Below are positions 1-64,000 of a stretch of DNA of 64,000 nucleotides, piece after piece. A model generated the notes under the pieces. It was given only the letters and a program-made list of their open reading frames with translations. It was not told the DNA's origin and did no database searches. The position numbers and the translations under genes were made by a program. Numbering within the stretch: the stretch's first letter is position 1; each line of letters opens with the position of its first letter. The DNA comes from Hyphomicrobiaceae bacterium (GTDB lineage: Bacteria > Pseudomonadota > Alphaproteobacteria > Rhizobiales > Hyphomicrobiaceae): positions 1 through 64,000 of the forward strand of contig JAURWC010000009.1 of the NCBI GenBank assembly GCA_030655135.1, given 5' to 3'.

Positions 1-352
1 CACCGCTGAGATCGAAGCCCAGATCGGTGCGATCCAGGGGTCGACCCAGCAAGCTGCCACTGCCATCGACGCCATCGGCAACACGATCAAGGACATCGAC
101 CAGATCGCCGCCACCATCGCCTCGGCCGTCGAGGAGCAGGGGGCCGCGACCCAGGAGATTGCCCGCAACGTGGAGCAGGCGTCGGCCGGCACCAACGAGG
201 TGTCGTCCAACATCACCGGCGTCAGCCGGGCGGCGATGGACTCCAACGAGGCCGCCACCAACGTGCTGTCTTCGGCCAACGAGCTGTCCAGCCAGGCCGA
301 AAAGCTGCGCACCGAAATGAGCCGCTTCCTCTCAACGGTTCGTGCGGCCTAA
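1..352 (+). CDS. Methyl-accepting chemotaxis protein, C-terminal end (partial)
   Basis: The reading frame is open from base 2 to a TAA at 350-352 and gives the last 116 residues of a chemoreceptor signalling domain, ending in FLSTVRAA. The heptad-rich text ([19 protein letters not shown]) is the C-terminal helix of the MA domain that bundles with CheA/CheW. The 5' part with the sensor lies outside the window. It is almost the same as the C-terminus of the next gene (553-2244), so the two are tandem paralogues. The product should be an inner-membrane receptor feeding a chemotaxis phosphorelay; the ligand is not visible. Confidence 0.93.
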   Translation, partial: TAEIEAQIGAIQGSTQQAATAIDAIGNTIKDIDQIAATIASAVEEQGAATQEIARNVEQASAGTNEVSSNITGVSRAAMDSNEAATNVLSSANELSSQAEKLRTEMSRFLSTVRAA

Positions 353-371
353 TACCCAACGATAGATACGC

Positions 372-403
372 AAAAAGGGGAGCCATCAGGCTCCCCTTTT
401 TCG
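372..403 (+). terminator. Rho-independent terminator after first chemoreceptor
   Basis: A perfect 13-bp stem (AAAAAGGGGAGCC at 372-384, GGCTCCCCTTTTT at 389-401) with an ATCA loop ends in a T run. It lies 20 bases after the stop at 352. The terminator after the next paralogue (2325-2352) has nearly the same stem. Confidence 0.9.
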
Positions 404-552
404 TTGGCTCTCGACAGGAGCGGCCCAGTCATCTGTGCGAAGATTATCACACACACCCGAGCAATTGACGCCGGCTACAACTTCTCATGGTTCGTACACG
501 TCTCATTAGACATCCGGTACGACAGTAAAGCCGTCCGAATCACGAGGGTCAT

Positions 553-2244
553 ATGGCAACCGACAGCAAACCACGCATCCAACGGCGCCTGATCATTGGC
601 TTTGGCAGCCTGATCGTTCTGTTTATCGCCGCCACCGCATTCAGCAATTTCGAAATATCCAAAGTCCGGGCATCCCTCGACCAAATCAATACCATCAATA
701 GCGTCAAGCAACGCTTCGCCATCAATTTCCGCGGCAGCGTCCATGATCGCGCAATCAGCCTGCGGGACGTCACCCTGACGGCTGACCCTGCTGAGCTTCA
801 AAAGGCGCTCGCCGACATCGGCCAGCTCGAAGCCGCCTACGCCAAATCCGCCAAGCCCCTGGATGAAATGTTCGTCGCCGATCAAGGCGGACCGGATCGC
901 GCGATCCTCGACGAGATCAAGGCCGTCGAAGCCAAGACCATGCCTTTGGTCGCGCAAGTGATCGCCAGCCGAATTAGCGGCAACATCGACGGGTCGCGGC
1001 AGATGCTGCTGAGCGATGCTAGCCCTGCCTTTAGCGAATGGCTGCGCGTCATCAACCAATTCATCGACTATCAGGAGGCGCGCAATAAGGAGATCGGCGC
1101 CGAGGTCAACGACATCGTGCAGCGTTTCGGCATCCTTTCGGCCAGCATCGCCGTGTTCTCCATCGCTATCGGCAGCTTTTTTGCGTACCGCAACGTCAAA
1201 TCGCTGCGCCCCGTCACTGCACTGACCGGCATCATGACCAAGCTGACGCAAGGCGACTACCACGTGAAAATTCCCGTCTACGACTCTCACGACGAAGTTG
1301 CCGACATGGCGCGCGCCATCGGCATCTGGAAAGCCAACACCGACGCGGCCAAACGCGCCGATGCTGCACGGTCGCAGGAGGAAAAACTGCACGGCCAGAA
1401 ATCCGCCATGCAAGACCTCGCCGACAACTTCGAACTGGCGGTGGGCAGCATTGTCGCCGTCGTAGCCGGCACAGCAACACAGCTGCAGCGCGAAGCGAAG
1501 TCACTATCTGTTTCCGCTGCCCAGACGACCGCCCAGTCGACGGCCGTGACGGCGGCGTCATCTCAGGCATCCGCCAACGTCGCGACGGTAGCGTCCGCCA
1601 CGCACGAGCTCTCCGCGTCCGTGCAGGAAATCTCTCGCCAGGTACAGCAGTCATCCAGCATCGCCGGCAAGGCGGTAAATGAGGCGACGGAAACGACGAT
1701 GCAGGTGCGCGCCTTGGCGACCGCCGCCGACAAAATCGGCGGCATCGTCAGCCTCATCAACGCCATCGCCGGCAAGACCAATCTTTTGGCCCTCAACGCC
1801 ACGATCGAGGCGGCCCGCGCCGGTGAAGCCGGCAAGGGCTTCGCCGTCGTGGCGCAGGAAGTGAAGGCCCTGGCCGAGCAGACCGGCAAGGCCACGGCCG
1901 AAATCGAAGCCCAGATCGGCGCGATCCAAGGATCGACACAGCAGGCCGCGGCAGCAATCGACGCCATCGGCCAGACGATCCGCGACATCGACCAGATTGC
2001 CGCGACCATAGCCTCGGCGGTCGAGCAGCAGGGCGCGGCAACGCAGGAAATCGCCCGCAACGTGCAGCAGGCCTCGGCGGGAACCACGGAAGTGTCATCG
2101 AGCATCACGGGCGTCAGCCGCTCTGCGGCCGACAGCAACGAAGCCGCGGGCAACGTCCTGTCGTCGGCAACGGAGCTGGCCGGAGAGGCCGAAAAACTGC
2201 GCCGCGAAGTCAGCGCGTTCTTGGCCACTGTCCGCGCCGCCTGA
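553..2244 (+). CDS. Methyl-accepting chemotaxis protein (HAMP + MA)
   Basis: A complete 563-residue transmembrane chemoreceptor. TM1 is about residues 13-30, followed by a mostly helical sensor region of about 160 residues, TM2 about 191-213, HAMP about 214-275, and the MA signalling domain to the end. The hairpin tip with the universally conserved [19 protein letters not shown] stretch is about residues 402-422. The sensor region has the look of a four-helix-bundle ligand-binding domain, but I cannot name a ligand. It follows a paralogue whose last 116 residues align almost end to end. The start is ATG 553; no other in-frame ATG keeps TM1 intact. Confidence 0.95.
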
Positions 2245-2324
2245 GTGCGATGCGGGTCCAGCCGCCTCCTGGGTAGGTCCTTTTTGACGTCCGCATTACT
2301 GAAGGCCATAGATGAAGTCATATT

Positions 2325-2353
2325 AAAGGGAGCCCTGCGGCTCCCTTTTTTTC
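2325..2353 (+). terminator. Rho-independent terminator after second chemoreceptor
   Basis: Stem AAAGGGAGCC (2325-2334) and GGCTCCCTTT (2339-2348), loop CTGC, with a T run to 2352. The core GGGAGCC/GGCTCCC is shared with the terminator at 372-401, which agrees with the receptor genes having been duplicated together with their 3' ends. Confidence 0.88.
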
Positions 2354-2381
2354 GTCTCGCACGCGATGCTCGTTAACGCTG

Positions 2382-3017
2382 TTAATTGTCGATCCGCTGG
2401 CCCCTTTCGGATTTCCACACTGCGACCGGCTCCGCCCGCGCGAAGGTCCGGTCCCAGTCGCGCCATCCGTCGATGCCATCCGGATACCAGTAGAGCGCGG
2501 AGTACCCGAAGCCGGCAGCCCGTTGCACCGCATTCCAGCCCATCCAGCAATCCGACTGACAATAGATGATGATCGGTCGCGTTTTGTCGCCGCCGGTCAG
2601 CCGGGCGAGGTTGTCGCGAAAGTAGACCTCGATGCGCGTCTCGATATGGCCCTTTCCTACGTTCGGCAGCCACGTCGATCCGGGGATGTTGTCATGGCGC
2701 TTCGTGTTCCAATGCCCCGTCGTTGCATCGAGCCCGGCCCCGTCCGCTGGCATCACATCGACCAGAACCGCACCCTGCGTCGTGGTCAGGTCATCAATGT
2801 CTTCGACACCGATGCGTTTGCCGCCCGGAACCTCCGCCGGAACCGGCGCGCGATATCGCGCCACGCGAAATCCTGTGGCCGCATCGAAATCCGAAGGCCC
2901 GCCTTCGACGTCAGCCGCCAGTGCCGACGCGGCCATAAGCACCAGCGCTAGCAGCAACGCCAAGCCGCGCTGGCCATTAAGGCTCCCGACCAATTGAACG
3001 ACAACATCACAGATCAT
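2382..3017 (-). CDS. PQQ-dependent catabolism-associated CXXCW-type rhodanese-like protein
   Basis: 211 residues. A hydrophobic export signal (LALLLALVLMAASALA, about residues 19-34) precedes a rhodanese-like fold. The diagnostic motif is CQSDCWMGWNA, after the rhodanese-style strand RPIIIYC, and the tail is YWYPDGIDGWRDW. This matches the family of PQQ-dependent catabolism-associated CXXCW proteins (TIGR03865), which co-occur with quinoprotein dehydrogenases and are periplasmic. The role is probably thiol or sulfur handling in support of PQQ alcohol oxidation and is not established. It is divergent from the SoxYZ-like gene, with only about 77 bp between the preferred starts. Confidence 0.85.
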   Translation of the reverse strand: MICDVVVQLVGSLNGQRGLALLLALVLMAASALAADVEGGPSDFDAATGFRVARYRAPVPAEVPGGKRIGVEDIDDLTTTQGAVLVDVMPADGAGLDATTGHWNTKRHDNIPGSTWLPNVGKGHIETRIEVYFRDNLARLTGGDKTRPIIIYCQSDCWMGWNAVQRAAGFGYSALYWYPDGIDGWRDWDRTFARAEPVAVWKSERGQRIDN

Positions 3018-3094
3018 GACGTGGACCTACTTCGCGCCGCCGGCCAATTGCGCTAATGTTGCCGAGGAAACCGCTGCGATTCCGGGAGAGTTTC

Positions 3095-3877
3095 ATGCGC
3101 CGCCCTGTGATGTCGATATGCTTGGCGCTTCTGGGCCCAGGCATGGCTGCTGCGGCTGAACCGGCCCTCGATCCGTTGAACTCTCCCGTTTGGCCTAGCA
3201 TCCGAAGCAAATACCTGTCTGGCGGACCGGTGGTGTTCGACGATCGTGTCAAGGTCAGCGTTCCTTCGATTGTCGAGAACCAGGCCCAGGTGCCGATAAC
3301 CGCCGACGCCCGCAACCTGCCCGGCGTCAAGAAGCTCGTCATCGTTGCCGACCTCAATCCGATCCAGCATATCCTCACCCTGACGCCAGCCAAGGCATCG
3401 GCCTATATCTCGTTTCGCATGAAGGTGGAGCAAGGCACCCCCGTTCGCGCCGCCGCCCAGACCGAGGATGGCGTCTGGCACGTCGGCGGCACCTATCTGT
3501 CCGCCGCCGGTGGCGGCTGTTCGGCGCCGGCCTTGGCCCGTGGCGAAGCTAGATGGTCGGCCACCGTCGGCCAAGCCCAAGGCAAGGTCTGGCGGCAGCC
3601 AGACGGCTCGGCCCGCGTCCGCCTGCGTGTGCGTCATCCCATGGACACCGGCTTGGCCCGCAACAACACGCCCGCCTACTTCATCGAAAGCCTGCAGATG
3701 AGCGGCAGCAGCCGCGACCCCTTGGCTACGCTGGAGCTGTTCGAGCCGGTGAGCGAGGATCCGACGGTCACTCTCATGCTGCGCCTGCCTGCGACCGACG
3801 CCAGCGTCGATGTCGAGGGCCGAGACAACAATGGCGGCATCTACAAATCGTCCCTGCCAGTCGCACCCCAGAGCTGA
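3095..3877 (+). CDS. Quinoprotein dehydrogenase-associated SoxYZ-like carrier (SoxY-SoxZ fusion)
   Basis: About 260 residues. The signal peptide (MRRPVMSICLALLGPGMAAAA) leads into a SoxY-like half ending in GGGCSAPALA, the swinging-arm Gly-Gly-Cys region that carries sulfur on its cysteine. A SoxZ-like beta-sandwich half follows (PMDTGLARNN, DNNGGIY). This corresponds to the fused SoxYZ family tied to PQQ dehydrogenases (TIGR04557). ATG 3095 is chosen over ATG 3056 because GGGAG stands 5-10 bases upstream and the protein then begins directly with its signal peptide. The stop is 3 bases before the next start, so the two genes form an operon. Confidence 0.85.
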   Translation: MRRPVMSICLALLGPGMAAAAEPALDPLNSPVWPSIRSKYLSGGPVVFDDRVKVSVPSIVENQAQVPITADARNLPGVKKLVIVADLNPIQHILTLTPAKASAYISFRMKVEQGTPVRAAAQTEDGVWHVGGTYLSAAGGGCSAPALARGEARWSATVGQAQGKVWRQPDGSARVRLRVRHPMDTGLARNNTPAYFIESLQMSGSSRDPLATLELFEPVSEDPTVTLMLRLPATDASVDVEGRDNNGGIYKSSLPVAPQS

Positions 3878-3880
3878 CAC

Positions 3881-4858
3881 ATGCAAGGCTTGCCCCCCGG
3901 CATGACGCGGCGCCGCCTCCTCGCCGCTCTGGCTGGCACGGCCGCGGCCCAGTACGTCAGCGCCTTCGGCCTCGAGGCTTCGCCCCTCAGTTACACGTTG
4001 AAACCACAGCAGCTCGCCAAGGGTGTGTGGTACGTCGCCGGCGCCCAGGAAGCGATTAGTCGCGATAACGGTGGTGCCATTGCCAATACCGTCGTGCTCG
4101 ACAGCAAGGCCGGCGCTATCGTCGTCGACACCGGCCCCTCGCTTCGCTACGGCCAGCAGCTCGCCACCCTCGCCCGAGACCTGACCAACAAAGACATCGC
4201 GCGCGTCTACGTTACCCACTTCCATCCCGACCACATGTTCGGCAACCAGGCGTTCAGGCCCGACACGCTGGCTTCCAGCACGGGCGTCATCGACGGCATC
4301 AAGTCGATGGGCTCCGCCTTCGCCGATGCGATGTACTACGCGGCCGGAGACTGGATGCGCGGCACCGAGCCGGTCATGCCCGGCACGATCCTCGGCACCG
4401 AACCGGAGGACTTCGGCGATCGTATCATTCGCCCGTTGCATATGACCGGCCACACCGCTGCCGATCTTGCCCTGTTCGACGAAGTCTCCGGCGTTCTGAT
4501 CGCTGGCGACCTCGTATTTCTCGACCGCGCCCCGACGACACCTCACGCCGATATCGCACGCTGGCGCAACACGCTAGCAGCCCTCGGCGGCATCTCGCAT
4601 GGTCTGCTCATACCTGGCCACGGCCCAGCCGAACCGGGCGCCCGCGGTATCGCACAGACGCGCCAATGGCTTGAAACCATCGAGACCCAAATCATCGAAG
4701 CCTTCGACAAAGGTCTCGACGTCGCCGAGACCACCGCTCTCGCGTTGCCGGCATGGACAGAAAAAATCGCTCTTGCCCGCTATGAGTACGAGCGTTCGGT
4801 GATGCACCTCTACGCCAAGCTCGAAGCCAGTCGCTGGCCCCGGGTCGATGTGCGCTGA
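3881..4858 (+). CDS. Quinoprotein relay-system zinc metallohydrolase (SoxH-like, MBL fold)
   Basis: 325 residues. An N-terminal twin-arginine-like signal (TRRRLLAALAGTAAAQ) precedes a metallo-beta-lactamase fold. The metal motif HFHPDH is about residues 109-114, followed by a later H (MTGHTAADL), D (LIAGDLVF) and H (IPGHGP), the complete dinuclear zinc set. It matches the SoxH-related hydrolases found beside PQQ dehydrogenases (TIGR04558/04559). It is translationally close to the SoxYZ-like carrier and probably acts on its persulfide cargo in the periplasm, by analogy with SoxB/SoxH; the substrate is unproven. An alternative start at 3902 would begin MTRRR. Confidence 0.85.
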   Translation: MQGLPPGMTRRRLLAALAGTAAAQYVSAFGLEASPLSYTLKPQQLAKGVWYVAGAQEAISRDNGGAIANTVVLDSKAGAIVVDTGPSLRYGQQLATLARDLTNKDIARVYVTHFHPDHMFGNQAFRPDTLASSTGVIDGIKSMGSAFADAMYYAAGDWMRGTEPVMPGTILGTEPEDFGDRIIRPLHMTGHTAADLALFDEVSGVLIAGDLVFLDRAPTTPHADIARWRNTLAALGGISHGLLIPGHGPAEPGARGIAQTRQWLETIETQIIEAFDKGLDVAETTALALPAWTEKIALARYEYERSVMHLYAKLEASRWPRVDVR

Positions 4859-4961
4859 GCCGGGAATGCCCACCATCGTCTGCCGCTAGACCAGCCCGAC
4901 GGTGGCGGCAGGACAAATTGCGCCCTGAAACCTGTCCGACCGTTTGGCGTTATGCTGCGCC

Positions 4962-6002
4962 ATGGCTGTGCCCTTCCTCGAACGCAATCTGCGGATCACG
5001 CCGATCGACACCTTTATCGATCCGCCGCAGCCGCGCGCCCGCGCGATCATTACCCACGGACACGCCGACCACGCTCGCTCCGGCCACGACGCCGTGCTCG
5101 CGACACCTGACACCGTCGCGATCATGAAGACCCGTTACGGGGAAAACTGCGCGCGTTCGTTCCAGGCCTTGGAGTTCGGCCAACCCCTGCAGATCGATGG
5201 CGTAACTGTAACGCTTTATCCCGCTGGCCATATTCTCGGCAGCGCCCAGGTGTTGTTGGAATACAAGGGACAGCGCATCGTCGTCACCGGCGATTACAAA
5301 CGCCTGCACGACCGAACGGCCCAGCCATTCGAACTCGTGCAATGCGACCTGCTCGTCACCGAGGCGACATTCGGCCTGCCGGTCTTCCAGCACCCCGATC
5401 CCAAGGCCGAGACTTCCCGGCTGTTACGGTCGCTGTCCCAGGAGCCCGAACGATCTCACGTGGTCGGCTGCTACGCCCTCGGAAAAGCCCAGCGTATGAT
5501 CTCGCTGATCCGCGAGTGCGGCTATCACGATCCCATTTACCTGCATGGCGCCATGGTGCGCTTGTGCGACCTCTACGAGCAGCACGGTGTACCGCTGGGC
5601 GAACTCCGCCAGGCCACGGGAACGGCCAAGGGCGAGCTGGCCGGCAAGATCATCATCGCTCCGCCGTCCGCCTTGAAGGACCGCTGGAGCCGCCGCCTTG
5701 CAGACCCCGTCCTCGCCATGGCGTCCGGCTGGATGAGCGTGAAGCAGCGCGCCCGCCAAAGCCTGGTCGAACTGCCGCTCGTCATCTCCGACCATTGTGA
5801 TTGGAACGAATTGCGCCAGACCATCGCCGAATGCGGCGCCGAAACCATCTGGGTCACGCACGGCCGCGAGGACGCCCTCGTCTACTACTGTCAGGGCCAA
5901 GGGTTGATCGCCGAGCCGCTGAACATCCAGGCCTACGAAGACGGCCCCGAGGACGCCGGCGGCGACGAGACCGGAGACGCTGCAGAAGGACGCGCAGCAT
6001 GA
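4962..6002 (+). CDS. Ligase-associated DNA exonuclease (MBL/beta-CASP)
   Basis: 346 residues from ATG 4962; an in-frame TTG at 4944 is less likely. An RNase J/Artemis-like metallo-beta-lactamase domain shows THGHADHARSGHD (HxHxDH) near residue 29, AGHILGSAQ and TGDYKR, then a beta-CASP region and a C-terminal SDHCDW and THGRED, as in the ligase-associated exonuclease family (TIGR04122). It would process DNA ends with zinc ions in the cytoplasm. The stop overlaps the ligase start (ATGA at 5999-6002), so the two products are made together. The partner helicase and phosphodiesterase found in many genomes are not present here. Confidence 0.92.
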   Translation: MAVPFLERNLRITPIDTFIDPPQPRARAIITHGHADHARSGHDAVLATPDTVAIMKTRYGENCARSFQALEFGQPLQIDGVTVTLYPAGHILGSAQVLLEYKGQRIVVTGDYKRLHDRTAQPFELVQCDLLVTEATFGLPVFQHPDPKAETSRLLRSLSQEPERSHVVGCYALGKAQRMISLIRECGYHDPIYLHGAMVRLCDLYEQHGVPLGELRQATGTAKGELAGKIIIAPPSALKDRWSRRLADPVLAMASGWMSVKQRARQSLVELPLVISDHCDWNELRQTIAECGAETIWVTHGREDALVYYCQGQGLIAEPLNIQAYEDGPEDAGGDETGDAAEGRAA

Positions 6003-7576
6003 AGCGCTTCGCCGAACTGCTCGAGCTTCTCGCATTGACGCCTTCGCGCAATCGCAAGATCGCCGCGCTGTCGACGTACTTCAGCGATGTTCCCGATCCC
6101 GACCGCGGCTATGCCCTGGCAATCCTAACGGGCGCACTGTCGTTTAAGAACGTCAAGCCGGCAATGTTGCGCGAGGTGGTTCTGGAGGAAGTCGATCCTA
6201 ACCTTTTCGCCATGTCCTACGACTACGTCGGTGATCTCGGCGAAACGATTGCACTGATCTGGCCCCACCAGGAAACCGCTGAGGACCTGCCGTCGCTCAC
6301 CAAGCTGATCGACCTATTCAACACCACGCCGAAAGCCGATTTGCCCCGCCTGATCGCCGCCCTGCTGACGCGTCCCTCGACCAACGAACGCTGGGCCCTA
6401 GTCAAGCTGGCCACCGGCGCCCTGCGCATCGGCGTTTCCGCGCGCCTCGCCAAGACGGCACTGGCCGACTACGGCGGCAAGGAGTTGCAGGACATTGAGG
6501 AAGTGTGGCACGGCCTGACGCCACCCTATGGCGAGCTGTTTGCCTGGCTCGACGGCAAGACTGGCCGGCCTGAAATCAATCACACCGCGCGCTTCCACCC
6601 CCTGATGTTGAGCAACCCGATCGACGAGGACAAGGACCTCGCCAAGCTGGCGCCATCTGAATTCGCGGCCGAGTGGAAATGGGATGGGATCCGGGTCCAA
6701 CTGATCCTCGGGTCCGGACGCGCCTCGCTCTTCTCCCGTACGGGCGACGACATCGCCGCAGCCTTCCCGGATATCGTCGACAACGTGTCCGGCGAGGCCG
6801 TTTTGGACGGCGAGCTTCTGGTTGGACACGATCTGATGCCCGCGACCTTCAACGACTTGCAGCAACGCCTCAACCGCAAGATCGCTAACCAAAAGCATCT
6901 GACCGACTTCCCGGCGTTTATCCGCGTCTACGACATGCTGTTCGATGGTCAAAACGACATTCGCTCTCTGCCTTGGCTCGAGCGCCGGCGGCATCTCGCT
7001 GGATGGCTGCAGGCCAACCCGCAATCACGGCTCGATTTGTCGACCGTGATACCCTTCAAGGATTGGGACGAGTTGGCCCGCATCCGCCGCCAGGGCGCTG
7101 ACGAGCATGGGCACGAAGGCGTCATGTTGAAATTGATGTCATCGCCCTACGTGCCGGGCAGGCCTAAGGGCCTGTGGTTCAAATGGAAGCGCGACCCCAA
7201 TGTGCTTGACGCCATTCTGATGTACGCGCAGCGCGGCCATGGCAAACGCTCGTCGTATTATTCCGACTACACGTTCGGCGTCTGGAAGGGCAACGAGATC
7301 GTGCCCATCGGCAAGGCCTACTTCGGCTTTACCGATGAGGAGCTGCGGCGTCTCGACAAGTGGGTGCGCGCGCACACCGTCCAGGCCTTCGGTCCGGTGC
7401 GCGAAGTGGAAAAACAGCTGGTGTTCGAAGTTGCCTTCGACAGCGCCCAGGAGAGCAAGCGCCACAAATCCGGGGTCGCCCTGCGCTTCCCCCGCATCAA
7501 CCGCATCCGCTGGGACAAGCCCGCCGCCGAAGCTGCAACCCTCGCCGATGTCGAGCTGCTCATCGACGCGACCTGA
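5999..7576 (+). CDS. ATP-dependent DNA ligase, exonuclease-coupled (cisplatin-damage-response type)
   Basis: 525 residues. An N-terminal DNA-binding helical domain (about 1-200) precedes the nucleotidyltransferase domain with motif I EWKWDGIRVQ, the adenylated lysine being K227, and ELLVG for motif III. Motif V is GVMLKLMSSPY and is followed by WFKWKRD, then an OB fold. Length and domain order fit the ATP-dependent ligase that pairs with the exonuclease in alphaproteobacteria and is often called the cisplatin damage response ligase. ATG 5999 overlaps the exonuclease stop. It seals nicks with ATP, in addition to the NAD-dependent LigA expected elsewhere in the genome. Confidence 0.93.
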   Translation: MKRFAELLELLALTPSRNRKIAALSTYFSDVPDPDRGYALAILTGALSFKNVKPAMLREVVLEEVDPNLFAMSYDYVGDLGETIALIWPHQETAEDLPSLTKLIDLFNTTPKADLPRLIAALLTRPSTNERWALVKLATGALRIGVSARLAKTALADYGGKELQDIEEVWHGLTPPYGELFAWLDGKTGRPEINHTARFHPLMLSNPIDEDKDLAKLAPSEFAAEWKWDGIRVQLILGSGRASLFSRTGDDIAAAFPDIVDNVSGEAVLDGELLVGHDLMPATFNDLQQRLNRKIANQKHLTDFPAFIRVYDMLFDGQNDIRSLPWLERRRHLAGWLQANPQSRLDLSTVIPFKDWDELARIRRQGADEHGHEGVMLKLMSSPYVPGRPKGLWFKWKRDPNVLDAILMYAQRGHGKRSSYYSDYTFGVWKGNEIVPIGKAYFGFTDEELRRLDKWVRAHTVQAFGPVREVEKQLVFEVAFDSAQESKRHKSGVALRFPRINRIRWDKPAAEAATLADVELLIDAT

Positions 7577-7661
7577 TCCGGTTACTGGCAGGAACCAACA
7601 CCGGCGGCACACGTTCGCAGGTTAACAGTGAGGTTCGGGGGAGACGAAAAAGGAGCGCAAC

Positions 7662-8651
7662 GTGGCCCAATCTCCAAAGTCCAGCGACCGCGCGGAACGC
7701 GTTGCCAAACAGGAGCGCGAAATCCAGTCCGAGATCGACGCCATCGACGCGGTCAAGCAGAGCGATGACAAGAAGCGTGGGCCCGTGCAAACCGGCCAGC
7801 GGGATTACCCCGGTCACTTCCCCTCGCAGCACCTGAAGAAGCCAGGCAGCGAGCACGACCTGGCCGTACAGCCAATGTTCGAAGCGCCAAAATACATCGG
7901 CTCGAGCAAGCTCAAGGACATGGTGGCTCTCATCAGCGGCGGCGATAGCGGCATTGGCCGCGCCGTGGCAGTCCTGTTTGCGCGCGAAGGCGCCGACGTT
8001 GCCATCGCCTATCTCAACGAGCACGAGGATGCCGAGGAAACAAAGCGGGCCGTGGAGAAGGAAGGACGCCGCTGCATCCTGCTGCCCGGCGAGATATCTG
8101 ATCCCGCCTATTGCCGCGAGGCGGTAGAGCAGACCGTTGCACAGCTCGGCAAGCTTGACATCCTCGTCAACAACGCTGCCTTCCAGGAGCACACCGACGA
8201 CATCGGAGATCTTACCGACGAGCACTTCGACCGCACGATAAAGACCAATCTGTATGGCTATTTTTATTTGGCTCGCGCTGCTATTCCCCACCTCAAGGAA
8301 GGTAGCTCGATCCTGATGACGGGGTCCGTTACCGGCCTGCAGGGTAGCAAGGATCTGCTCGACTATTCTATGACGAAGGGCGGCATTCACGCCTTCGCAC
8401 GGTCGCTCTCGTCTCACCTGATCGACAAGGGCATTCGCGTCAACGTCGTCGCGCCCGGCCCGGTTTGGACACCACTGAACCCGGCCGACGCACCGGCCGA
8501 GGACGTGGCCAAGTTCGGCTCGAAGACGCCGATGCGCCGTGCCGCCCAGCCCGAAGAGATCGCGCCGGCTTTCGTGTTCCTGGCGGCACCCGCATGCTCC
8601 AGTTACATCACCGGCGAGATCTTGCCCATCATCGGCGGCTATGGTCACTGA
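7662..8651 (+). CDS. SDR-family oxidoreductase (stress-type, YhdF/YdaD-like)
   Basis: 329 residues from GTG 7662, with AGGAG at 7651-7655 just upstream. A charged N-terminal extension of about 80 residues precedes the Rossmann fold: SGGDSGIGRA near 92-101 (TGxxxGIG nucleotide site), NNAAFQE, and Y235-x3-K239 in DYSMTKGG. It resembles the long glucose/ribitol dehydrogenase-like SDRs called general stress proteins in Bacillus and common near Ku/LigD stress loci. The real substrate is unknown. The next small gene follows after 17 bases, probably in one transcript. Confidence 0.9.
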   Translation: MAQSPKSSDRAERVAKQEREIQSEIDAIDAVKQSDDKKRGPVQTGQRDYPGHFPSQHLKKPGSEHDLAVQPMFEAPKYIGSSKLKDMVALISGGDSGIGRAVAVLFAREGADVAIAYLNEHEDAEETKRAVEKEGRRCILLPGEISDPAYCREAVEQTVAQLGKLDILVNNAAFQEHTDDIGDLTDEHFDRTIKTNLYGYFYLARAAIPHLKEGSSILMTGSVTGLQGSKDLLDYSMTKGGIHAFARSLSSHLIDKGIRVNVVAPGPVWTPLNPADAPAEDVAKFGSKTPMRRAAQPEEIAPAFVFLAAPACSSYITGEILPIIGGYGH

Positions 8652-8668
8652 CAGGACGGAGAGCGGCA

Positions 8669-8974
8669 ATGCCACGTGGCGACAAATCCAAGTATACCGG
8701 CAAGCAGGAACGCAAAGCCGACCACATCGCCGAAGGCTACGAGAAACGCGGCGTAGGCAAGAAGGAAGCTGAGAGCCGCGCGTGGGCGACCGTCAACAAG
8801 GATGACGGCGGCGGCAAGAAGCCAGGCGGCTCTGGCCGCGGCAAGTCGACGGGAAATCCTGCCGCGCACAAAGGAGGCAAACTTGGCGGTAAGGCATCGG
8901 CAGCGCGCCCAGCCGCAAAGCGCTCCGCGGCCGCGCGCAAGGCTGCCGCCACCCGAAAGCGACGCGGCACCTAG
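8669..8974 (+). CDS. Small basic protein, KSKYTGKQ family (often labelled plasmid stabilization protein)
   Basis: 101 residues from ATG 8669. The N-terminal half is conserved-looking (RGDKSKYTGKQERKADHIAE, then GYEKRGVGKKEAESRAWATV). The tail is Lys/Ala/Gly rich (KRSAAARKAAATRKRRGT), as in histone-like or nucleic-acid-binding tails. Relatives in Rhizobiales and gamma-proteobacteria carry the name plasmid stabilization protein without known function. It lies 17 bases after the SDR gene, so a shared stress-induced transcript is likely. It ends four bases before the convergent AraC gene. Confidence 0.75.
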   Translation: MPRGDKSKYTGKQERKADHIAEGYEKRGVGKKEAESRAWATVNKDDGGGKKPGGSGRGKSTGNPAAHKGGKLGGKASAARPAAKRSAAARKAAATRKRRGT

Positions 8975-8978
8975 ACCA

Positions 8979-9995
8979 CTAACCGCGACGCATAGCCCGG
9001 AATTGCCTGGGCGAAACGCCATGCCAGCGCTTAGCTGCACGCGTGAACGCGCTGAGTTCAGAAAAGCCTAGCATGAAGGCGATGTCGGTAAGCGGCAGCT
9101 CTGTGTCTCTCAGCAACCGTTCGGCGACCGAGCGTCGCGACGCGCCAAGAACATCCTCGAACGACCAGCCTTCCAGCGCCAACCGCCGTTGCACCGTGCG
9201 CTCGCCCAGCTTGAGTTCTTTTGCCACCAGCGCGAGAGTGGGGTTCGCCACCCCCATCAGGTCGACAATCTTATTCGCGACTGACGCCCGGAAGTCTTTC
9301 ACCGACTTGCGCTCGGCCAGCAGAATGTCTGCCAGCTGCTTCACGACCTTGTACAGCCGCGGATCGGCTGAAACATTCGGCCGGTTGAGATTGGCTTCGA
9401 TAAACGTGAACCTGTTCACGGGTTGCTCGAAGCTCAAATTTGCGCCGAACATGCGCCGATACTTGGCTCCCGCGCCAGGATCGCGATGCGCGAACTGCAC
9501 ACGCTTCGGACACCACGTGTCGGATAACCAGGATCGCATGCGCAAAACAACCAACGCCGCAGCAAAGCTGTTGAACTGCACCAGCGGTGCACCGATCACC
9601 AGCGGATACGACCACGTCAACTGCGCGCCGCCCTCTACCGGCTCGTACCGCACGTCCACACTCGGCATCACAATCTGGGTATAGCGCGCAATCGCCATCA
9701 CGGCTGTGCGCATGTCTTGCGCCTGAGTGACGATGAAACCGAACGCGCCCGTACCGCCAACGGGAAACGCACGCGCATATTCCAGACCGAACGCAGGATT
9801 GTTCAAATCGCGCGCCAGCTGGTCGAACAGTTGCATGACTCGATTGGCTGAAACCTCTGGTTCGCCATAGGGCTTCGATACACGGCCCACGTCGCGCTTC
9901 AAGTCCACGTAAGCCTTTGTCGCGCCACTCACAGCAGCAACGTACGCGGGCAGCGGCTCGATAATGCTCTGACTAATGACGATGTTGTCGGGCAT
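8979..9995 (-). CDS. AraC-family transcriptional regulator
   Basis: 338 residues. The N-terminal region (1-200) fits the arabinose-binding-domain-of-AraC type (PF12625), as in OruR/ArgR/MmsR-like regulators. The C-terminal double helix-turn-helix comprises LGERTVQRRLALEGWSFEDV and then LTDIAFMLGFSELSAFTRAA, with the usual GVSPRQFRAM end. The effector is unknown. It is convergent with the SDR/small-protein pair and divergent from the small ORFs at 10115, which may be its target. Confidence 0.9.
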   Translation of the reverse strand: MPDNIVISQSIIEPLPAYVAAVSGATKAYVDLKRDVGRVSKPYGEPEVSANRVMQLFDQLARDLNNPAFGLEYARAFPVGGTGAFGFIVTQAQDMRTAVMAIARYTQIVMPSVDVRYEPVEGGAQLTWSYPLVIGAPLVQFNSFAAALVVLRMRSWLSDTWCPKRVQFAHRDPGAGAKYRRMFGANLSFEQPVNRFTFIEANLNRPNVSADPRLYKVVKQLADILLAERKSVKDFRASVANKIVDLMGVANPTLALVAKELKLGERTVQRRLALEGWSFEDVLGASRRSVAERLLRDTELPLTDIAFMLGFSELSAFTRAAKRWHGVSPRQFRAMRRG

Positions 9996-10114
9996 TGTGG
10001 CCTGAACAAAAAGCCGACCTCGCGAGTGCGTCTAAGGTCAATCCGCAGTCGCATATAGTCAAGAATGCAGTCGCCCATTCATCCATAAGAGCCCCGGAAA
10101 GTGCGCGAAGAAGA

Positions 10115-10357
10115 ATGCGTACTATGGAGATTGTAGTGCGACGGATCGACGTTCATAGCGTGGCTATTTGCACGATCGTCGTGCGTCTGAACCACAAAAG
10201 CAATCTACACATCAAAACGACGGCGCGGCACGCCCTTGATGTTCTTGGCGGCCACACGCTGTTCTCGCCGAAGGACACGACCGTGTTCGATCTCAACGGC
10301 AAGAAGCTGCCGCTACGGGAACTGAAGCGGCTTGATGCGGGCAGCGCCAAGCCATGA
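10115..10357 (+). CDS. Small uncharacterised protein, first of a tandem paralogous pair
   Basis: 80 residues from ATG 10115 (GAAGAA just upstream; ATG 10124 also possible). No family recognised. The second half (HALDVLGGHTLFSPKDTTVF, DLNGKKLPLRELKRL) aligns with the product of the next gene (RALDIVVGQPGEPKPDASVF, DPDGNELTIEQMRAR). The two genes overlap at ATGA (10354-10357), so translation is coupled. The longer open frame back to 9995 would overlap the AraC start and is not preferred. Confidence 0.55.
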   Translation: MRTMEIVVRRIDVHSVAICTIVVRLNHKSNLHIKTTARHALDVLGGHTLFSPKDTTVFDLNGKKLPLRELKRLDAGSAKP

Positions 10358-10548
10358 GCGCGGAATGGTACCTTGTCGTGATCCGTCACAAGTTTTGCCC
10401 TCCCTCCGAGATCATGACGACACTCGGGCGAGCGCTCGACATTGTCGTGGGGCAGCCCGGAGAGCCGAAACCGGATGCGTCCGTGTTCGATCCAGATGGC
10501 AACGAGCTGACGATTGAGCAAATGCGCGCGAGACGCGCTATCGACTGA
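10354..10548 (+). CDS. Small uncharacterised protein, second of a tandem paralogous pair
   Basis: 64 residues, starting on the ATGA that ends the previous gene. Sequence features are an N-terminal strand-like EWYLVVIRHKF and an acidic C-terminus with FDPDGNELTIEQM. It shares its C-terminal pattern (aLDi, x-VFDxxGxxL, R) with its neighbour. No function can be given. It ends 21 bases before the stop of the convergent ligase gene. Confidence 0.55.
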   Translation: MSAEWYLVVIRHKFCPPSEIMTTLGRALDIVVGQPGEPKPDASVFDPDGNELTIEQMRARRAID

Positions 10549-10569
10549 AGAAAACCCACGCCACCGTTT

Positions 10570-11613
10570 CTAGCTGACCGCCTTCGGCCGGCCCACCTTG
10601 GTGGCGGGCTTGTCCTCGCGCAACGCCTTGAATGCTGCGTGCCGCAGGATGTTGTCTGAGCTCCAGGCGCGATACTCTATCTGCGCCACGAGTTTCGGTT
10701 CAACCCACGTCACCCCGCGCCGCTGCAGGGCGTCGAGCTTCGTTGCGAAGGCCGGAGCCGGCTGGCGAAGCGGTTGCAGCATCTTCCACAGTTCCCCCGC
10801 TGTCGCCTGGTTAAACCCCGTGCCGACGCGGCCCGCGTATACGAATTTACCCGAATCGAAATAGCCCAGCGCCAGTGAGCCGATCGCCTTCGCGATAGCC
10901 GAGTGCGGCACATATCCGCCGATCACGAACTCGTCGGTATGAATGCACTTCGTCTTGCGCCACTCGTCGCGCCGGCCGCTGCGATACGGCATATCGCGGC
11001 GCTTGGAGATAATGCCTTCGAGCCCCAGCTTGCACGCTTCTTCAAAAATCTTGCCGGCATCACCCTCCAGATGCTGGCTGAAACGCACCGTGCCACGTCC
11101 CGGCACGCGGCCGAGCATCGTCTCCAGCAACTCACGCCGGTCTGACAGCGGCGCCGCCGTCACGTCGACACCTTCCAGATAGAGCGCATCGAACGCGTAG
11201 TAGACCATGTCGGCAGAGTGTCCCGCCTTCAGCGCGTTGACCAGCGCGACGAAGCTCGATGCCCCCGCATCATCCTCGACGACGACTTCGCCATCGAGGA
11301 TTGCCGAATTGAGCTTCAGCGCCCTGAGTGCTTTTGCGACCGACGCGAACCGCCCCGTCCAGTCGAGGCCCGTACGCGTGAGCAGCCTTACATCATCGCC
11401 ATCAATGCGCGCTTGCAGACGATAACCGTCGAACTTGATCTCGTGGATCCACTCATCGCCCCGCGCCACATCGCTATAGAGCGTGGCGAGACAAGGCGGC
11501 ACGAACTTCGGCAACGGGTCTACCGCGCGCGCAGCTCCTCGAGTTGCCTTGCCATTTCGAGATGCCTTTGGCTTTGCGCGCGAAACTTTTGAACCCTCAC
11601 CACGTTGCGCCAT
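10570..11613 (-). CDS. Stand-alone LigD-type ATP-dependent DNA ligase domain (NHEJ)
   Basis: 347 residues. After a basic leader of about 35 residues comes the ligase core: motif I EIKFDGYR with nucleophile K60, ILDGEVV (motif III), EGIISKR (motif IV) and EWRKTKC (motif V), then an OB fold ending WVEPKLVAQIEYRAWS. This is the LIG module of LigD without the PE and POL modules, which are encoded separately at 12641-14311. Together with Ku (14706-15584) it should seal double-strand breaks. It is divergent from a stress-type membrane protein 36 bases away, which suggests a shared stress promoter region. Confidence 0.92.
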   Translation of the reverse strand: MAQRGEGSKVSRAKPKASRNGKATRGAARAVDPLPKFVPPCLATLYSDVARGDEWIHEIKFDGYRLQARIDGDDVRLLTRTGLDWTGRFASVAKALRALKLNSAILDGEVVVEDDAGASSFVALVNALKAGHSADMVYYAFDALYLEGVDVTAAPLSDRRELLETMLGRVPGRGTVRFSQHLEGDAGKIFEEACKLGLEGIISKRRDMPYRSGRRDEWRKTKCIHTDEFVIGGYVPHSAIAKAIGSLALGYFDSGKFVYAGRVGTGFNQATAGELWKMLQPLRQPAPAFATKLDALQRRGVTWVEPKLVAQIEYRAWSSDNILRHAAFKALREDKPATKVGRPKAVS

Positions 11614-11649
11614 TATGTTACGCGTTCATTCTGGCCACGGAGAACACCC

Positions 11650-11931
11650 ATGCCTCTCGTTACCACTGCGATCATGACATTCATTATTCTCATACTCATC
11701 GGCATTGTCGTCGGCGTTCTATTCAATCGCCGGGGGCGCAGTTGGATCGGCCGCCAGGTCGCCGATGCGACCGGAGCAGGCGATGTCACGTACGCACTTG
11801 TCGGCATTGCCGGCTCCTTCATGGGCTACCACATCGGCGTCATCCTGGAACTGCTACCCACCTACCTTTGGTATCTCACCGCCGTTATTGGCGCCGTGCT
11901 GACCATCTGGCTATGGCGCGGCCGCTCTTAA
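11650..11931 (+). CDS. GlsB/YeaQ/YmgE-family membrane protein
   Basis: 93 residues with three hydrophobic helices (TFIILILIGIVVGVLF, YALVGIAGSFMGYHIG, WYLTAVIGAVLTIWLW), the layout of transglycosylase-associated (PF04226) stress membrane proteins. ATG 11650 has CGGAGAA upstream; the 15 residues coded before it in the open frame are basic and not expected. The stop overlaps the convergent TPMT stop (11928-11931). Confidence 0.85.
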   Translation: MPLVTTAIMTFIILILIGIVVGVLFNRRGRSWIGRQVADATGAGDVTYALVGIAGSFMGYHIGVILELLPTYLWYLTAVIGAVLTIWLWRGRS

Positions 11932-12605
11932 TCGTGCATTCCGGCGTCAGCCCTCGGCCGAAGTACGTAAACCACTTCGTCTAGTTGGCTGACGCCACGT
12001 TGCTTCAGCACCGGGCTGGTCTCAAGCCCGTCACGTTCCTCCAGGATCGTAATGTCGTGTGTCGCTGAAAAAAGCGCGTCCACCTGATCGCGCGACGTAG
12101 CGAACGGCGGGCCCTCGATAGCGCCATGCGGATACGTTAGCGAGACGAGCAGGATCGGCGTACCGGCGGGCAGCAGCGACCTCAGCTTGTCCGCATATTT
12201 GACTTGCATGTCAGCCGGTAGCGCAATCAGCGCCGCGCGATCGTAGACCGCGGCAGCGTCTTGCGTTGCTTCGAAGGGAAGCGCAAAGAAATCTCCGCAC
12301 CAGATCGAGATCGCACCGGCGGTATGGACAGTGAAGCTGCCGACCTTTCGTATTTCTGCGTGCAGCGCGTTCTCAGAAAAGAAGTCCTGCACCGCGAGAG
12401 GCGAAAGCTCAGCACCGATCACGGAATGGCCCTGCGCCGCCAGCCGCACCATGTCGACGCTCTTGCCGCACAGCGGCACGAAAACTGTGCTTCCCGGCGC
12501 AAGCCCGAGAGCCGGCCAGTGTTTTGCCAGCAGATCGTTGCCAGCCTCCTGGTGGAAACCGGTCTCCCCACGCTGCCAACGTTCGATCCAGAAGTCCGGC
12601 TCCAT
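11928..12605 (-). CDS. tpm: Thiopurine S-methyltransferase (TPMT family)
   Basis: 225 residues from ATG 12605 with GGGGGA upstream. Class I SAM methyltransferase of the TPMT type: WIERWQRGETGFHQ at the N-terminus, VFVPLCGKSVDM as the SAM loop, VIGAELSPLAV, and VYDRAALIALP. The family methylates thiol or metalloid substrates such as selenium and tellurium compounds. Here it sits inside the NHEJ island, between the LIG and PE-POL genes, without an obvious link to repair. Its start lies 36 bases after the PE-POL stop in the same direction, so it may be co-transcribed with that gene. Confidence 0.93.
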   Translation of the reverse strand: MEPDFWIERWQRGETGFHQEAGNDLLAKHWPALGLAPGSTVFVPLCGKSVDMVRLAAQGHSVIGAELSPLAVQDFFSENALHAEIRKVGSFTVHTAGAISIWCGDFFALPFEATQDAAAVYDRAALIALPADMQVKYADKLRSLLPAGTPILLVSLTYPHGAIEGPPFATSRDQVDALFSATHDITILEERDGLETSPVLKQRGVSQLDEVVYVLRPRADAGMHD

Positions 12606-12640
12606 GCATCCCCCGTGCGACGCCGCCTGTTGCGCGCCGA

Positions 12641-14311
12641 TCAACCCCTGGTCTTGACGAATTTGGCAATGGCCGCCTTCAGTGGCCGCTCACTTTTGCA
12701 ATAGTCGCTCCATGCATCTCTCTTGGCCATTAGTGCCGGCGCGGTGTGCACGGTGAATTTCTGCGGGTCGAGCCCGTCACGCACCTGCGCCCATGTCACC
12801 GGCATTGAGACGGGTGCGCCCGGCCGTGCGCGCGGCGACAACGGTGCCACCGCCGTCGCGATTTTGTCGTTGCGCAGGTAGTCGAGAAAGATGCGGCCCT
12901 TGCGCAGCTTCTTGGACATGTTGACGAGATAGAGATCCGGCCGATCCTCCGCCATCGCCGTGCATACGGCTTGAGCGAACGTCTTGGCCTCGTCCCAGCC
13001 CAACCCCTGCGCCGCTTTCAGCGGCGTCACGACGTGCAGGCCCTTACCACCCGTCGTCTTGCAGAACGCCACGAGCCCGATCGCCTCCAAGCGCTCGCGC
13101 AACTCCCTGGCCGCCGCGATCACCTTGCCGAACGCCACGTCCGGCGCTGGATCGAGATCGAAGATCAGCCGGCCCGGCACCTGCGGCTGATCCGGCTCGC
13201 AGTTCCACGGGTGAAACTCCAGCGCCGCGATCTGCCCCATCGCGATCAGCCCATCGACGCGATCGATCTGCAGGTACGGCTCATGGTCGCCCGGAACCTT
13301 CACTGTACCCACCAGCTCCGACATGCCCTTCATCGCGTGCCGCTGAAAGAACTGCTGCTTGCCGTCGATACCGTCCGGCGCTCGGATGATCGAGCAGGGC
13401 CGGCCTTCGAGATGTTCGATCATCCACGGCCCGACCGCTTCGAGATAGCGCGCCAGATCCAGTTTGGTGACAGCCTTGTCTTTGCCCCGTGCCGGCCACA
13501 GCGCCTTGTCCGATTTCGAGATCTTGACGCCCAGCACGGTATCGCCGCCCGACGTATCCACTCTGCCGACGACCGGCCGCTTGCCCGAACGCTTCGTCCG
13601 CGGCACGTGTGGCGCATCCTCCGGCTTGCCCCGCCGCGGCTTGTTTGAATGCCAAATCGCATCCGGCTTGTCGGTTTTTCCCTTGGCCATCATGAAGGCG
13701 TCCGGCCCTTGGCCCTTGCCCTCGGCGATCTGCTTCATCGTTCGCCCGGAGGCAACCGAGCGATCCTTCTTCAGGATACCTTCGCCGTCATCGGGCTTGG
13801 CAAAATCATCCTTATGCTTGATCAGTAGCCAGTTGTTGCGCTTGGCCGAGCCCCGGCCTTTTTCCCGATCAAATCGCATGCGAACCAGCACGTAACTGCC
13901 GTGCAGCTTTTCTCCCGCGATCGTGAATTTCAACTCGCCGTCGGTCAGCGCATCGTCGGGATGCTGCTCGCCTTCCGGAACCCAGAACCCGCGGTCCCAC
14001 AGCATCACGGTGCCGCCGCCGTATTCTGCCTCAGGGATGGTGCCTTCAAAATCGCCATAGTCGAGCGGATGATCCTCCACCTCGACCGCCAGCCGCTTCT
14101 CTTTCGGGTCGAGCGACGGCCCGCGCGTCACCGCCCACGACTTGAACACGCCGTCGACCTCAAGTCGCAGATCGTAATGCAGTCGCGTCGCATCGTGTTT
14201 CTGAATGACGAAGCGCGGGTACTCGGCTGCTCGCACGACTTTGCCACGCGGCTCCGCCGTTTTCTTGAAGTCGCGCTTGGCGCGGTATTCGGAGAGCTTC
14301 TTGGCTGCCAT
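12641..14311 (-). CDS. ligD: LigD with 3'-phosphoesterase and polymerase domains but no ligase domain
   Basis: 556 residues. The PE domain is about residues 20-175 ([40 protein letters not shown]). A basic linker is about 175-265. The archaeo-eukaryotic primase-type POL domain runs to the end, with catalytic FDLDPAPD and [15 protein letters not shown]. Usual LigD proteins carry PE, LIG and POL in one chain of 800 or more residues. Here LIG is a separate gene 1 kb away with GlsB and TPMT genes between, so this is a stable gene split and not a frameshift. It would fill and trim ends held by Ku. Confidence 0.94.
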
Positions 14312-14340
14312 GCTATCGCCCGTCGCCGTCGAGAAATGGA

Positions 14341-14362
14341 GTCAGACCTAAGGTCTGACCCC
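14341..14362. repeat. GTCAGACC palindromic element, copy 1
   Basis: GTCAGACCT (14341-14349) and AGGTCTGAC (14351-14359) form a 9-bp palindrome around one base, followed by CCCC-type bases. A related copy at 14671-14692 lies on the far side of the small gene 14404-14640. Such ggtcagacc/ggtctgacc palindromes resemble short REP-type intergenic repeats. Confidence 0.7.
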
Positions 14363-14403
14363 TTGTTCAACGTATCTTTTCCGTCAGCTGTTCCGCCACG
14401 CCG

Positions 14404-14640
14404 TCACTTCGCCTTCGCGCGTTTCGGTCCCGGATCGTTCGCTGGCAGCGCCCGCGCGCTTTCCTGCAAGGCAGCCTTCAAAGACAAAGGCCGCTTGTGT
14501 TTCTTCAACAGATCACGAAACGCCTCGCCGGCGATGTCATCTAACGTCGCCTTCCGATCGCGCGCGAAGAACGCCAACGCGTCAAGCAAGCGCTCATCGA
14601 CGTTGAACACCTTCCGCTTCATGCGACCGGCTTTGGCCAA
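14404..14640 (-). CDS. Small basic protein of the NHEJ island, ribbon-helix-helix-like
   Basis: 78 residues, from TTG 14640 with GAGGAAA upstream, or 72 from ATG 14622. The sequence MKRKVFNVDERLLDALAFFA looks like the strand and first helix of a ribbon-helix-helix DNA-binding fold. LDDIAGEAFRDLLKKHKRPL and a basic C-terminus follow. Relatives are not recognised by name. It lies between ligD (PE-POL) and ku in the same direction and is flanked on both sides by a GTCAGACC-type palindrome. Possible roles are a regulator or architectural DNA-binding partner; this is inference. Confidence 0.6.
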   Translation of the reverse strand: MAKAGRMKRKVFNVDERLLDALAFFARDRKATLDDIAGEAFRDLLKKHKRPLSLKAALQESARALPANDPGPKRAKAK

Positions 14641-14670
14641 TTGTGGTTTCCTCAGTGGCGGCCACTAAGG

Positions 14671-14692
14671 GGTCAGCCCATGGGTCTGACCC
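14671..14692. repeat. GTCAGACC palindromic element, copy 2
   Basis: GGTCAGCCCA (14671-14680) faces TGGGTCTGACC (14681-14691); one base is missing from the left arm compared with a perfect palindrome. A second palindrome, GTGGCGGCCAC, stands just before it (about 14656-14665). Same core as copy 1 at 14341. Confidence 0.65.
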
Positions 14693-14705
14693 AATCTCAA
14701 CGCCC

Positions 14706-15584
14706 CTAAGACGCTTTCTTCTTGCTCTTCGGCGCGGCCTTTTTGGCGGGCGCCTTCGCGGCCGGCTCGGCTGCGGCAGCCTTCTTGCCACCACCGGCTT
14801 CGCCGACGCTCTTCTTCAGCGCCGCCATCAGGTCCACGACGTTCGTGCCCTTCGGACGAGTTTCCTCGTGCGGCGCGATAATCTTGCGCCCCTTCACTTT
14901 GTCCTGCACCAGCTGCTTCAGGGCGGTCTGGTAGTGATCCTCGTACTTGTCCGCAGCGAAAGCCGACGACTTCTTGGTGATCAGCTGCACTGCCAGATCC
15001 ACCATTTCCTTGTCCGGTTTGGCGGTCGGAATTTCGTCGAAGTAATCCTCTGGCTGCCGCAGTTCGTCGGCATAGCGCAACATTTCCATCACGAGACCGT
15101 CTTCCAGCGGCGCGATCGCCACCAGCCACTCACGACCCGAAATCGTGACCTGCGCCAGTCCAACCTTGTTTGTCTTGCGCAGTGCATCCCTGATGACAAC
15201 GTAGCCTTCGCCCGACATCTCGTCCTGCGGCACCACGAAATACGGTCGCTCAAAGTAGCGGTAGTCGATGTCATCAGCATCGACAAACTGCACGAGGTCG
15301 ATCGTCTTTTTGCTCTCCAGCTTGAGCGCGTCGATCTCCTCCGGCTCCAGCGTCACGTAGGTGTCGGTGTCAACCTCGTAGCCTTTGACGATGTCGGCAT
15401 TGTCGATTTTGCCGATGCCCTGAACAACCTTTTCGTAGTTGATGCGCCGGCCGGACGGCTTGTGGATTTGCCGGAACGAAATCTCCGACTTGCTCTCCAC
15501 GGCGTTGTAAACCTCGACGCCGATCGAGACGAGGCTGAGCCTCAAAAAACCTTTCCAATAGGCGCGAGCTGACTTCTTAGGCAT
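14706..15584 (-). CDS. ku: Non-homologous end-joining protein Ku
   Basis: 292 residues from ATG 15584 (an upstream in-frame start at 15611 only adds unlikely residues). The beta-barrel ring is recognisable from RAYWKGFLRLSLVSIGVEVY, then INYEKVVQGI, YEVDTDTYVTLEPEEIDAL, PYFVVPQ and MEMLRYADELR. The C-terminus is a Lys/Ala tail (KAPAKKAAPKSKKKAS), as in many Rhizobiales Ku proteins. It forms a homodimer that threads onto double-strand ends and recruits LigD. The gene is upstream of the small protein and ligD in the same direction. Confidence 0.96.
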   Translation of the reverse strand: MPKKSARAYWKGFLRLSLVSIGVEVYNAVESKSEISFRQIHKPSGRRINYEKVVQGIGKIDNADIVKGYEVDTDTYVTLEPEEIDALKLESKKTIDLVQFVDADDIDYRYFERPYFVVPQDEMSGEGYVVIRDALRKTNKVGLAQVTISGREWLVAIAPLEDGLVMEMLRYADELRQPEDYFDEIPTAKPDKEMVDLAVQLITKKSSAFAADKYEDHYQTALKQLVQDKVKGRKIIAPHEETRPKGTNVVDLMAALKKSVGEAGGGKKAAAAEPAAKAPAKKAAPKSKKKAS

Positions 15585-15840
15585 GACGCGGGGACCACCT
15601 GAAAAACACAAACCACCGATTTAAGTATGTGCCCGCGGCCCTAAGTTGACAACGGCTTCCGGTGAAGCGGTTACCAATCGTTGGACCCGGACGCATTAAC
15701 CTCTGCCACGACGATCGAGAAATCGTTCATTCGACAGCTGAACGCTATTGGCCTCCAATTAGTTTCTGACGCGGGCGCAACCCTTGACCGGGTGTCGCCG
15801 TTAAGACATTCGCCTTCCGTTCTCTTCACCCTGGACATTC

Positions 15841-16926
15841 ATGAACAAGAAAGCTCCCCCGCAGCCGCAACTGCCGGCCCACGGCGCGTCCGTCCTGCCG
15901 AGCGTCTCCGTCGACAGCTACAACGTCGAGGTCGAAGACGATGAAGGCTTCGTTGGCGATCGCGCCAGCAAGGGCGCATTTTGGGAACTGGTCGACAAGT
16001 GGCGCAAGCCGCTGAGCGAAGCCGGCGACGATCCACTGGGTGACAAGGCCAGCGAGGACATCGGCAAGAAGGCACTGGTGGACATGCTCTCGGAAGGCGA
16101 GCCGGAGGCCGCCGCCCTGGTGCTCAGCTCCATTGAGGAGTTCTCCCAGCAACTCGCCTACGTCATCCGTCGCTTCATGCGGTTGAAGGAATGGCGCGGC
16201 ACCGAGGCCATTACCGTTGGCGGCGGCTTCAGCGGCAGCCGGCTCGGCGAACTCGCCGTGGCCCGCTGCGGTCTGATCCTGCGTGCCGAGGGCACCGATA
16301 TCACGCTCGACGTCATTCGCCATGATCCAGACGAAGCCGGCCTGCTAGGCGCTGCCCATCTGCTACCCGCCTGGATGCTCAAGGGCCACGACGGCATCCT
16401 CGCCGTCGACGTCGGCGGCACCAACATCCGTGCCGGTATCGTCGAGCTCAATCTTGGCAAGTCGGACGACCTTGCCAAGGCGCGTGTCGTAAAGTCCGAG
16501 CTGTGGCGACATGGCGACGAAGACGTTGGCCGCGACGACGCCATCGATCGCCTGATCGAGATGCTGGCCGACCTGAACAGCTGGGCCGGCAAGAACAAGA
16601 TGGACCTTGCACCGGTCGTTGGCATCGGCTGCCCTGGTATCATCCACGACGACGGCTCCATCGCCCGCGGCGGCCAGAACCTGCCCGGCAACTGGGAAAG
16701 CTCGCGCTTCAACCTGCCGCGCGCCGTGGTACAAGGCCTGCCAGAGATTACTGGCCAGGAGACGATGGTGGTCATGCACAACGACGCCGTCGTCCAAGGC
16801 CTTAGCCAGCTGCCGTTCATGCAGAAGCGGGAGCACTGGGCCGCTCTGACGATCGGCACCGGCCTCGGCAACGTCCGCTTCACCAACCGCGACAACAAAA
16901 AGCCGAAGAAGAACGGCGGAAACTGA
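15841..16926 (+). CDS. ROK-family protein (sugar-kinase-like)
   Basis: 361 residues. The C-terminal two thirds show the ROK/actin-like ATPase fold: ILAVDVGGTNIRAGIVELN (phosphate 1), VVGIGCPGIIHDDGSIARGG, NLPGNWESS, and MVVMHNDAVVQGL. The first 180 or so residues are unlike standard ROK proteins: acidic, with DDEGFVGDRASKGAFWELVD. The usual ROK zinc cysteines are absent. The start is ATG 15841. It overlaps the FAD oxidoreductase start by one base. A glucokinase role is possible, but the extra domain argues for another substrate. Confidence 0.7.
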   Translation: MNKKAPPQPQLPAHGASVLPSVSVDSYNVEVEDDEGFVGDRASKGAFWELVDKWRKPLSEAGDDPLGDKASEDIGKKALVDMLSEGEPEAAALVLSSIEEFSQQLAYVIRRFMRLKEWRGTEAITVGGGFSGSRLGELAVARCGLILRAEGTDITLDVIRHDPDEAGLLGAAHLLPAWMLKGHDGILAVDVGGTNIRAGIVELNLGKSDDLAKARVVKSELWRHGDEDVGRDDAIDRLIEMLADLNSWAGKNKMDLAPVVGIGCPGIIHDDGSIARGGQNLPGNWESSRFNLPRAVVQGLPEITGQETMVVMHNDAVVQGLSQLPFMQKREHWAALTIGTGLGNVRFTNRDNKKPKKNGGN

Positions 16927-18143
16927 TGACGTCCTCCGCGACGCTTCCGCGCCAGCTGCGCGGAGGCCGGCCCGTGTGGGCCGATAGCCCGCGCATTAAA
17001 GTACGGCATCACACCAGGCTTGAGCCTATTACCTGCGATGTCGCCATCGTCGGAGCCGGCATCAGCGGCGCTATCGCTGCGTTAATGCTGGCCGAGACCG
17101 GCAAGGACGTCATCGTCTTGGATCGCCGCCCGCCCGTGACCGGCAGCACCCTAGCCAGCACTGCCATGATCCAGTTCGAGATCGACACGCCGCTAACCGA
17201 ACTTGCCGACAGAATCGGCGCAAGAAAGGCCGAGCGGGCCTATCGCCGTTCGTTCGCCGGCAACATTTCACTGCGCAAACTCGCCGAGCGTCACGGTATC
17301 CATTGCGCCTGGAAGGAGCGCGACGCGCTGCTGCTCGCCGGCAACGAGATGGGTTCACGCGGACTGAACGCCGAAGCGGCTTATCGCGCCAAGATCGGTC
17401 TGCCCTCCAACTTTCTCAGCCAGGCCGAACTGCACGAGCGCTACGGCTTCGATCGCACCGGTGCCGTGCTCTCCACCGGCAACGCCGAACTCAATCCGGC
17501 CCAGTACGCTGCAGGCGCTATGCGCGCTGCGCAGGCCCTCGGCGCGCGCATCTACAGCCCGCACGACGTGAAGGATGTCGTGACCGGCAAGGACAGCGTG
17601 GCTCTGCGCACCGGATCCGGCATGGCCGTCATTGCCAAGAAGGCAGTCTTCGCGACCGGCTACGAAATGCTGCCGCAGATCCCCAAGCAGAAGTACGACA
17701 TCATTTCGACCTGGGCGATCGCCACTAAGCCGCTGCCGCCGGACGCGTTCTGGCCGACGCGCTGCCTCGTCTGGGAAGCCGCCGATCCTTACCTCTACAT
17801 GCGCCCAACCGCAGACAACCGCATCCTCGTCGGCGGCGAAGATGCCGACATTTCTGAAGCCGCCAAGCGGGATGCCGCCACGCCGCGCAAGGCCCAGCGC
17901 CTTCTGTCTAAGTTGAACAAACTGCTGCCTGGCCGTGACCTGAAGATTGACTACGCCTGGGCTGGCACCTTCGCCGACAGCCCCACCGGCCTGCCGTTTC
18001 TGTCGGAAGTTGACAGCATGCCGAATTGCTTCGCCCTGCTCGGATGCGGCGGCAACGGCATTACCTTCTCCGCCATCGCCGGCGAACTCATCACCGCTTG
18101 GGCCGACGGCCGACGTGATCCAGACGCGGATCTTTTTGTTTGA
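16926..18143 (+). CDS. FAD-dependent oxidoreductase (DAO family)
   Basis: 405 residues. The N-terminal Rossmann site CDVAIVGAGISGAIAALMLA with LDRR at the end of the second strand binds FAD. The C-terminal FADSPTGLPFLSEVDSMPNC and GCGGNGITFSAIAGE complete the D-amino-acid-oxidase-like fold used on amines and amino acids. It shares a TGATG overlap with the ROK gene, so the pair is translationally coupled. The substrate is not predictable. Confidence 0.88.
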   Translation: MTSSATLPRQLRGGRPVWADSPRIKVRHHTRLEPITCDVAIVGAGISGAIAALMLAETGKDVIVLDRRPPVTGSTLASTAMIQFEIDTPLTELADRIGARKAERAYRRSFAGNISLRKLAERHGIHCAWKERDALLLAGNEMGSRGLNAEAAYRAKIGLPSNFLSQAELHERYGFDRTGAVLSTGNAELNPAQYAAGAMRAAQALGARIYSPHDVKDVVTGKDSVALRTGSGMAVIAKKAVFATGYEMLPQIPKQKYDIISTWAIATKPLPPDAFWPTRCLVWEAADPYLYMRPTADNRILVGGEDADISEAAKRDAATPRKAQRLLSKLNKLLPGRDLKIDYAWAGTFADSPTGLPFLSEVDSMPNCFALLGCGGNGITFSAIAGELITAWADGRRDPDADLFV

Positions 18144-18286
18144 GTGGATGCGAAAAACGCTCGTGCCGCTCGTTTGAAGGACGATTAAAAAGAGAAGTTT
18201 CCAGGCATTATATGCAAGATCGGAACTAACGGCGCCGGGCTGCATTAGTGTTCGCCTGAAAGGCAGTCTGCAGATTGGGGAGACGT

Positions 18287-19567
18287 ATGGCCAAATGGGC
18301 CTCCGCGCTGAAGGACGCTTTGCCCTTCTTCGGCAAGCGCGAGCGTGCAGAGCTGGAAAACAGGAACGCGCACGACAGCCTCGAACTCGACGGCGAGTTA
18401 GATGGCGATGCCGTGGTCGAAAGTGCACGTGCTCTGGCGCCGGTCGTCTGGCTGCTTGGCAAAGTGCAGAGCGGAAAGACGTCGATCATCCGCGGCATCA
18501 CCCGCGCCGATGAAGCGACAATCGGCGACGGCTTCCGTCCCTGCACACGCACGTCTCGCCTGTACGAATTTCCCGCCGAAGCGCCTGTGCTGCGGTTTCT
18601 CGACACGCGTGGTCTCGGCGAAGCCGGCTACGACCCTGGTGAAGATCTTGCCTTCGCCGAGAACAGCGCACACCTCGTCCTCGTCACCATGCGATCCATG
18701 GATCCGCAGCAGCAGGCCCTCGTTGACCTCGTCAAATATGTAAGGAAGCGCCATCCGGAGTGGCCTATCGTCGTCGCGCAGACAACGCTGCATGACGGTT
18801 ACGCACCCGGCAGTGACCACGTGGCGCCCTACCCGTTCGCGCCCGGCGTCCCCCTGTCGCACACACCGGGCTTGCCGGACGATTTGCTGCGCGGCCTCGC
18901 GTTTCAGCGCTCCTTGTTCGCCGACATCAAGGGCGCACCGCCGCGTTTCATCCCCATCGACCTCACCCACCCCGATGACGGCCTGCATCCCGCCGACTAC
19001 GGCCTTGACGCATTGACGGAAGCTCTCGCCGACGTTGCGCCATCCGGCATGCTGCTGGCTTTGACGGCAATGCCGGGTTTTTCGGCCGATCCAAAGGAGG
19101 CCAGTGCCGATCCGCTGATCATGGGCCATGCCATGGCCGCAGCCGGTGGCGACCTTGTCCCAATTCCCGTCGCCGGCACGATTGCCGCGTCCACCGTTCA
19201 GGCACGTTTGCTCCACAAGCTCGGCGAGCTGTACGGCATCAAATGGGACCGCCGCGCCTACGCCGACCTTTCCGCCGCGATCGGCGCCGGCACTTTGCTC
19301 AAGATCGCCTCGCAGATCGGCCTGCGCCAGCTCGTTAAGATGATCCCGGCCTACGGCCAGACAGCCGGCGCGGCCGCTTCGGCTGCTGCCAGCTTTGCCC
19401 TCACCTATGCACTCGGCAAGGCCGCCGTCTACTATCTCCACCGGCGCCGCATGGGCACTATCGACAAGGAAGGCATTGCCCAGGTCTATCGCCAATCCTT
19501 GAATGACGCCTTCCGCATGGCCCGCAACCGCCGCCTTTCGGAAGGCAAAACCACGGCCCCGACATGA
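18287..19567 (+). CDS. P-loop GTPase with C-terminal DUF697-like membrane region
   Basis: 426 residues from ATG 18287 (GGGGAGA just upstream). G1 is LLGKVQSGKTS (about residues 57-66) and G3 is DTRGLGEAG, the Era/TrmE-type P-loop fold. The C-terminal 120 residues (GDLVPIPVAGTIAASTVQAR, LHKLGELYGI, alanine-rich helix FALTYALGKAAVYYL) fit the DUF697 region of YcjF/YeeP-like proteins and probably touch the inner membrane. Its stop overlaps the start of a second GTPase gene, so the two very likely work together. The role is unknown. Confidence 0.8.
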   Translation: MAKWASALKDALPFFGKRERAELENRNAHDSLELDGELDGDAVVESARALAPVVWLLGKVQSGKTSIIRGITRADEATIGDGFRPCTRTSRLYEFPAEAPVLRFLDTRGLGEAGYDPGEDLAFAENSAHLVLVTMRSMDPQQQALVDLVKYVRKRHPEWPIVVAQTTLHDGYAPGSDHVAPYPFAPGVPLSHTPGLPDDLLRGLAFQRSLFADIKGAPPRFIPIDLTHPDDGLHPADYGLDALTEALADVAPSGMLLALTAMPGFSADPKEASADPLIMGHAMAAAGGDLVPIPVAGTIAASTVQARLLHKLGELYGIKWDRRAYADLSAAIGAGTLLKIASQIGLRQLVKMIPAYGQTAGAAASAAASFALTYALGKAAVYYLHRRRMGTIDKEGIAQVYRQSLNDAFRMARNRRLSEGKTTAPT

Positions 19568-21132
19568 GCGACAGCACCACCACCGTCAAGCGCAAGACCG
19601 AGCGCCGCGCCCGCGTCATCCTGATCCTGCTCGGCCTGCTGCTGCCGACGCTGTCCCTGGTGCCGTTCGGCAGCATCTGGCTGTGGCAGCAGGGCTACCT
19701 CATCTACTGGGCCGCTGCTGCGTGCCTCATCATTCTGACGACGTATGTCTTCCAGCGCCGGCTTTTCCCGGCGGAGGCACCTTCACGAGGCCAGGAGCCT
19801 TCGCAAGATACTGTCGACACCGCCGAACTCGGCAAGCAGCTCGGCTGGTCGCCGCTCGAAGAGCAAGCGATGGCTGACGTCGAAGCGCAAGCCCGCAACA
19901 TCGACCTCGATGCCCTTGACAGCTGGGACGCGCTGCTGGACCTTGGTCAAAAAACGATCGAAACCGTTGCCAACCGCCTGCACCCTGGACGCTCCAACCC
20001 GGTTTGGCAGTTCACGCCACCCGAAGCGCTGGCCATCATCGAGCGCGTCAGTCGCCGCTTACGCATGGTCGCGGTCGAGAAGGTACCGTTCGGCGACAAG
20101 ATTACCGTTTCCCAAGCGCTGAACCTGTATCGCTGGCACGGCGCCGTCGACTACGTGGAGAAGGCCTGGGACTTGTGGCGCATCCTGCGCCTGGCCAATC
20201 CCATCACAGCGGCCACGCACGAAGTGCGCGAGCGCCTGTCCAACGAATTGATCCAGTGGGGTCGTGACGAGGTCACCCGCCGCCTGGCCGAAGCTTACAT
20301 CCGCGAAATCGGCCGCGCCGCAATCGACCTTTATGGCGGCCGCCTGCGCGTCACGTCGAAAACCCTGGGTAGCTACGTCTCGTCCGACAGCGCCGCCGAC
20401 GCCGAAGCCATCAAGGGTACGCGCGCTGAACCGCTGCGCATTCTCGTCGCCGGCCAGATCAGCGCCGGCAAGTCCAGCCTCGTCAACGCGCTCGCCGCCG
20501 AAGCCAAGGCCGCTGTAGACGCCTTGCCCGCTACGGCCGCCTTCACGCCATACCGCCTGGAACGCGAGGGCTTTCCCGCCGCCGTCATCATCGATAGCCC
20601 GGGCCTGTCCGCTACGGTTGACGAAACCGGCACCATCATCGAGCGCGCGGCCGATTGCGACCTCGTGCTGTGGGTGGTGGGCGCCCACCGCGCCGACCGC
20701 CACGTCGACCAGCAGGCTCTCACCACCTTCCGCCAGTACTTTGCCAGCCGCCTTAATCGCCGCCGCCCGCCCATCGTGTTGGTTTTGACCCACATCGATC
20801 GGTTGCGGCCCTTCGACGAGTGGTCTCCGCCCTACGATTTAGCCACCGGCACGAAGCCGAAAGAGAATAATATTCGTGCCGCGACCGAAGCCATCGCCGC
20901 CGATCTGGGCTTCAGCCCAGACGATGCGGTCCCGGTCAGCTTGCTCGCCGGCAAGACATTCAACGTCGAAAAGGTCTGGGAAAACATTGCCTCGGCCCTT
21001 CCTGAAGCGATGCGCGCCCAGCTGCTGCGCTGCCTGCACGACCTCAAGGAGGACTGGAACTGGTCGTCTGTTTGGTCCCAAACCACCAGCGCCGGCCGTG
21101 CAATTGCCGGATCGCTCCGTAAGCGGAAATGA
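19564..21132 (+). CDS. Membrane-anchored P-loop GTPase
   Basis: 522 residues. Two N-terminal helices (ARVILILLGLLLPTLSLVPF, IYWAAAACLIILTTYVF) anchor it to the membrane; a helical linker follows to about residue 290. The GTPase domain has G1 VAGQISAGKSS, G3 DSPGLS and G4 LTHIDRL. It overlaps the upstream GTPase gene by the bases ATGA (19564-19567). Nearest families by pattern are YcjX/YkfA/HSR1-type GTPases linked to envelope stress; I cannot assign a precise one. Confidence 0.82.
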   Translation: MSDSTTTVKRKTERRARVILILLGLLLPTLSLVPFGSIWLWQQGYLIYWAAAACLIILTTYVFQRRLFPAEAPSRGQEPSQDTVDTAELGKQLGWSPLEEQAMADVEAQARNIDLDALDSWDALLDLGQKTIETVANRLHPGRSNPVWQFTPPEALAIIERVSRRLRMVAVEKVPFGDKITVSQALNLYRWHGAVDYVEKAWDLWRILRLANPITAATHEVRERLSNELIQWGRDEVTRRLAEAYIREIGRAAIDLYGGRLRVTSKTLGSYVSSDSAADAEAIKGTRAEPLRILVAGQISAGKSSLVNALAAEAKAAVDALPATAAFTPYRLEREGFPAAVIIDSPGLSATVDETGTIIERAADCDLVLWVVGAHRADRHVDQQALTTFRQYFASRLNRRRPPIVLVLTHIDRLRPFDEWSPPYDLATGTKPKENNIRAATEAIAADLGFSPDDAVPVSLLAGKTFNVEKVWENIASALPEAMRAQLLRCLHDLKEDWNWSSVWSQTTSAGRAIAGSLRKRK

Positions 21133-21177
21133 TGTGTTGCGCGTTATCGCTTCCACTCGAGCGGAGAAGGGAACGAC

Positions 21178-22299
21178 ATGGCCGTAGCAAATGACCTAGT
21201 GGAAGCCCGCACCCGCGCCGCCGCGGTAGAGCAGGCTGCTGCCGATGAGAAGTTCCAGCGCAACCGTGAAACTTGGGAGATGGTGGCGAACGTCTCCGTC
21301 ACGGGCCTTTTTGCATTGGCGATCCTCGCATCCCTATACCTCATGCGCGACGTGCTTGTGCCGTTGATCCTCGCTTGGGTGGTAGCAAACATCTTGCTGC
21401 CTGTGGTCAGTTGGATGGAGCAGCGCAAAGTCCCGCGCGTGCTCGCCGTCATCCTCGTCACGCTCGCGCTGATTGTCGTGCTCTTGAGCATCATCGCCCT
21501 GTTCTCGCTGCCGATGACGTACTGGCTCAGCCGGGCGACGGAATTGGGTACTCTCCTCAAAGAAAAAATGGCGATGCTGTCCGAACCGTTGACGTTCTTA
21601 CGCGAGTTGATGGGCAGCATTGGTCAAGCCGCCAGCGGCGGTGGCCCCTCGCTGCGCGTCGAAGGCGACAGCAACATCGTTGGCGGCATTTATTCGATCG
21701 TAACGCCGGCCGTCAGCCAGGCGATCCTGTTCCTTGGCGCGCTCGTTTTCTATCTGATCTATCAGAAGAAGATCAAAGCCCGCTCCGTGCTGATACTGCC
21801 CAGCCGCGACGCGCGCCTCACAGCCTTGCGCATCCTCTCCGATATCGAGAAAAGCACCACCGTCTACTTCGGCACCTTCACCGTCGTGAACATTTGCCTG
21901 GGCATCGTAACGACCGGACTGGCATGGGCTGTCGGCCTGCCGAACCCCATGCTTTGGGGCCTCCTTGCCGCCATCGTGAACTACGTGCCCTACATTGGCG
22001 TGGCCATCATGTTGGTGGTCCTTTTTGCCGTCGGACTATTCACCTTCCCAACTGTCCCGGCGGCCCTCGTCGCCCCCCTTGTCTACCTTGGCATTACGAC
22101 CATCGAGGGCCACTTCCTGACGCCCGCAATCATGGGCCGCAACATGACGCTGAACCCCTTCGCTGTCTTCCTAGCGATCGGCTTCTGGACCTGGATGTGG
22201 GGCCCCATTGGCGCCTTCGTTGCGGTGCCGATGCTGATGACGACGACAGTGACTTTTCGCCACCTCTTCCCTAAGGAACTTCCTGAACTGCCGGAATGA
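21178..22299 (+). CDS. AI-2E family transporter (PerM-like)
   Basis: 373 residues with about eight membrane helices arranged as in PF01594: FALAILASLYLMRDVLVPLI near the start, a mid-loop, then the conserved GLPNPMLWGLLAAIVNYVPY, LGITTIEGHFLTPAIMGRNM and GAFVAVPMLM. The N-terminus is cytoplasmic and charged. It lies 45 bases after the GTPase gene in the same direction. Substrates of this family vary (autoinducer, protons or sodium), so transport of AI-2 is not implied. Confidence 0.9.
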   Translation: MAVANDLVEARTRAAAVEQAAADEKFQRNRETWEMVANVSVTGLFALAILASLYLMRDVLVPLILAWVVANILLPVVSWMEQRKVPRVLAVILVTLALIVVLLSIIALFSLPMTYWLSRATELGTLLKEKMAMLSEPLTFLRELMGSIGQAASGGGPSLRVEGDSNIVGGIYSIVTPAVSQAILFLGALVFYLIYQKKIKARSVLILPSRDARLTALRILSDIEKSTTVYFGTFTVVNICLGIVTTGLAWAVGLPNPMLWGLLAAIVNYVPYIGVAIMLVVLFAVGLFTFPTVPAALVAPLVYLGITTIEGHFLTPAIMGRNMTLNPFAVFLAIGFWTWMWGPIGAFVAVPMLMTTTVTFRHLFPKELPELPE

Positions 22300-22401
22300 A
22301 CTTAAGGGGGCTTCAGGAGTTAACTGGGCTCGAAGCGCCGATTTGATCGCAACGCAACATGAACGACACCTCATCAATCGACTACTCAGGGAGTTCCCCA
22401 C

Positions 22402-22680
22402 ATGACCCAAGCATCATTCAATCGCGGCGCGGACTACAGCCGCAACACGGCGGAAGACCTGGCAAGCAAGGCTAGCGACCAGATCGAACGTGTCGTCTCC
22501 GGCGTGGAGCAGACCGCTCGCAATCTGGCCGACCAGGGCCGTCAGGCCGGCGAACAGGTTGGCGTCGTCGCTGACAACTTCAAATCCGCTGTCGACAAGT
22601 CGGTCAAGGATCAGCCGTTGACCACCTTGGCCGTGGCAGCAGCCGTCGGCTTTGTTATCGGCGCGCTTTGGAAGTCATAA
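22402..22680 (+). CDS. DUF883/ElaB-like small membrane-anchored protein
   Basis: 92 residues. An amphipathic coiled-coil N-terminal two thirds (SDQIERVVSGVEQTARNLAD) ends in one hydrophobic helix, LTTLAVAAAVGFVIGALW, and two residues. This is the YqjD/ElaB/DUF883 layout; E. coli members bind ribosomes and the membrane in stationary phase. ATG 22402 has AGGGAG upstream. It stands in a run of stress-type membrane genes. Confidence 0.82.
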   Translation: MTQASFNRGADYSRNTAEDLASKASDQIERVVSGVEQTARNLADQGRQAGEQVGVVADNFKSAVDKSVKDQPLTTLAVAAAVGFVIGALWKS

Positions 22681-22725
22681 TCCAAGCCCGTTTCGCCACG
22701 ACCTAAACAGTAGAGAGGCATCGTC

Positions 22726-23319
22726 ATGTTCGACCGGATATTCAGGCGCGCCGAGCGTAAAATCGACTCGGTTGTGTCCAAGTATGTCCGCCGCGCGATC
22801 GTGGCGGTGCCTCTTTTGATTGCTGCGGTTTTCGCAACGGCCGCGATCTCGGTCAAGGTCGTCGAACTTTACGGGCCGGTAAATGGCTATGCGATGATGG
22901 CCGGCGCATTTGCTGCGATTGCAGGTTTGATCGCCCTCTTCGCATTGACGGGCGACGCGACGCCAGTCGAGCAGGCTGAAGCCGCGTCCGCAAAAGATCC
23001 CGAACAGGTCAAGCGCGACGATGACAGCCCACTCGTTCCGCCCGAGCTTTTGTCAATCATCATGGCCGCGGCCCCGGTCGCACTGCCGGGTGTCGCGCGC
23101 ACTGCTGCAAGAAATCTGCCGATGCTGGTGGCTCTAGCCGTTGTCGGCTACCTCATGGCCCGCTACGCCAATAGCAGCGGCACCGGCGGCGTGACTGCCG
23201 AAGGGGACGCGCCCGCTACGGGCGGGCCAGACGCCGAAGCGGCCGCCGCTGCTGCTGCAAGCGACGCGCGCGTGAGCGAGGCAACCGCGACGATGGCTGC
23301 TAGAGCCGCAGCGGCCTAG
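22726..23319 (+). CDS. Uncharacterised membrane protein after DUF883 gene
   Basis: 197 residues. Helices at about 25-46 (IVAVPLLIAAVFATAAISVKV) and 52-73 (GYAMMAGAFAAIAGLIALFA), an acidic loop, then a third hydrophobic helix (LPMLVALAVVGYLMARYA) and an Ala/Gly-rich tail. The position after a DUF883 gene is where many bacteria encode a phage-holin-like (DUF1469) protein, and the first helix pair would fit that, but the rest does not. AGAGAGG stands before ATG 22726. It is convergent with the GGDEF/EAL gene. Confidence 0.65.
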   Translation: MFDRIFRRAERKIDSVVSKYVRRAIVAVPLLIAAVFATAAISVKVVELYGPVNGYAMMAGAFAAIAGLIALFALTGDATPVEQAEAASAKDPEQVKRDDDSPLVPPELLSIIMAAAPVALPGVARTAARNLPMLVALAVVGYLMARYANSSGTGGVTAEGDAPATGGPDAEAAAAAAASDARVSEATATMAARAAAA

Positions 23320-23327
23320 ACCGTCCT

Positions 23328-25577
23328 TCACCCCGCGAGAGATGATTGAACCGGTGCGTGGATAAGCGCCGGCGGAATCGGCCGGGAATAATAATAACCC
23401 TGCAAGTTTCCGCATCCGAGCGATTTCAGCAACAGAGCTTGCGCCTCCGTCTCCACACCCTCCGCAGTGATTGATAGACCAAGGCTAGAAGCTAGCTGGA
23501 CGATGGCTTGGACGATCGACAGGTTGTCGGAATTTCTCTCCATATCATTGACGAACGACCGGTCGATCTTCAAGCGGCTGATTGGGTATGCCCTGATGTG
23601 AGACAGAGACGCGTAGCCCGTGCCAAAATCATCGAGCGCAATCTCAACGCCCGCTGCATGCAACTTGCGCAGCGCCTCGGCAACGTGCGGCGCGCCAGCT
23701 CCAAGAAAAACCCGCTCAGTGACCTCAATGCAGATGCGTGTCGGCGCCACACCATGGCTGGCGAGTTTAGCTAGCAGCCTGTCTGCGAAGCACCCATGGG
23801 CAAAGTCAGCCGAGATGACGTTGATCGCCACGCGGTTGAACTCAAATTTCGCCGCTTCCCAGTCAGCTATCTGGCGGACGGCCAGGTCCATGACCCGCTC
23901 TCCGACAGCGCAGGCGACTTTCTGGTTTTCGAAGATGTCATCAAAGGCGCCGGGCGCGATCACGCCACGATCCGGATGCTTCCAGCGCAGCAGGGCTTCA
24001 AACGATCTTGCGGCGTCTGGATCTGCGGGCACCACCGGCTGATAGTAGAGGACGAATTCGTCGCGGCAGAGCGCGTTAATCGCTTCCTGCTGCATCTCGA
24101 CCTTGCTCTTCATCGATTTGTGCAAATCCGAAGAAAAATAAACCATCCGATCGCGGCCGAGCTCCTTGGCCCGATACAATGCGAGATCGGCATGTTTGAG
24201 TAGCTCGCTAGCCTCGCCGGCATCATGCGGGAACAACGCAATGCCAACGCTCAAGGTGCAATGGCGCTCGACACCGCCGATCTCAACGGGTGCCTGCATA
24301 ATCCTTTCCAACTCTTCGAACACCCGGCGGCGGCCGGCTTCCGGATTGGAATCGTCGATGAGCAGAGCGAATTCGTCTCCACCCAACCGTGCCGCGATGC
24401 CGCCAAGCTCGGCCGCGCACTGCAGACGCCGGGCCACTTCGGCGAGCAGTGCATCGCCCACGTCATGGCCGAGCGTGTCATTCACCTCTTTCAGCTTGTC
24501 GACATCTACGAGCGCCAGGGTGAAGCTGCCGTCGTGCACTCTGGCATCATCGATCGCCTGGCGTAGCGACGAGTTAAAATGCAGGCGATTGGAAAGGCCG
24601 GTCGTCGTATCAATGTGGGCAAGCCGCCATAACTCGTCTTTCAACAGACGCTGCTTTGTTATCTCTTCCGTCAGCATCATGATGCCGCCGATGCTTCGAT
24701 CCGGCAGATACCATGGGCGCACTTCCCAGCGGATGATGTTCTCCGAGCCGTCGGCACGGCGGAACCGTTCCTCGTCGCAGCGCTCCGTCGCGCCGGCGAG
24801 AATACGCTGATGCTTGTCCCTCCAGTGCGCCTGCACCTCGGGGAAGACGTCATAGTGACTCTGGCCCACCAGCGACGCGGCCGGCAGACTATAATCGTCG
24901 AGCCAACGATCCGTGTGGGCTACATAATTCATGTCGCGATCGAACATGGCGACTGCGGCAGGCGCATGCTTGATGAAGGCTTCCAGACGTGCAGCAGCCT
25001 CCCTGGCTTCTAGCTCCGCCGTTCGCTGTTCCGTCACGTCGATGCCAATGGTCCAGACTGACTTCAATTCACCCGTTGGCCAGAGCCAGGGCGCAACGAT
25101 CGCGCGAATACAAACCGTTGAGCCGTCCGCTGCCTTGTCCTGAAACTCTCCTGAAAAAGGCTGCCCGGTGGAAACCTGGCTCCACATCGTTTCCAGGTAG
25201 CCAAGACGTTTGCCATCAGAAAGGCCGGCCCTCGGCTGAGCCTTCAACTGATCGAGTGTGAGGCCGATCCGGTCGAGATACTTGTCGTTGGCATTGATAA
25301 AACGTCCGTCGGCATCGGATTCGATAACGAAGAAATGGTCCTTCAGCAGATCGCGCAGCTTGTTGATCTCAGCGAGCAGCGAGCGATTTTCACCCTTAGA
25401 CATCGCGGTCGCGACTTGGGTGAAACCCGACAGCAGACTGAGGAAAGCCACCAGAACGATGAGCGGCTTGACGCCTGGGTGGGCGGCATCATGCAGAATG
25501 AGTGCTGCCGAGACCAATGCAATGGCCAACGGACCCGCGTAAACAAGGTACGCCGCCTTAATTTTCAAAACGCCCAT
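23328..25577 (-). CDS. Membrane PAS-PAS-GGDEF-EAL cyclic-di-GMP protein
   Basis: 749 residues. Two helices lie at the N-terminus (about 8-28 and 33-52), then PAS domains at about 90-180 and 190-300. GGDEF is about 325-485 with an intact RLGGDEFAL but no RxxD inhibitory site five residues upstream. EAL is about 490-745 with FEALLRW, CIEVTER and DDFGTGYASL, so phosphodiesterase residues look complete. It could make or, more likely, degrade cyclic di-GMP in response to a signal at the PAS domains. It is convergent with the membrane protein gene upstream in coordinates. Confidence 0.92.
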   Translation of the reverse strand: MGVLKIKAAYLVYAGPLAIALVSAALILHDAAHPGVKPLIVLVAFLSLLSGFTQVATAMSKGENRSLLAEINKLRDLLKDHFFVIESDADGRFINANDKYLDRIGLTLDQLKAQPRAGLSDGKRLGYLETMWSQVSTGQPFSGEFQDKAADGSTVCIRAIVAPWLWPTGELKSVWTIGIDVTEQRTAELEAREAAARLEAFIKHAPAAVAMFDRDMNYVAHTDRWLDDYSLPAASLVGQSHYDVFPEVQAHWRDKHQRILAGATERCDEERFRRADGSENIIRWEVRPWYLPDRSIGGIMMLTEEITKQRLLKDELWRLAHIDTTTGLSNRLHFNSSLRQAIDDARVHDGSFTLALVDVDKLKEVNDTLGHDVGDALLAEVARRLQCAAELGGIAARLGGDEFALLIDDSNPEAGRRRVFEELERIMQAPVEIGGVERHCTLSVGIALFPHDAGEASELLKHADLALYRAKELGRDRMVYFSSDLHKSMKSKVEMQQEAINALCRDEFVLYYQPVVPADPDAARSFEALLRWKHPDRGVIAPGAFDDIFENQKVACAVGERVMDLAVRQIADWEAAKFEFNRVAINVISADFAHGCFADRLLAKLASHGVAPTRICIEVTERVFLGAGAPHVAEALRKLHAAGVEIALDDFGTGYASLSHIRAYPISRLKIDRSFVNDMERNSDNLSIVQAIVQLASSLGLSITAEGVETEAQALLLKSLGCGNLQGYYYSRPIPPALIHAPVQSSLAG

Positions 25578-25958
25578 ACCGGTTCCGATGCCGAAAACTC
25601 CGCGGTAAAGGTCAAATGTAATCGAGAACTATAGAAATCCCGTTAAATGCTATGCATCGTGCTCAAACAACAGGCGAACGCCTCTGCCTTGCGAGCGTCT
25701 AGGCGGATGACGAGAAGCATGTGTGTGCGTGTAGCGCTGCCCGAGCAGCCGGATGGCGGCCGTCAGAACGAAGGTTGCCACGTGCCGGCCGGGACAGGTT
25801 GGGCCTTTCGAGTTGTAGGGCTGCGAAGCCTGCAAATCACCGGCGTTCGAACATCCTCCGCCTCCGCATCGTTATAATCTTGCTTAGTTGTTTCCGCCGG
25901 AACCGCACGACTCCCCGCTTGTTGGTAACAGAGAGCCGCTCAACGGCCGGAGATAGTG
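25578..25958. other. Intergenic region without recognisable gene
   Basis: 381 bases between the GGDEF/EAL start and the small ORF at 25959. Open frames here are short, overlap in several frames and lack a ribosome site or family resemblance. It should contain the promoter of the minus-strand GGDEF/EAL gene; no clear operator was found. Confidence 0.5.
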
Positions 25959-26132
25959 ATGGCAGGAAACAACAGAGAACTTGTACGCGACATCGGCGCC
26001 AATTTGCAGGATAGGCTTCCGCTGGACCATTCACTGCCGGCGGTATTCGTCGCTCTTTTGGCGGAATTGGACGCCTCGGAAATCCAGCAGCGGGGTGCCT
26101 CTAATCCTGAGACAGACCTTCACCGGAAGTGA
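25959..26132 (+). CDS. Possible small protein of 57 residues
   Basis: The frame begins ATG 25959 with CGGAGA five bases upstream and ends TGA 26130-26132. The product starts MAGNNRELVRDIG; its middle (LPAVFVALLAELD) has a P-x-F-x-x-LL-x-x-LD pattern that recalls the tail of NepR-type anti-sigma factors. The match is too short to name it. No partner response regulator or sigma factor gene is adjacent. Confidence 0.4.
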   Translation: MAGNNRELVRDIGANLQDRLPLDHSLPAVFVALLAELDASEIQQRGASNPETDLHRK

Positions 26133-26152
26133 TTTGGCCCCGGAGGGCAGCC

Positions 26153-26182
26153 CGAAACCCGGAAGTTGCCCGCCGGGTTTCG
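26153..26182. terminator. Hairpin between small ORF and EF-hand gene
   Basis: CGAAACCCGG (26153-26162) and CCGGGTTTCG (26173-26182) form a perfect 10-bp stem with a 10-base loop between convergent genes. There is no T run, so termination strength is doubtful. Confidence 0.5.
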
Positions 26183-26202
26183 AGCTTAAGTAGTAGCCCG
26201 GA

Positions 26203-26508
26203 TCAATACTGCTTTTCACACCAGGACGACGAAGCTGACTTGCATGACACGGGGAAAGCCTTAGCCATCTTCTCTGCGCTAGCCCACTCGTCCGTATCGA
26301 TGCCGTTGTTCACGTCACTGTCCATTGCCGTGAAGGTGGGCGTCGGATCGAGCTTCAGCTTCTGCTGGTTCGCTTCCCACTCCGTGCGGCTGATCCGGCC
26401 ACTGTTGTCGGTATCGAGCGTCTTGAAATGATCGGCCCAACCGCCTGCAACGGCAGCTGTCCCCGAAAGCAGCAGAACCGAAACGAAAGCGACACATTTT
26501 TTGGTCAT
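26203..26508 (-). CDS. Exported EF-hand protein
   Basis: 101 residues. The signal peptide MTKKCVAFVSVLLLSGTAAV is cleaved near AVAGG. Two EF-hand loops follow: DTDNSGRISRTEWE (12-residue loop with D, D, S and E ligands) and DSDVNNGIDTDEWA. There are two C-terminal cysteines (SCKS, WCEK). It is probably a periplasmic calcium-binding protein. A lanthanide-binding role is possible in a genome with a lanthanide-type dehydrogenase, but nothing here shows it. It stands alone between intergenic stretches. Confidence 0.8.
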   Translation of the reverse strand: MTKKCVAFVSVLLLSGTAAVAGGWADHFKTLDTDNSGRISRTEWEANQQKLKLDPTPTFTAMDSDVNNGIDTDEWASAEKMAKAFPVSCKSASSSWCEKQY

Positions 26509-26935
26509 TGCGTCTTCTCCCTAATACGTAGTTCTTCGTCATGACGTCGTCGAACCGTTGCGGACAACGGACCGGCCGCCGTTTTAGGCAGCCTCGCAAC
26601 GAGCGCCTGCTATGGGCACTTAATCAATGGCAAACCTTCCAAATCTACCCGGGACATACCGGCATGCGGACCGGGGGACGGCGCAGACAGGCTGTCTGTG
26701 CTCTCGTCTCGCAAGGGCGCAAAAGCCGGCTTATCGGCTATCGCCAGTCGAACAGCAGATAAGGCGTTACGCGAGACAGCCGCTCGCTTGCCCCTACATG
26801 CGCTTCACAGGTACAGTGGCAAAACTGGTGTGAATACTGGAAATGCTGACCGTCTTCGAGGCCAATCACACGACCATCATGGTTGAGGCTCGACGGTCCA
26901 TACTGCAGATGTAGTGCAAGCAAAAGGCTGTCGAC
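26509..26935. other. Intergenic region, nothing recognised
   Basis: 427 bases between the divergent EF-hand gene and the small exported protein at 26936. Open frames of 60-75 codons run through it in several frames but none has a ribosome site, signal peptide or familiar sequence. It presumably holds both promoters. Confidence 0.5.
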
Positions 26936-27208
26936 ATGAAACGCTCACTCACGCTCATCGCGTCGGTGCTTTCAATCAGTGCCGGCTCGGTCATCGCCGA
27001 GACGGCCGACCACGCGCCCACAAAACCCGCCGCTGACGCAGCCGCCCGATACGATCGCAGCTTGGAAAAGACTGGGCCCGCAAATGCCACCAAAGGCTCG
27101 GACAACGGCGCATCAGGCGCCTCAACCGGGACTGATCCGTCACCCACTCAGGGCAATGCGGACGGCGAAGCGGATCGACCGAACGTAAAATCCCGCAAGC
27201 CGAAGTAA
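26936..27208 (+). CDS. Small exported low-complexity protein
   Basis: 90 residues. The signal peptide MKRSLTLIASVLSISAGSVI is cut near VIAE, leaving a hydrophilic Ala/Gly/Asp/Ser/Pro-rich, probably disordered chain. It carries TGTDPSPTQGN, close to TGTDPSLAKDK in the exported protein at 59337-59651. No function recognised. Confidence 0.65.
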   Translation: MKRSLTLIASVLSISAGSVIAETADHAPTKPAADAAARYDRSLEKTGPANATKGSDNGASGASTGTDPSPTQGNADGEADRPNVKSRKPK

Positions 27209-27248
27209 CACGTATCAAGATGGGCGGCTGTGACGCGCGCCGGCACCC

Positions 27249-29666
27249 CTACGCAAGCTCGAAGCTGCCCTCTAGCACGTCGCGGGAATCGAGACCGAGC
27301 TGTACGTTGAAGTGACCGCTCTCGACCACTTCACGCAGATCGCCATTCACGAACTTGAGCTGTTCATCGCCGATCTCGAAACGCACGACGCGGCTCTCAC
27401 CAGGAGCGAGTGCTACCTTTTGAAAGCCTTTCAGCTCCTTCACCGGACGTGCGACGGAAGCGGTGGTGTCGCGAATGTAAAGCTGGACCACGTTCGCGCC
27501 TTGATACGCTCCCTCGTTCCGCAGCGTTGCCTCGGCAGTCAAGCTCTGACCGCGTGCGATACGGGACGCCGAAAGTTTCAAGTCTGAAAGCGTAAAGCGG
27601 CTGAAGCTCAACCCGAACCCAAAAGGATAGAGCGGCCCGTTCGGCTCTTCGAAATACTGCGAGGTGTAGTTGCCAAACCCGCTGTCGGGTGCGGGACGGC
27701 CGATGCGCAGATGATTGTAGTAGATCGGGATCTGGCCCACCGAGCGTGGGAAGCTGATCGGAAGCTTGGCAGAGGGATTGTGATCGCCAAACAGCACGTC
27801 GGCAATGGCATGCCCGCCCTCGGTGCCGGGATACCAAGTCTCTAACATCGCGTCCGCGTTTTCCTTCTCCCAGCCGATCGAAAGAGGACGGCCGTTCATC
27901 AGAACGACGACCAATGGTTTGCCGGTTGCTTTCAATGCTTGAAGCAGCGCGCGTTGCGAACCTGGCAAGTCAATGCTGACCCGGCTGGAGGATTCATGCG
28001 ACATGCCGCGTGATTCACCGACCGCGGCGATGACGACATCGGCCCTGCCGGCCAGAGCCACGGCCTCATCGATCAGCGCCTGCGGGCTGCGCGGATCTTG
28101 CACGACCTCAGGCCTGTCCCAGTTCAGGTTGTTGAGATGGGCAACGACTTTGGGATCGTCAGCGATGTTGGCGCCGCGTGCCATGAGCAGGCGCGCCTTG
28201 CCCGCAATGGCCTTCTCGATGCCGGCGCGCAGCGTGACGGCAAGCTCCGGCACGCCCTGAGCTGACCAAGTGCCGAGAATATCGATCCCGGAATCAGCCA
28301 ACGGCCCGACCAGCGCAATGGTACCGGACCTCTTCAATGGCAAAGTCTGATTGCGGTTCTCCAAGAGCACGATCGTCTGCCGCGCGATTTCGCGCGCAGG
28401 TGCGCGATGGAGCCGGCTATCAGCTTTATTGTCTACGGGATCATCAGCCGGCTGCCCCATGCGCAGGAACGGATTTGCAAAAAGACCCAGATCGTACTTC
28501 GCCCCCAGCACCTCGCGCACACGGTCGTCGATCTCCGCCATCGCGATCTCGCCCGAGGCAACAAGGCCCGGCAATTCGTTGAGGTAAATCTGGTCGGCCA
28601 TGCTCTGATCGACACCGGCCTTGATAGCCAGCTTGCCCGCCTCGCGCTCGTCGCGCGCTACGCCATGGCGCCGTAGCTCGTCGATTGCACCGTGATCGGA
28701 GACCGTCACGCCGCGGAAGCCCCACTGCTTGCGCAAGAGGTCCTGTAGCAGCCAGACGTTCGACGTGGCCGGCACACCGTTAATCGAATTAAGCGCGACC
28801 ATCACGCCACCTGCACCCTCGTCGATCGCCGCGCGATAGGGCGGCAGGTAGACCTGATGCATGCGCAGCGGACTCATATCGACGGTGTTGTAGTCTCGTC
28901 CGCCCTCCACTGCGCCGTAGAGCGCGAAATGCTTCACCGTCGCCATGATGCTGTCTGGGCTGTCGAGTGCTTTGCCTTGAAAGCCTCTCACGCTGGCGCG
29001 CGCACACTCGGAGACGAGATAGGGATCTTCCCCGAAGCCTTCGGACGTGCGGCCCCAGCGAGGATCATGGCTGATGTCGACCATGGGCGCGAAGGTCATG
29101 TCCAAGCCGTCGGCGCAGGCTTCGACGGCAGATACCCGCGCAGCCCGTTCGACCGCCTCCATGTCGAAGCTGGCCGCAAGGCCGAGCGGAAGCGGAAAGA
29201 TCGTGCGGTGGCCGTGCACGATGTCGTAAGCGAAGAAGATCGGGATTTTCAGCCGGCTGCGCTCGACGGCAGCAGCCTGGAGAGGCCGGTTGGCTTGCCG
29301 GACAACCGTGTTGAAGGTGCCACCGATGCGCCCCGCCGCAATTTCATCCGCCAGTTGAGCGTGCGGTATTTCCCGGCTGATGCTGATCAAACGCAGCTGG
29401 CCGACTTTCTCCTCGACGGTCATGCGCGAAATCAGATCGTCGATGAAGGCTGTCTTTGCCTCTGGATTGCCCGGCGCATTGGCTGCAGCCGACCCTGCGG
29501 CTGCAACATTTCCCATCATTCCTGTCGCGCAGACGGCGGCCGACGCCATGGCAACGAGAGCCTGTCGCCGGGAAAGACCCTCCGCCGCCGCGTCCGCGCA
29601 AAAGTCCGCCGCCCGCACGTCGGCGGCTGGCACGCCGTTTGATTTGTCCATGCTTTGTTCGTTCAC
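27249..29666 (-). CDS. bglX: Exported beta-glucosidase, GH3 family
   Basis: 805 residues (769-800 if a later start such as MDKSN at 29651 is used). A twin-arginine-like signal (LSRRQALVAMASAAV) sits within the first 60 residues. The GH3 N-terminal barrel carries the nucleophile Asp in GFRGVTVSDHGAIDEL. The C-terminal sandwich has AVGESRGMSHESSS, and an FnIII-like domain ends the protein (GANVVQLYIRD, LKGFQKVALAPGE). It is periplasmic and acts on beta-linked glucosides. It is divergent from opgG, so it may trim osmoregulated periplasmic glucans; that link is inference. Confidence 0.94.
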   Translation of the reverse strand: MNEQSMDKSNGVPAADVRAADFCADAAAEGLSRRQALVAMASAAVCATGMMGNVAAAGSAAANAPGNPEAKTAFIDDLISRMTVEEKVGQLRLISISREIPHAQLADEIAAGRIGGTFNTVVRQANRPLQAAAVERSRLKIPIFFAYDIVHGHRTIFPLPLGLAASFDMEAVERAARVSAVEACADGLDMTFAPMVDISHDPRWGRTSEGFGEDPYLVSECARASVRGFQGKALDSPDSIMATVKHFALYGAVEGGRDYNTVDMSPLRMHQVYLPPYRAAIDEGAGGVMVALNSINGVPATSNVWLLQDLLRKQWGFRGVTVSDHGAIDELRRHGVARDEREAGKLAIKAGVDQSMADQIYLNELPGLVASGEIAMAEIDDRVREVLGAKYDLGLFANPFLRMGQPADDPVDNKADSRLHRAPAREIARQTIVLLENRNQTLPLKRSGTIALVGPLADSGIDILGTWSAQGVPELAVTLRAGIEKAIAGKARLLMARGANIADDPKVVAHLNNLNWDRPEVVQDPRSPQALIDEAVALAGRADVVIAAVGESRGMSHESSSRVSIDLPGSQRALLQALKATGKPLVVVLMNGRPLSIGWEKENADAMLETWYPGTEGGHAIADVLFGDHNPSAKLPISFPRSVGQIPIYYNHLRIGRPAPDSGFGNYTSQYFEEPNGPLYPFGFGLSFSRFTLSDLKLSASRIARGQSLTAEATLRNEGAYQGANVVQLYIRDTTASVARPVKELKGFQKVALAPGESRVVRFEIGDEQLKFVNGDLREVVESGHFNVQLGLDSRDVLEGSFELA

Positions 29667-29741
29667 CTTGTTTGTGGTCGGGAGGGGCGGCGCGGCGGCA
29701 GGCCGAGGTTGTTTGGCGTTGGCTTCTTGACCCCTGCATGG

Positions 29742-31535
29742 ATGTTAGGCATTTGTGCTCGTGTGCGCGCCACTCAGCGTACTGCGAACGGTGCCAAATT
29801 GGTGGTTTGGCCTTTTAAAGGAGCTTTTGCGGACTTGTCGACTCGTCTCGCAGCTGGCCGCTTCGATCCGGCTCGGCACCTTCCAGTCCGTTTGAGATTG
29901 GTGTGGCTCGAGCAGTGCATCGCGCGCCTGTGGCTGGCTCTGCGGCTGGCCGCAAGCTTCCTATGCTTGAGCACACCGGCAATGGCCCACGACCGTCCCG
30001 GAAGCTTCGATCTGCACGAGTTGACCCTTAAGGCGAAGGCATTGGCTGACTCGCCCTATGTCGCGCCGGTCAGCACCCTGCCCGATGCGTTCGGCAAATT
30101 GCAGTTTGCCGACTACCAAAAGATCCAGCCGCTACGCGAAAAGTTTGCATGGGCCGAACTCGATACACCCTTCAAGCTGGCGTTCTACCATCAGGGCATG
30201 CAGTTCAATACGTCCGTAAGGATCAATGAAATCGTCGATGGCACCGTGCGAGAGATCCCTTACGATCCAAGCTGTTTCGACTTCGGCGACCTTCATTTCG
30301 ACCGCGAACAGATAGGCAAGCTGGGTTGGCCGGGGTTTAGGTTGTTGTATCCGGTCAACCGGCCCGGCAAAATCGACGAGATCATGAGCGTGCTGGGCGC
30401 GAGCTATTTCCGCGTTATCGGCAAGGGCCAGGTCTACGGCTTGTCGGGACGGGGGCTCGCCATCGACACCGGCTTGCCTATCGCCGAAGAGTTTCCAGCC
30501 TTCCGCGAATTCTGGATCCGCCGTCCCGCGCCGCAAGACCGGCACGTGACCTTTTACGCGCTTCTCGATTCGCCACGCGCGGCGGGTGTCTACGAATTCA
30601 CTCTGACGCTCGGCGCCGATACTCTGCTCGATATCAAATCGCGCGTCTTCCTGCGTTCGGGTGCGGCGCCGCCGGCACTCGGCATCGCGCCGCTGACCAG
30701 CATGTTCCTCCACGGCCCGAACCAGCCGCCAGCCGTTCCAAATTTCCGGCCCGCGATCCACGATTCAAACGGGCTTGCGATTCACACGGGAAGCGACGAA
30801 TGGATCTGGCGGCCCCTGAACAACCCCGCTGCAGTCGCGGTCAGCAGCTTTGCCGTCGAAAATCCGAAGGGCTTCGGGCTGCTGCAGCGGGGCCGCGACT
30901 TCTCGCGGTACGAAGATTTGAAGGACCGCTACGATATGCGCCCGAGTGCCTGGATCGAACCGGCCAACGATTGGGGCAAGGGCCACGTCCGCCTTGTCGA
31001 AATCCCCACGGCCGACGAAACCAATGACAACATCGTGAGCTTTTGGGTTCCTGACGCAATTCCGCCACCGGGCGAGCCCCTGCAATTCGACTACCGCATT
31101 CACTGGACGACTGACGAGCCTGCCATCCTGAAGGGGGGAATGTCCTACGTTTGGCAGACCATCCGCACGACGGGCGAAATCTATCATTCGAACCTCATCC
31201 GGGCTCACGACGGGACGTTGGCCTTCCTCGTCGATTTCACGGGCCCCTCGCTACGCGATCTTCCGCTCGAGTCGCCAATTGCGGCACAAATCAGCGCCAA
31301 CGACAACGTCCAGATTGTTGGATGGGAGGTTCGGCCCAATCCGGCCATCAAAGGCTGGCGGCTCATCTATCGCATCAAGGTCAAGGATACGACCAAGGCC
31401 TCTGAGCTGCGCGCTGCCCTCGCGCTGGAAGACCGCAGGCTCACCGAAACCTGGAGCTTCCAACTCCCGCCGGTGCCCGCGACGAACGTCCTGAAAACCG
31501 GAGCGAGCGAAGCAAGCAGTTCCGCATCTAGGTAG
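29742..31535 (+). CDS. opgG: Periplasmic glucan biosynthesis protein OpgG/MdoG
   Basis: About 597 residues from ATG 29742. Starts near 29892-29901 (TTG/GTG), directly before the signal peptide (LWLALRLAASFLCLSTPAMA), are equally possible, and no convincing ribosome site decides. Mature-chain motifs of the family are present: FDLHELTLKAKALADSPYVA, then PYDPSCFDFG, GFRLLYPVN, FLGASYFRVIGKGQ-like (VLGASYFRVIGKGQVYGLSG) and RDRNFSRYEDL-like (GRDFSRYEDL). It builds the branched beta-glucan backbone in the periplasm with the membrane glucosyltransferase OpgH, which is not in this window. Confidence 0.9.
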   Translation: MLGICARVRATQRTANGAKLVVWPFKGAFADLSTRLAAGRFDPARHLPVRLRLVWLEQCIARLWLALRLAASFLCLSTPAMAHDRPGSFDLHELTLKAKALADSPYVAPVSTLPDAFGKLQFADYQKIQPLREKFAWAELDTPFKLAFYHQGMQFNTSVRINEIVDGTVREIPYDPSCFDFGDLHFDREQIGKLGWPGFRLLYPVNRPGKIDEIMSVLGASYFRVIGKGQVYGLSGRGLAIDTGLPIAEEFPAFREFWIRRPAPQDRHVTFYALLDSPRAAGVYEFTLTLGADTLLDIKSRVFLRSGAAPPALGIAPLTSMFLHGPNQPPAVPNFRPAIHDSNGLAIHTGSDEWIWRPLNNPAAVAVSSFAVENPKGFGLLQRGRDFSRYEDLKDRYDMRPSAWIEPANDWGKGHVRLVEIPTADETNDNIVSFWVPDAIPPPGEPLQFDYRIHWTTDEPAILKGGMSYVWQTIRTTGEIYHSNLIRAHDGTLAFLVDFTGPSLRDLPLESPIAAQISANDNVQIVGWEVRPNPAIKGWRLIYRIKVKDTTKASELRAALALEDRRLTETWSFQLPPVPATNVLKTGASEASSSASR

Positions 31536-31624
31536 GACGCAACCGGCCGCTGCAAGGCACCGGAGCCGCGCCCGTGGCGGGGACGGTAACACACCTCACG
31601 AAGGCCAACACAGGAGACCTGGGG

Positions 31625-31963
31625 ATGCAGTACCTCGTGTCGATTCACCATCCCGACGACTACGACCCGTCCGTTTCCGAGGACAAGGCGATGTCCCGCG
31701 ATATCGACGCGCTCAACGACGAGATGATAGCCGCTGGTGTCAGGATTTTTGTCGGCGGCCTTCACCCGGCAAGTCGCGCAACGTCGCTGCGGGCGCAGCC
31801 CGATGGCGAGGTGCGCATCACTACAGGGCCATACCTGCAAACCAAAGAGCACGTGGGTGGTTTCTGGGTCCTGGAAGCCGCCAGCCAGGACGAGGCGCTG
31901 GCATGGGGACGCAAAGCTGCTGTCGCCTGCCGGGCATCCGTCGAGGTGCGTCCATTTCGCTGA
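31625..31963 (+). CDS. YciI-family protein
   Basis: 112 residues from ATG 31625 with GGAGAC upstream. The fold pattern MQYLVSIHHPDD, then LRAQPDGEVRITTGPYLQTK and GGFWVLEAASQDEALAWGRK, is the ferredoxin-like YciI/DGPF (YCII-related) family. Such proteins often accompany ECF sigma factors; none is next to it here. Function unknown. Confidence 0.85.
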   Translation: MQYLVSIHHPDDYDPSVSEDKAMSRDIDALNDEMIAAGVRIFVGGLHPASRATSLRAQPDGEVRITTGPYLQTKEHVGGFWVLEAASQDEALAWGRKAAVACRASVEVRPFR

Positions 31964-32039
31964 CGAACTCAAGGCGCTCAAGTTAAGCGAATGGGGCCAG
32001 GGGAGCGGTTCATCTGCCCGGCTGAAGGCGCCCGATCGC

Positions 32040-32345
32040 TTACGGCAGCACGAAGCCAGGCAGGCCATTTGCGACGCAAGTCGTATCCGTCGGACGCAGT
32101 GGATAGATTGCAAAGATGCCTGCGCGCGTCTGGCAGCGGGAACTGGCGGCCTCATGGTATTGAATGGCCGCAATCTCCGACGAGTTCAGCGTTGGCCTCA
32201 TCTTCCTGACGGAGCCATCGTCGGCCGACTTGATGACCGTCGCCGATGGCAGGTCGTTGATCAGGTCTTCGCTCAAACCTTCCGCAAAAGCTGGAAGGGC
32301 CTGCAAAAACAGGGCGGCAGTAGCAGCGGCGGCAAGTCTCTTCAT
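32040..32345 (-). CDS. Small exported protein of unknown function
   Basis: 101 residues. The signal peptide MKRLAAAATAALFLQALPAF is cut near AFAEG. The mature part has two cysteines (SRCQTR, TTCVAN) that could form a disulfide in the periplasm, and a LPSATVIKSADDG stretch. GGAG stands upstream of ATG 32345. No family recognised. Confidence 0.6.
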   Translation of the reverse strand: MKRLAAAATAALFLQALPAFAEGLSEDLINDLPSATVIKSADDGSVRKMRPTLNSSEIAAIQYHEAASSRCQTRAGIFAIYPLRPTDTTCVANGLPGFVLP

Positions 32346-32649
32346 AACAAGCTCCAGATCTACGCCATGATCTGAAACTTATGGGGAGCGGGTTGAACCG
32401 CTTCTGAATGTGCCGTTTACCTGCAGTTCATCGCGCGCTTCGCGATATGGAAGGTGAAACAGCGAGCTAGCAGCCAAACTCAACCGCGCTGCCATACCCG
32501 ACTAACCAACAAATAAAGCGCGCCAACATGCCAGCTGGCGGCAAGGCTGAGAACCGGTTACGCAACCAAAATCTTGATCACGTTGACAACGTGTACCCGC
32601 AACGCCAATTGAGCGGCGGGCTTCCCCGAATTTGAAAAGCGCTCCAATC
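32346..32649. other. Intergenic region, nothing recognised
   Basis: 304 bases between two divergent genes (small exported protein, helicase). No reading frame, hairpin with T run or operator stands out. It must contain both promoters. Confidence 0.5.
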
Positions 32650-34656
32650 ATGACCTTCCCGTCAGTCCATCCCGCGCTCGGGCGCACGCTTGTCGCGCGC
32701 GGCTACTTTGTGCCGACATCCGTGCAGCTCGCGGTTCTCGAGCCCCAGACGGCAGGGCGCGATTTGCTCGTCTCGGCCCAGACCGGCTCTGGCAAGACTG
32801 TGGCCTTCGGCCTTGCCATTGCCCCGACGCTGCTCGCGGGCGCGGATCGTCTGCCGCACGCGGCCCAGCCGCTGGCCCTGATCATCGCGCCTACTCGTGA
32901 GCTTGCGATGCAAGTGCAGCGCGAACTCGATTGGCTGTATGCAGACACTGCGGCGCGTATCGTGACCTGCGTCGGCGGCATGGACGCGCGCGCGGAAGCG
33001 CGACAGCTCAGCGACGGTGCACATATCGTAGTCGGCACGCCCGGCCGCCTGCGTGACCACTTGGAAAGACGCCGGCTTGATCTGAGCAAACTCGCCGCGG
33101 TCGTGCTCGACGAGGCCGACGAGATGCTCGACCTTGGATTCCGCGAAGATCTGGAATTCATTCTCGACGCGACGCCGGCAGGCCGCCAAACGCTGCTGTT
33201 TTCGGCAACCATGCCGCGTGAAATCGAAAACCTGGCACGGCGCTACCAGCGTGAAGCCGTCCGCATCGAAACGGCAAACCGTCACGAGCAGCACGCCGAC
33301 ATTGAATATCGCGCAATGCGTGTTGTGCCGGGCGACACTGAGAATGCAGTCGTCAACGTCCTCAGGTTCCATGAAGCAAGCGCCGCGATCGTATTTTGCT
33401 CGACGCGAGAAGGCGTGAAGCGCACGCACGCGCGCCTGGTAGAGCGCGGGTTCTCAGCCGTAGCCCTCTCGGGAGAGTTGACGCAGAATGAGCGCACACA
33501 TGCGCTGCAGGCTCTACGCGATGGTCGCGCCCGCGTCCTCGTAGCGACTGATGTGGCCGCGCGCGGGCTGGACCTGCCGGCGCTCGCTCTCGTCATTCAC
33601 GCCGATCTCCCCAACGATGCCGAGACGCTGCTTCACCGCTCAGGCCGCACGGGCCGGGCGGGCAATAAGGGCTTGTGCGTGTTGATTGTGCCGTTCAACC
33701 GGCGGCGAAAGGCCGATGTGCTGCTGGCCGGCGCCAAGCTCAAGGTCACGTGGGGCGCAGCACCGACTGCCGAGGAAATCCGCGCGCGCGATCAGGACCG
33801 GTTTCTGGCGAGTTCCATTTTCACCAATGCCGCGACGGACGAGGATCTGAAGCTTGCGCAAGCCCTTCAGGCCGGCCGCACGGCAGACGAGATCGCGCTC
33901 GCGCTGGTACGCATCCACCGTGCCCAGCTTCCCGCGCCCGAAGACTTGGCCGAGGATACCGGCCCGCCGCCGAGGCGAGATGACCAGACGCGGGGGGCAC
34001 GCGAGCGGGTCGAGTTCAGGCAAGACCGCAGTCGCGCGCCGCGGTCGCAAGATCGCGATGAGCGCATCAGCCCGCGCGACAGCGCCTCGCCGCGAAAGGT
34101 GCGCGACCACGGCCGCGAAATGGTTTGGTTCGGGATCGATATCGGACATGAACGCAAAGCCGATCCTCGCTGGCTGCTGCCATTGCTTTGCCGCGCCGGC
34201 AACGTGACCAAGGCCGAGATCGGTGCCATCAAGATTTTCGATCGCGACACGCGCTTTCAGATTGCAGCCGAGTTCGCGGATAATTTCGCCGACGCCGCGC
34301 GCGCCATGAAGCCCAACGAAGGGCGCATCTCTCGCATCGGAGCCTCTATGGGCGACGAGGCCGGGGCACGAAGCAGCCCGCCCGGGGCCGCTCGGCAGCA
34401 CAAGGCGGGCGAGGCGAAAACCGCAACGACCTACGACCCTCTGTCAGCGCCCCGCGGCAAAGCTCCATGGCGAGACAAGAAAAAAGAGAAAGGTGGCGGT
34501 CATCCTCATCGCAAGGGTGACGCCCATCGCACGGCCGACGCAGCGCGAACTCAAGCCAACGGTCAAAAGCCTCACGCCGGCGCCTCGAAATCAACCAGCG
34601 CGACCAGACCCACGTCCAAATACGCTCATAAGAAAAAGCGCGGCACGACCTCTTAA
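32650..34656 (+). CDS. DEAD-box ATP-dependent RNA helicase with DbpA-type RNA-binding domain
   Basis: 668 residues from ATG 32650. Motifs in order: Q-motif region FVPTSVQ, Walker A SAQTGSGKT, PTRELA, GTPGR, DEAD in VVLDEADEMLDLGF, SAT in LLFSATMP, RGLDLPAL and HRSGRTGRAG. A DbpA RNA-binding domain is near 490-560 (MVWFGIDIGHERKADPRWLL, KIFDRDTRFQIA). The C-terminal 100 residues are basic and disordered. DbpA relatives remodel 23S rRNA during 50S assembly; longer versions such as this are often cold or stress induced. Confidence 0.93.
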   Translation: MTFPSVHPALGRTLVARGYFVPTSVQLAVLEPQTAGRDLLVSAQTGSGKTVAFGLAIAPTLLAGADRLPHAAQPLALIIAPTRELAMQVQRELDWLYADTAARIVTCVGGMDARAEARQLSDGAHIVVGTPGRLRDHLERRRLDLSKLAAVVLDEADEMLDLGFREDLEFILDATPAGRQTLLFSATMPREIENLARRYQREAVRIETANRHEQHADIEYRAMRVVPGDTENAVVNVLRFHEASAAIVFCSTREGVKRTHARLVERGFSAVALSGELTQNERTHALQALRDGRARVLVATDVAARGLDLPALALVIHADLPNDAETLLHRSGRTGRAGNKGLCVLIVPFNRRRKADVLLAGAKLKVTWGAAPTAEEIRARDQDRFLASSIFTNAATDEDLKLAQALQAGRTADEIALALVRIHRAQLPAPEDLAEDTGPPPRRDDQTRGARERVEFRQDRSRAPRSQDRDERISPRDSASPRKVRDHGREMVWFGIDIGHERKADPRWLLPLLCRAGNVTKAEIGAIKIFDRDTRFQIAAEFADNFADAARAMKPNEGRISRIGASMGDEAGARSSPPGAARQHKAGEAKTATTYDPLSAPRGKAPWRDKKKEKGGGHPHRKGDAHRTADAARTQANGQKPHAGASKSTSATRPTSKYAHKKKRGTTS

Positions 34657-34821
34657 GGCTGAGGGGCGGCTAACCACGGCGATGCCGTATAGGGTCGACC
34701 GGCCGTACTCTGGCTGATGCCGACGTGGTAGCGAGCGGAGTGGTGGCGATGTGCATTTGGCACGGAGCCAGCTAAGGGCCGCTATTGACTTGCTATTCAC
34801 TCCCCGCGCACTGCGGTAGAG

Positions 34822-35193
34822 CTACCCAAGCTTTCTCACATAACTATCGCGCGCCTTCAGCACGCGATTCATGTTTGCGACGGCCCATTCGACAATCGGG
34901 ACCATCGCGACGTTGAGAGAATGACCAAGGGAGGTCAGTTCATACTCCACTGTCACCGGGACGGTTGCAAACGCGCGCCGGGTAACGAACCCGTCTTGCT
35001 CAAGCGCGCGCAGCGTCTGAGACAGCATTTTCTGGGATATGCCGTCGATCTCCCGCTTCAGAACACTGAACCGCTTCGGACCGTCTTTCAGCAAAGAGAG
35101 CACGAGCACGACCCATTTGTCCGAGATACGGTCCAGGAGTTGGCGTGTCGGACACCGAGCAGCGTAGGGGTTCCATTTCATCGCAGCATCCAT
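34822..35193 (-). CDS. HxlR-family transcriptional regulator
   Basis: 123 residues from ATG 35193 (ATG 35205 adds four residues). The winged helix carries the family signature: RCPTRQLLDRISDKWVVLVL, then LKREIDGISQKMLSQTLRAL and EDGFVTRR-like EQDGFVTRRAF, with VEYELTSLG in the wing. An N-terminal Cys (RCPT) is common in redox or carbonyl sensing members. It is divergent from the NTF2-like gene (35338), its likely target. Confidence 0.92.
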   Translation of the reverse strand: MDAAMKWNPYAARCPTRQLLDRISDKWVVLVLSLLKDGPKRFSVLKREIDGISQKMLSQTLRALEQDGFVTRRAFATVPVTVEYELTSLGHSLNVAMVPIVEWAVANMNRVLKARDSYVRKLG

Positions 35194-35337
35194 ATAGGTT
35201 ACCAAAAGGTACCTATATACCCAAAAAGTGCCTTCTATACAAAAGAAACCTCAGCGCTTAAATCGCCTTTGCCGGCAGCACCTGCCGCAGGCATTTGCCG
35301 CCGAGGATGCAGAACCCCACGAACTCAAGAGGCACGC

Positions 35338-35739
35338 ATGTCGGATCCGAAGGCTGTATTGGGCGCGTTTGGCGCGAAGATTTTTGGAGAGAAGGACTTT
35401 TCAGGTCTAAACGGCCTGATGCGGGAAGACTACATTCAGCACAATCCGCTCGTTGGACAGGGTCGCCAAGGTTTCCGGGACTTCTTCGAGGCCTGGTTCA
35501 AGGCGTCCCCGGATTTCAAGTTTGAACTGAAGCAGATCGTTTCCGAGGGCGACAAGGTGTGGGTTTACGGAACCTACTCGGGAACGCACAAGGACGATTG
35601 GCTGGGCATCCCCGCTACTGACAAAGCTTACACCTTCGACGGAGTTGATATCTTCCGCGTGCAGGACGGCAAGCTAGCGGAGCACTGGGACGTGCTCGAC
35701 GTCTACAGTCTGTTCAAGCAATTAGGCACCATCAACTAA
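35338..35739 (+). CDS. NTF2-like/SnoaL-type protein
   Basis: 133 residues from ATG 35338 with AAGAGG upstream. The cone fold of the NTF2/SnoaL superfamily is seen in YIQHNPLVGQGRQGFRDFF, VYGTYSGTHKDDWLGIPAT and VDIFRVQDGKLAEHWDVLD. Such small enzymes or binding proteins are the usual partner of HxlR regulators. The substrate is unknown. Confidence 0.85.
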   Translation: MSDPKAVLGAFGAKIFGEKDFSGLNGLMREDYIQHNPLVGQGRQGFRDFFEAWFKASPDFKFELKQIVSEGDKVWVYGTYSGTHKDDWLGIPATDKAYTFDGVDIFRVQDGKLAEHWDVLDVYSLFKQLGTIN

Positions 35740-35743
35740 GCCC

Positions 35744-35775
35744 TCTGGAGCCGCGCATCCGGTGGCGGCTCCAGA
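35744..35775. terminator. Hairpin between convergent genes
   Basis: TCTGGAGCCGC (35744-35754) pairs perfectly with GCGGCTCCAGA (35765-35775), loop of 10. It stands 5 bases after the NTF2-like stop and before the convergent DUF1194 stop. It lacks a clear T run, so it may act as a weak two-way terminator. Confidence 0.6.
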
Positions 35776-35853
35776 ACCTGGATGAGGCCCTGGCGAGCTG
35801 GGCGAACTATCCCATTTGCCGACCCTGACGATTGTCCGATTGCCTTCGGCACT

Positions 35854-36705
35854 CTAACGCAATTGGCTATCACCCTGGGCAGAGGACCCGGCCGCACTGA
35901 TCTCCGTGACGAACTTTTGCCGGAGTGCGCGGCCGAAGTCGTTGTAGCCTTGTGCCGTCATCAAGAATGTGCCGGGACCGCCTATGACATGGTCCTTGAA
36001 CCAGGCATCCAACGTTGTGACCTCCTGATCCGGCCTTTGTGGCAACTCCCTCAGACCGTAGCCTGGTGCCCGGTACGCGCCAGATCCGACAACATCATTT
36101 TCGCCGGGCACGATGATGGGCAGGCCATTGATTGTCGCTCCCAAGGCCAGGACGCGATCGCGTTCGGCATGGAGACCATCGATATCCGTGCAATTGTCGA
36201 CACCATCTCCCGACACATCCACGACCAACCGTTGTGCCTTGATGGGAATGGCCGGGATAACGCTGACCGAAATCGTTCGCAGCATGCGAGCCATGCAAGT
36301 GAATTCTCCACCTTCGTGCGGCAGGTTGCGCAGGAGCTTGGCGACAGCAGCGGCATCGGCCCCAGATGCGATGCGCTGCCAGCCTATGACCTGACGCGCA
36401 TTATCGGACCACGCTACCATCGAAAAGAGGATGCCCCCGTAGGGCCCGCTTGTCACGCTGGCAAGGACGCTCGGATCTTCCAGGGCCTGGGCGATGCCCT
36501 CCATCTGCAAACGGTATCGAGCTTCGTCAACGGACTGTGACACGTCGACGGCGACGATAAGCGCCGTGTCGACCATGTCGGCGGCCCCAGATGAGGGAGA
36601 ATCCGCCTCGGTCGTCAAGCTAGCCCCGGCCAATATGCCCGCCATGCCAACCACCCGAACAATTGTAAACCGTGTTCGGCATCGCACGAGCATTCCGCGC
36701 ACCAT
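35854..36705 (-). CDS. DUF1194 (VWA-like) exported protein
   Basis: 283 residues from ATG 36705; the open frame continues to 36756, but those bases hold the upstream gene's terminator hairpin, so a start there is unlikely. The N-terminal signal or anchor region is about residues 12-35. The von Willebrand-A-like fold begins VDTALIVAVDVSQSVDEARY, with the metal-site DxSxS, and continues RLVVDVSGDGVDNC. This is DUF1194, common in alphaproteobacteria and of unknown role. It stands immediately downstream of the PQQ dehydrogenase in the same direction. Confidence 0.85.
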   Translation of the reverse strand: MVRGMLVRCRTRFTIVRVVGMAGILAGASLTTEADSPSSGAADMVDTALIVAVDVSQSVDEARYRLQMEGIAQALEDPSVLASVTSGPYGGILFSMVAWSDNARQVIGWQRIASGADAAAVAKLLRNLPHEGGEFTCMARMLRTISVSVIPAIPIKAQRLVVDVSGDGVDNCTDIDGLHAERDRVLALGATINGLPIIVPGENDVVGSGAYRAPGYGLRELPQRPDQEVTTLDAWFKDHVIGGPGTFLMTAQGYNDFGRALRQKFVTEISAAGSSAQGDSQLR

Positions 36706-36716
36706 GAGTGGACGAT

Positions 36717-36750
36717 AAAAAAGAGGCCCGAGCATTTCACTGCTCGGGCC
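36717..36750 (-). terminator. Rho-independent terminator of the PQQ dehydrogenase gene
   Basis: GGCCCGAGCA/TGCTCGGGCC (36725-36734 with 36741-36750) form a perfect 10-bp stem with a 6-base loop. On the minus strand it is followed by CTCTTTTTTAT. It begins 18 bases after the dehydrogenase stop, so the downstream DUF1194 gene is probably not in the same main transcript. Confidence 0.9.
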
Positions 36751-36767
36751 AAACAATTCAAGACCTA

Positions 36768-38579
36768 TCAGCGGGATGCCGTGGTGGTCTTGATTAGTTT
36801 GAACGTCCAGGTCATGGCACCTTGATTGAAGTGGGCAACGGTCTTTGCCACTTCACCACCCCAGAGCGGCACGGCGCCGCCCCAGCCGGACACAACCGAA
36901 ACGTACTGCTCCCCATCCTGCTCCCAGGTGACCGGCGAGCCAACGATGCCCGAGCCGGTGTTGAACGCCCAAAGCTCCTTGCCTGTCTTGGCGTCAACCG
37001 CTTTTAGCGTTCCCTCCGGCGTGCCGTAGAAGACTAGTCCACCTGCAGTCGTCAGCACGCCGCCCCAGAGCGGCGCCTTGTTCTTGATGCTCCAAACGAC
37101 CTTGCCCGTCTTGGGATCGAAGGCTTTCAGGGCACCAATGTGATCGTCGAAGATGGGTTTGATCGTGAAACCGGCGCCGAGGTAAGCCGCACCTTTCTTG
37201 TACGTAATCGGCTCATTCCACAGGTCCATGCCCCATTCGTTGGACGGAATATAGAACAGCTTGGTGTCGGGACTGTAGGCCATCGGCATCCAGTTCTTGC
37301 CGCCGAGGAAGCTCGGGACAACAAAAACGGCTTCACCCTTCTTGCCGTCGCTTGATTTGGCAGGATCGCCAGCACGGAACTTGTCGTCGAAGATCGGCCG
37401 GCCGTCCTTGTCGATGCCCTTGGCCCAGTTGATCTTCTCGACGAAAGGAGCCGCCGAGATGAACTTGCCGTTCTCGCGATCAAGCACATAGAAGAAGCCG
37501 TTGCGATCTGCTGTAGCGGCGACCTTCTTGCCGTCCATTTCGAACGATACGACTTCGTTGGTGCCGTCATAGTCCCAGCCATCATGTGGAGTCGTCTGAT
37601 AGCCCCACTTGATTTCGCCGGTTTCCGGGTCGATGGCGATGCGTGCGCAGCCCCACTTGTTGTCGCCGGGCCGGGTATGGCTATTCCATGGACCGGGATT
37701 GCCGACGCCCATGAAAATTGTCTTCGTATCAGGATCGTACGTCCCGCCAAGCCACGGCGCGCCGCCACCCGTCTTCCACATGTCGCCAGGCCAGCTCTCG
37801 TTGACCTTGCCGGTCATCGTCGATTCTTTACCGTTCAATGTGCCAACGTTGCCTTCAATCGTTGGGCGGGTCCAAACGAGGTCGCCATTGTCGACTTTGC
37901 GTGCTTCGACGCGCCCGACAATCCCGAACTCGCTGCCCGACACACCGGTTACAATCAACGGTCCATGCGCCTTTGATGGGACGATCAGAGGCGCTGCCGT
38001 TGCGGTGTGGCCGGCGGTCGGATCGTCAATCTCTTTCGACCAGACAACTTTGCCTGTCTTCTTGTCGAGAGCGACGACCTTGGCGTCCAGGGTCATGAAG
38101 TAAACTTTGTCACCGAACAGCGCGGCACCGCGGTTAATGACGTCGCAACATGTCAGAAGCCCCTCCGGCAGCCGCGCAGCGTATTCCCAAAGCTTCGCGC
38201 CGGTCTTCACGTCGATCGCGAACATGCGGCTGTACGAGCCGGTGACGTACATGACGCCGTCATCGACGAGCGGTTGCGTTTCCTGCCCGCGCATCTTTTC
38301 GCCGCCGAACGAGAACGCCCAGGCCGGAACCAGGCGAGAGACGTTCTCGCTTGTGATTTCCTTCAACGGGCTGAAGCGCTGAGCATGCCACCCGAGACCA
38401 TTCATCAGAACGTTATCAGTGCTGTTAGCATCCTTGGCGAGATCGTCGATCGTGACGTCGCCCGCCATGGCGCTTTGGGTAGTCAAGACGGAGATCGCGA
38501 GAGCACTGGCTCCGAGCATCGCTCTCCAACATCTTGCGGAACGGCTTTCCGGTCTACGGATTGCATCCACGCTCGGCAT
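36768..38579 (-). CDS. PQQ-dependent alcohol dehydrogenase, lanthanide type (XoxF/ExaF-like)
   Basis: 603 residues from ATG 38579, chosen because GGGAGG lies seven bases upstream; an in-frame ATG at 38609 lacks this. A signal peptide ends near QSAMAGD. The eight-bladed propeller shows the vicinal disulfide CC at 144-145 ([11 protein letters not shown]). Metal and catalytic residues by alignment from memory are E217 (SGSEFG), N294 (GNPGPWN) and D336. D338, two residues after the catalytic Asp ([11 protein letters not shown]), is the extra ligand typical of lanthanide-dependent enzymes; calcium enzymes have Ala or Ser there. No mxaI or mxaG is adjacent. Substrate probably short alcohols. A sigma-54 promoter precedes it (38643-38657). 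Confidence 0.92.
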
Positions 38580-38642
38580 GCGTTGTCCTCCCTGATTTGG
38601 CTTGCGCACGAGTTGAAGTGCAGCGCGCAGGGAATTATTCCC

Positions 38643-38657
38643 GCAACGTCCGTGCCA
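38643..38657 (-). promoter_or_regulatory. Sigma-54 (-24/-12) promoter of the PQQ alcohol dehydrogenase
   Basis: On the minus strand the bases read TGGCACGGACGTTGC followed by G: the consensus TGGCACG-N4-TTGC exactly. Transcription should start about 12 bases beyond the GC, near 38631, leaving a leader of about 50 bases before ATG 38579. The arrangement is identical to the promoter at 41290-41304. Confidence 0.88.
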
Positions 38658-38712
38658 CTCACGCCGCCTTTGAAAAGGCTCACTTATCGATCTGTCGGAC
38701 GACGCCTTTGTT

Positions 38713-38745
38713 CACATTTCGAGCAGCGCTCTTGGTCGAAATGTG
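38713..38745. promoter_or_regulatory. Inverted repeat upstream of the sigma-54 promoter, candidate enhancer site
   Basis: CACATTTCGA (38713-38722) and TCGAAATGTG (38736-38745) are perfect 10-base inverted arms with a 13-base spacer. The centre lies about 97 bases upstream of the predicted start of transcription, a normal distance for a sigma-54 activator. The protein bound is probably the regulator encoded at 38817, by position only. Confidence 0.6.
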
Positions 38746-38816
38746 GATGCAGGCAACGGGTGCGTTGCAAAAAGTCCAATGGAGATTGGGAAATTTCGGC
38801 AAGGCTTGCGCTGGAC

Positions 38817-40802
38817 CTAGACGTCTGAGGAATCGAGCGCGCGATAGACAGTGTTGCGACAGACCCCGAGCCGGCGAGCCGTCTCGCTGATATTTCCGCC
38901 AGTTTCTTTATAGACGCTGAGTAGCTGGCCGCGTTGCAACTCGCGCAGCGAGTGCGGCCCAGAGGTTACCGCAGACGCCGCCGGGACAAGGAAACTGCCT
39001 ATCACGGTATCATCGATAACGTTCGCGCTGTCGGCGGCAGCCAGACTCAAGCGGGCAAGCATACCGCGCAGTTCACGGATGTTGCCGTTCCAGGGTTGCG
39101 CCGCCAGCGCGGCCAACGCCCGTTCGGTTATTTTGGTTGCTGAGCTGATGCGCTCCAAAAGGTGCCGCGCGATCTCGGCGAAATCCGCGCGTTCCGAAAG
39201 CGATGGCAACGTGACGTGCATCGTGTTCAACCGGTAGAGAAGATCCGGACGAAACTTGCGGCTGGTGACCGCTTGCCCAAGATCTACATTGGTTGCGGAA
39301 ACAAGCAGCACATCAACTTTGCGCGGCTGCCCGCCAACCGGTCGCACAGTGAAATCGTCCAAAAATCGCAACAGCACTGACTGCAGCGTGAACGGCATGT
39401 CCCCGATTTCATCCAGGAACAGCGTTCCTCCGTCGGCTTCCCTCGCAAGACCTTGGGCTCCCCCACGCCGTGCACCGGTGAAGGACCCATCCGCATAGCC
39501 GAATAGCTCGGCTTCGACGAGCGTCTCGGGCAAGGCAGAGCAATTGACCGGCACAAATGCGCCTTTGCGGCCGCTGCTCGTATGCGCATAACGCGCCAGC
39601 ATCTCCTTGCCGGTCCCCGTCTGCCCGCAAATCAAAACAGGCATGTGCAACCGCGCTGCTGAGGCGACGTTCTTGCAAACCTGCTTTACTTTGGCATCGG
39701 CCGCGACGAATGGCACCGCAACAGACGCATCTGCTAGCGAAACGACGGCCGCCGATCCCGCGCGAACGGGGCTTGTGACGTTAGAGCGACGGTTCTCGAG
39801 GGGTATGGATACGCCTGCTTCCGAAAAACCATGTGGCGCTTCATCCCGCGCAATCCGCGGCCGCTTGCTGACGGGCTGAGGAGGAGATCGGTACGACGTC
39901 GGAAACACGATGATGGCGCCTAGCTCGTCTTCGCCCTCCTGCACCAGCACCGTGCGCATGTTGATCACCCGCCTGCCGAGGTCGTCGGGCCATTGATTGA
40001 ACGGCAGGGAACGCAAAAACGAAAGATCGTCTGTCTCCGATTGGGAGAGGTGCTTCGCAAATTTTCGTAAGGCGTTGGGAGAAGCTTGAACAATACCGCC
40101 CCGGCGATCGATTGCCAGGAGGTCGTGGCTGGCCCATTTGCGTTGCTTTTCCTGGAAGCAAGTCATCAGACGGTCATGCTGCTGTTTGATCGTCTGCGAA
40201 ATCAAACCCTCCATATGACCCGCAATCGAAACAGCCAGGGCAAGGCTTTGCGAACTGAATGTCTTTGGCGGGCCGGAGATATCGATGACGCCAAGCAATT
40301 CATGATCGATCGGGTGAAAGATCGGCGCGGCCGCGCACGTCCATTGCTGAACGCGTTCGCAGAAATGTTCGGCAGCGTGAATTTGGACCGGCAGCTTTGC
40401 TGCCAGCGCCGTGCCGATCGCGTTGGTGCCGATCTTGTCCTCAGTCCAGCAGCCGCCATCCTGCAGATGGACTTCGCGACCCTCCTCGATCGTCCGGCGG
40501 TCACCCAGGGTTTCGATGATGTGCCCCGACCCATCGGTCAGAATAAGCATCGAGGACGCATCGCCCAAGATGTGCGCTGCGCGTTCCATTGCCTGACGTG
40601 CGGAAGCAGAAAGCAAGGCACTGTCGGCACGTCGCCTGTATAGCTCTGCCTCCGACAGCACGGGAGCAGCTTTACGGGAAACATCGATGTTGAAATTCTT
40701 GCTGCGTTGCCAGGAACCAGCAACGGCGGATCGAACCGCCTTCGGTTCATCACCGTCGTCCACAAAGCGCACCCAGGCAGCCCGAATGTCGCGTTCGTTC
40801 AT
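38817..40802 (-). CDS. Sigma-54-dependent activator, AcoR/MimR type
   Basis: 661 residues. A GAF sensor is about 60-220 (EDKIGTNAIGTALAAKLPVQ, then CAAAPIFHP), with a PAS-like stretch about 225-300. The AAA+ domain is about 360-590 with Walker A GQTGTGKE (393-400) and Walker B GGTLFLDEIGD (459-467). The sigma-54-contact loop reads GSFTGA (439-444) where most family members have GAFTGA. The Fis-type helix-turn-helix is at the end (GNISETARRLGVCRNTVYRA). It lies between the two sigma-54 promoters in this region and matches the MimR/AcoR activators that switch on propane-type monooxygenase operons. Confidence 0.92.
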   Translation of the reverse strand: MNERDIRAAWVRFVDDGDEPKAVRSAVAGSWQRSKNFNIDVSRKAAPVLSEAELYRRRADSALLSASARQAMERAAHILGDASSMLILTDGSGHIIETLGDRRTIEEGREVHLQDGGCWTEDKIGTNAIGTALAAKLPVQIHAAEHFCERVQQWTCAAAPIFHPIDHELLGVIDISGPPKTFSSQSLALAVSIAGHMEGLISQTIKQQHDRLMTCFQEKQRKWASHDLLAIDRRGGIVQASPNALRKFAKHLSQSETDDLSFLRSLPFNQWPDDLGRRVINMRTVLVQEGEDELGAIIVFPTSYRSPPQPVSKRPRIARDEAPHGFSEAGVSIPLENRRSNVTSPVRAGSAAVVSLADASVAVPFVAADAKVKQVCKNVASAARLHMPVLICGQTGTGKEMLARYAHTSSGRKGAFVPVNCSALPETLVEAELFGYADGSFTGARRGGAQGLAREADGGTLFLDEIGDMPFTLQSVLLRFLDDFTVRPVGGQPRKVDVLLVSATNVDLGQAVTSRKFRPDLLYRLNTMHVTLPSLSERADFAEIARHLLERISSATKITERALAALAAQPWNGNIRELRGMLARLSLAAADSANVIDDTVIGSFLVPAASAVTSGPHSLRELQRGQLLSVYKETGGNISETARRLGVCRNTVYRALDSSDV

Positions 40803-41363
40803 CAGTCGTCCCTACCCCGAACAAACGTTCCTGTGCGGAGTGTATAGACGTTTCCTGTTACGCATTCAATATCTCTGAGATTATCGCGAGCGTTTCAACG
40901 CGCTATTCAATACACGTCACAAAACTTTTTATCGCGCCGTCTCGCAGTCAAGAGATCTGTTTGTGCAACATTAGGCGCGCGGAAAATTCTATTGAGCATG
41001 ACCAGCGTCGTCGGCGTCTCCCTGCGGGTTTTATCTCCAGTTTGTGCGGTGCATCGTTCGCGTGACGGATACGTTCGCTGCAAAAAATCCCCAGTTGTCA
41101 GCGGCTCGCGCCACAAACTTGCTGACAAAACATTTCAATAAAGCGGCCTTTTGGGTTTCTGGCAGCATCAAAGTGCAATGCATCATTGTTGACAAATGCA
41201 ACACTTGTTGTCGAACGCGATAGCACAGCGAACAGGGTACGCATTCAGCTGTACGTCCATTTCATCGATATGTCCGCGAGTTAACGAACTGGCACGCCTG
41301 TTGCGATGACCATCTCAACCGATCCGACAAAGGACCGGACTAGGGGATGGAAAGGTCACACGC
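40803..41363. promoter_or_regulatory. Control region of the monooxygenase operon
   Basis: 561 bases with no gene, more AT-rich than its surroundings. It holds a sigma-54 promoter at 41290-41304 and an inverted repeat TTGTCAGC (41095-41102) with GCTGACAA (41121-41128), about 200 bases upstream of the expected transcription start. A repeated TTGTTGAC/TTGTTGTC pair is at 41186-41193 and 41205-41212. The last two are candidate activator sites. The region must also contain the regulator gene's own promoter. Confidence 0.7.
41290..41304 (+). promoter_or_regulatory. Sigma-54 (-24/-12) promoter of the monooxygenase operon
   Basis: TGGCACGCCTGTTGC followed by G matches TGGCACG-N4-TTGC at every fixed position. 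The predicted start of transcription is about 41316, 48 bases before the alcohol dehydrogenase ATG (41364). Confidence 0.9.
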
Positions 41364-42407
41364 ATGAAGGCGGCGGTACTGCATCGCTATGACGAAAAGC
41401 TCTCGGGTCCGGAGTTCGTCACTTACCAGGATATCGAGGATCCCAAGATCCAAACGCCGACCGATGTCATCGTGCGCATTGGTGGCGCCGGCGTCTGTCG
41501 TACTGATCTCCATATCGTCGAGGGCATCTGGCGCGAAAAGTCCAACGTCGCCTTGCCCTACATCATGGGTCACGAGAACGCTGGTTGGGTCGAAGCCGTC
41601 GGCTCCGGCGTCGAAGGCGTAAAAATCGGCGACCCAATTATCTGCCACCCGCTCGTGACGAGTGGACACTGCCTCGCCTGTCGCCGCGGCAACGACATGC
41701 ATGCCGACGGCAGCAGCTTTCCGGGCATCAATGCCAACGGCGGCTACGCGCAGTACCTAAAAACAACGCAACGGTCTTTGATCAAGCTGCCGAAGACGTT
41801 GGCGCCGAAGGATGTCGCGCCATACACCGATGCAGGATTGACGGCATACCGCGCTGCGAAGAAGGCCTCGCGCCACCTGTTGCCAGGGCAGTTCGCCGTC
41901 GTCATCGGCTGTGGCGGGCTCGGCCACATCGGCATTCAGGTGTTGAAGGCGCTGTGTGCGGCGACTGTTATCGCTGTCGACCGGTCGCTGGGCTCGTTGG
42001 ACTTGGCGCGTGCCTGCGGCGCCGACCTTGTTGTGAAGGCCGACGGCAATGAGGTGGAATCCATCAAGGAGTTGACGGGCGGCCACGGCGCGGAAGCCGT
42101 CATCGACTTCGTCGGCGAAGGCGATGCGGTTGCCAACGGCATCGCCGCAACCCGTAACGATGGCTTCTATTACATCGTCGGCTACGGCGGCAAAGTCGAA
42201 ATACCGACGCTGGATATGATCGCCTCCGAAAAGACGATCGTCGGCAATCTCGTCGGCACCTACGCCGAACTCGTCGAGCTGATGGCGCTTGCCGACAGCG
42301 GCCGCGTCAACCTCAAGACAAAGGAATACCGGCTGAGCAAGGCCAATCAGGCTCTGCTCGACCTGCATCACGGCAAGGTACACGGCCGCGCGGTGCTCAT
42401 TCCGTGA
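41364..42407 (+). CDS. Zinc-type NAD(P)-dependent alcohol dehydrogenase
   Basis: 347 residues, medium-chain dehydrogenase/reductase. Catalytic zinc set: C45 (GVCRTDLH) and H70-E71 (IMGHENAGW). The NAD site is VVIGCGGLGHIGIQ, about 175-188, with an Asp at the end of the next strand (AVDRS) favouring NAD. The structural zinc loop is degenerate: C103 and C106 remain, while the third and fourth cysteines are missing. As first gene after the sigma-54 promoter it should oxidise the alcohol formed by the monooxygenase, as the alcohol dehydrogenase genes of Prm/Mim clusters do. Overlaps the next gene by four bases (GTGA). Confidence 0.92.
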   Translation: MKAAVLHRYDEKLSGPEFVTYQDIEDPKIQTPTDVIVRIGGAGVCRTDLHIVEGIWREKSNVALPYIMGHENAGWVEAVGSGVEGVKIGDPIICHPLVTSGHCLACRRGNDMHADGSSFPGINANGGYAQYLKTTQRSLIKLPKTLAPKDVAPYTDAGLTAYRAAKKASRHLLPGQFAVVIGCGGLGHIGIQVLKALCAATVIAVDRSLGSLDLARACGADLVVKADGNEVESIKELTGGHGAEAVIDFVGEGDAVANGIAATRNDGFYYIVGYGGKVEIPTLDMIASEKTIVGNLVGTYAELVELMALADSGRVNLKTKEYRLSKANQALLDLHHGKVHGRAVLIP

Positions 42408-42814
42408 TCGCGCAGCAAGACAATCACCGCAATGGGCGCGACATGTTCGATGCGCGGGATCTTTGGTCGAAACTGGCAAGGAGTAGTGTCGTGGGCACGC
42501 CCGAAGGCAGAGACCACATGCTGAAACGCCACGACATCGTGGTGCGGATCATTGAAGCGAACTCCCGCCGCCTGCGGCTCGACAATGAAATCAACGGCCT
42601 CGATATCGAACGCCGCATCGTGGAGCGCGATCAGAAGGACGCGTCCGCCGATCCGGGCATCAGCGGACGCCTCGTGGCGATCGAAGCCAAGCTCGCCGAA
42701 CTTCGCGAAGAGAGCAGCAAGCTCGACGCAACGCGCGCATGGCTCGAAGAATCGCTGGCCGAATTCGACGGCGGGTCACCGGCCGGCAGCGGCACGGCGG
42801 CGGGCAGGGCATAG
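42404..42814 (+). CDS. Coiled-coil protein of the monooxygenase operon, unknown function
   Basis: 136 residues from GTG 42404, which overlaps the dehydrogenase stop; ATG 42443 is the alternative. It is charged and helical, with heptad-like stretches VRIIEANSRRLRLDNEING and KLAELREESSKLDATRAWLE, and no cysteine or signal. I do not recognise a family. Its place between the dehydrogenase and the hydroxylase genes suggests an assembly or regulatory part of the system. Confidence 0.65.
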   Translation: MIAQQDNHRNGRDMFDARDLWSKLARSSVVGTPEGRDHMLKRHDIVVRIIEANSRRLRLDNEINGLDIERRIVERDQKDASADPGISGRLVAIEAKLAELREESSKLDATRAWLEESLAEFDGGSPAGSGTAAGRA

Positions 42815-42827
42815 GAGGTTCATCACC

Positions 42828-43016
42828 ATGATCGAAGCACAGGCAGCTCAACCTCAGCCCAACGAAGAAGACCGTGCGAAGGATGGCTTCTTCCTGGAAG
42901 TGGGAGAGGTGGCCGAGCGCATGATTGCGGCGCACGGCAAGGATTTCGCGACGGGTGTCCTCATTCTGGCAGCGCGCTTCGTTGCCGAGGGCAAGCCGTT
43001 GGTGAGACCGAAGTGA
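42828..43016 (+). CDS. Small protein of the monooxygenase operon, unknown function
   Basis: 62 residues from ATG 42828 with a strong AGGAGG at 42814-42819. The acidic N-terminus is followed by GFFLEVGEVAERMIAAHGKD and a hydrophobic helix-like FATGVLILAARFVAEGK. No family recognised. It ends 52 bases before mimA. The good ribosome site and the operon position support it being real. Confidence 0.7.
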   Translation: MIEAQAAQPQPNEEDRAKDGFFLEVGEVAERMIAAHGKDFATGVLILAARFVAEGKPLVRPK

Positions 43017-43068
43017 GCTTCGGAATAATTCGGCAACTACGTACAGGATTTCAACGCAGGAGGTTGCA

Positions 43069-44763
43069 ATGTCATCGGGCTTAACGCTCAACAAGATCAC
43101 CGCCCAGAAGGGCATCAGCATCGCCGAGGCGACATCGCGCGTAGCCGACCTCGGCTGGACGCCGACATACGTCCAGGAAGCCGAGACGTTTCCGACAGAC
43201 TATAAGATCTCGAAGGTCCCGCGCGATCCCATGAAGCAGGTGCTTCGCTCCTACTTCCCCATGCAGGAGGAAAAGGACAATCGCGTCTATGGCGCGCTTG
43301 ATGCCGCACTGCGCGGCGACATGTTCCGCAACGTCGAACCCCGCTGGGTCGAGTGGATGAAGCTGTTCCTCGCCATCATCCCGTTCCCGGAGATCTCCGC
43401 GGCGCGTGCGATGGCCATGGTCGCCCGTTTGGCGCCCGGCGAAGAACTGCGCACCGGCTTCACGATGCAGATGGTCGACGAGTTCCGTCACTCCACGATT
43501 CAGATGAACCTGAAGAAGTGGTACATGGAGAACTACATCGATCCGGCCGGCTTCGACATCACGGAAAAAGCCTTCGGCAAGTGCTACGCGTCGACCATCG
43601 GCCGCCAGTTCGGCGAAGGCTTCATTTGCGGTGATGCCATCACCTCGGCCAACGTTTACCTGACCGTCGTCGCCGAAACGGCCTTCACGAATACGCTGTT
43701 CGTCGCCATGCCGTCGGAGGCCGCCCGTAACGGCGACTACGCGCTGCCGACCGTCTTCCTATCCGTGCAGTCGGATGAATCGCGTCACGTCGGCAACGGT
43801 CACTCGATGCTGATGGCGATGATCAACGACCCGTCGAACCATCTGCTGCTCGAGCGCGATCTCAAGTACGCCTTCTGGCAGAACCACACCATCGTTGACG
43901 CTGCGATCGGCACGTTCATCGAGTATGGCACCACGAACCGCGACAAGAACAAGGAATCCTACGTCGAGCTTTGGCATCGTTGGATCTACGAAGACTATTA
44001 TCGCACCTACATGCTGCCGATCGAGAAGTACGGCATCAAGATTCATCACGACGATGTTGCCGCCGCCTGGGATCGCCTGGTCAAGAAGAACTACGTGCAC
44101 AAGATCGCCCAGTTCTTCGCCGTCGGCTGGCCTGTCAACTTCTGGCGCATCGAAGCTCAGACCGAAAAAGACTTCGAGTGGTTCGAGCACAAGTATCCGG
44201 GCTGGTACGCTGAGTTCGGCGACTTCTGGAAGTGGTATGGCCGCAAGAGCGTGCCGGGCGAGACGAACATGCTGTTCGATCAGGAGAACGGCTACGTCTA
44301 TCCGCATCGCTGCTGGAGCTGCATGTGCCCCTGCGTCATCCGGGAAGACTTCTGTGTGGGCGAAGTTGACGGCAAGCTCTACACGTACTGCTCCGAGCAG
44401 TGCAAATGGACGCACACCGTCGCCTTCCAGGCGGAGTACGAGGGACGTCCGACACCGGCCATGGGCCGCTTCAAGGGTCAGCGCATCTGGGAAGATTGCT
44501 ACCACGGCTGGGACCTGGCCGATGCAATCAAGGATCTCGGCTTCCTTCGCCCGGACGGCAAGACGATCACGGCGCAGCCGCATCTGCGCTTTGACCAGAA
44601 GGACATGTGGACCCTCGATCATGTCAAGGGTCACACGATCCAGAGCCCACTCGTGTTGATCCGCGATATGAGCCCGGCCGACCGCGACAAGCATGTCGCC
44701 GAGTACCGCGCCGGTTTCAAGATCAAGCCCTGCAACTGCGGCAATGGTCACCACAAGCACTGA
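43069..44763 (+). CDS. mimA: Propane/acetone/phenol-type di-iron monooxygenase, large subunit
   Basis: 564 residues; AGGAGG stands before ATG 43069. The di-iron ligands of the bacterial multicomponent monooxygenases are all present: E108 (PFPEIS), E138 and H141 (DEFRH), E203 with T207 (ETAFT), E237 and H240 (DESRH). Every one is offset by six from E114, E144, H147, E209, T213, E243 and H246 of soluble methane monooxygenase. A YHS-like Cys-rich segment (RCWSCMCPC, YCSEQC) and a Cys/His tail (CNCGNGHHKH) follow. The order large subunit, reductase, small subunit, coupling protein identifies the Prm/Mim branch, not methane or toluene enzymes. Confidence 0.96.
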   Translation: MSSGLTLNKITAQKGISIAEATSRVADLGWTPTYVQEAETFPTDYKISKVPRDPMKQVLRSYFPMQEEKDNRVYGALDAALRGDMFRNVEPRWVEWMKLFLAIIPFPEISAARAMAMVARLAPGEELRTGFTMQMVDEFRHSTIQMNLKKWYMENYIDPAGFDITEKAFGKCYASTIGRQFGEGFICGDAITSANVYLTVVAETAFTNTLFVAMPSEAARNGDYALPTVFLSVQSDESRHVGNGHSMLMAMINDPSNHLLLERDLKYAFWQNHTIVDAAIGTFIEYGTTNRDKNKESYVELWHRWIYEDYYRTYMLPIEKYGIKIHHDDVAAAWDRLVKKNYVHKIAQFFAVGWPVNFWRIEAQTEKDFEWFEHKYPGWYAEFGDFWKWYGRKSVPGETNMLFDQENGYVYPHRCWSCMCPCVIREDFCVGEVDGKLYTYCSEQCKWTHTVAFQAEYEGRPTPAMGRFKGQRIWEDCYHGWDLADAIKDLGFLRPDGKTITAQPHLRFDQKDMWTLDHVKGHTIQSPLVLIRDMSPADRDKHVAEYRAGFKIKPCNCGNGHHKH

Positions 44764-44845
44764 AGCCTGCCGGCAGGAGCCATCTCGTTTGGCTCCTGCC
44801 GCCCACGTCTCCATCAGCAATTTTTCCGAGCGGCGGCACGGACCA

Positions 44846-45880
44846 ATGACAACACACAAAGTTACCCTTGAGCCTGTCGGCATCGAGATGAACGTGGAAG
44901 AGGGCGAGACCGTTCTCGACGCCGCCTTCCGGCAGGGCATCGCGCTGATGCACGGCTGCAAGGAAGGCCAGTGCTCGAGCTGCAAATCGAAGCTGATCGA
45001 CGGCGACATCGACCTTCTGAAGTATTCGACGTTCGCTCTTCCCGATCACGAGCGCGACGAGAACTACATCCTGCTGTGCCGGACGCACGCCTTCAGCGAT
45101 CTCACTGTCGAACTCACGAACTTTGACGAGGAACTGCTCAGCCGGTCGATCCCCGTCAAGGACTTCAAGGGCAAGGTCGCGGGCGTCAAGGATCTGACGC
45201 ACGATATCCGGCTGCTGGAGATCGACCTCGACGAGCCGATCAAGTTTTGGGCCGGCCAGTACGTCGACATCAGCATCCCGAGCAAAGGTGTGACGCGCCC
45301 CTATTCGATGGCCAATCCCCCGAGCGAAGGCCAAAAGCTACAGTTCATCATCAAGAAATATCCCGACGGCGAATTCTCGGCGCTCCTGGACGGCGAGTTG
45401 AAGCCGGGCACAGAGATCACGGCGAAAGGCCCCTACGGCGGCTGTTTCCGTCGCGAAGGACGGCCTGGCCCCATCGTCCTGATCGGTGGCGGATCTGGCA
45501 TGTCGCCGCTTTGGTCGATCCTGCACGATCACATCCAGAGCGGCGAGCAGCGCCCCATCCGCTTCTTCTACGGCGCCCGGACCGAGAAGGATCTGTTCTA
45601 CCTCGACGAGTTCGCCGGCATCACCAGCAAGCTCTCCGACTTCAAGTTCATCCCTGCCCTCTCCGACAACAACGGCGGCTCCTGGAACGGCGACACCGGG
45701 TTCGTGCACGACGTTGTGCAGCGGCGCCTGCGCGAAGAGCAACTGACAGGGCCGATCGATGCGTACTCCTGCGGGCCACCGCCCATGATCGACGCCGTCA
45801 TGCCGGTGCTGTTCGGCATCGGCGTCGAGCCGGACCATTTCTACTACGACAAGTTCACTCAGCCGATGAAGAAAGACTGA
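44846..45880 (+). CDS. mimB: Monooxygenase reductase component (2Fe-2S, FAD, NADH)
   Basis: 344 residues from ATG 44846. Plant-type [2Fe-2S] ferredoxin domain with C38, C43, C46 and C78 (GCKEGQCSSCKSKL, LLCRT). The FAD domain has RPYSMANPP and the NAD domain GGGSGMSPLWSIL, YGARTEKDLFY and SCGPPPM. It passes electrons from NADH to the di-iron centre of the hydroxylase. The open frame continues upstream into the mimA end, but the ATG after the gap is the natural start. It follows mimA by 82 bases. Confidence 0.95.
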   Translation: MTTHKVTLEPVGIEMNVEEGETVLDAAFRQGIALMHGCKEGQCSSCKSKLIDGDIDLLKYSTFALPDHERDENYILLCRTHAFSDLTVELTNFDEELLSRSIPVKDFKGKVAGVKDLTHDIRLLEIDLDEPIKFWAGQYVDISIPSKGVTRPYSMANPPSEGQKLQFIIKKYPDGEFSALLDGELKPGTEITAKGPYGGCFRREGRPGPIVLIGGGSGMSPLWSILHDHIQSGEQRPIRFFYGARTEKDLFYLDEFAGITSKLSDFKFIPALSDNNGGSWNGDTGFVHDVVQRRLREEQLTGPIDAYSCGPPPMIDAVMPVLFGIGVEPDHFYYDKFTQPMKKD

Positions 45881-45936
45881 CGGCCCCGAGGCAACAACAC
45901 GCGGCAGCAAATGCTGTGGATCAAGTGGAGGACGAC

Positions 45937-47013
45937 ATGGAAGGCACTGCAACGCCAATCAAATCGGGAGCCGCGGGGGCCGCGACGTTTCCTGGCTCCG
46001 ACAGCCGGAAGTTCAACTACTACGACCCCAAGGGACGCAAATCCACGCACTACGAAGACATGACCCTCGACGTACAGCCCGATCCCGATCGCTATCTGCT
46101 TCAGGATTGGATCATCAACTTTCCCGACGGCACGCCCACCTACTCGAAAGATTGGACGCGCTGCAAGTCGGTGGACTGGCACAAATATCGCGCAGTCGAC
46201 CAGGAATGGGAGAAGACGCACTACCAGCGCCAGTCCACCATCTGCGGCACCGTACAGTCGGTAATCGAGAACGGCCGCCGCTCTGGCGCAGCAGCCCGCT
46301 TTGACAAGTCGTGGGTCAAGGTCCTGCAGGACCACCTGGGTGCCTACAAGCACGCCGAATTTGGCCTTGGCACGTCGCTGATGCAGGCGCAGCGCTACGG
46401 CTTCACGCAAATGATCAACAACGCGATCCTCACCAACTCGTCTTACAAGCTGCGCTTTGGACAGGATCTCACTTTGTACCTGGGAGAGATCGGGCTCGAT
46501 ATCGAGGGCGGCATCGACAAGGACGCCGGCAAGAAGCATTGGATGGAAGATCCAATCTGGCAGGGCACACGCCGCGCCATCGAAGAGATCATGGCCAGCT
46601 CCGACTACCTGGAGCAGTACATCGCCATCAACGTCGTGTTCGAGCCTCTGGTCGGTGAATTGTTCCGCTCCGGCTTCGTTCTGCAGATGGCCGCAGCACA
46701 TAACGACTTCATCACGCCCAGCGTCGTCTCGGCCGCCGAAGGCGACTATGAACGCAACCTGGCGAACTGCGTCGAGCTCGTTCACAACCTGCTCAATGAC
46801 CAGGACTATTCGCTGCACAACAAGGTGATCATCGGCGAGTGGGTGGAAAAACACGCCAAGCTCGCCCACGCGGCAGCGGCGCAGCTGCAGCCGATCTGGT
46901 CGCTGCCGCGCGTCAAGGTGGCGAGCTTCCCTGAAAGCTTCGATTTGGCGCGCAACCGCTTCAACAACGTACTCCAGCAGTGCGGTCTGCCTGTGCCTGC
47001 CGTCACGGCCTGA
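45937..47013 (+). CDS. mimC: Propane/acetone/phenol-type monooxygenase, small subunit
   Basis: 358 residues from ATG 45937 with GTGGAGGA upstream. It has the beta-subunit fold of the di-iron hydroxylases without iron ligands: SRKFNYYDPKGRKSTHYED near the N-terminus, then PTYSKDWTRCKSVDWHKYR, HYQRQSTICGTVQ, and the helical core QAQRYGFTQMINNAIL. It forms the (alpha-beta)2 scaffold with MimA. The open frame extends far upstream in mimB and is a shadow there. Confidence 0.94.
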   Translation: MEGTATPIKSGAAGAATFPGSDSRKFNYYDPKGRKSTHYEDMTLDVQPDPDRYLLQDWIINFPDGTPTYSKDWTRCKSVDWHKYRAVDQEWEKTHYQRQSTICGTVQSVIENGRRSGAAARFDKSWVKVLQDHLGAYKHAEFGLGTSLMQAQRYGFTQMINNAILTNSSYKLRFGQDLTLYLGEIGLDIEGGIDKDAGKKHWMEDPIWQGTRRAIEEIMASSDYLEQYIAINVVFEPLVGELFRSGFVLQMAAAHNDFITPSVVSAAEGDYERNLANCVELVHNLLNDQDYSLHNKVIIGEWVEKHAKLAHAAAAQLQPIWSLPRVKVASFPESFDLARNRFNNVLQQCGLPVPAVTA

Positions 47014-47063
47014 TGTGCGGGATTCGATAGTGCGGAATGAACATCGAGATAGGACGGCAGAAC

Positions 47064-47417
47064 ATGAGTGACCATAGCGCAAATATTTTTCAGTCGATGG
47101 ACAAGCTGAAATTCGATGGGACGATCTCGCATCAGTGCGGCGTGACGATGAACGACAGCGTGGAGGCGCGGGCGATCGCCGAGGTGATGGCGGATAAGCC
47201 AAACATCACCGTCACCTACATGCCGGCGATGATCCGCATCGACGGCCAAGGCAAGATCGAATTCAACATGAGCGAGATCAGCGAAGCTCTTGGCCGCACC
47301 ATGACAACGAACATCTTTGAAATCTCCACATCCACGCACTACGGCCGGATGGTGATGATCGACGAGGACAATGTCGTGCTGTTCGGCAACATGGAAGACG
47401 CGATGAAATACATTTAG
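47064..47417 (+). CDS. mimD: Monooxygenase coupling (effector) protein
   Basis: 117 residues from ATG 47064 with AGGACGG upstream; ATG 47037 would add nine residues and lacks a ribosome site. MmoB/DmpM-type regulatory protein: CGVTMNDSVEARAIAEVMAD, then NITVTYMPAMIRIDGQGKIE and a C-terminal STHYGRMVMIDEDNVVLFG. It binds the hydroxylase, shapes substrate entry and couples electron transfer to oxygen activation. No cofactor is expected. Confidence 0.94.
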   Translation: MSDHSANIFQSMDKLKFDGTISHQCGVTMNDSVEARAIAEVMADKPNITVTYMPAMIRIDGQGKIEFNMSEISEALGRTMTTNIFEISTSTHYGRMVMIDEDNVVLFGNMEDAMKYI

Positions 47418-47494
47418 GCGTCGCACGGCACCAATCGGAAACTTCAGCTCGATCGACGGGCTGGCATCGTCAATGTGATGCAGGGGACCTATCC

Positions 47495-48535
47495 ATGTAT
47501 GTGACGAAAAAAGGCGAAGAGATCTTCGTCATCGACGGGCACACCCACTTTTGGGATGGCAGTCCGGCCAACCAGCGGAACGTTCACGGCAAACAGTTCA
47601 TCGACTGCTTCTTCAACTACCACACGGGCCTCAGCCCCAAGGAAGAGCTGTGGCCCAAGGAGAAGTTCGAGAAGTACAGCGCCGAAGACATGCACGACGA
47701 CCTCTTCGTCAAGGGGTACGTGGACATGGCGATCCTGCAGCCGACGTATCTGAAGGAATTCTACGTCAACGGCTTCAACACCACGGAGCAGAACCACAAG
47801 ATGGCCGAGGCTTACCCCGGCCGCTACATCTGCAATGGATCCTTCGATCCGCGCGAAGGCGCCAAGGGCATCGAATACCTGCACAAACTGAAAGAGCAGT
47901 ACGACATCAAAGGCGTGAAGCTCTATACCGCCGAGTGGCGCGGTGACTCCAGGGGCTACAAGCTGACGGACACTTCGTGCCAGGAATACCTTCGCTGGTG
48001 CGAAAAGCTAGGCATCAAGAATGTCCACGTCCACAAGGGTCCGACGATCCTTCCGCTGAATCGCGATGCTTTCGATGTCGCCGACATCGATGACGTGGCG
48101 ACGTCGTTCCAAAATCTCAACTTTATCGTCGAGCACTGCGGGCTTCCGCGCCTGGACGATTTCTGCTGGATCGCCACGCAGGAAACCAACGTCTATGCGG
48201 GGCTGGCCGTTGCGATACCCTTCATTCACAGCCGTCCGGCCTACTTCGCGCACATCATCTCCGAACTGCTGTTCTGGGTCGGCGAAGACAAGATCCTGTT
48301 CGGCAGCGACTACGGCATTTGGACGCCGAAGTGGATCATCGACAAGTTCATGGCTTTCGAAATGCCGAAGGACGTCGCCGCGGAGACCGGCACGTCGCTG
48401 ACGCTTGAGAGCAAAAGGAAGATTCTGGGGCTCAATGCGGCGCGCCTCTACGACATCGATGTCGCGGCGCAAAAACAGAAGCTGGCGCCGGCGCCTCGGC
48501 AGAAGGTCGCAGCGGGCGGAGGTTGGTTCAGATGA
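47495..48535 (+). CDS. Amidohydrolase-family protein of the monooxygenase operon
   Basis: 346 residues. ACMSD-like amidohydrolase barrel with IDGHTHFWDG (H16 and H18), a mid-chain His (NVHVHKGP), VEHCGLPRLDD and FGSDYGIWTP, a full mononuclear metal site. A homologue sits at the same place in many Mim/Prm clusters, so it belongs to the system. A catalytic step has not been shown; roles in hydroxylase maturation or in a later catabolic step are both possible. It overlaps the next gene by ATGA. Confidence 0.9.
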   Translation: MYVTKKGEEIFVIDGHTHFWDGSPANQRNVHGKQFIDCFFNYHTGLSPKEELWPKEKFEKYSAEDMHDDLFVKGYVDMAILQPTYLKEFYVNGFNTTEQNHKMAEAYPGRYICNGSFDPREGAKGIEYLHKLKEQYDIKGVKLYTAEWRGDSRGYKLTDTSCQEYLRWCEKLGIKNVHVHKGPTILPLNRDAFDVADIDDVATSFQNLNFIVEHCGLPRLDDFCWIATQETNVYAGLAVAIPFIHSRPAYFAHIISELLFWVGEDKILFGSDYGIWTPKWIIDKFMAFEMPKDVAAETGTSLTLESKRKILGLNAARLYDIDVAAQKQKLAPAPRQKVAAGGGWFR

Positions 48536-49293
48536 ATGCCGTAAGTCCCTGCGAGATCCCAATGGAACAGTTGCGCGAAGACGTGTGGCTGCGGTTGAGC
48601 CGCGTAACGGACCCGGAACTCGATGAAGCCGTCACCGACATGGGCTTCATCGAATCCTACGAGATCAGGGACGGCGGCCACGTCCACGTCGCGTTTCGGC
48701 TGCCGACCTATTGGTGCTCGCCCAACTTCGCTTTCATGATGGGACACGACATGCGCGTCTCGGTCATGGCGTTGCCGTGGGTGAAGCACGTAGATGTTGT
48801 GCTCGGCGAGCACATGTACGTCGACCAGATCAATCGCGGCGTAAACGGCGGGCTGAGCTTCCAGGAAACGTTCGGCGACGCCTCCAACGGAGAACTCGAG
48901 GAGATTCGTCAGACATTTCTCCGCAAGGCGTTCCAGTGGCGGCAAGAGGCGTTGATCACGGACCTCCTGCACCGGGGAGCGAAAGCCGGCGCGCTGGTCG
49001 ACTGGACGATTGACCGCCTGCGCGAGGCCTCCGAAACCGAAGCGTCCCGGCATCTCATCACGCGCTATCTTGAACGGCGCAATGTTCCAGGTGCGTTTGC
49101 CGGTGGTGATTGCGCGCTTGTCTCGCTCGACGGCACACGCCTAGACGCTTCAAGCATGACCGATTACCTGCGCGCCATTCGGCGGATACGCACCAACGCC
49201 GAATTCAACGGGGCGCTGTGCCGGCGCCTGCTCGACGAACGCTTCGCCACCGAACCTCTAAACATCTGCCAATCCGGGCGCGCGACGCCCTAA
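48532..49293 (+). CDS. DUF59/MIP18-type protein, hydroxylase assembly candidate
   Basis: 253 residues from ATG 48532, overlapping the amidohydrolase stop. The N-terminal 100 residues are a MIP18 (DUF59) domain: LRLSRVTDPELDEAVTDMGF, RLPTYWCSPNFAFMMGHDMR, the last with one of the few cysteines of the protein. A longer helical C-terminal part (110-253) is specific to monooxygenase-linked versions. MIP18-type proteins help load iron-sulfur or iron centres, so loading of the di-iron site is a reasonable but unproven role. Confidence 0.85.
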   Translation: MNAVSPCEIPMEQLREDVWLRLSRVTDPELDEAVTDMGFIESYEIRDGGHVHVAFRLPTYWCSPNFAFMMGHDMRVSVMALPWVKHVDVVLGEHMYVDQINRGVNGGLSFQETFGDASNGELEEIRQTFLRKAFQWRQEALITDLLHRGAKAGALVDWTIDRLREASETEASRHLITRYLERRNVPGAFAGGDCALVSLDGTRLDASSMTDYLRAIRRIRTNAEFNGALCRRLLDERFATEPLNICQSGRATP

Positions 49294-49319
49294 GAAAACA
49301 AGCCCAAGGAAACGTTCCA

Positions 49320-50981
49320 ATGCCCAAGATGATGCTCCACGACGACGACGCCCGGGACGCGCTGGCCCGCGGTGTCCACAAGCTTGCCCGTGCCGTGGCA
49401 GGTACGCTCGGCCCGCGCGGCATGAATGCCGTGATGGACCGCCCCGTCGGCACGCCGATCATATCGCGCGATGGCGTGACCATCGCCGCGGAGATCGAAC
49501 TGGAGTGCCCGTTCGAGAACATGGGTGCCCAGATCGTTCGCGAGGTTTCCAAGCAAACCAACGACGTCGCGGGTGACGGCACCACGACTGCTACCGTTCT
49601 TGCCGACGCCCTCGTGCAGGGCGGCATCAAGGCTGTCGCCGCTGGCGCCAACGCTGTCGAGCTTGTCCAGGGCATGGAGTTGGCGGCCCATGAGGTCGTT
49701 GCTGGGCTGAAGGCCCTTGCCGAACCTGTAACGACCGCATCGACCGTACGGGCCGTCGCGACGATTGCGGCCAACGACGAGGCACTCGGGAGCATTGTCA
49801 GCGAGGCCTTCGAGAAAGCCGGCACGCACGGAATTGTCGACGTCCAGTACGGCATCGGCATGCACGCGGAATTGGAATTCATCGAGGGCATGACATTCGA
49901 TCGCGGATACCTGTCCCATCATATGGCGACGGATCCCGAGTCGATGGAGGCTGAACTGGATGATCCTCTCGTCTTGATTACCGATCACAAGGTCCAGACA
50001 CCTGCCGAGCTTACGGCTGTCTATGCCCTAGCGCAAAAAGCAAAGCGCCCTTTGCTGGTGATTGCGGAAGAGATTTCACCCGCATGCGTGATGGATATGC
50101 TGAAGACGCGGGAGAAGACCGGCCTGCCGATCGTGGCCGTGAACCCGCCTGAATACGGGCATTGGCGCAAGGCCATGCTTGAGGACATTGCCATCGTCAC
50201 CGGCGGCCGGGTGATCTCGCGAGACCTCGGTGGAAAGATCGAGACGTGCGAGGCCGCCGATCTCGGCGGCGCCAAGAAGGCAATGATCTCGGCCGCTCGG
50301 ACGGCCATTGCCGGCGGCGCGGGAAATGCGGAGACGATCGCGTCGCGTCGTGAGCAGGTTAAACGCCAGCACGAAGCTGCGCCGGAGAACGTAGAGCGCG
50401 ATAAATTCAAGGACCGCTTGGCCAAATTGTCCGGCGGAACGGCGATCATTTTCGCTGGCGGTGCCACGCCGGTTGAATTGAGGCGTAAGGCGCAACTGAT
50501 CGACGATGCTGTCTGCGCCGCGCGTGCCGCCCTTGAAGAAGGTGTCGTCCCGGGCGGTGGCACGGCCCTGTTGCGCGTTGCCGCCGGCGTGGAGAAGCTG
50601 GCGAACACGGTAAAGGGAGACGTTCGCAAGGGTATCGATCTAGTGCGAGAGTGCCTGCAAAAGCCCCTCGAACGGATTGCGCAGAACGGAGGCTTCGACG
50701 GCGCGGAGAAAGTTCGGCTGGTGATGGCGGCTGGCGGGACATCCGGTTTCGATGCCCGCTCTGGCGAAATCGTCGACCTCGTGAAAGTGGGAATCGTCGA
50801 CCCTGCGAAGGTGGTTCACAGCGCGATGCGCAACGCCGCTTCAGTCGCCGGTCTCATATTGACGACGCACACGCTCGTCGCCAAGCGGCCGGATGACTAC
50901 GACCCGACGAAGGAACCGGCACGGGGCGGCGGCGCCGAACTTCTGGGAAGAACACCTCCACAGATCAAGCTGGTCAACTGA
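49320..50981 (+). CDS. groL: GroEL-type chaperonin dedicated to the monooxygenase
   Basis: 553 residues from ATG 49320 (AAGGAAA upstream); the longer frame runs back into the previous gene. It has the 60-kDa chaperonin fold with ATP loop GDGTTTATVL, the equatorial start GTLGPRGMNAVMD, and GVVPGGGTALLR near the C-terminus. The end, GRTPPQIKLVN, lacks the usual GGM repeat tail. There is no groES beside it. The known parallel is MimG, required for folding the hydroxylase large subunit in mycobacteria; that job is inferred here from operon position. Confidence 0.94.
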   Translation: MPKMMLHDDDARDALARGVHKLARAVAGTLGPRGMNAVMDRPVGTPIISRDGVTIAAEIELECPFENMGAQIVREVSKQTNDVAGDGTTTATVLADALVQGGIKAVAAGANAVELVQGMELAAHEVVAGLKALAEPVTTASTVRAVATIAANDEALGSIVSEAFEKAGTHGIVDVQYGIGMHAELEFIEGMTFDRGYLSHHMATDPESMEAELDDPLVLITDHKVQTPAELTAVYALAQKAKRPLLVIAEEISPACVMDMLKTREKTGLPIVAVNPPEYGHWRKAMLEDIAIVTGGRVISRDLGGKIETCEAADLGGAKKAMISAARTAIAGGAGNAETIASRREQVKRQHEAAPENVERDKFKDRLAKLSGGTAIIFAGGATPVELRRKAQLIDDAVCAARAALEEGVVPGGGTALLRVAAGVEKLANTVKGDVRKGIDLVRECLQKPLERIAQNGGFDGAEKVRLVMAAGGTSGFDARSGEIVDLVKVGIVDPAKVVHSAMRNAASVAGLILTTHTLVAKRPDDYDPTKEPARGGGAELLGRTPPQIKLVN

Positions 50982-51022
50982 ACGACGGCAGCATCCTATC
51001 AACACGAGGCAGAGCACTTCCT

Positions 51023-51736
51023 ATGAATCGCTACCTGGCAGAATTTCTCGGCACGGCAACTCTGGTGTTTGTTGGATGCGCAGCAATTACGCTGGGCGGA
51101 CTTGGGGCGGCGTTGTCCGCCCCGCAGGAGGTGTCGGCCCTGGCGTTGCTGCCGATCGCGGCCGCGTTCGGACTTACGGTGGCGGCACTTGCCTATGGCA
51201 TAGGGCCGATCTCCGGCTGCCATATCAATCCAGCGGTCTCAATTGGCGCATGGGCTGCAGGTCGATTGCCGGGCGCGGATTTGCCTGGCTACATCATCGC
51301 CCAGGTTCTTGGCGGTATCGCTGGTGCAGCGTTGCTCTTGTTTGTCTTGTCCGGAAAGGTCGGCGGTTATGATCTCGCTGCCTCGGGGTTGGGTGAGACC
51401 CGGTGGTCAGGCCTTGCGGTAACGCAAGCTTTCGTCGTCGAGTTCATCGCAACGTTCCTGTTTGTCGTCGTCATCCTAGGGGCCACGTCGCGATCCGGAA
51501 CAACACCGGCCGCCGGTCTCGCTATCGGGCTCGCGTTGCTGGTGATGCATCTTGCCTTCATCCGCGCCACAGGCGCCTCGCTCAATCCGGCCCGGTCTCT
51601 GGGCCCGGCGCTTCTCGTCGGGGGCGGCGCGCTGTCTGATGTTTGGCTCTACATCGTGGCGCCACCGCTCGGCGCATTGTTCGCGGGGCTGTTGTTCAAA
51701 AGTGCACTTTTGGAATCGCGGCAGTCCAGCACCTGA
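51023..51736 (+). CDS. Aquaporin-family channel (MIP)
   Basis: 237 residues, six helices with two NPA boxes: SGCHINPAVSIG and GASLNPARSLGP. The selectivity filter can be read against AqpZ: His in LLVMHLAF and Arg in NPARS are kept, while the Thr before the second box is Ala. It follows groL by 41 bases in the same direction, so it may be part of the operon and move water or a small hydroxylated product. A water channel by default. Confidence 0.92.
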   Translation: MNRYLAEFLGTATLVFVGCAAITLGGLGAALSAPQEVSALALLPIAAAFGLTVAALAYGIGPISGCHINPAVSIGAWAAGRLPGADLPGYIIAQVLGGIAGAALLLFVLSGKVGGYDLAASGLGETRWSGLAVTQAFVVEFIATFLFVVVILGATSRSGTTPAAGLAIGLALLVMHLAFIRATGASLNPARSLGPALLVGGGALSDVWLYIVAPPLGALFAGLLFKSALLESRQSST

Positions 51737-51766
51737 AATTGGAAGTGGTCTTGCTGAAGCGCTCTT

Positions 51767-51795
51767 CGTTCGTGATGCAAGAAGCATCACGAACG
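51767..51795. repeat. Perfect 12-bp inverted repeat before the PQQ-associated operon
   Basis: CGTTCGTGATGC (51767-51778) and GCATCACGAACG (51784-51795) with loop AAGAA. It lies between the aquaporin stop and the ribosome site GGAGG (51800-51804) of the next gene. No T run follows, so it is probably an RNA stem or an operator, not a simple terminator. Confidence 0.75.
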
Positions 51796-51811
51796 CAGCG
51801 GAGGAAACGTT

Positions 51812-52852
51812 TTGAGATCGGCTCCATCACCTTCAGCGTCCTGCGGTTGCCTAGCAAGTGCGGTTGCCGCCTTGGCGCTGCTCCTCGTCGCGCCGAATGC
51901 CGGCGCCGCGCACGAGATTTTTGTGACCAATGAGAAGGACAACACGGTTTCCGTGATAGACGCGAAATCGCTGGAAGTCGTTCGCGTCATTCCTGTCGGC
52001 AAACGCCCGCGCGGGATCATCTTCTCAAAGGATTTTTCCCAGTTCTATGTCTGCGCGAGCGACAGCGACGCTGTGCAAGTCTTCGAAGCGGCGACCGGAA
52101 AACATCTCCACGACCTGCCTTCCGGCGATGATCCGGAGCAGTTCTCGCTTTCACCGGATGGTCAACGGCTGTACATCGCCAATGAAGACAATGCGGTGAC
52201 GACGGTCATCGACATACCCAGCCGCAAGGTCATCGCGCAGATCGACGTCGGTATCGAGCCGGAGGGCATGGCGGTATCTCCGGACAACACACTGGCCGCC
52301 ACGACGTCGGAAACGACGAATATGGCGCACATCATCGACACTAAGACGTTCGGCGTGATCGAGAATGTTCTGGTCGATCAGCGGCCGCGCCATGCCGAGT
52401 TCACTGCGGACAGCCGGAAGCTGTGGGTTTCGTCCGAGATCGGCGGAACGATATCGGTCATCGATCTTGCCAGCAAAAGCGTCGAGCACGTCATCCGGTT
52501 TGAGGTGCCCGGTGTTCTACCGCACAATATTCAGCCCGTCGGCTTCACGTTCACCAAAGACGGGAGCCGGGTCTTCGTTGCACTGGGCCCGGCAAACCGT
52601 ATCGCCGTCGTCGATACGGCGACCTTCAAGGTGGTGAAGTACATCCTTGTCGGTCAGCGCGTTTGGCACCTTGCAATGACCCCGGACAACGGTTTGCTAT
52701 TCACGACGAACGGCGTTTCGAACGACGTGACGGTGATCGACACGGTCGATCTCAAACCGATCAAATCGATCAAGGTCGGGCGCTATCCCTGGGGCGCGGC
52801 TCTCCGCGCGATCGGCGGACAAAATCTGGTACCGGTCGCCAATAACAAATGA
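51812..52852 (+). CDS. PQQ-dependent catabolism-associated beta-propeller protein
   Basis: 346 residues from TTG 51812, well placed after GGAGGAAA. The signal peptide (ALALLLVAPNAGAA) precedes seven YVTN-type propeller repeats (IFVTNEKDNTVSVIDAKSLE, LYIANEDNAVTTVID, LWVSSEIGGTISVID, LFTTNGVSNDVTVID). It matches TIGR03866, the propeller found beside PQQ ethanol-type dehydrogenases. Periplasmic; an accessory role in quinoprotein electron flow is likely, and its exact job is unknown. Confidence 0.9.
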   Translation: MRSAPSPSASCGCLASAVAALALLLVAPNAGAAHEIFVTNEKDNTVSVIDAKSLEVVRVIPVGKRPRGIIFSKDFSQFYVCASDSDAVQVFEAATGKHLHDLPSGDDPEQFSLSPDGQRLYIANEDNAVTTVIDIPSRKVIAQIDVGIEPEGMAVSPDNTLAATTSETTNMAHIIDTKTFGVIENVLVDQRPRHAEFTADSRKLWVSSEIGGTISVIDLASKSVEHVIRFEVPGVLPHNIQPVGFTFTKDGSRVFVALGPANRIAVVDTATFKVVKYILVGQRVWHLAMTPDNGLLFTTNGVSNDVTVIDTVDLKPIKSIKVGRYPWGAALRAIGGQNLVPVANNK

Positions 52853-52880
52853 TTGAACGTAACTTTTGGGAGGGGCGTCT

Positions 52881-53312
52881 ATGTCTCGAGTGCGCGCTGC
52901 GGTTTGTGTGGCGGTGTCGGCAGCTGTGCTGCTTTGCGGCGGAACGATGCGCAGCTGGGCGCATGGCGACGTCACGCCGCAACCCGTCGATACGACGGGC
53001 CTGGAACCGCTGGGCGAGGAGTGGCGCAAAGAGAACCCTTACCGGGGCAACGAGACCGCGATCAAAATCGGCGCCTCGGCCTACAATCAAAACTGTGCCC
53101 GGTGCCACGGGCTGGAGGCGATCTCGGGCGGCATTGCCCCTGATCTCAGGGGCCTCGAAAAAGATGCGTCCGGCGACGCTTGGTTCTTGAACAGGATCCG
53201 CAAAGGCGCGACCATCAATGGCGACTTCAAGATGCCGCCATTCGAGAAGCTCATGAGCCAGGAGGCCATGTGGGCCATCCGCAGCTACATCGACTCCCGG
53301 CCGACGGAGTGA
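52881..53312 (+). CDS. c-type cytochrome, PedF/cytochrome c-550 type
   Basis: 143 residues from ATG 52881 with GGAGGGG upstream. A signal peptide is cut near SWAHG. The HGDVTPQPVDTTGLEPLGEE start is typical of PedF. The haem site is C72-x2-C75-H76 (CARCHG), with the axial Met in KMPPFEKL. It accepts electrons from the PQQ dehydrogenase in the periplasm. It lies in the same short operon as the propeller and the binding protein. Confidence 0.92.
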   Translation: MSRVRAAVCVAVSAAVLLCGGTMRSWAHGDVTPQPVDTTGLEPLGEEWRKENPYRGNETAIKIGASAYNQNCARCHGLEAISGGIAPDLRGLEKDASGDAWFLNRIRKGATINGDFKMPPFEKLMSQEAMWAIRSYIDSRPTE

Positions 53313-53316
53313 GTTC

Positions 53317-54174
53317 TTGAGAACGCACTTCGCGCTGACCAAGTATCTCGGTCTCGTATGTGCTTTGGTGGCATACGCGTCGGCGGTTCTCGCTCGTCCG
53401 CTCGACGAAGTCGTCGCCTCGAAAACGTTGCGCGTGGTCGTCTATCGCGATAACCCGCCATTTTCCTGGATGGAAGGAGACCAGCCTCGCGGCATCGACG
53501 TCGACATCGGCAAAGCGCTCGCACGCCATCTCGGCGTCGAGCCGGAAATCGTCGCGCGCATGACGGCCGAAGATGTCGATGACGACCTGCGCTTCAACAT
53601 CTGGAAGGGGCCCTATTCCGAAGGCGGCGTCGGCGACGTCATGCTGCACGTCCCCGTCGATCGCGACTTGATGGCACGCAACAATCTGGCAGTGATCAGC
53701 AATGCGTATTTCATGGAGAGCGTCGCGCTGGCCATCGACCCAGACAGGCAGGCTGCCCCCACGAGCTTCGACGCCTTCACCGAGGCGAAAATTGGCGTCC
53801 AATTTTCAACCGTCGAGGACTACTTCCTTCTCCGGTTTGGAAACGGAAAGCTGATAAGCAACATCGCGCACCACACGAAACTCGAAAAGGGCATCGACGC
53901 ATTTTTGAAGAAGGACACGGTGGCGATTCTCGGCGTGCGGTCTGACATCGAAGGGATGCTCAACCGAAAAGGCGCCAAAGCGCGGTTCGTCGACGTGCCG
54001 ATGCCGGGCCTGGCGCGGAAGAACTGGCTGATCGGCACAGCTGTCAAAGACGACAGCCGCGACCTCGGTTACGCCATCGGTGCAGCATTTGAGAAGATGC
54101 GCACGTCGGGCGACCTGCAGAACATCTTTAGCAGCTATGGCGTCACTTACGTTTCACCGGCCACGCCGGACTGA
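53317..54174 (+). CDS. Quinoprotein dehydrogenase-associated MoxJ-like substrate-binding protein
   Basis: 285 residues from TTG 53317 with GGAG at 53306-53309 inside the cytochrome gene's end. A signal peptide ends near SAVLA. The type-2 periplasmic binding fold shows TLRVVVYRDNPPFSW, RGIDVDIGKALARHLGV and IGVQFSTVEDYFLLR. This corresponds to the MoxJ-like family linked to PQQ dehydrogenases (TIGR03871). XoxJ/MoxJ proteins aid dehydrogenase maturation. No ABC permease or ATPase follows, so transport is unlikely. Confidence 0.9.
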   Translation: MRTHFALTKYLGLVCALVAYASAVLARPLDEVVASKTLRVVVYRDNPPFSWMEGDQPRGIDVDIGKALARHLGVEPEIVARMTAEDVDDDLRFNIWKGPYSEGGVGDVMLHVPVDRDLMARNNLAVISNAYFMESVALAIDPDRQAAPTSFDAFTEAKIGVQFSTVEDYFLLRFGNGKLISNIAHHTKLEKGIDAFLKKDTVAILGVRSDIEGMLNRKGAKARFVDVPMPGLARKNWLIGTAVKDDSRDLGYAIGAAFEKMRTSGDLQNIFSSYGVTYVSPATPD

Positions 54175-54224
54175 CGCTGGACCCTCTATTTATTGAGCGG
54201 ATAGACTCCGGCCCACAGGCCGAT

Positions 54225-54301
54225 TGGCGCACCCGGCAGGATTCGAACCTGCGACCTCTGCCTTCGGAGGGCAGCACTCTATCCAGCTGAGCTACGGGTG
54301 C
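54225..54301 (-). tRNA. tRNA-Arg (anticodon CCG)
   Basis: Complete cloverleaf on the minus strand, 77 nt. Acceptor arms are GCACCCG (54301-54295) and CGGGTGC (54235-54229), the D arm contains GCTCAGCTGGATAGAG, and the anticodon stem CTGCC/GGCAG encloses loop CTCCGAA with CCG as anticodon. The T loop is GTTCGAATC. The 3' CCA is encoded (54227-54225). Confidence 0.97.
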
Positions 54302-54375
54302 TGAGAGCCAGGGCCTAGATAGACCATTCGCGGCCCGGCCGCAAATGCCCAGAAGATCGGGCCTTGCTGCCGGGC

Positions 54376-56076
54376 TTACGCAGCGGTGCGACGGTCGTCT
54401 TGCCGGAGCGAAGACAAGAACTCGTTGACCTCGTTCGTCAAACGCTGAGCCTCATTGGACAGGCTGTCAGCCGCCATCTGTACCGCCTCGCTCGACCGGC
54501 TGGTCTCGCCAATGGCCCCCGATACGCGTGAGATGTCACCCGCCAACTGCTGCGTACCGGTGGCCGCGGCCTGGGCGCTGCGTGAGATCTCGGCCGTCGC
54601 CGCGCCCTGCTCTTCCACTGCCGTGGCAATGGCGATGGTCACTTCGGTAATGTCGTGCATGGCAGTCGCCACCTCGCGAATGGCAGCCACGGCGTTGCGG
54701 GTCGATGACTGGATGCCGCTCACCTGCTGGGCAATCTGATCCGTGGCCTTGGCCGTCTGGTCGGCCAGCGACTTGACCTCCTGCGCCACGACGGCAAATC
54801 CCTTGCCCGCCTCGCCGGCGCGGGCTGCCTCGATCGTTGCGTTGAGCGCCAGAAGATTGGTTTGTGCCGCGATTTGCTGGATCAGGTCGACAACCGTGCC
54901 GATCGTCTGGCCGGCGAGCGCCAGGCCCTCGATCTCGCTGGCCGAGCGGTCCGTAGTCTTTTCCGCATCTCTCACGATCGATCCCGCCTGCGTAACCTGC
55001 CGCGTGATTTCCTGGATTGAGGCCGAGAGCTGTTCGGCCGCGGCTGCAACAGAATTGACGTTCGTCGTGGCATGGCCCGACGCCTGGCTGGCCGAGTCGG
55101 CCTGCGTCGCGGCGGCGGTTGCGATCGAGCCCAGCGACTGCGCAGTCTCGCGCATCACCGACGTATCGTCGTTGACCGAGTCCAATACACGCCCCACGGA
55201 CGAGTTGAACTTTTCCACGGCCGCCTCGACAGCCGACGTACGCGCGGCGCGCATCTCGGACTCGCGCTGAGTGGCCGCTGTCAGTTCGCGGTTGCTGCGC
55301 ATCGCCTTTTGGAACACTGCGATAGAGCGCGCCAACGCACCGATTTCGTCTGATCTTGCTTCGAAAGGAATTATCGTATCGCTGCCGCCGGCCACCAGTG
55401 CGGTGATGGACGTGATTTGCGCCAGGGGTCTGGCAACAGCATTGCGTATGACAAGGATGCCCACCGAAGCCAGCACCAGCACCTGCAGGGCTAGCGCCGT
55501 TAGCAGCATTGTGACCTGCTGCACGCTCGTATCGAGAGCGACATGGGCCGCGTCTGTACGAGCCCGGTAGCTCTGACCGAGCTTCTGCAAATCTTCGTTG
55601 AGCGCAGAGCGGACCGAGCGATTGGCATCATTGTCGCCGAACTCGCGTGCGGCCTGCGGGCTCATCTTCTCGGCGCGGTCGACCATCTCGCGGCGGAAGT
55701 CCATGAACTGTTTGATGCGCGTATTGAACCCGTCGAATTCCTTGGTCTCATCCGCACTTAGCAAACCGCGCCACTCAGACACCACTTGATCGATGCGATC
55801 GATGTAGTTCAACTGGCTCGCGCCGAATTTCTTGGCCTTCTCCCAATCCGGCGACATGTAGATGCCGCGCGATTCCATCACGACCGCAAAGATCAGCCCG
55901 TTGACCTTTTCCACACCGATGGTGCCTTGCGCGGCGGCGTTCACCTCATCGACGAGGCCCTGCTGCGTCCGCGATTCATAGACGAGTACGCCGACAAGCG
56001 CCAAAGTGGCGGCAACAAGCAGGGCGAAAATGGAATAAAGCTTTGCCGCGATGGAAAGCTGGGACAGTGCACGCAT
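54376..56076 (-). CDS. Methyl-accepting chemotaxis protein with four-helix-bundle sensor
   Basis: 566 residues. TM1 is about 14-33, the periplasmic part is helical with QTKQ-like spacing ([17 protein letters not shown]) typical of 4HB_MCP domains, TM2 is about 190-213, then HAMP about 214-270. The MA signalling domain holds [20 protein letters not shown] near 410-430 and ends [11 protein letters not shown]. It differs from the tandem pair at the left end in sensor and tail. The ligand is unknown. Divergent from polA. Confidence 0.95.
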
Positions 56077-56141
56077 CGTTTGGTCCTGAAAGGCTACGGC
56101 TGAGTATTTTCATTAGCTTAATTGATCGTCGTTAATAATCG

Positions 56142-56162
56142 GTTGGCGCCTGATGCGCCAAC
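56142..56162. repeat. 8-bp inverted repeat between chemoreceptor and polA
   Basis: GTTGGCGC (56142-56149) and GCGCCAAC (56155-56162) with a 5-base spacer lie 100 bases before the polA ATG and 66 bases before the divergent chemoreceptor. It could be an operator or a short RNA hairpin; no T run. Confidence 0.5.
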
Positions 56163-56263
56163 TACCAGAAGTATTTGGCTAACTTGCAAGATCAACTCGC
56201 TTGCTGACCCGCCGTCGTGCGGCTCGTATAGTCCGCGCCGAACAACATGAGCGAAAAGCCGAA

Positions 56264-59263
56264 ATGACCAAGCCAGCCACGCGCGCCCCGGCAGCCTGTT
56301 CCGTGCCGGAGGGCGAAGCCGTTCCGATCGTCAAGGGCAGCCACGTTTATCTCGTTGACGGGTCCGGCTACATCTTCCGCGCCTTCCACGCCCTGCCGCC
56401 TCTGACGCGCCCGTCGGATGGGCTGCCCGTCGGCGCCGTTCACGGCTTTTGCGCCATGCTGTGGAAGCTGCTGGGTGAGAGCAAGCTGTCCGACAAACCG
56501 ACCCACTTCGCTGTGATCTTCGACGCCTCCGAGAAGACGTTCCGCAACGAGATCTACCAGGAGTACAAGGCGCACCGCCCGCCGGCGCCGGAAGAGCTGA
56601 TCCCGCAATTCCCGCTGATCCGCGATGCCGTGAAGGCCTTCAACATCGCCTGCCTGGAGCAGAATGGCTACGAGGCCGATGACCTGATCGCCACCTACAC
56701 CCGCGACGTCGTCGCCGCCGGCGGCGAGGTGACGATCGTTTCGTCCGACAAGGACCTGATGCAGCTGATTCAGCCGGGCGTCGTCATGTTCGACGGCATG
56801 AAGAACAAGAAGATCGGCCCCGACGAGGTGTATGAAAAGTTCGGCGTGAAGCCGGACAAGGTCATCGACATTCAGTCGCTCGCCGGTGACTCGACCGACA
56901 ACGTTCCAGGCGTGCCCGGCATTGGCATCAAGACAGCCGCCGAGTTGATCACGCAATATGGAGATCTCGATACGCTGCTGGCCCGCGCCGGCGAGATCAG
57001 GCAGCCCAAGCGCCGCGAAAAGCTGATCGAGTTCGCCGATCAGGCCCGCATCTCGCGCGACCTCGTCACCCTGATGCAGGACGTGCCCCTCTCCGTGCCG
57101 GCAGATCAACTGGGCGTGCAGGAGCCGCAGGCTGATACCCTGCTCGGCTTCCTGCGCCTGATGGAGTTCGGCACGCTGACCCGCCGCATCGCCGACAAGC
57201 TTGGCGTCGACGCGCCCGCAGTCTCCGCGCCCTCGACAGGATCGGCCGCAGCCAAGACGGACAAAGCCACAGCACCACGCGCTGAGCCCGGCGCCCCGCC
57301 CGCCGCAGCGGCAAGCGAAGGCCCAGGCACGCCCGCAGCCCTCGTTGCGTTCGCCGGCGCCCAGGCTTTGAGCCCACCGATCGACCGCAGCAAATACGAA
57401 ATCGTCCAGACCCCGGAGGCGCTGGCTGTTTGGGTCGCAAGCGCCTACGACTCTGGCCGCTGCGCCTTCGACACCGAGACTACCAGCATCGATCCGATGC
57501 AGTGCGATCTCGTCGGCATGTCGCTGGCTACCGCTCCGGGAAAGGCCTGCTACATCCCGATCGCGCACCGTGCCTCGAAAGGCGGCTTCGACTTCGGCGA
57601 GGGCGACCTCATCCAGCAGATCGCAGCAGCTGACGTGCTCGCCACCCTAAAGCCGATGCTCGAGGATCCCACGGTCCTCAAGATCGGCCACAACATGAAG
57701 TACGATCTCAACGTGCTTCAGCGCCACGGCATCGCGCTGCGCTCCATCGACGACACGATGCTGCTCTCCTACACGCTCGACAGCGGCAAGGGCCCTCAAG
57801 GCATGGACGAACTGGCCGAACGCCACCTGGGCCACACCTGCATGCCGTTCACGAAAGTGATCGACTTCGCCCCCGGCCAGAAGAAGAACGAGAAGACCTT
57901 TGCCGAAGTGCCCCTCGACAAGGCGACCGAATACGCCGCCGAGGATGCCGACGTCACGCTGCGCCTCTGGCTCAAGCTGAAGCCGCGCCTCGTCGCCGAA
58001 CGCATGACGACCGTCTACGAAACGCTGGAGCGCCCGCTGCTGCCGGTCATTGCGGAGATGGAGCAGCACGGCATCAAGGTTGACAAGGCGATCCTCGCCC
58101 GCCTGTCGTCCACGTTCTCGCAGGGCGTGCATCGCCTGGAAGAAGAGATCAACGGCCTCGTCGGCCACAAATTCAACTTCGGCTCACCCAAGCAGCTCGG
58201 CGAGCTGCTGTTCGACCGCCTGAAGCTGCCGGGCGGCAAGAAGACAAAATCCGGCCAGTGGGAAACCCGAGCCGGCCTGCTCGACGATTTGGCCGCCAAC
58301 GAGGAACTGCCCGACGATGCCCGCGCGTTGATCAACAAGATGCTGGAGTGGCGCCAGCTCACCAAGCTGCGATCCACCTACACCGACGCGCTGCCGCACT
58401 ACCTGCACCCGCAGTCGAACCGCATCCACACGTCGTACTCGCTGGCCGCCACCACCACTGGCCGCCTAGCATCGTCAGAGCCCAACCTGCAGAACATCCC
58501 GATCCGCACTAAGGAAGGCCGCGAGATCCGCACCGCCTTCATTGCCGAGCCCGGCCACAAGCTGATCTCGGCCGACTACTCGCAGATCGAGCTTCGCGTG
58601 CTGGCCCACATCGCTGACATCCCGCAGCTGAAGAAGGCCTTCGACGAGGGCCTCGATATTCACGCCATGACGGCATCTGAGATGTTTGGCGTGCCGGTGA
58701 AGGACATGCCAAGCGAAGTGCGCCGACGCGCCAAGGCGATCAACTTCGGCATCATCTACGGCATCTCCGCCTTCGGCCTGGCCAACCAGCTGTCGATCCC
58801 GCGCGAGGAAGCCGGCGACTATATCAAGACGTACTTCCGCCGCTTCCCCGGCATTCGCGACTACATGGAAGAGACCAAGAAGTTCGCCCACGAGCACGGC
58901 TACGTGACGACCATCTTCGGCCGCAAGATGCACTACCCCGAGATCAACACGCGGAACCCCTCAATGCGCTCGTTCCTGGAACGCGCCTCTATCAACGCGC
59001 CAATCCAGGGTTCGGCCGCCGACGTGATCCGTCGCGCTATGGCGCGCATGCCGGGTGCATTGCGCGACGCCGGGCTGGAGAGCGCGCGCATGCTGCTGCA
59101 GGTGCACGATGAGTTGGTGTTTGAGGCGCGCGAAGCGGAGGTGGAGAAGACACTGACGCTAGCAAAGACTGTGATGGAGCGGGCCGCGCTGCCTGCGGCT
59201 GCACTGACTGTACCGCTGCAGGTCGACGCCAAAGCGGCTGACAACTGGGAAGCGGCGCATTAG
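56264..59263 (+). CDS. polA: DNA polymerase I
   Basis: 999 residues from ATG 56264 (the open frame starts 21 codons earlier). Three domains: 5'-3' exonuclease about 20-310 (VYLVDGSGYIFRAFHALPPL, QNGYEADDLIATYT, GDSTDNVPGVPGIGIKTAAE); 3'-5' exonuclease about 390-600 with intact DTE, HNMKYD and YAAEDAD motifs; and polymerase with DYSQIELRVLAHI (motif A), RRRAKAINFGIIYGI (motif B) and QVHDELVFEA (motif C). An Ala/Pro-rich linker of about 50 residues lies between the first two. It fills gaps and removes RNA primers. Confidence 0.97.
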   Translation: MTKPATRAPAACSVPEGEAVPIVKGSHVYLVDGSGYIFRAFHALPPLTRPSDGLPVGAVHGFCAMLWKLLGESKLSDKPTHFAVIFDASEKTFRNEIYQEYKAHRPPAPEELIPQFPLIRDAVKAFNIACLEQNGYEADDLIATYTRDVVAAGGEVTIVSSDKDLMQLIQPGVVMFDGMKNKKIGPDEVYEKFGVKPDKVIDIQSLAGDSTDNVPGVPGIGIKTAAELITQYGDLDTLLARAGEIRQPKRREKLIEFADQARISRDLVTLMQDVPLSVPADQLGVQEPQADTLLGFLRLMEFGTLTRRIADKLGVDAPAVSAPSTGSAAAKTDKATAPRAEPGAPPAAAASEGPGTPAALVAFAGAQALSPPIDRSKYEIVQTPEALAVWVASAYDSGRCAFDTETTSIDPMQCDLVGMSLATAPGKACYIPIAHRASKGGFDFGEGDLIQQIAAADVLATLKPMLEDPTVLKIGHNMKYDLNVLQRHGIALRSIDDTMLLSYTLDSGKGPQGMDELAERHLGHTCMPFTKVIDFAPGQKKNEKTFAEVPLDKATEYAAEDADVTLRLWLKLKPRLVAERMTTVYETLERPLLPVIAEMEQHGIKVDKAILARLSSTFSQGVHRLEEEINGLVGHKFNFGSPKQLGELLFDRLKLPGGKKTKSGQWETRAGLLDDLAANEELPDDARALINKMLEWRQLTKLRSTYTDALPHYLHPQSNRIHTSYSLAATTTGRLASSEPNLQNIPIRTKEGREIRTAFIAEPGHKLISADYSQIELRVLAHIADIPQLKKAFDEGLDIHAMTASEMFGVPVKDMPSEVRRRAKAINFGIIYGISAFGLANQLSIPREEAGDYIKTYFRRFPGIRDYMEETKKFAHEHGYVTTIFGRKMHYPEINTRNPSMRSFLERASINAPIQGSAADVIRRAMARMPGALRDAGLESARMLLQVHDELVFEAREAEVEKTLTLAKTVMERAALPAAALTVPLQVDAKAADNWEAAH

Positions 59264-59294
59264 CGGTCTTAAAGTCTACTCAATGTCGACGTGA

Positions 59295-59329
59295 CAAAAA
59301 AAATGGCGCCTCCTGAGTCAGGAGGCGCC
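59295..59329 (-). terminator. Rho-independent terminator, minus strand
   Basis: GGCGCCTCCTGA and TCAGGAGGCGCC (59305-59329, one central base) form a perfect 12-bp stem. On the minus strand it is followed by ATTTTTTTTGTC. It ends the exported-protein gene 59337-59651 and stands 41 bases past the polA stop. Confidence 0.9.
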
Positions 59330-59336
59330 GGCAATC

Positions 59337-59651
59337 TTACTTCTTCATATCGGTCTGCGAATTCGGCTCGGCAGTCTTGCCGTTGACCGGAGGTGTCTTG
59401 TCCTTTGCCAACGACGGGTCAGTGCCGGTCGTGCCGCTCGATGCTCCCGAAGACGCGCCGCCCGAAGAGTTGCTGCTGTTCGAACCGTCGGTGGTGTTTG
59501 CCGGAGCGGTCTGCTTGGACGTACCGTCAGGCTGTGCTGCGGCGCCGCTATTAGCTGGTGGTGCGCCGGCGCTTGGTGCGGCGGTCTGAGCCAGTGCAAC
59601 GCTGGAGGACAGCGCGAAAAGCGCAGCGGCTGCGGCGGTTGTATATTTCAT
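59337..59651 (-). CDS. Small exported Ser/Gly/Thr-rich protein
   Basis: 104 residues from ATG 59651 with GGAAACCCC upstream. The signal peptide MKYTTAAAAALFALSSSVAL is cut near ALAQT. The rest is low-complexity (SNSSGGASSGASSG) and includes TGTDPSLAKDKTPPVNGK. The TGTDPS block recurs in the exported protein at 26936-27208. It is probably disordered in the periplasm; function unknown. Confidence 0.75.
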   Translation of the reverse strand: MKYTTAAAAALFALSSSVALAQTAAPSAGAPPANSGAAAQPDGTSKQTAPANTTDGSNSSNSSGGASSGASSGTTGTDPSLAKDKTPPVNGKTAEPNSQTDMKK

Positions 59652-59738
59652 GGGGTTTCCTTTTTGTTTTGGGGACTCGAAGGCCACGTCTGAAAAGTCT
59701 AGAGCAGCGCGGTTGTTCCGCGGCCGTAGCTCAAATTT

Positions 59739-59924
59739 CTACTGTTGCACGGGCGTTGGCGGCATGGTGCCCGGCAAAAGGCCAAAATAGTAGAAAATGC
59801 CCAGGCCAATAATGAATAGAGCGATGAGCGACACCGTCAGGATAATGAAGGTATCCGGTGAATTTTCTGCCTGCGTTGCTTCGCGCGGCGTTTCGACTTT
59901 TTTACCTTGAACGTTACCAGTCAT
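59739..59924 (-). CDS. Small single-helix membrane protein
   Basis: 61 residues. A strong GGAGGTGA stands before ATG 59924. The charged N-terminus (KKVETPREATQ) is followed by one long hydrophobic segment, FIILTVSLIALFIIGLGIFY, and a Pro-rich tail (TMPPTPVQQ). No family recognised; the ribosome site and composition support a real gene. Confidence 0.7.
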   Translation of the reverse strand: MTGNVQGKKVETPREATQAENSPDTFIILTVSLIALFIIGLGIFYYFGLLPGTMPPTPVQQ

Positions 59925-60031
59925 GCGTCACCTCCAGTTGAGGAGTGCAACGCACGAGCTCTACGGAGGTTCGATTGAGACGCGTCTGGCCTTCGTTTGC
60001 CGCTAATCCCGGGAAGATCAAGCTGGGCGCA

Positions 60032-61906
60032 TCAGGCCGCTTCGCTGGCGGCTTGATGTTCGGTCACGCCTGCGGCCGTAAAGATCTTCACGTTGTTGCG
60101 GCCATTCTGCTTCACTGAGTACAGCGCCACATCTGCCCGCTTCATGAGCACATCCGCGTTGATGCCTGGCTCCTTGCGCGCCACGCCGATGCTGAGCGAG
60201 ATCAGTTCGACATGGCCGTCGATCGTGACAGGCCGCTTGACGGCTTCCAGTATCCGGCGCGCCACGTCATGCGCCAGCAAAGTCTCTCCACCGTCGTGCA
60301 GAATGATTGCGAACTCGTCGCCACCAATGCGTGCCACCGTGTCGAACTCGCGAACGCAGCTGGTCAACCGCGCGCCAACGACCTTGAGCAGCTCGTCGCC
60401 GGCCGCATGGCCGAGGGAGTCGTTGACGTGCTTGAAGTGGTCGACATCGATCAACATGACGCAGAACTCTTCGTCGGCATGACCGGAACTGCAGAGCCGA
60501 GACAGCTCCTCGGCAAAGAACCGCCGGTTCGGCAGGCCCGTCAAGGCATCGTGCATCGAGATGTGGCGCAGCGCGTCTTCGGCCTGACGATCTGCGGTGA
60601 TGTCTGTGTAGGTGCAGGTTACGCCGTTCGGGGTGCGGCGCTGCGAGATGCGGATGGTTCTGTTGTCGGACAGCAACTGATCGACGTCACCATTGGCCAG
60701 CAGCGGCAGCCCGGCCTCCGCGACAGGCATGGAACATGGCGAATGCGCGCACAGCTTCACCAAGCTTTCGAACGGCAAGCCGATCGTCACGGCATCACCA
60801 GAAAGCGCGTACATCTGCAGGAAACGGTCGTTGCGCGCGACGATCTTCAACTCCTTGTCGAAGATGCACAGCCCCTGATTCATCGCGTCCAACGCAGCGT
60901 CCAGGGTGCGCCTATTGTTCTGGTCTGCGGCAGAGAGTTGCTCGACGCGTTCCCTCATAGCGTCGCGCTCGGCCACCGCGGCGGCCACGAACAGGGTCGT
61001 AAACAGGTTGACGAGGCAGAACAGCTGCACGAGCCAGACCCGGGCGGTGTCATCGCTAGTGTGACTGATAGCGGCCGGACCAAAGCCTGCGTAAGTTGCG
61101 TAGATCGAAACAATGGACAGGAAGAGCGTTGCGAACGCAGCGTGCCGCGGACCGAGCTGGAAAGCGATCGCCACGCACACCGGCGTGACGACGAACAGCA
61201 TTGGCACGCTGGTCTGACCAAAAACCAGGGCGCAGACGGCGATCAACCCGGCATAGAGCGTAACGACCTGAGACGTTTCAACGCCGGTCCGAACTGAGCC
61301 CCCGGGCCGCAATGCCAACGCGACGGCTGGCGTGATGACGAGCAGTCCCATGACGTCGCCCAGGTACCAGACCGATAGCGCCGCCAGGACGTCGGCTCCC
61401 GTCGACGCAGCAATGATGAAAGCACCCGCAACCGATGGCAACGTGGCGGACACCAGACAGACCGCTATAAATTTGATCACGGTGCGAAGTTCACCGAAAT
61501 CGAGGTGACCACCGCACAGGCGCTCGAGCAAAAGGAGGGCAATGACGACCTCCACGACGTTTACGCCGGCGGACCCGGCCGCCAGCCCTATCGACTGCCC
61601 AAAGACAAGATTGAGGAACACGTTGATGCCGAAGCACCCCACCACCGTATGCAGTCTCACCCTGAGGCTGTCGCTCAGCAGCAAGGCTGCCAGCAGCAGG
61701 CCGTTTGCCGGCCAGATCGCAGCAACGGTCGATTCAGTCTGGGTATGGCGCATCGCGACGCAGACGCAGATGCCGAAAAGCAGCGGGACGACCCGCCCGT
61801 AAAAGCGGTCGCCCGTAACCAGCCAAGCGAAATGGTTGTCCTCTATTGCCGTCTCGAACCAGCGTACCGACACCGGGACGTGCGCGGGCAACAATGCGAA
61901 ATGCAT
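60032..61906 (-). CDS. MASE1 diguanylate cyclase
   Basis: 624 residues. An N-terminal MASE1-type sensor of about eight helices (residues 30-310) leads to a PAS domain of about 330-440 (MNQGLCIFDKELKIVARNDR). GGDEF is about 445-600 with ARIGGDEFAIIL and an RxxD inhibitory site (REFD) exactly five residues upstream, so a fully active, product-inhibited cyclic-di-GMP synthase is expected. No EAL domain follows. It stands apart from other genes. Confidence 0.93.
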   Translation of the reverse strand: MHFALLPAHVPVSVRWFETAIEDNHFAWLVTGDRFYGRVVPLLFGICVCVAMRHTQTESTVAAIWPANGLLLAALLLSDSLRVRLHTVVGCFGINVFLNLVFGQSIGLAAGSAGVNVVEVVIALLLLERLCGGHLDFGELRTVIKFIAVCLVSATLPSVAGAFIIAASTGADVLAALSVWYLGDVMGLLVITPAVALALRPGGSVRTGVETSQVVTLYAGLIAVCALVFGQTSVPMLFVVTPVCVAIAFQLGPRHAAFATLFLSIVSIYATYAGFGPAAISHTSDDTARVWLVQLFCLVNLFTTLFVAAAVAERDAMRERVEQLSAADQNNRRTLDAALDAMNQGLCIFDKELKIVARNDRFLQMYALSGDAVTIGLPFESLVKLCAHSPCSMPVAEAGLPLLANGDVDQLLSDNRTIRISQRRTPNGVTCTYTDITADRQAEDALRHISMHDALTGLPNRRFFAEELSRLCSSGHADEEFCVMLIDVDHFKHVNDSLGHAAGDELLKVVGARLTSCVREFDTVARIGGDEFAIILHDGGETLLAHDVARRILEAVKRPVTIDGHVELISLSIGVARKEPGINADVLMKRADVALYSVKQNGRNNVKIFTAAGVTEHQAASEAA

Positions 61907-62244
61907 CGAAAGTACGCCTGACAGACACCGAATTTATCGTTCCCATTTTGCGATAGGTTGGTTGACATAAACCTAATATCCCAATGGTTTTTATTGGATT
62001 TCAGCAGAAAGAAATAAACGGAAACGTGCTCGGAGGATGGCGGCCGAGCGTGCCTGATATGTACCGCTCGACTGCGCTCAAGCCCTTGCTAACAGACAAA
62101 AATCCACACCGATCCAGCGCCCCATCCGCGCCCCATTCCACGTCATACTCCCCCAGCTTGACTCAGCGTCGGCGGTGGAAGAAGACTCAAGCAGGGGAAT
62201 CGCAAGTTAACGTGATGTTAACTAGACCGAAACAAGGTGAAGGC
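61907..62244. other. Intergenic region before the transpeptidase genes
   Basis: 338 bases between the divergent cyclase and the YkuD-like gene. The open frame runs through it, but its sequence is not protein-like. TAGGTT (61954-61959) and AACCTA (61970-61975) form a short inverted repeat near the cyclase start. Nothing else seen. Confidence 0.5.
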
Positions 62245-63261
62245 ATGCGCCCAGGGGGATTGTGCATGCGTTTGGTTACACCTGGAGGAAGCATTGCGTC
62301 CGCATTGCGCGCCATTACGGCTGCGGCGGGCCTGAGCCTCCTTATGTCCGGCTGCGCTAGCGGCCCTGTCATCATTCCTCCGTCAGAGCAGCCGCTGTCG
62401 AAAGAGTCGTCGATGCTCCTCGGCAAGAAGGGCATGGAGACGAATACCCCGATCTACATCCGCATCTTCAAGGAAGAGTCGGAGCTGGAGATCTGGAAAG
62501 CGCGTGCCGACGGCCGCTTCTATCACTTCAAGACCTACCCGATCTGCAACTGGTCGGGCGAATTGGGCCCGAAGCACGCCCAGGGTGACAAACAAGCGCC
62601 CGAAGGCTTCTATTCGATCTCAATGAACCAGCTAAAGCCGGATTCCAGCTACTACCTGGCCTTTAATATTGGCTTTCCAAACGCCTTCGACAGGGCCAAC
62701 GGCCGCGACGGCAAGTTCCTGATGATCCACGGCAAGTGCAAGTCCGCCGGTTGCTATGCCATGACGGACGCGCTGGTGGAGGAGATCTACGCGCTTGGCC
62801 GCGACGCCCTGCGTGGCGGCCAGCAAAGCATCCCGCTTCATGCATTCCCCTACCGCATGACCGACGAGAAGCTGGCGCGGTACAAGACCAACAAGAACTA
62901 CGCATTCTGGAAGACCTTGAAAGAAGGCTACGACAGCTTCGAGCTGACACGTATGCCGCCGACCGTCGCCGTCTGCGAGCGCAAGTACGTCGTCAACGTC
63001 GTCATGCCGCCGTTCACGGAACTGGATCCGGTTGGCGCGTGCCCCCGCTTCGAGAAGCCCGCGCTGACGCCGTTTGCTGCCGCGCCGACCGAGCAGAAGC
63101 TCGCCATGGAGCGCGTAACGGTAAAAGGTCCAAAGACGCGCGGGCCAGGCAACATCTCGCTGCCGCCCGCTGACGCAGACCCAATCGCCTCCGCTATTGC
63201 GTCTAGCGCCTCGCGCATGCCGAACCCCGAGGCGGCCTCAGCGCTCGGATACCGTCAGTGA
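62245..63261 (+). CDS. L,D-transpeptidase-like (YkuD) lipoprotein
   Basis: 338 residues from ATG 62245 with AAGGTGAAGG upstream; longer starts are possible back to 61984 but unlikely. A lipobox-like LMSGC (C37) ends the signal sequence. The catalytic motif is MIHGKCKSAGCYAMTD with H162 and C170, the His-x7-Cys pattern of the L,D-transpeptidase/YafK-type catalytic domain, preceded by FPNAFDRANGRDG. It cross-links, trims or attaches peptidoglycan in the periplasm. It overlaps by four bases a second gene of the same type. Confidence 0.88.
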   Translation: MRPGGLCMRLVTPGGSIASALRAITAAAGLSLLMSGCASGPVIIPPSEQPLSKESSMLLGKKGMETNTPIYIRIFKEESELEIWKARADGRFYHFKTYPICNWSGELGPKHAQGDKQAPEGFYSISMNQLKPDSSYYLAFNIGFPNAFDRANGRDGKFLMIHGKCKSAGCYAMTDALVEEIYALGRDALRGGQQSIPLHAFPYRMTDEKLARYKTNKNYAFWKTLKEGYDSFELTRMPPTVAVCERKYVVNVVMPPFTELDPVGACPRFEKPALTPFAAAPTEQKLAMERVTVKGPKTRGPGNISLPPADADPIASAIASSASRMPNPEAASALGYRQ

Positions 63262-64000
63262 CGGAGGCGCCGCGGAAACGGCGCCGCAGCTGGCGCCGCT
63301 TCGCGCTGCTGTTTTTGCTGCTGACCGGCGCAGCCGGTGCTTTCGCGATCGCCAATCGCGACGTCATCCTGCCGTTCCTGCCCGAGCAGGACGTGATCCG
63401 CTTCGAGCGCTGGCAACGCGTCACCTACGCGTCCCTGGGCTGGACTTGGCCGGGCACGCCAGACTTGAACGCGCTGGACCAGCGCCTTGCGGACGCCGGC
63501 GTGAAAGTCGGCGCACCCATCCTCGTTCGCATCTTCAAGCGCGAATTCGAGCTGGAGATCTGGCTCAAGAAAGGTGACCGCTTCGAGCGCTTCGCCACTT
63601 ACCCTATCTGCAAATGGTCGGGCAGCCTCGGCCCGAAGGTGCGGCAGGGCGACAGGCAGGCGCCGGAAGGCTTCTATACGGTAGGCGGCAAGGCCTTGAA
63701 CCCCAACAGCCGCTGGTACCGCTCGTTCAATCTCGGTTTTCCCAACGCGCACGACCGTGCGCTGCGCCGCACCGGCAGCTTCATCATGGTTCACGGCGGC
63801 TGTTCGTCCATCGGCTGCTACGCCATGACCAACGGCCAGATGTCGGAAATCTGGAAGCTGGTGAAGGGCGCCCTGGACGGTGGTCAGCAGAGATTTCAGA
63901 CGCAAGTATTTCCCTTCCGCCTGACCGACGCCAACCTGGCCAGCCGCGCCGGCACGGCGAATAGCGACTTCTGGCGCAGCCTGAAACCCGGCCACGACCT
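63258..64000 (+). CDS. L,D-transpeptidase-like (YkuD) protein, partial at window end
   Basis: The frame starts at GTG 63258 (GTGA overlap with the previous stop) and is open to the window end, at least 247 residues. One N-terminal membrane anchor (FALLFLLLTGAAGAFAIA), with no lipobox. The catalytic region FIMVHGGCSSIGCYAMTN has the same His-x7-Cys spacing as its neighbour, and the block KWSGSLGPKVRQGDRQAPEG is shared with it. The pair arose by tandem duplication and diverged in how it is anchored. Confidence 0.87.
   Translation, partial: MTEAPRKRRRSWRRFALLFLLLTGAAGAFAIANRDVILPFLPEQDVIRFERWQRVTYASLGWTWPGTPDLNALDQRLADAGVKVGAPILVRIFKREFELEIWLKKGDRFERFATYPICKWSGSLGPKVRQGDRQAPEGFYTVGGKALNPNSRWYRSFNLGFPNAHDRALRRTGSFIMVHGGCSSIGCYAMTNGQMSEIWKLVKGALDGGQQRFQTQVFPFRLTDANLASRAGTANSDFWRSLKPGHD

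Follow-up and report, generated by a model that had tools for sequence, protein, structure and literature searches.

In a Hyphomicrobiaceae bacterium (GCA_030655135.1; genome 4.06 Mb), a sigma-54 activator gene lies between a PQQ-dependent alcohol dehydrogenase operon and a monooxygenase operon that point away from each other. Does this one activator switch on both? We addressed the question in a window, the whole stretch of 64,000 nt analysed here, on contig JAURWC010000009.1. The first-pass annotation had answered yes, reasoning from the promoter motif TGGCACG-N4-TTGCG, found once on each strand, on either side of the activator gene.

Two -24/-12 elements flank a single activator gene

The twin elements are indeed there. 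One, TGGCACGGACGTTGCG, lies on the minus strand at 38642..38657 before the quinoprotein operon, and the other, TGGCACGCCTGTTGCG, lies on the plus strand at 41290..41305 before the monooxygenase (mim) operon. They stand 2.6 kb apart on opposite strands, each directed towards the gene that opens an operon, and both have the sigma-54 spacing with GG at -24 and GC at -12 (TGGCAYR-N4-TTGC). On the mim side 59 bases lead from the C of the -12 part (41304) to the ATG (41364), and on the quinoprotein side 63 bases lead from that C (38643) to the ATG (38579). The genome has one RpoN gene (PF04552, one match, 235.8 bits). The last base of both elements is G, not A/T.

A window scan gave no exact match to TGGCACG-N4-TTGC besides these two, and with up to two mismatches there was no enrichment (42 matches against 32.6 expected; 42 was reached in 11 of 100 shuffles). 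The genome-wide scan that had been proposed as a check on rarity returned four exact 15-mers, with two in the control read backwards, and eight matches to the looser TGGCAYR-N4-TTGC, with five in the control; by its letters alone the motif is not rare. Since the 15-mer exceeds its reversed control at most twofold, the letters are weak evidence and position is decisive: the unlikely part is the paired placement of two elements on opposite strands before operons. Could the quinoprotein-side element then be a chance match, its operon having another promoter? The scan counts would allow it, as would the exact match at C94:69473, plainly misplaced inside and antisense to a frame resembling a terminal oxidase subunit. 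However, both elements recur at equivalent places in three related genomes (L001, L002 and L099), making four loci with the arrangement, and in all four a matching element stands on the quinoprotein side, about equally far from the gene, amid sequence that has diverged (59% mean column identity). With a candidate operator also at a fixed distance from it, as described below, we regard a chance match as very improbable.

The element is read by RpoN and thus says nothing on which activator serves a promoter. In our comparison, 76 of 80 named mim loci have a sigma-54 element scoring at least 10 before the alcohol dehydrogenase gene (ADH) or mimA, and many of them carry a different type of upstream repeat; the mim-side element is by this comparison ordinary for mim loci. 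The argument that the same element on both sides means the same activator was therefore dropped; the conclusion of a single regulon under the middle activator is well supported by sequence comparison on other grounds, set out below.

A PedH-like quinoprotein opposite a mim-like monooxygenase

Profile matches confirmed the gene labels of the first-pass annotation on both sides. The minus-strand element precedes a gene for a PedH-like PQQ-dependent alcohol dehydrogenase (36768..38579, minus strand; TIGR03075, 760.6 bits, cut-off 480), whose start we placed at the ATG at 38579, with GGGAGGA before it, and not at the upstream GTG at 38609. Eleven bp further on follows a DUF1194 gene (35854..36756, minus strand; PF06707, 165 bits), the second of this putative operon, with an equivalent place in L001, L002 and L099. 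An extra Asp two residues past the metal-binding Asp is the mark of lanthanide-type (PedH/XoxF-like) quinoproteins. The protein carries this mark, its GWDYDG aligning with GWDFDG of 6zcw and AWDFSG of 1flg (D-Y-D, against D-F-D in 6zcw, D-Y-D in 6dam and D-F-S in 1flg). Its best PDB matches are 6zcv and 6zcw, it has an adjacent Cys-Cys, and PqqE is present. We predict from these residues a lanthanide-type, PedH-like enzyme.

On the plus strand, the opposite run opens with a zinc-type alcohol dehydrogenase (41364..42407; PF08240, PF00107) and a 136-aa open frame (42404..42814) that gave no Pfam or NCBIfam match and has relatives in L001, L002 and L099 at 54, 49 and 58%. The next four genes have the MimABCD composition: a mimA-like hydroxylase large subunit (43069..44763; PF02332), which in the PDB matched methane monooxygenase alpha chains best, a mimB-like reductase (44846..45880; Fer2, FAD_binding_6, NAD_binding_1), a mimC-like hydroxylase small subunit (45919..47013; PF02332) and a mimD-like coupling protein (47037..47417; PF02406). 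Because the last falls below the cut-off of the MimD model (NF045941, 117.9 bits, cut-off 150), we call it mim-like and do not file it as a MimD equivalog. As a single transcript, the run 41364-54174 is doubtful at two places, the 254-bp gap ahead of mimA and the genes at 51023-54174. Behind these lie genes for an amidohydrolase-2 family protein of mim operons (47495..48535; PF04909), a FeS-assembly-P (DUF59-like) protein (48535..49293; PF01883), a GroEL-type chaperonin (49320..50981; PF00118, 217 bits) and an aquaporin-family channel (51023..51736; PF00230).

The run closes with a PedA2-like beta-propeller protein of PQQ-dependent catabolism (51812..52852; TIGR03866, 486.7 bits, cut-off 287.3), a PedF-type cytochrome c-550 (52866..53312; TIGR04494, 201.2 bits, cut-off 122) and a PedG/XoxJ-like periplasmic solute-binding protein (53317..54174; PF00497), which by its position after PedF is perhaps PedG-like. 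A ped electron-transfer module, PedF with a PedA2-type protein, is thus present at 51812-53312, away from the dehydrogenase. Since partner genes of the quinoprotein (PedA2-, PedF- and perhaps PedG-like) end the mim run, the two operons interlock. The PedA2- and PedF-type genes have relatives in L001 and L099, and L002 stops short of them; the flanks of the other 78 named mim loci contained none.

The activator and its relatives

The sole convincing gene between the two elements encodes, as had been claimed, a sigma-54 activator (38817..40802, minus strand) with a GAF domain (PF01590), an AAA+ domain (PF00158, 187.6 bits) bearing a GSFTGA loop, and a Fis-type HTH (PF02954). Domain profiles detected no receiver domain, and the whole has the architecture of an enhancer-binding protein. 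The nearest relatives have GAFTGA; GSFTGA occurs in 8 of 113 collected activator entries, one of them counted twice (L082/L106), in a list that also holds two G000 proteins in duplicate. In a quick tree, built with long-branch warnings from rows other than the characterised AcoR and MimR, the window activator's group of 6 falls with those activators whose genes diverge from mim ADH genes, in a single set that takes in 60 of the 104 rows and has support 100. The best reading of the sequence is an AcoR/MimR-type activator. An order-wide search for such activators gave 2 of 397, with few candidates scored per genome, and we draw no prevalence from it.

Three further clear sigma-54 activators are encoded in the genome, NtrC, NtrX and a receiver-domain response regulator on contig C41. 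The middle activator might therefore drive mim only, leaving the quinoprotein's sigma-54 promoter to one of these or to a LuxR-type regulator, the kind through which exaA, a PQQ alcohol dehydrogenase gene of Azospirillum, is placed under sigma-54 control according to a citation in the accessible text of PMC6115532. Yet the recognition helices of the three are unlike that of the window activator, and in two genomes without mim (L100 and L101) the same activator clade directly adjoins another PQQ dehydrogenase gene, standing before it. The promoter region of the window's quinoprotein operon speaks further against such a split.

A candidate operator shared by both promoters

A candidate 17-bp operator, TGTT-N9-AACA, lies upstream of -24 at both promoters in all four loci with the arrangement. 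On the mim side of the window, a distal site, TGTTGACAAATGCAACA (41187..41203, plus strand), has 8 of 8 arm bases and lies 86 bp before the -24 T, and a weak, degenerate proximal site, CGATAGCACAGCGAACA (41218..41234, plus strand), has 6 of 8 at 55 bp. On the quinoprotein side the proximal site, TGCTCGAAATGTGAACA (38709..38725, minus strand), matches at 7 of 8 arm bases and lies 51 bp upstream of the -24 T, and a weak, degenerate distal one, CGTTGCCTGCATCCACA (38742..38758, minus strand), has 6 of 8 at 84 bp. For the window, L001, L002 and L099 in turn, the mim-side distance is 86, 86, 87 and 86 bp (8/8 arm bases each) and the quinoprotein-side distance 51, 53, 53 and 52 bp (7, 8, 8 and 7 of 8). 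Six other sigma-54-like sites of the same genome had no such operator within the flanking bases examined. A 10-bp inverted repeat at ~38713-38748, first read as an operator or terminator, was rejected, since inspection by eye showed no T-run and the three relatives have no counterpart.

Among all 256 four-base palindrome arms, TGTT ranked first in the mim-side band (32/32, next 24) and in the quinoprotein-side band (30/32, next 26), and second in the 83-88 band on the quinoprotein side. With the position fixed, the quinoprotein-side score was reached by 7, 0, 1 and 14 of 6000 dinucleotide shuffles at the four loci, which are related and so not fully independent; with the position free, 6% of shuffles matched the window site, which has one arm mismatch.

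We then counted operators at 67 ADH promoters, 34 with a divergent activator gene and 33 others. Excluded were the 12 loci, of 80, that gave no ADH match (68 have one), L099, which has no ADH gene, and L029 and L049, whose ADH promoters have no sigma-54 site scoring at least 9. At the 34 promoters, 38 of 41 matches of at least 7/8 fell within the 84-88 or 50-54 bands, and 31 of the 34 loci have an operator there; where a promoter has two or more such matches, a pair is 32-34 bp apart in 10 of 13 cases. The filter overlooked real divergent activators, judged by position, among the 33 (L058, L074, L080), and two more of these (L005, L044) carry activator fragments at contig ends; in L080 and L058 the operators are 33 bp apart, outside the bands. 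A third sigma-54 promoter in L099, before glyoxalase-GMC genes, has a 7/8 operator at 53 bp. Neither band holds the operator in L100, where a 7/8 match stands at 176 bp, or in L101, where the best match is 6/8.

Ten additional loci, taken from plasmid records (28 found, 15 listed), served as a further trial of the rule. Nine have no divergent activator adjoining the promoter, several showing another repeat type, and the one that has (L131) lacks the operator and differs in its recognition helix; lacking activator or operator, these loci give no independent confirmation of the rule. The parts of the literature that were searched contained no operator for the mim-activator family.

The imperfect operator on the window's quinoprotein side would suit control by another activator, but a site at 51-53 bp in all four loci argues against it, and together with the unlike recognition helices makes such control unlikely. 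We thus favour a single regulon: an operator-type site lies at fixed distances from both promoters in 4/4 loci, none of the three other clear activators of the genome is of this type, and the monooxygenase run closes with partner genes of the quinoprotein. As its two operons are alike in promoter type and in candidate activator site, this Hyphomicrobium-type bacterium probably turns on the monooxygenase and the PQQ alcohol dehydrogenase together.

A proposed two-armed sigma-54 regulon for C3 compounds

Taken together, our comparisons of sequence suggest, with a probability of about 0.77, a two-armed sigma-54 regulon in which an AcoR/MimR-type activator governs mim and a PedH-like quinoprotein in one C3-type pathway. 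The activator would use its N-terminal GAF region to sense a small ligand, bind the TGTT-N9-AACA operators at two fixed phases, ~86 and ~52 bp before -24 and some three helical turns apart, and remodel RpoN-polymerase at the mim (41290-41305) and quinoprotein (38642-38657) promoters, the distal phase presumably being the main one for mim and the proximal one for the quinoprotein. The soluble diiron monooxygenase would hydroxylate a small substrate in the cytoplasm. A periplasmic step would fall to the quinoprotein, which would oxidise an alcohol belonging to the same pathway and hand electrons to the PedF-type cytochrome, whose gene lies close to the distal end of the mim run. Judged by analogy, this may be a pathway of the propanol/acetone/acetol type as in related systems, with the quinoprotein filling the place that a GMC acetol dehydrogenase has in some relatives.

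The regulation could be shared as we propose and the pathway still not be C3, with another alcohol such as ethanol and another monooxygenase substrate; phenol is also oxidised by mim-type enzymes, according to the available text of PMC8394569. We take this as a real possibility, though not the favoured one. Against it speak the glyoxalase-type, GMC and D-lactate dehydrogenase genes that neighbour members of the window activator's clade in L099, L100 and L101 (the glyoxalase was identified just in L099 and L100, and the L099 lactate dehydrogenase is an edge fragment), and the GMC-VOC-cytochrome operons that adjoin mim in three Azospirillum plasmids and in Bradyrhizobium CB82. A C3 cluster of GMC, glyoxalase and lactate dehydrogenase has a precedent (PMC8630023, in part), and for Methylocella PQQ-linked propanol oxidation and GMC acetol oxidation are described (PMC7364539, likewise in part). 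In the stretches scanned, no sigma-54 site scoring at least 10 preceded the glyoxalase-GMC genes of L100 (partly masked) and L101, or the glyoxalase-type gene beside a second activator in four Rhodopseudomonas loci.

Within the C3 reading, it is conceivable, at somewhat less than even odds, that a sigma-54 C3 regulon of this Hyphomicrobium group has exchanged a GMC acetol/alcohol dehydrogenase for the predicted lanthanide-type PedH-like quinoprotein, via an operator gained at ~52 bp. Of the 80 named mim loci, just 9 have a GMC gene in the flank, so that the replacement idea rests on a minority; a search of the bacterium's own genome at 1e-15, run without a positive control, returned none.

The analysis supplies a concrete candidate operator for the mim-activator family (TGTT-N9-AACA, ~86 and ~52 bp before -24), and such a rule makes regulon membership directly testable. 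It also joins in one putative switch a soluble diiron monooxygenase and a PedH-like quinoprotein, which are usually treated apart, and suggests a route for wiring a quinoprotein into a volatile-C3 pathway. If the replacement reading is true, one cytoplasmic ligand sensor would command a diiron enzyme that uses oxygen, a periplasmic enzyme that uses a rare earth, and the cytochrome that takes up electrons from the latter.

Comparison with known systems

The comparisons that follow draw on partial texts of the cited papers. Mycobacterium MimABCD/PrmABCD with MimR (PMC8394569) has the same subunit order of large subunit, reductase, small subunit and coupling protein, a GroEL and a regulator adjoining the operon. 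The window differs in that its activator also faces a quinoprotein operon, its gene run ends in PedA2/PedF/PedG-like genes and its coupling protein is below the MimD cut-off. With the ped cluster of Pseudomonas putida (PMC12997753) it has in common the PedH-type enzyme, the PedF cytochrome, the PedA2-type propeller and a PedG-like protein. That cluster has regulators of its own (PedS2/PedR2 and others), whereas in the window the module is divided between the two sides of a sigma-54 activator and linked with a monooxygenase.

BmoR/Pbmo of Thauera butanivorans (PMC8784404, PMC6366067) offers a likeness in described function, a sigma-54 activator that responds to alcohols and switches on an alkane monooxygenase; in the portions available, no quinoprotein gene appears under the same activator. 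The C3 cluster of Methylacidiphilum IT6 and Msil_1641 of Methylocella silvestris (PMC8630023, PMC7364539) also combine a monooxygenase with alcohol/acetol oxidation, glyoxalase and lactate dehydrogenase, but their acetol enzyme is a GMC oxidoreductase and not a PedH-like quinoprotein, and the IT6 monooxygenase is a copper enzyme. Finally, exaA of Azospirillum brasilense (Singh 2017, as cited in PMC6115532) resembles the window in placing a PQQ alcohol dehydrogenase under sigma-54; its regulator is LuxR-type, not AcoR-type, and the cited text shows no tie to a monooxygenase.

Paired -24/-12 elements flank one activator gene

The first-pass annotation had claimed twin sigma-54 promoter elements, one per strand, and both are confirmed: TGGCACG-N4-TTGC lies at 38657-38643 on the minus strand and at 41290-41304 on the plus strand, 2.6 kb apart, and the window holds no other exact copy. 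The whole-genome scan that the annotation had proposed was run and gave four exact copies in 4.06 Mb against two for the pattern read backwards, while the looser TGGCAYR-N4-TTGC gave eight matches against five. Since these controls come so close, the letters by themselves are weak evidence. The position of the two elements, by comparison, is strong evidence, as both point at the first gene of an operon with a spacing ordinary for promoters. Additionally, a -24/-12 element precedes both operons in all four loci with the quinoprotein-activator-mim arrangement (the window and the related loci L001, L002 and L099), and TTGCG ends every quinoprotein-side element. The genome carries one RpoN gene.

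On the left, a PQQ alcohol dehydrogenase gene (36768-38579, minus strand; TIGR03075, 760.6 bits) and a DUF1194 gene lie on the minus strand. The best solved relatives of the dehydrogenase are 6zcv and 6zcw, labelled quinoprotein ethanol dehydrogenase, which we take to be PedH of P. putida. Asp-x-Asp at one place in such enzymes is generally taken as a mark of lanthanide use; there the window quinoprotein has Asp-Tyr-Asp, 6zcw Asp-Phe-Asp and 1flg Asp-Phe-Ser. A PqqE gene scored above cut-off in the genome. Between the two elements lies the activator gene (38817-40802, minus strand), encoding a GAF domain, an AAA+ domain with GSFTGA and a Fis-type HTH.

A candidate operator recurs at fixed distances

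Because a common -24/-12 element cannot prove a common activator, we sought an upstream activator site. On the mim side the candidate operator TGTT-N9-AACA, mostly extended by one more C/G pair, has all eight arm bases each time and precedes the -24 T by 86, 86, 87 and 86 bp (window, L001, L002 and L099, the order used throughout); on the quinoprotein side the distances are 51, 53, 53 and 52 bp, with 7, 8, 8 and 7 of the eight arm bases. Over the full 200 bp, with 2000 shuffles of each single locus, the shuffle frequencies were 0.013, 0.013, 0.010 and 0.002 for the mim side and 0.061, 0.0035, 0.0005 and 0.0835 for the quinoprotein side; with the position fixed at 50-54 bp, the quinoprotein-side scores were reached by 7, 0, 1 and 14 of 6000 shuffles. 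When every one of the 256 possible four-base palindrome arms was scored, TGTT came out top in both bands: with 32/32 for the mim side at 84-88 bp, where the runner-up had 24, and with 30/32 for the quinoprotein side at 50-54 bp, where TGCT followed with 26. A degenerate operator was also seen on the quinoprotein side at 83-88 bp (24/32, rank 2, median 14) and on the mim side at 50-56 bp (22/32, rank 1, median 15).

A wider promoter set matters here because the motif was first spotted by eye in the same four loci. The 34 mim (ADH) promoters that face a divergent activator, among them those of three of these loci and of numerous close relatives (Bradyrhizobium, Rhodopseudomonas), gave 41 matches of at least 7/8, and 38 of these, in 31 loci, fell within the two distance bands. 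For the 33 other mim promoters, some of which do possess a divergent activator overlooked by the filter, the count within the bands was 6 of 18, in five loci. Where a promoter had at least two matches, the pair was spaced 32-34 bp in 10 of 13 cases. In L099, the closest relative, glyoxalase-GMC genes have a third sigma-54 site of their own (16802-16817), and a 7/8 operator precedes it by 53 bp. Around six other sigma-54-like sites of the genome, the sequence covered, up to 1.5 kb on either side, holds no TGYT-N9-ARCA.

Several observations stand against the rule. L100 and L101 (genomes G069 and G066, neither with a mim match) carry the same activator clade ahead of a different PQQ dehydrogenase that has a sigma-54 site. 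The L100 operator stands as far off as 176 bp, and within 200 bp no match in L101 exceeds 6/8. Ahead of the glyoxalase-GMC genes of both loci, no sigma-54 site turned up in the stretches covered. Among ten plasmid loci, one has a divergent activator, with a differing recognition helix, and it lacks the operator.

The first-pass annotation had predicted one regulon of monooxygenase and quinoprotein from the shared elements. That argument cannot show a shared activator; the operator at fixed distances nevertheless supports one regulon under the middle activator, on better grounds than those originally given.

The activator and its relatives

Four sigma-54 activators are clear in the genome; a further five PF00158 matches are weaker (21-28 bits) and cover short parts of longer frames. 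Besides the window activator, the four comprise NtrC (701.9 bits, cut-off 558.6), NtrX (768.2 bits, cut-off 600) and a receiver-domain regulator, none of which has the recognition helix of the window activator, NISETARRLGVCRNTVYRAL. In a quick tree that carried long-branch warnings, the activators of the window, L099, L001, L002, L100 and L101 form one group with support 100.

The loop of the window activator reads GSFTGA (residue 439), the nearest relatives examined having GAFTGA; the serine form occurs in 8 of 113 collected activator entries, one of them counted twice. Bradyrhizobium and Rhodopseudomonas mim loci frequently carry two activators, one upstream of the ADH gene, with about 40% identity to the window activator, and another, at about 50%, behind GroEL, as in L035 (18122-20134 and 5897 onwards) and many of L027-L060. 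The two of Bradyrhizobium erythrophlei GAS478 (L004, 6021-7919 and 3704-5605) are near-identical in the C-terminal part and different in the sensor part, as if from gene conversion or domain swap. For the upstream activators of L064, L070, L077 and L080, the best match to the window's is limited to the C-terminal 290 residues.

Gene content and distribution of the arrangement

The mim side opens with a zinc alcohol dehydrogenase (ADH) and a 136-aa frame; the four genes of a soluble diiron monooxygenase follow in mim order, then an amidohydrolase, FeS-assembly-P and GroEL. At its far end are an aquaporin, a propeller of the PedA2 type (TIGR03866), a cytochrome c-550 of the PedF type (TIGR04494) and a periplasmic binding protein. 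Intergenic gaps are at most 82 bp, except for 254 bp ahead of mimA. Within 49100-54400, no sigma-70-type promoter turned up in our scan, where 0.9 was expected, and terminator-like sites were about as common as in shuffled sequence (5 against 4.4); the run is therefore likely one transcript. The 136-aa frame (42404-42814) has relatives at 49-58% in L001, L002 and L099 and no family match.

PMC12997753 describes the P. putida enzymes PedE and PedH as reoxidised by the PedF cytochrome, with PedA2 and PedG in the same cluster. Given this company, the right-hand operon seems to end with partners of the left-hand quinoprotein. The window, L001 and L099 all have PedA2-, PedF- and PedG-like genes downstream of mim; L002 stops short of them.

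The mim loci compared from named genomes were the best 80 of 534, many of them ending at contig edges. Two Hyphomicrobium loci among them, L001 and L002, have the full order; L052 has a PQQ relative at 39% further upstream. In the family, mimA was matched at 1e-150 in 5 of 103 genomes: the window's, G048 (L001), G062 (L002), G052 (L099) and G097 (L055). L055 has no quinoprotein in its flank; at L099 the ADH, amidohydrolase, FeS-assembly and aquaporin genes were not found, the rest of the arrangement being present.

Rhodobacterales plasmid mim loci (Paracoccus, Gemmobacter, Ponticoccus) have annotated RNA polymerase sigma-54 factor genes near mimA (L122, 3831-5093; L123, 2494-3780; L124, 6180-7439), as if the plasmid brought its own sigma factor. 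The mim locus and activators of L009, labelled Mycobacterium sp. KBS0706, group with Inquilinus limosus, and the label is probably wrong.

Comparison with known systems

MimR was reportedly first described by Furuya in 2011. In a literature search with most subscription papers outside its scope, so that absence is not proven, we found no paper that places a soluble diiron monooxygenase together with a quinoprotein under the control of a single sigma-54 activator, and none that describes TGTT-N9-AACA.

In L099 and L100 the activator clade adjoins glyoxalase-type (PF00903), GMC oxidoreductase and D-lactate dehydrogenase genes, the L099 glyoxalase-type protein scoring under the NCBIfam GloA cut-off (121.9 against 165) and its D-lactate dehydrogenase gene being cut to a fragment by the edge; in L101 the same clade lies beside GMC and D-lactate dehydrogenase genes. 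Three Azospirillum plasmids and Bradyrhizobium CB82 have a GMC-VOC-cytochrome operon next to mim, although only 9 of the 80 named loci (best 80 of 534) have a GMC gene in the flank, one partial, at an edge. A search of the window's own genome, run without a positive control, gave no GMC match. According to PMC7364539, Methylocella silvestris deleted for its GMC gene built up acetol and could no longer grow on either 2-propanol or acetone, and the oxidation of propanol by extracts was linked to PQQ rather than to NAD; PMC8630023 describes a GMC, glyoxalase I and lactate dehydrogenase cluster accompanying acetone oxidation in Methylacidiphilum IT6. In view of these precedents, the GMC genes beside the activator clade and mim elsewhere and the lack of a match at home, we lean towards the quinoprotein filling the step that the GMC oxidoreductase takes in those organisms.
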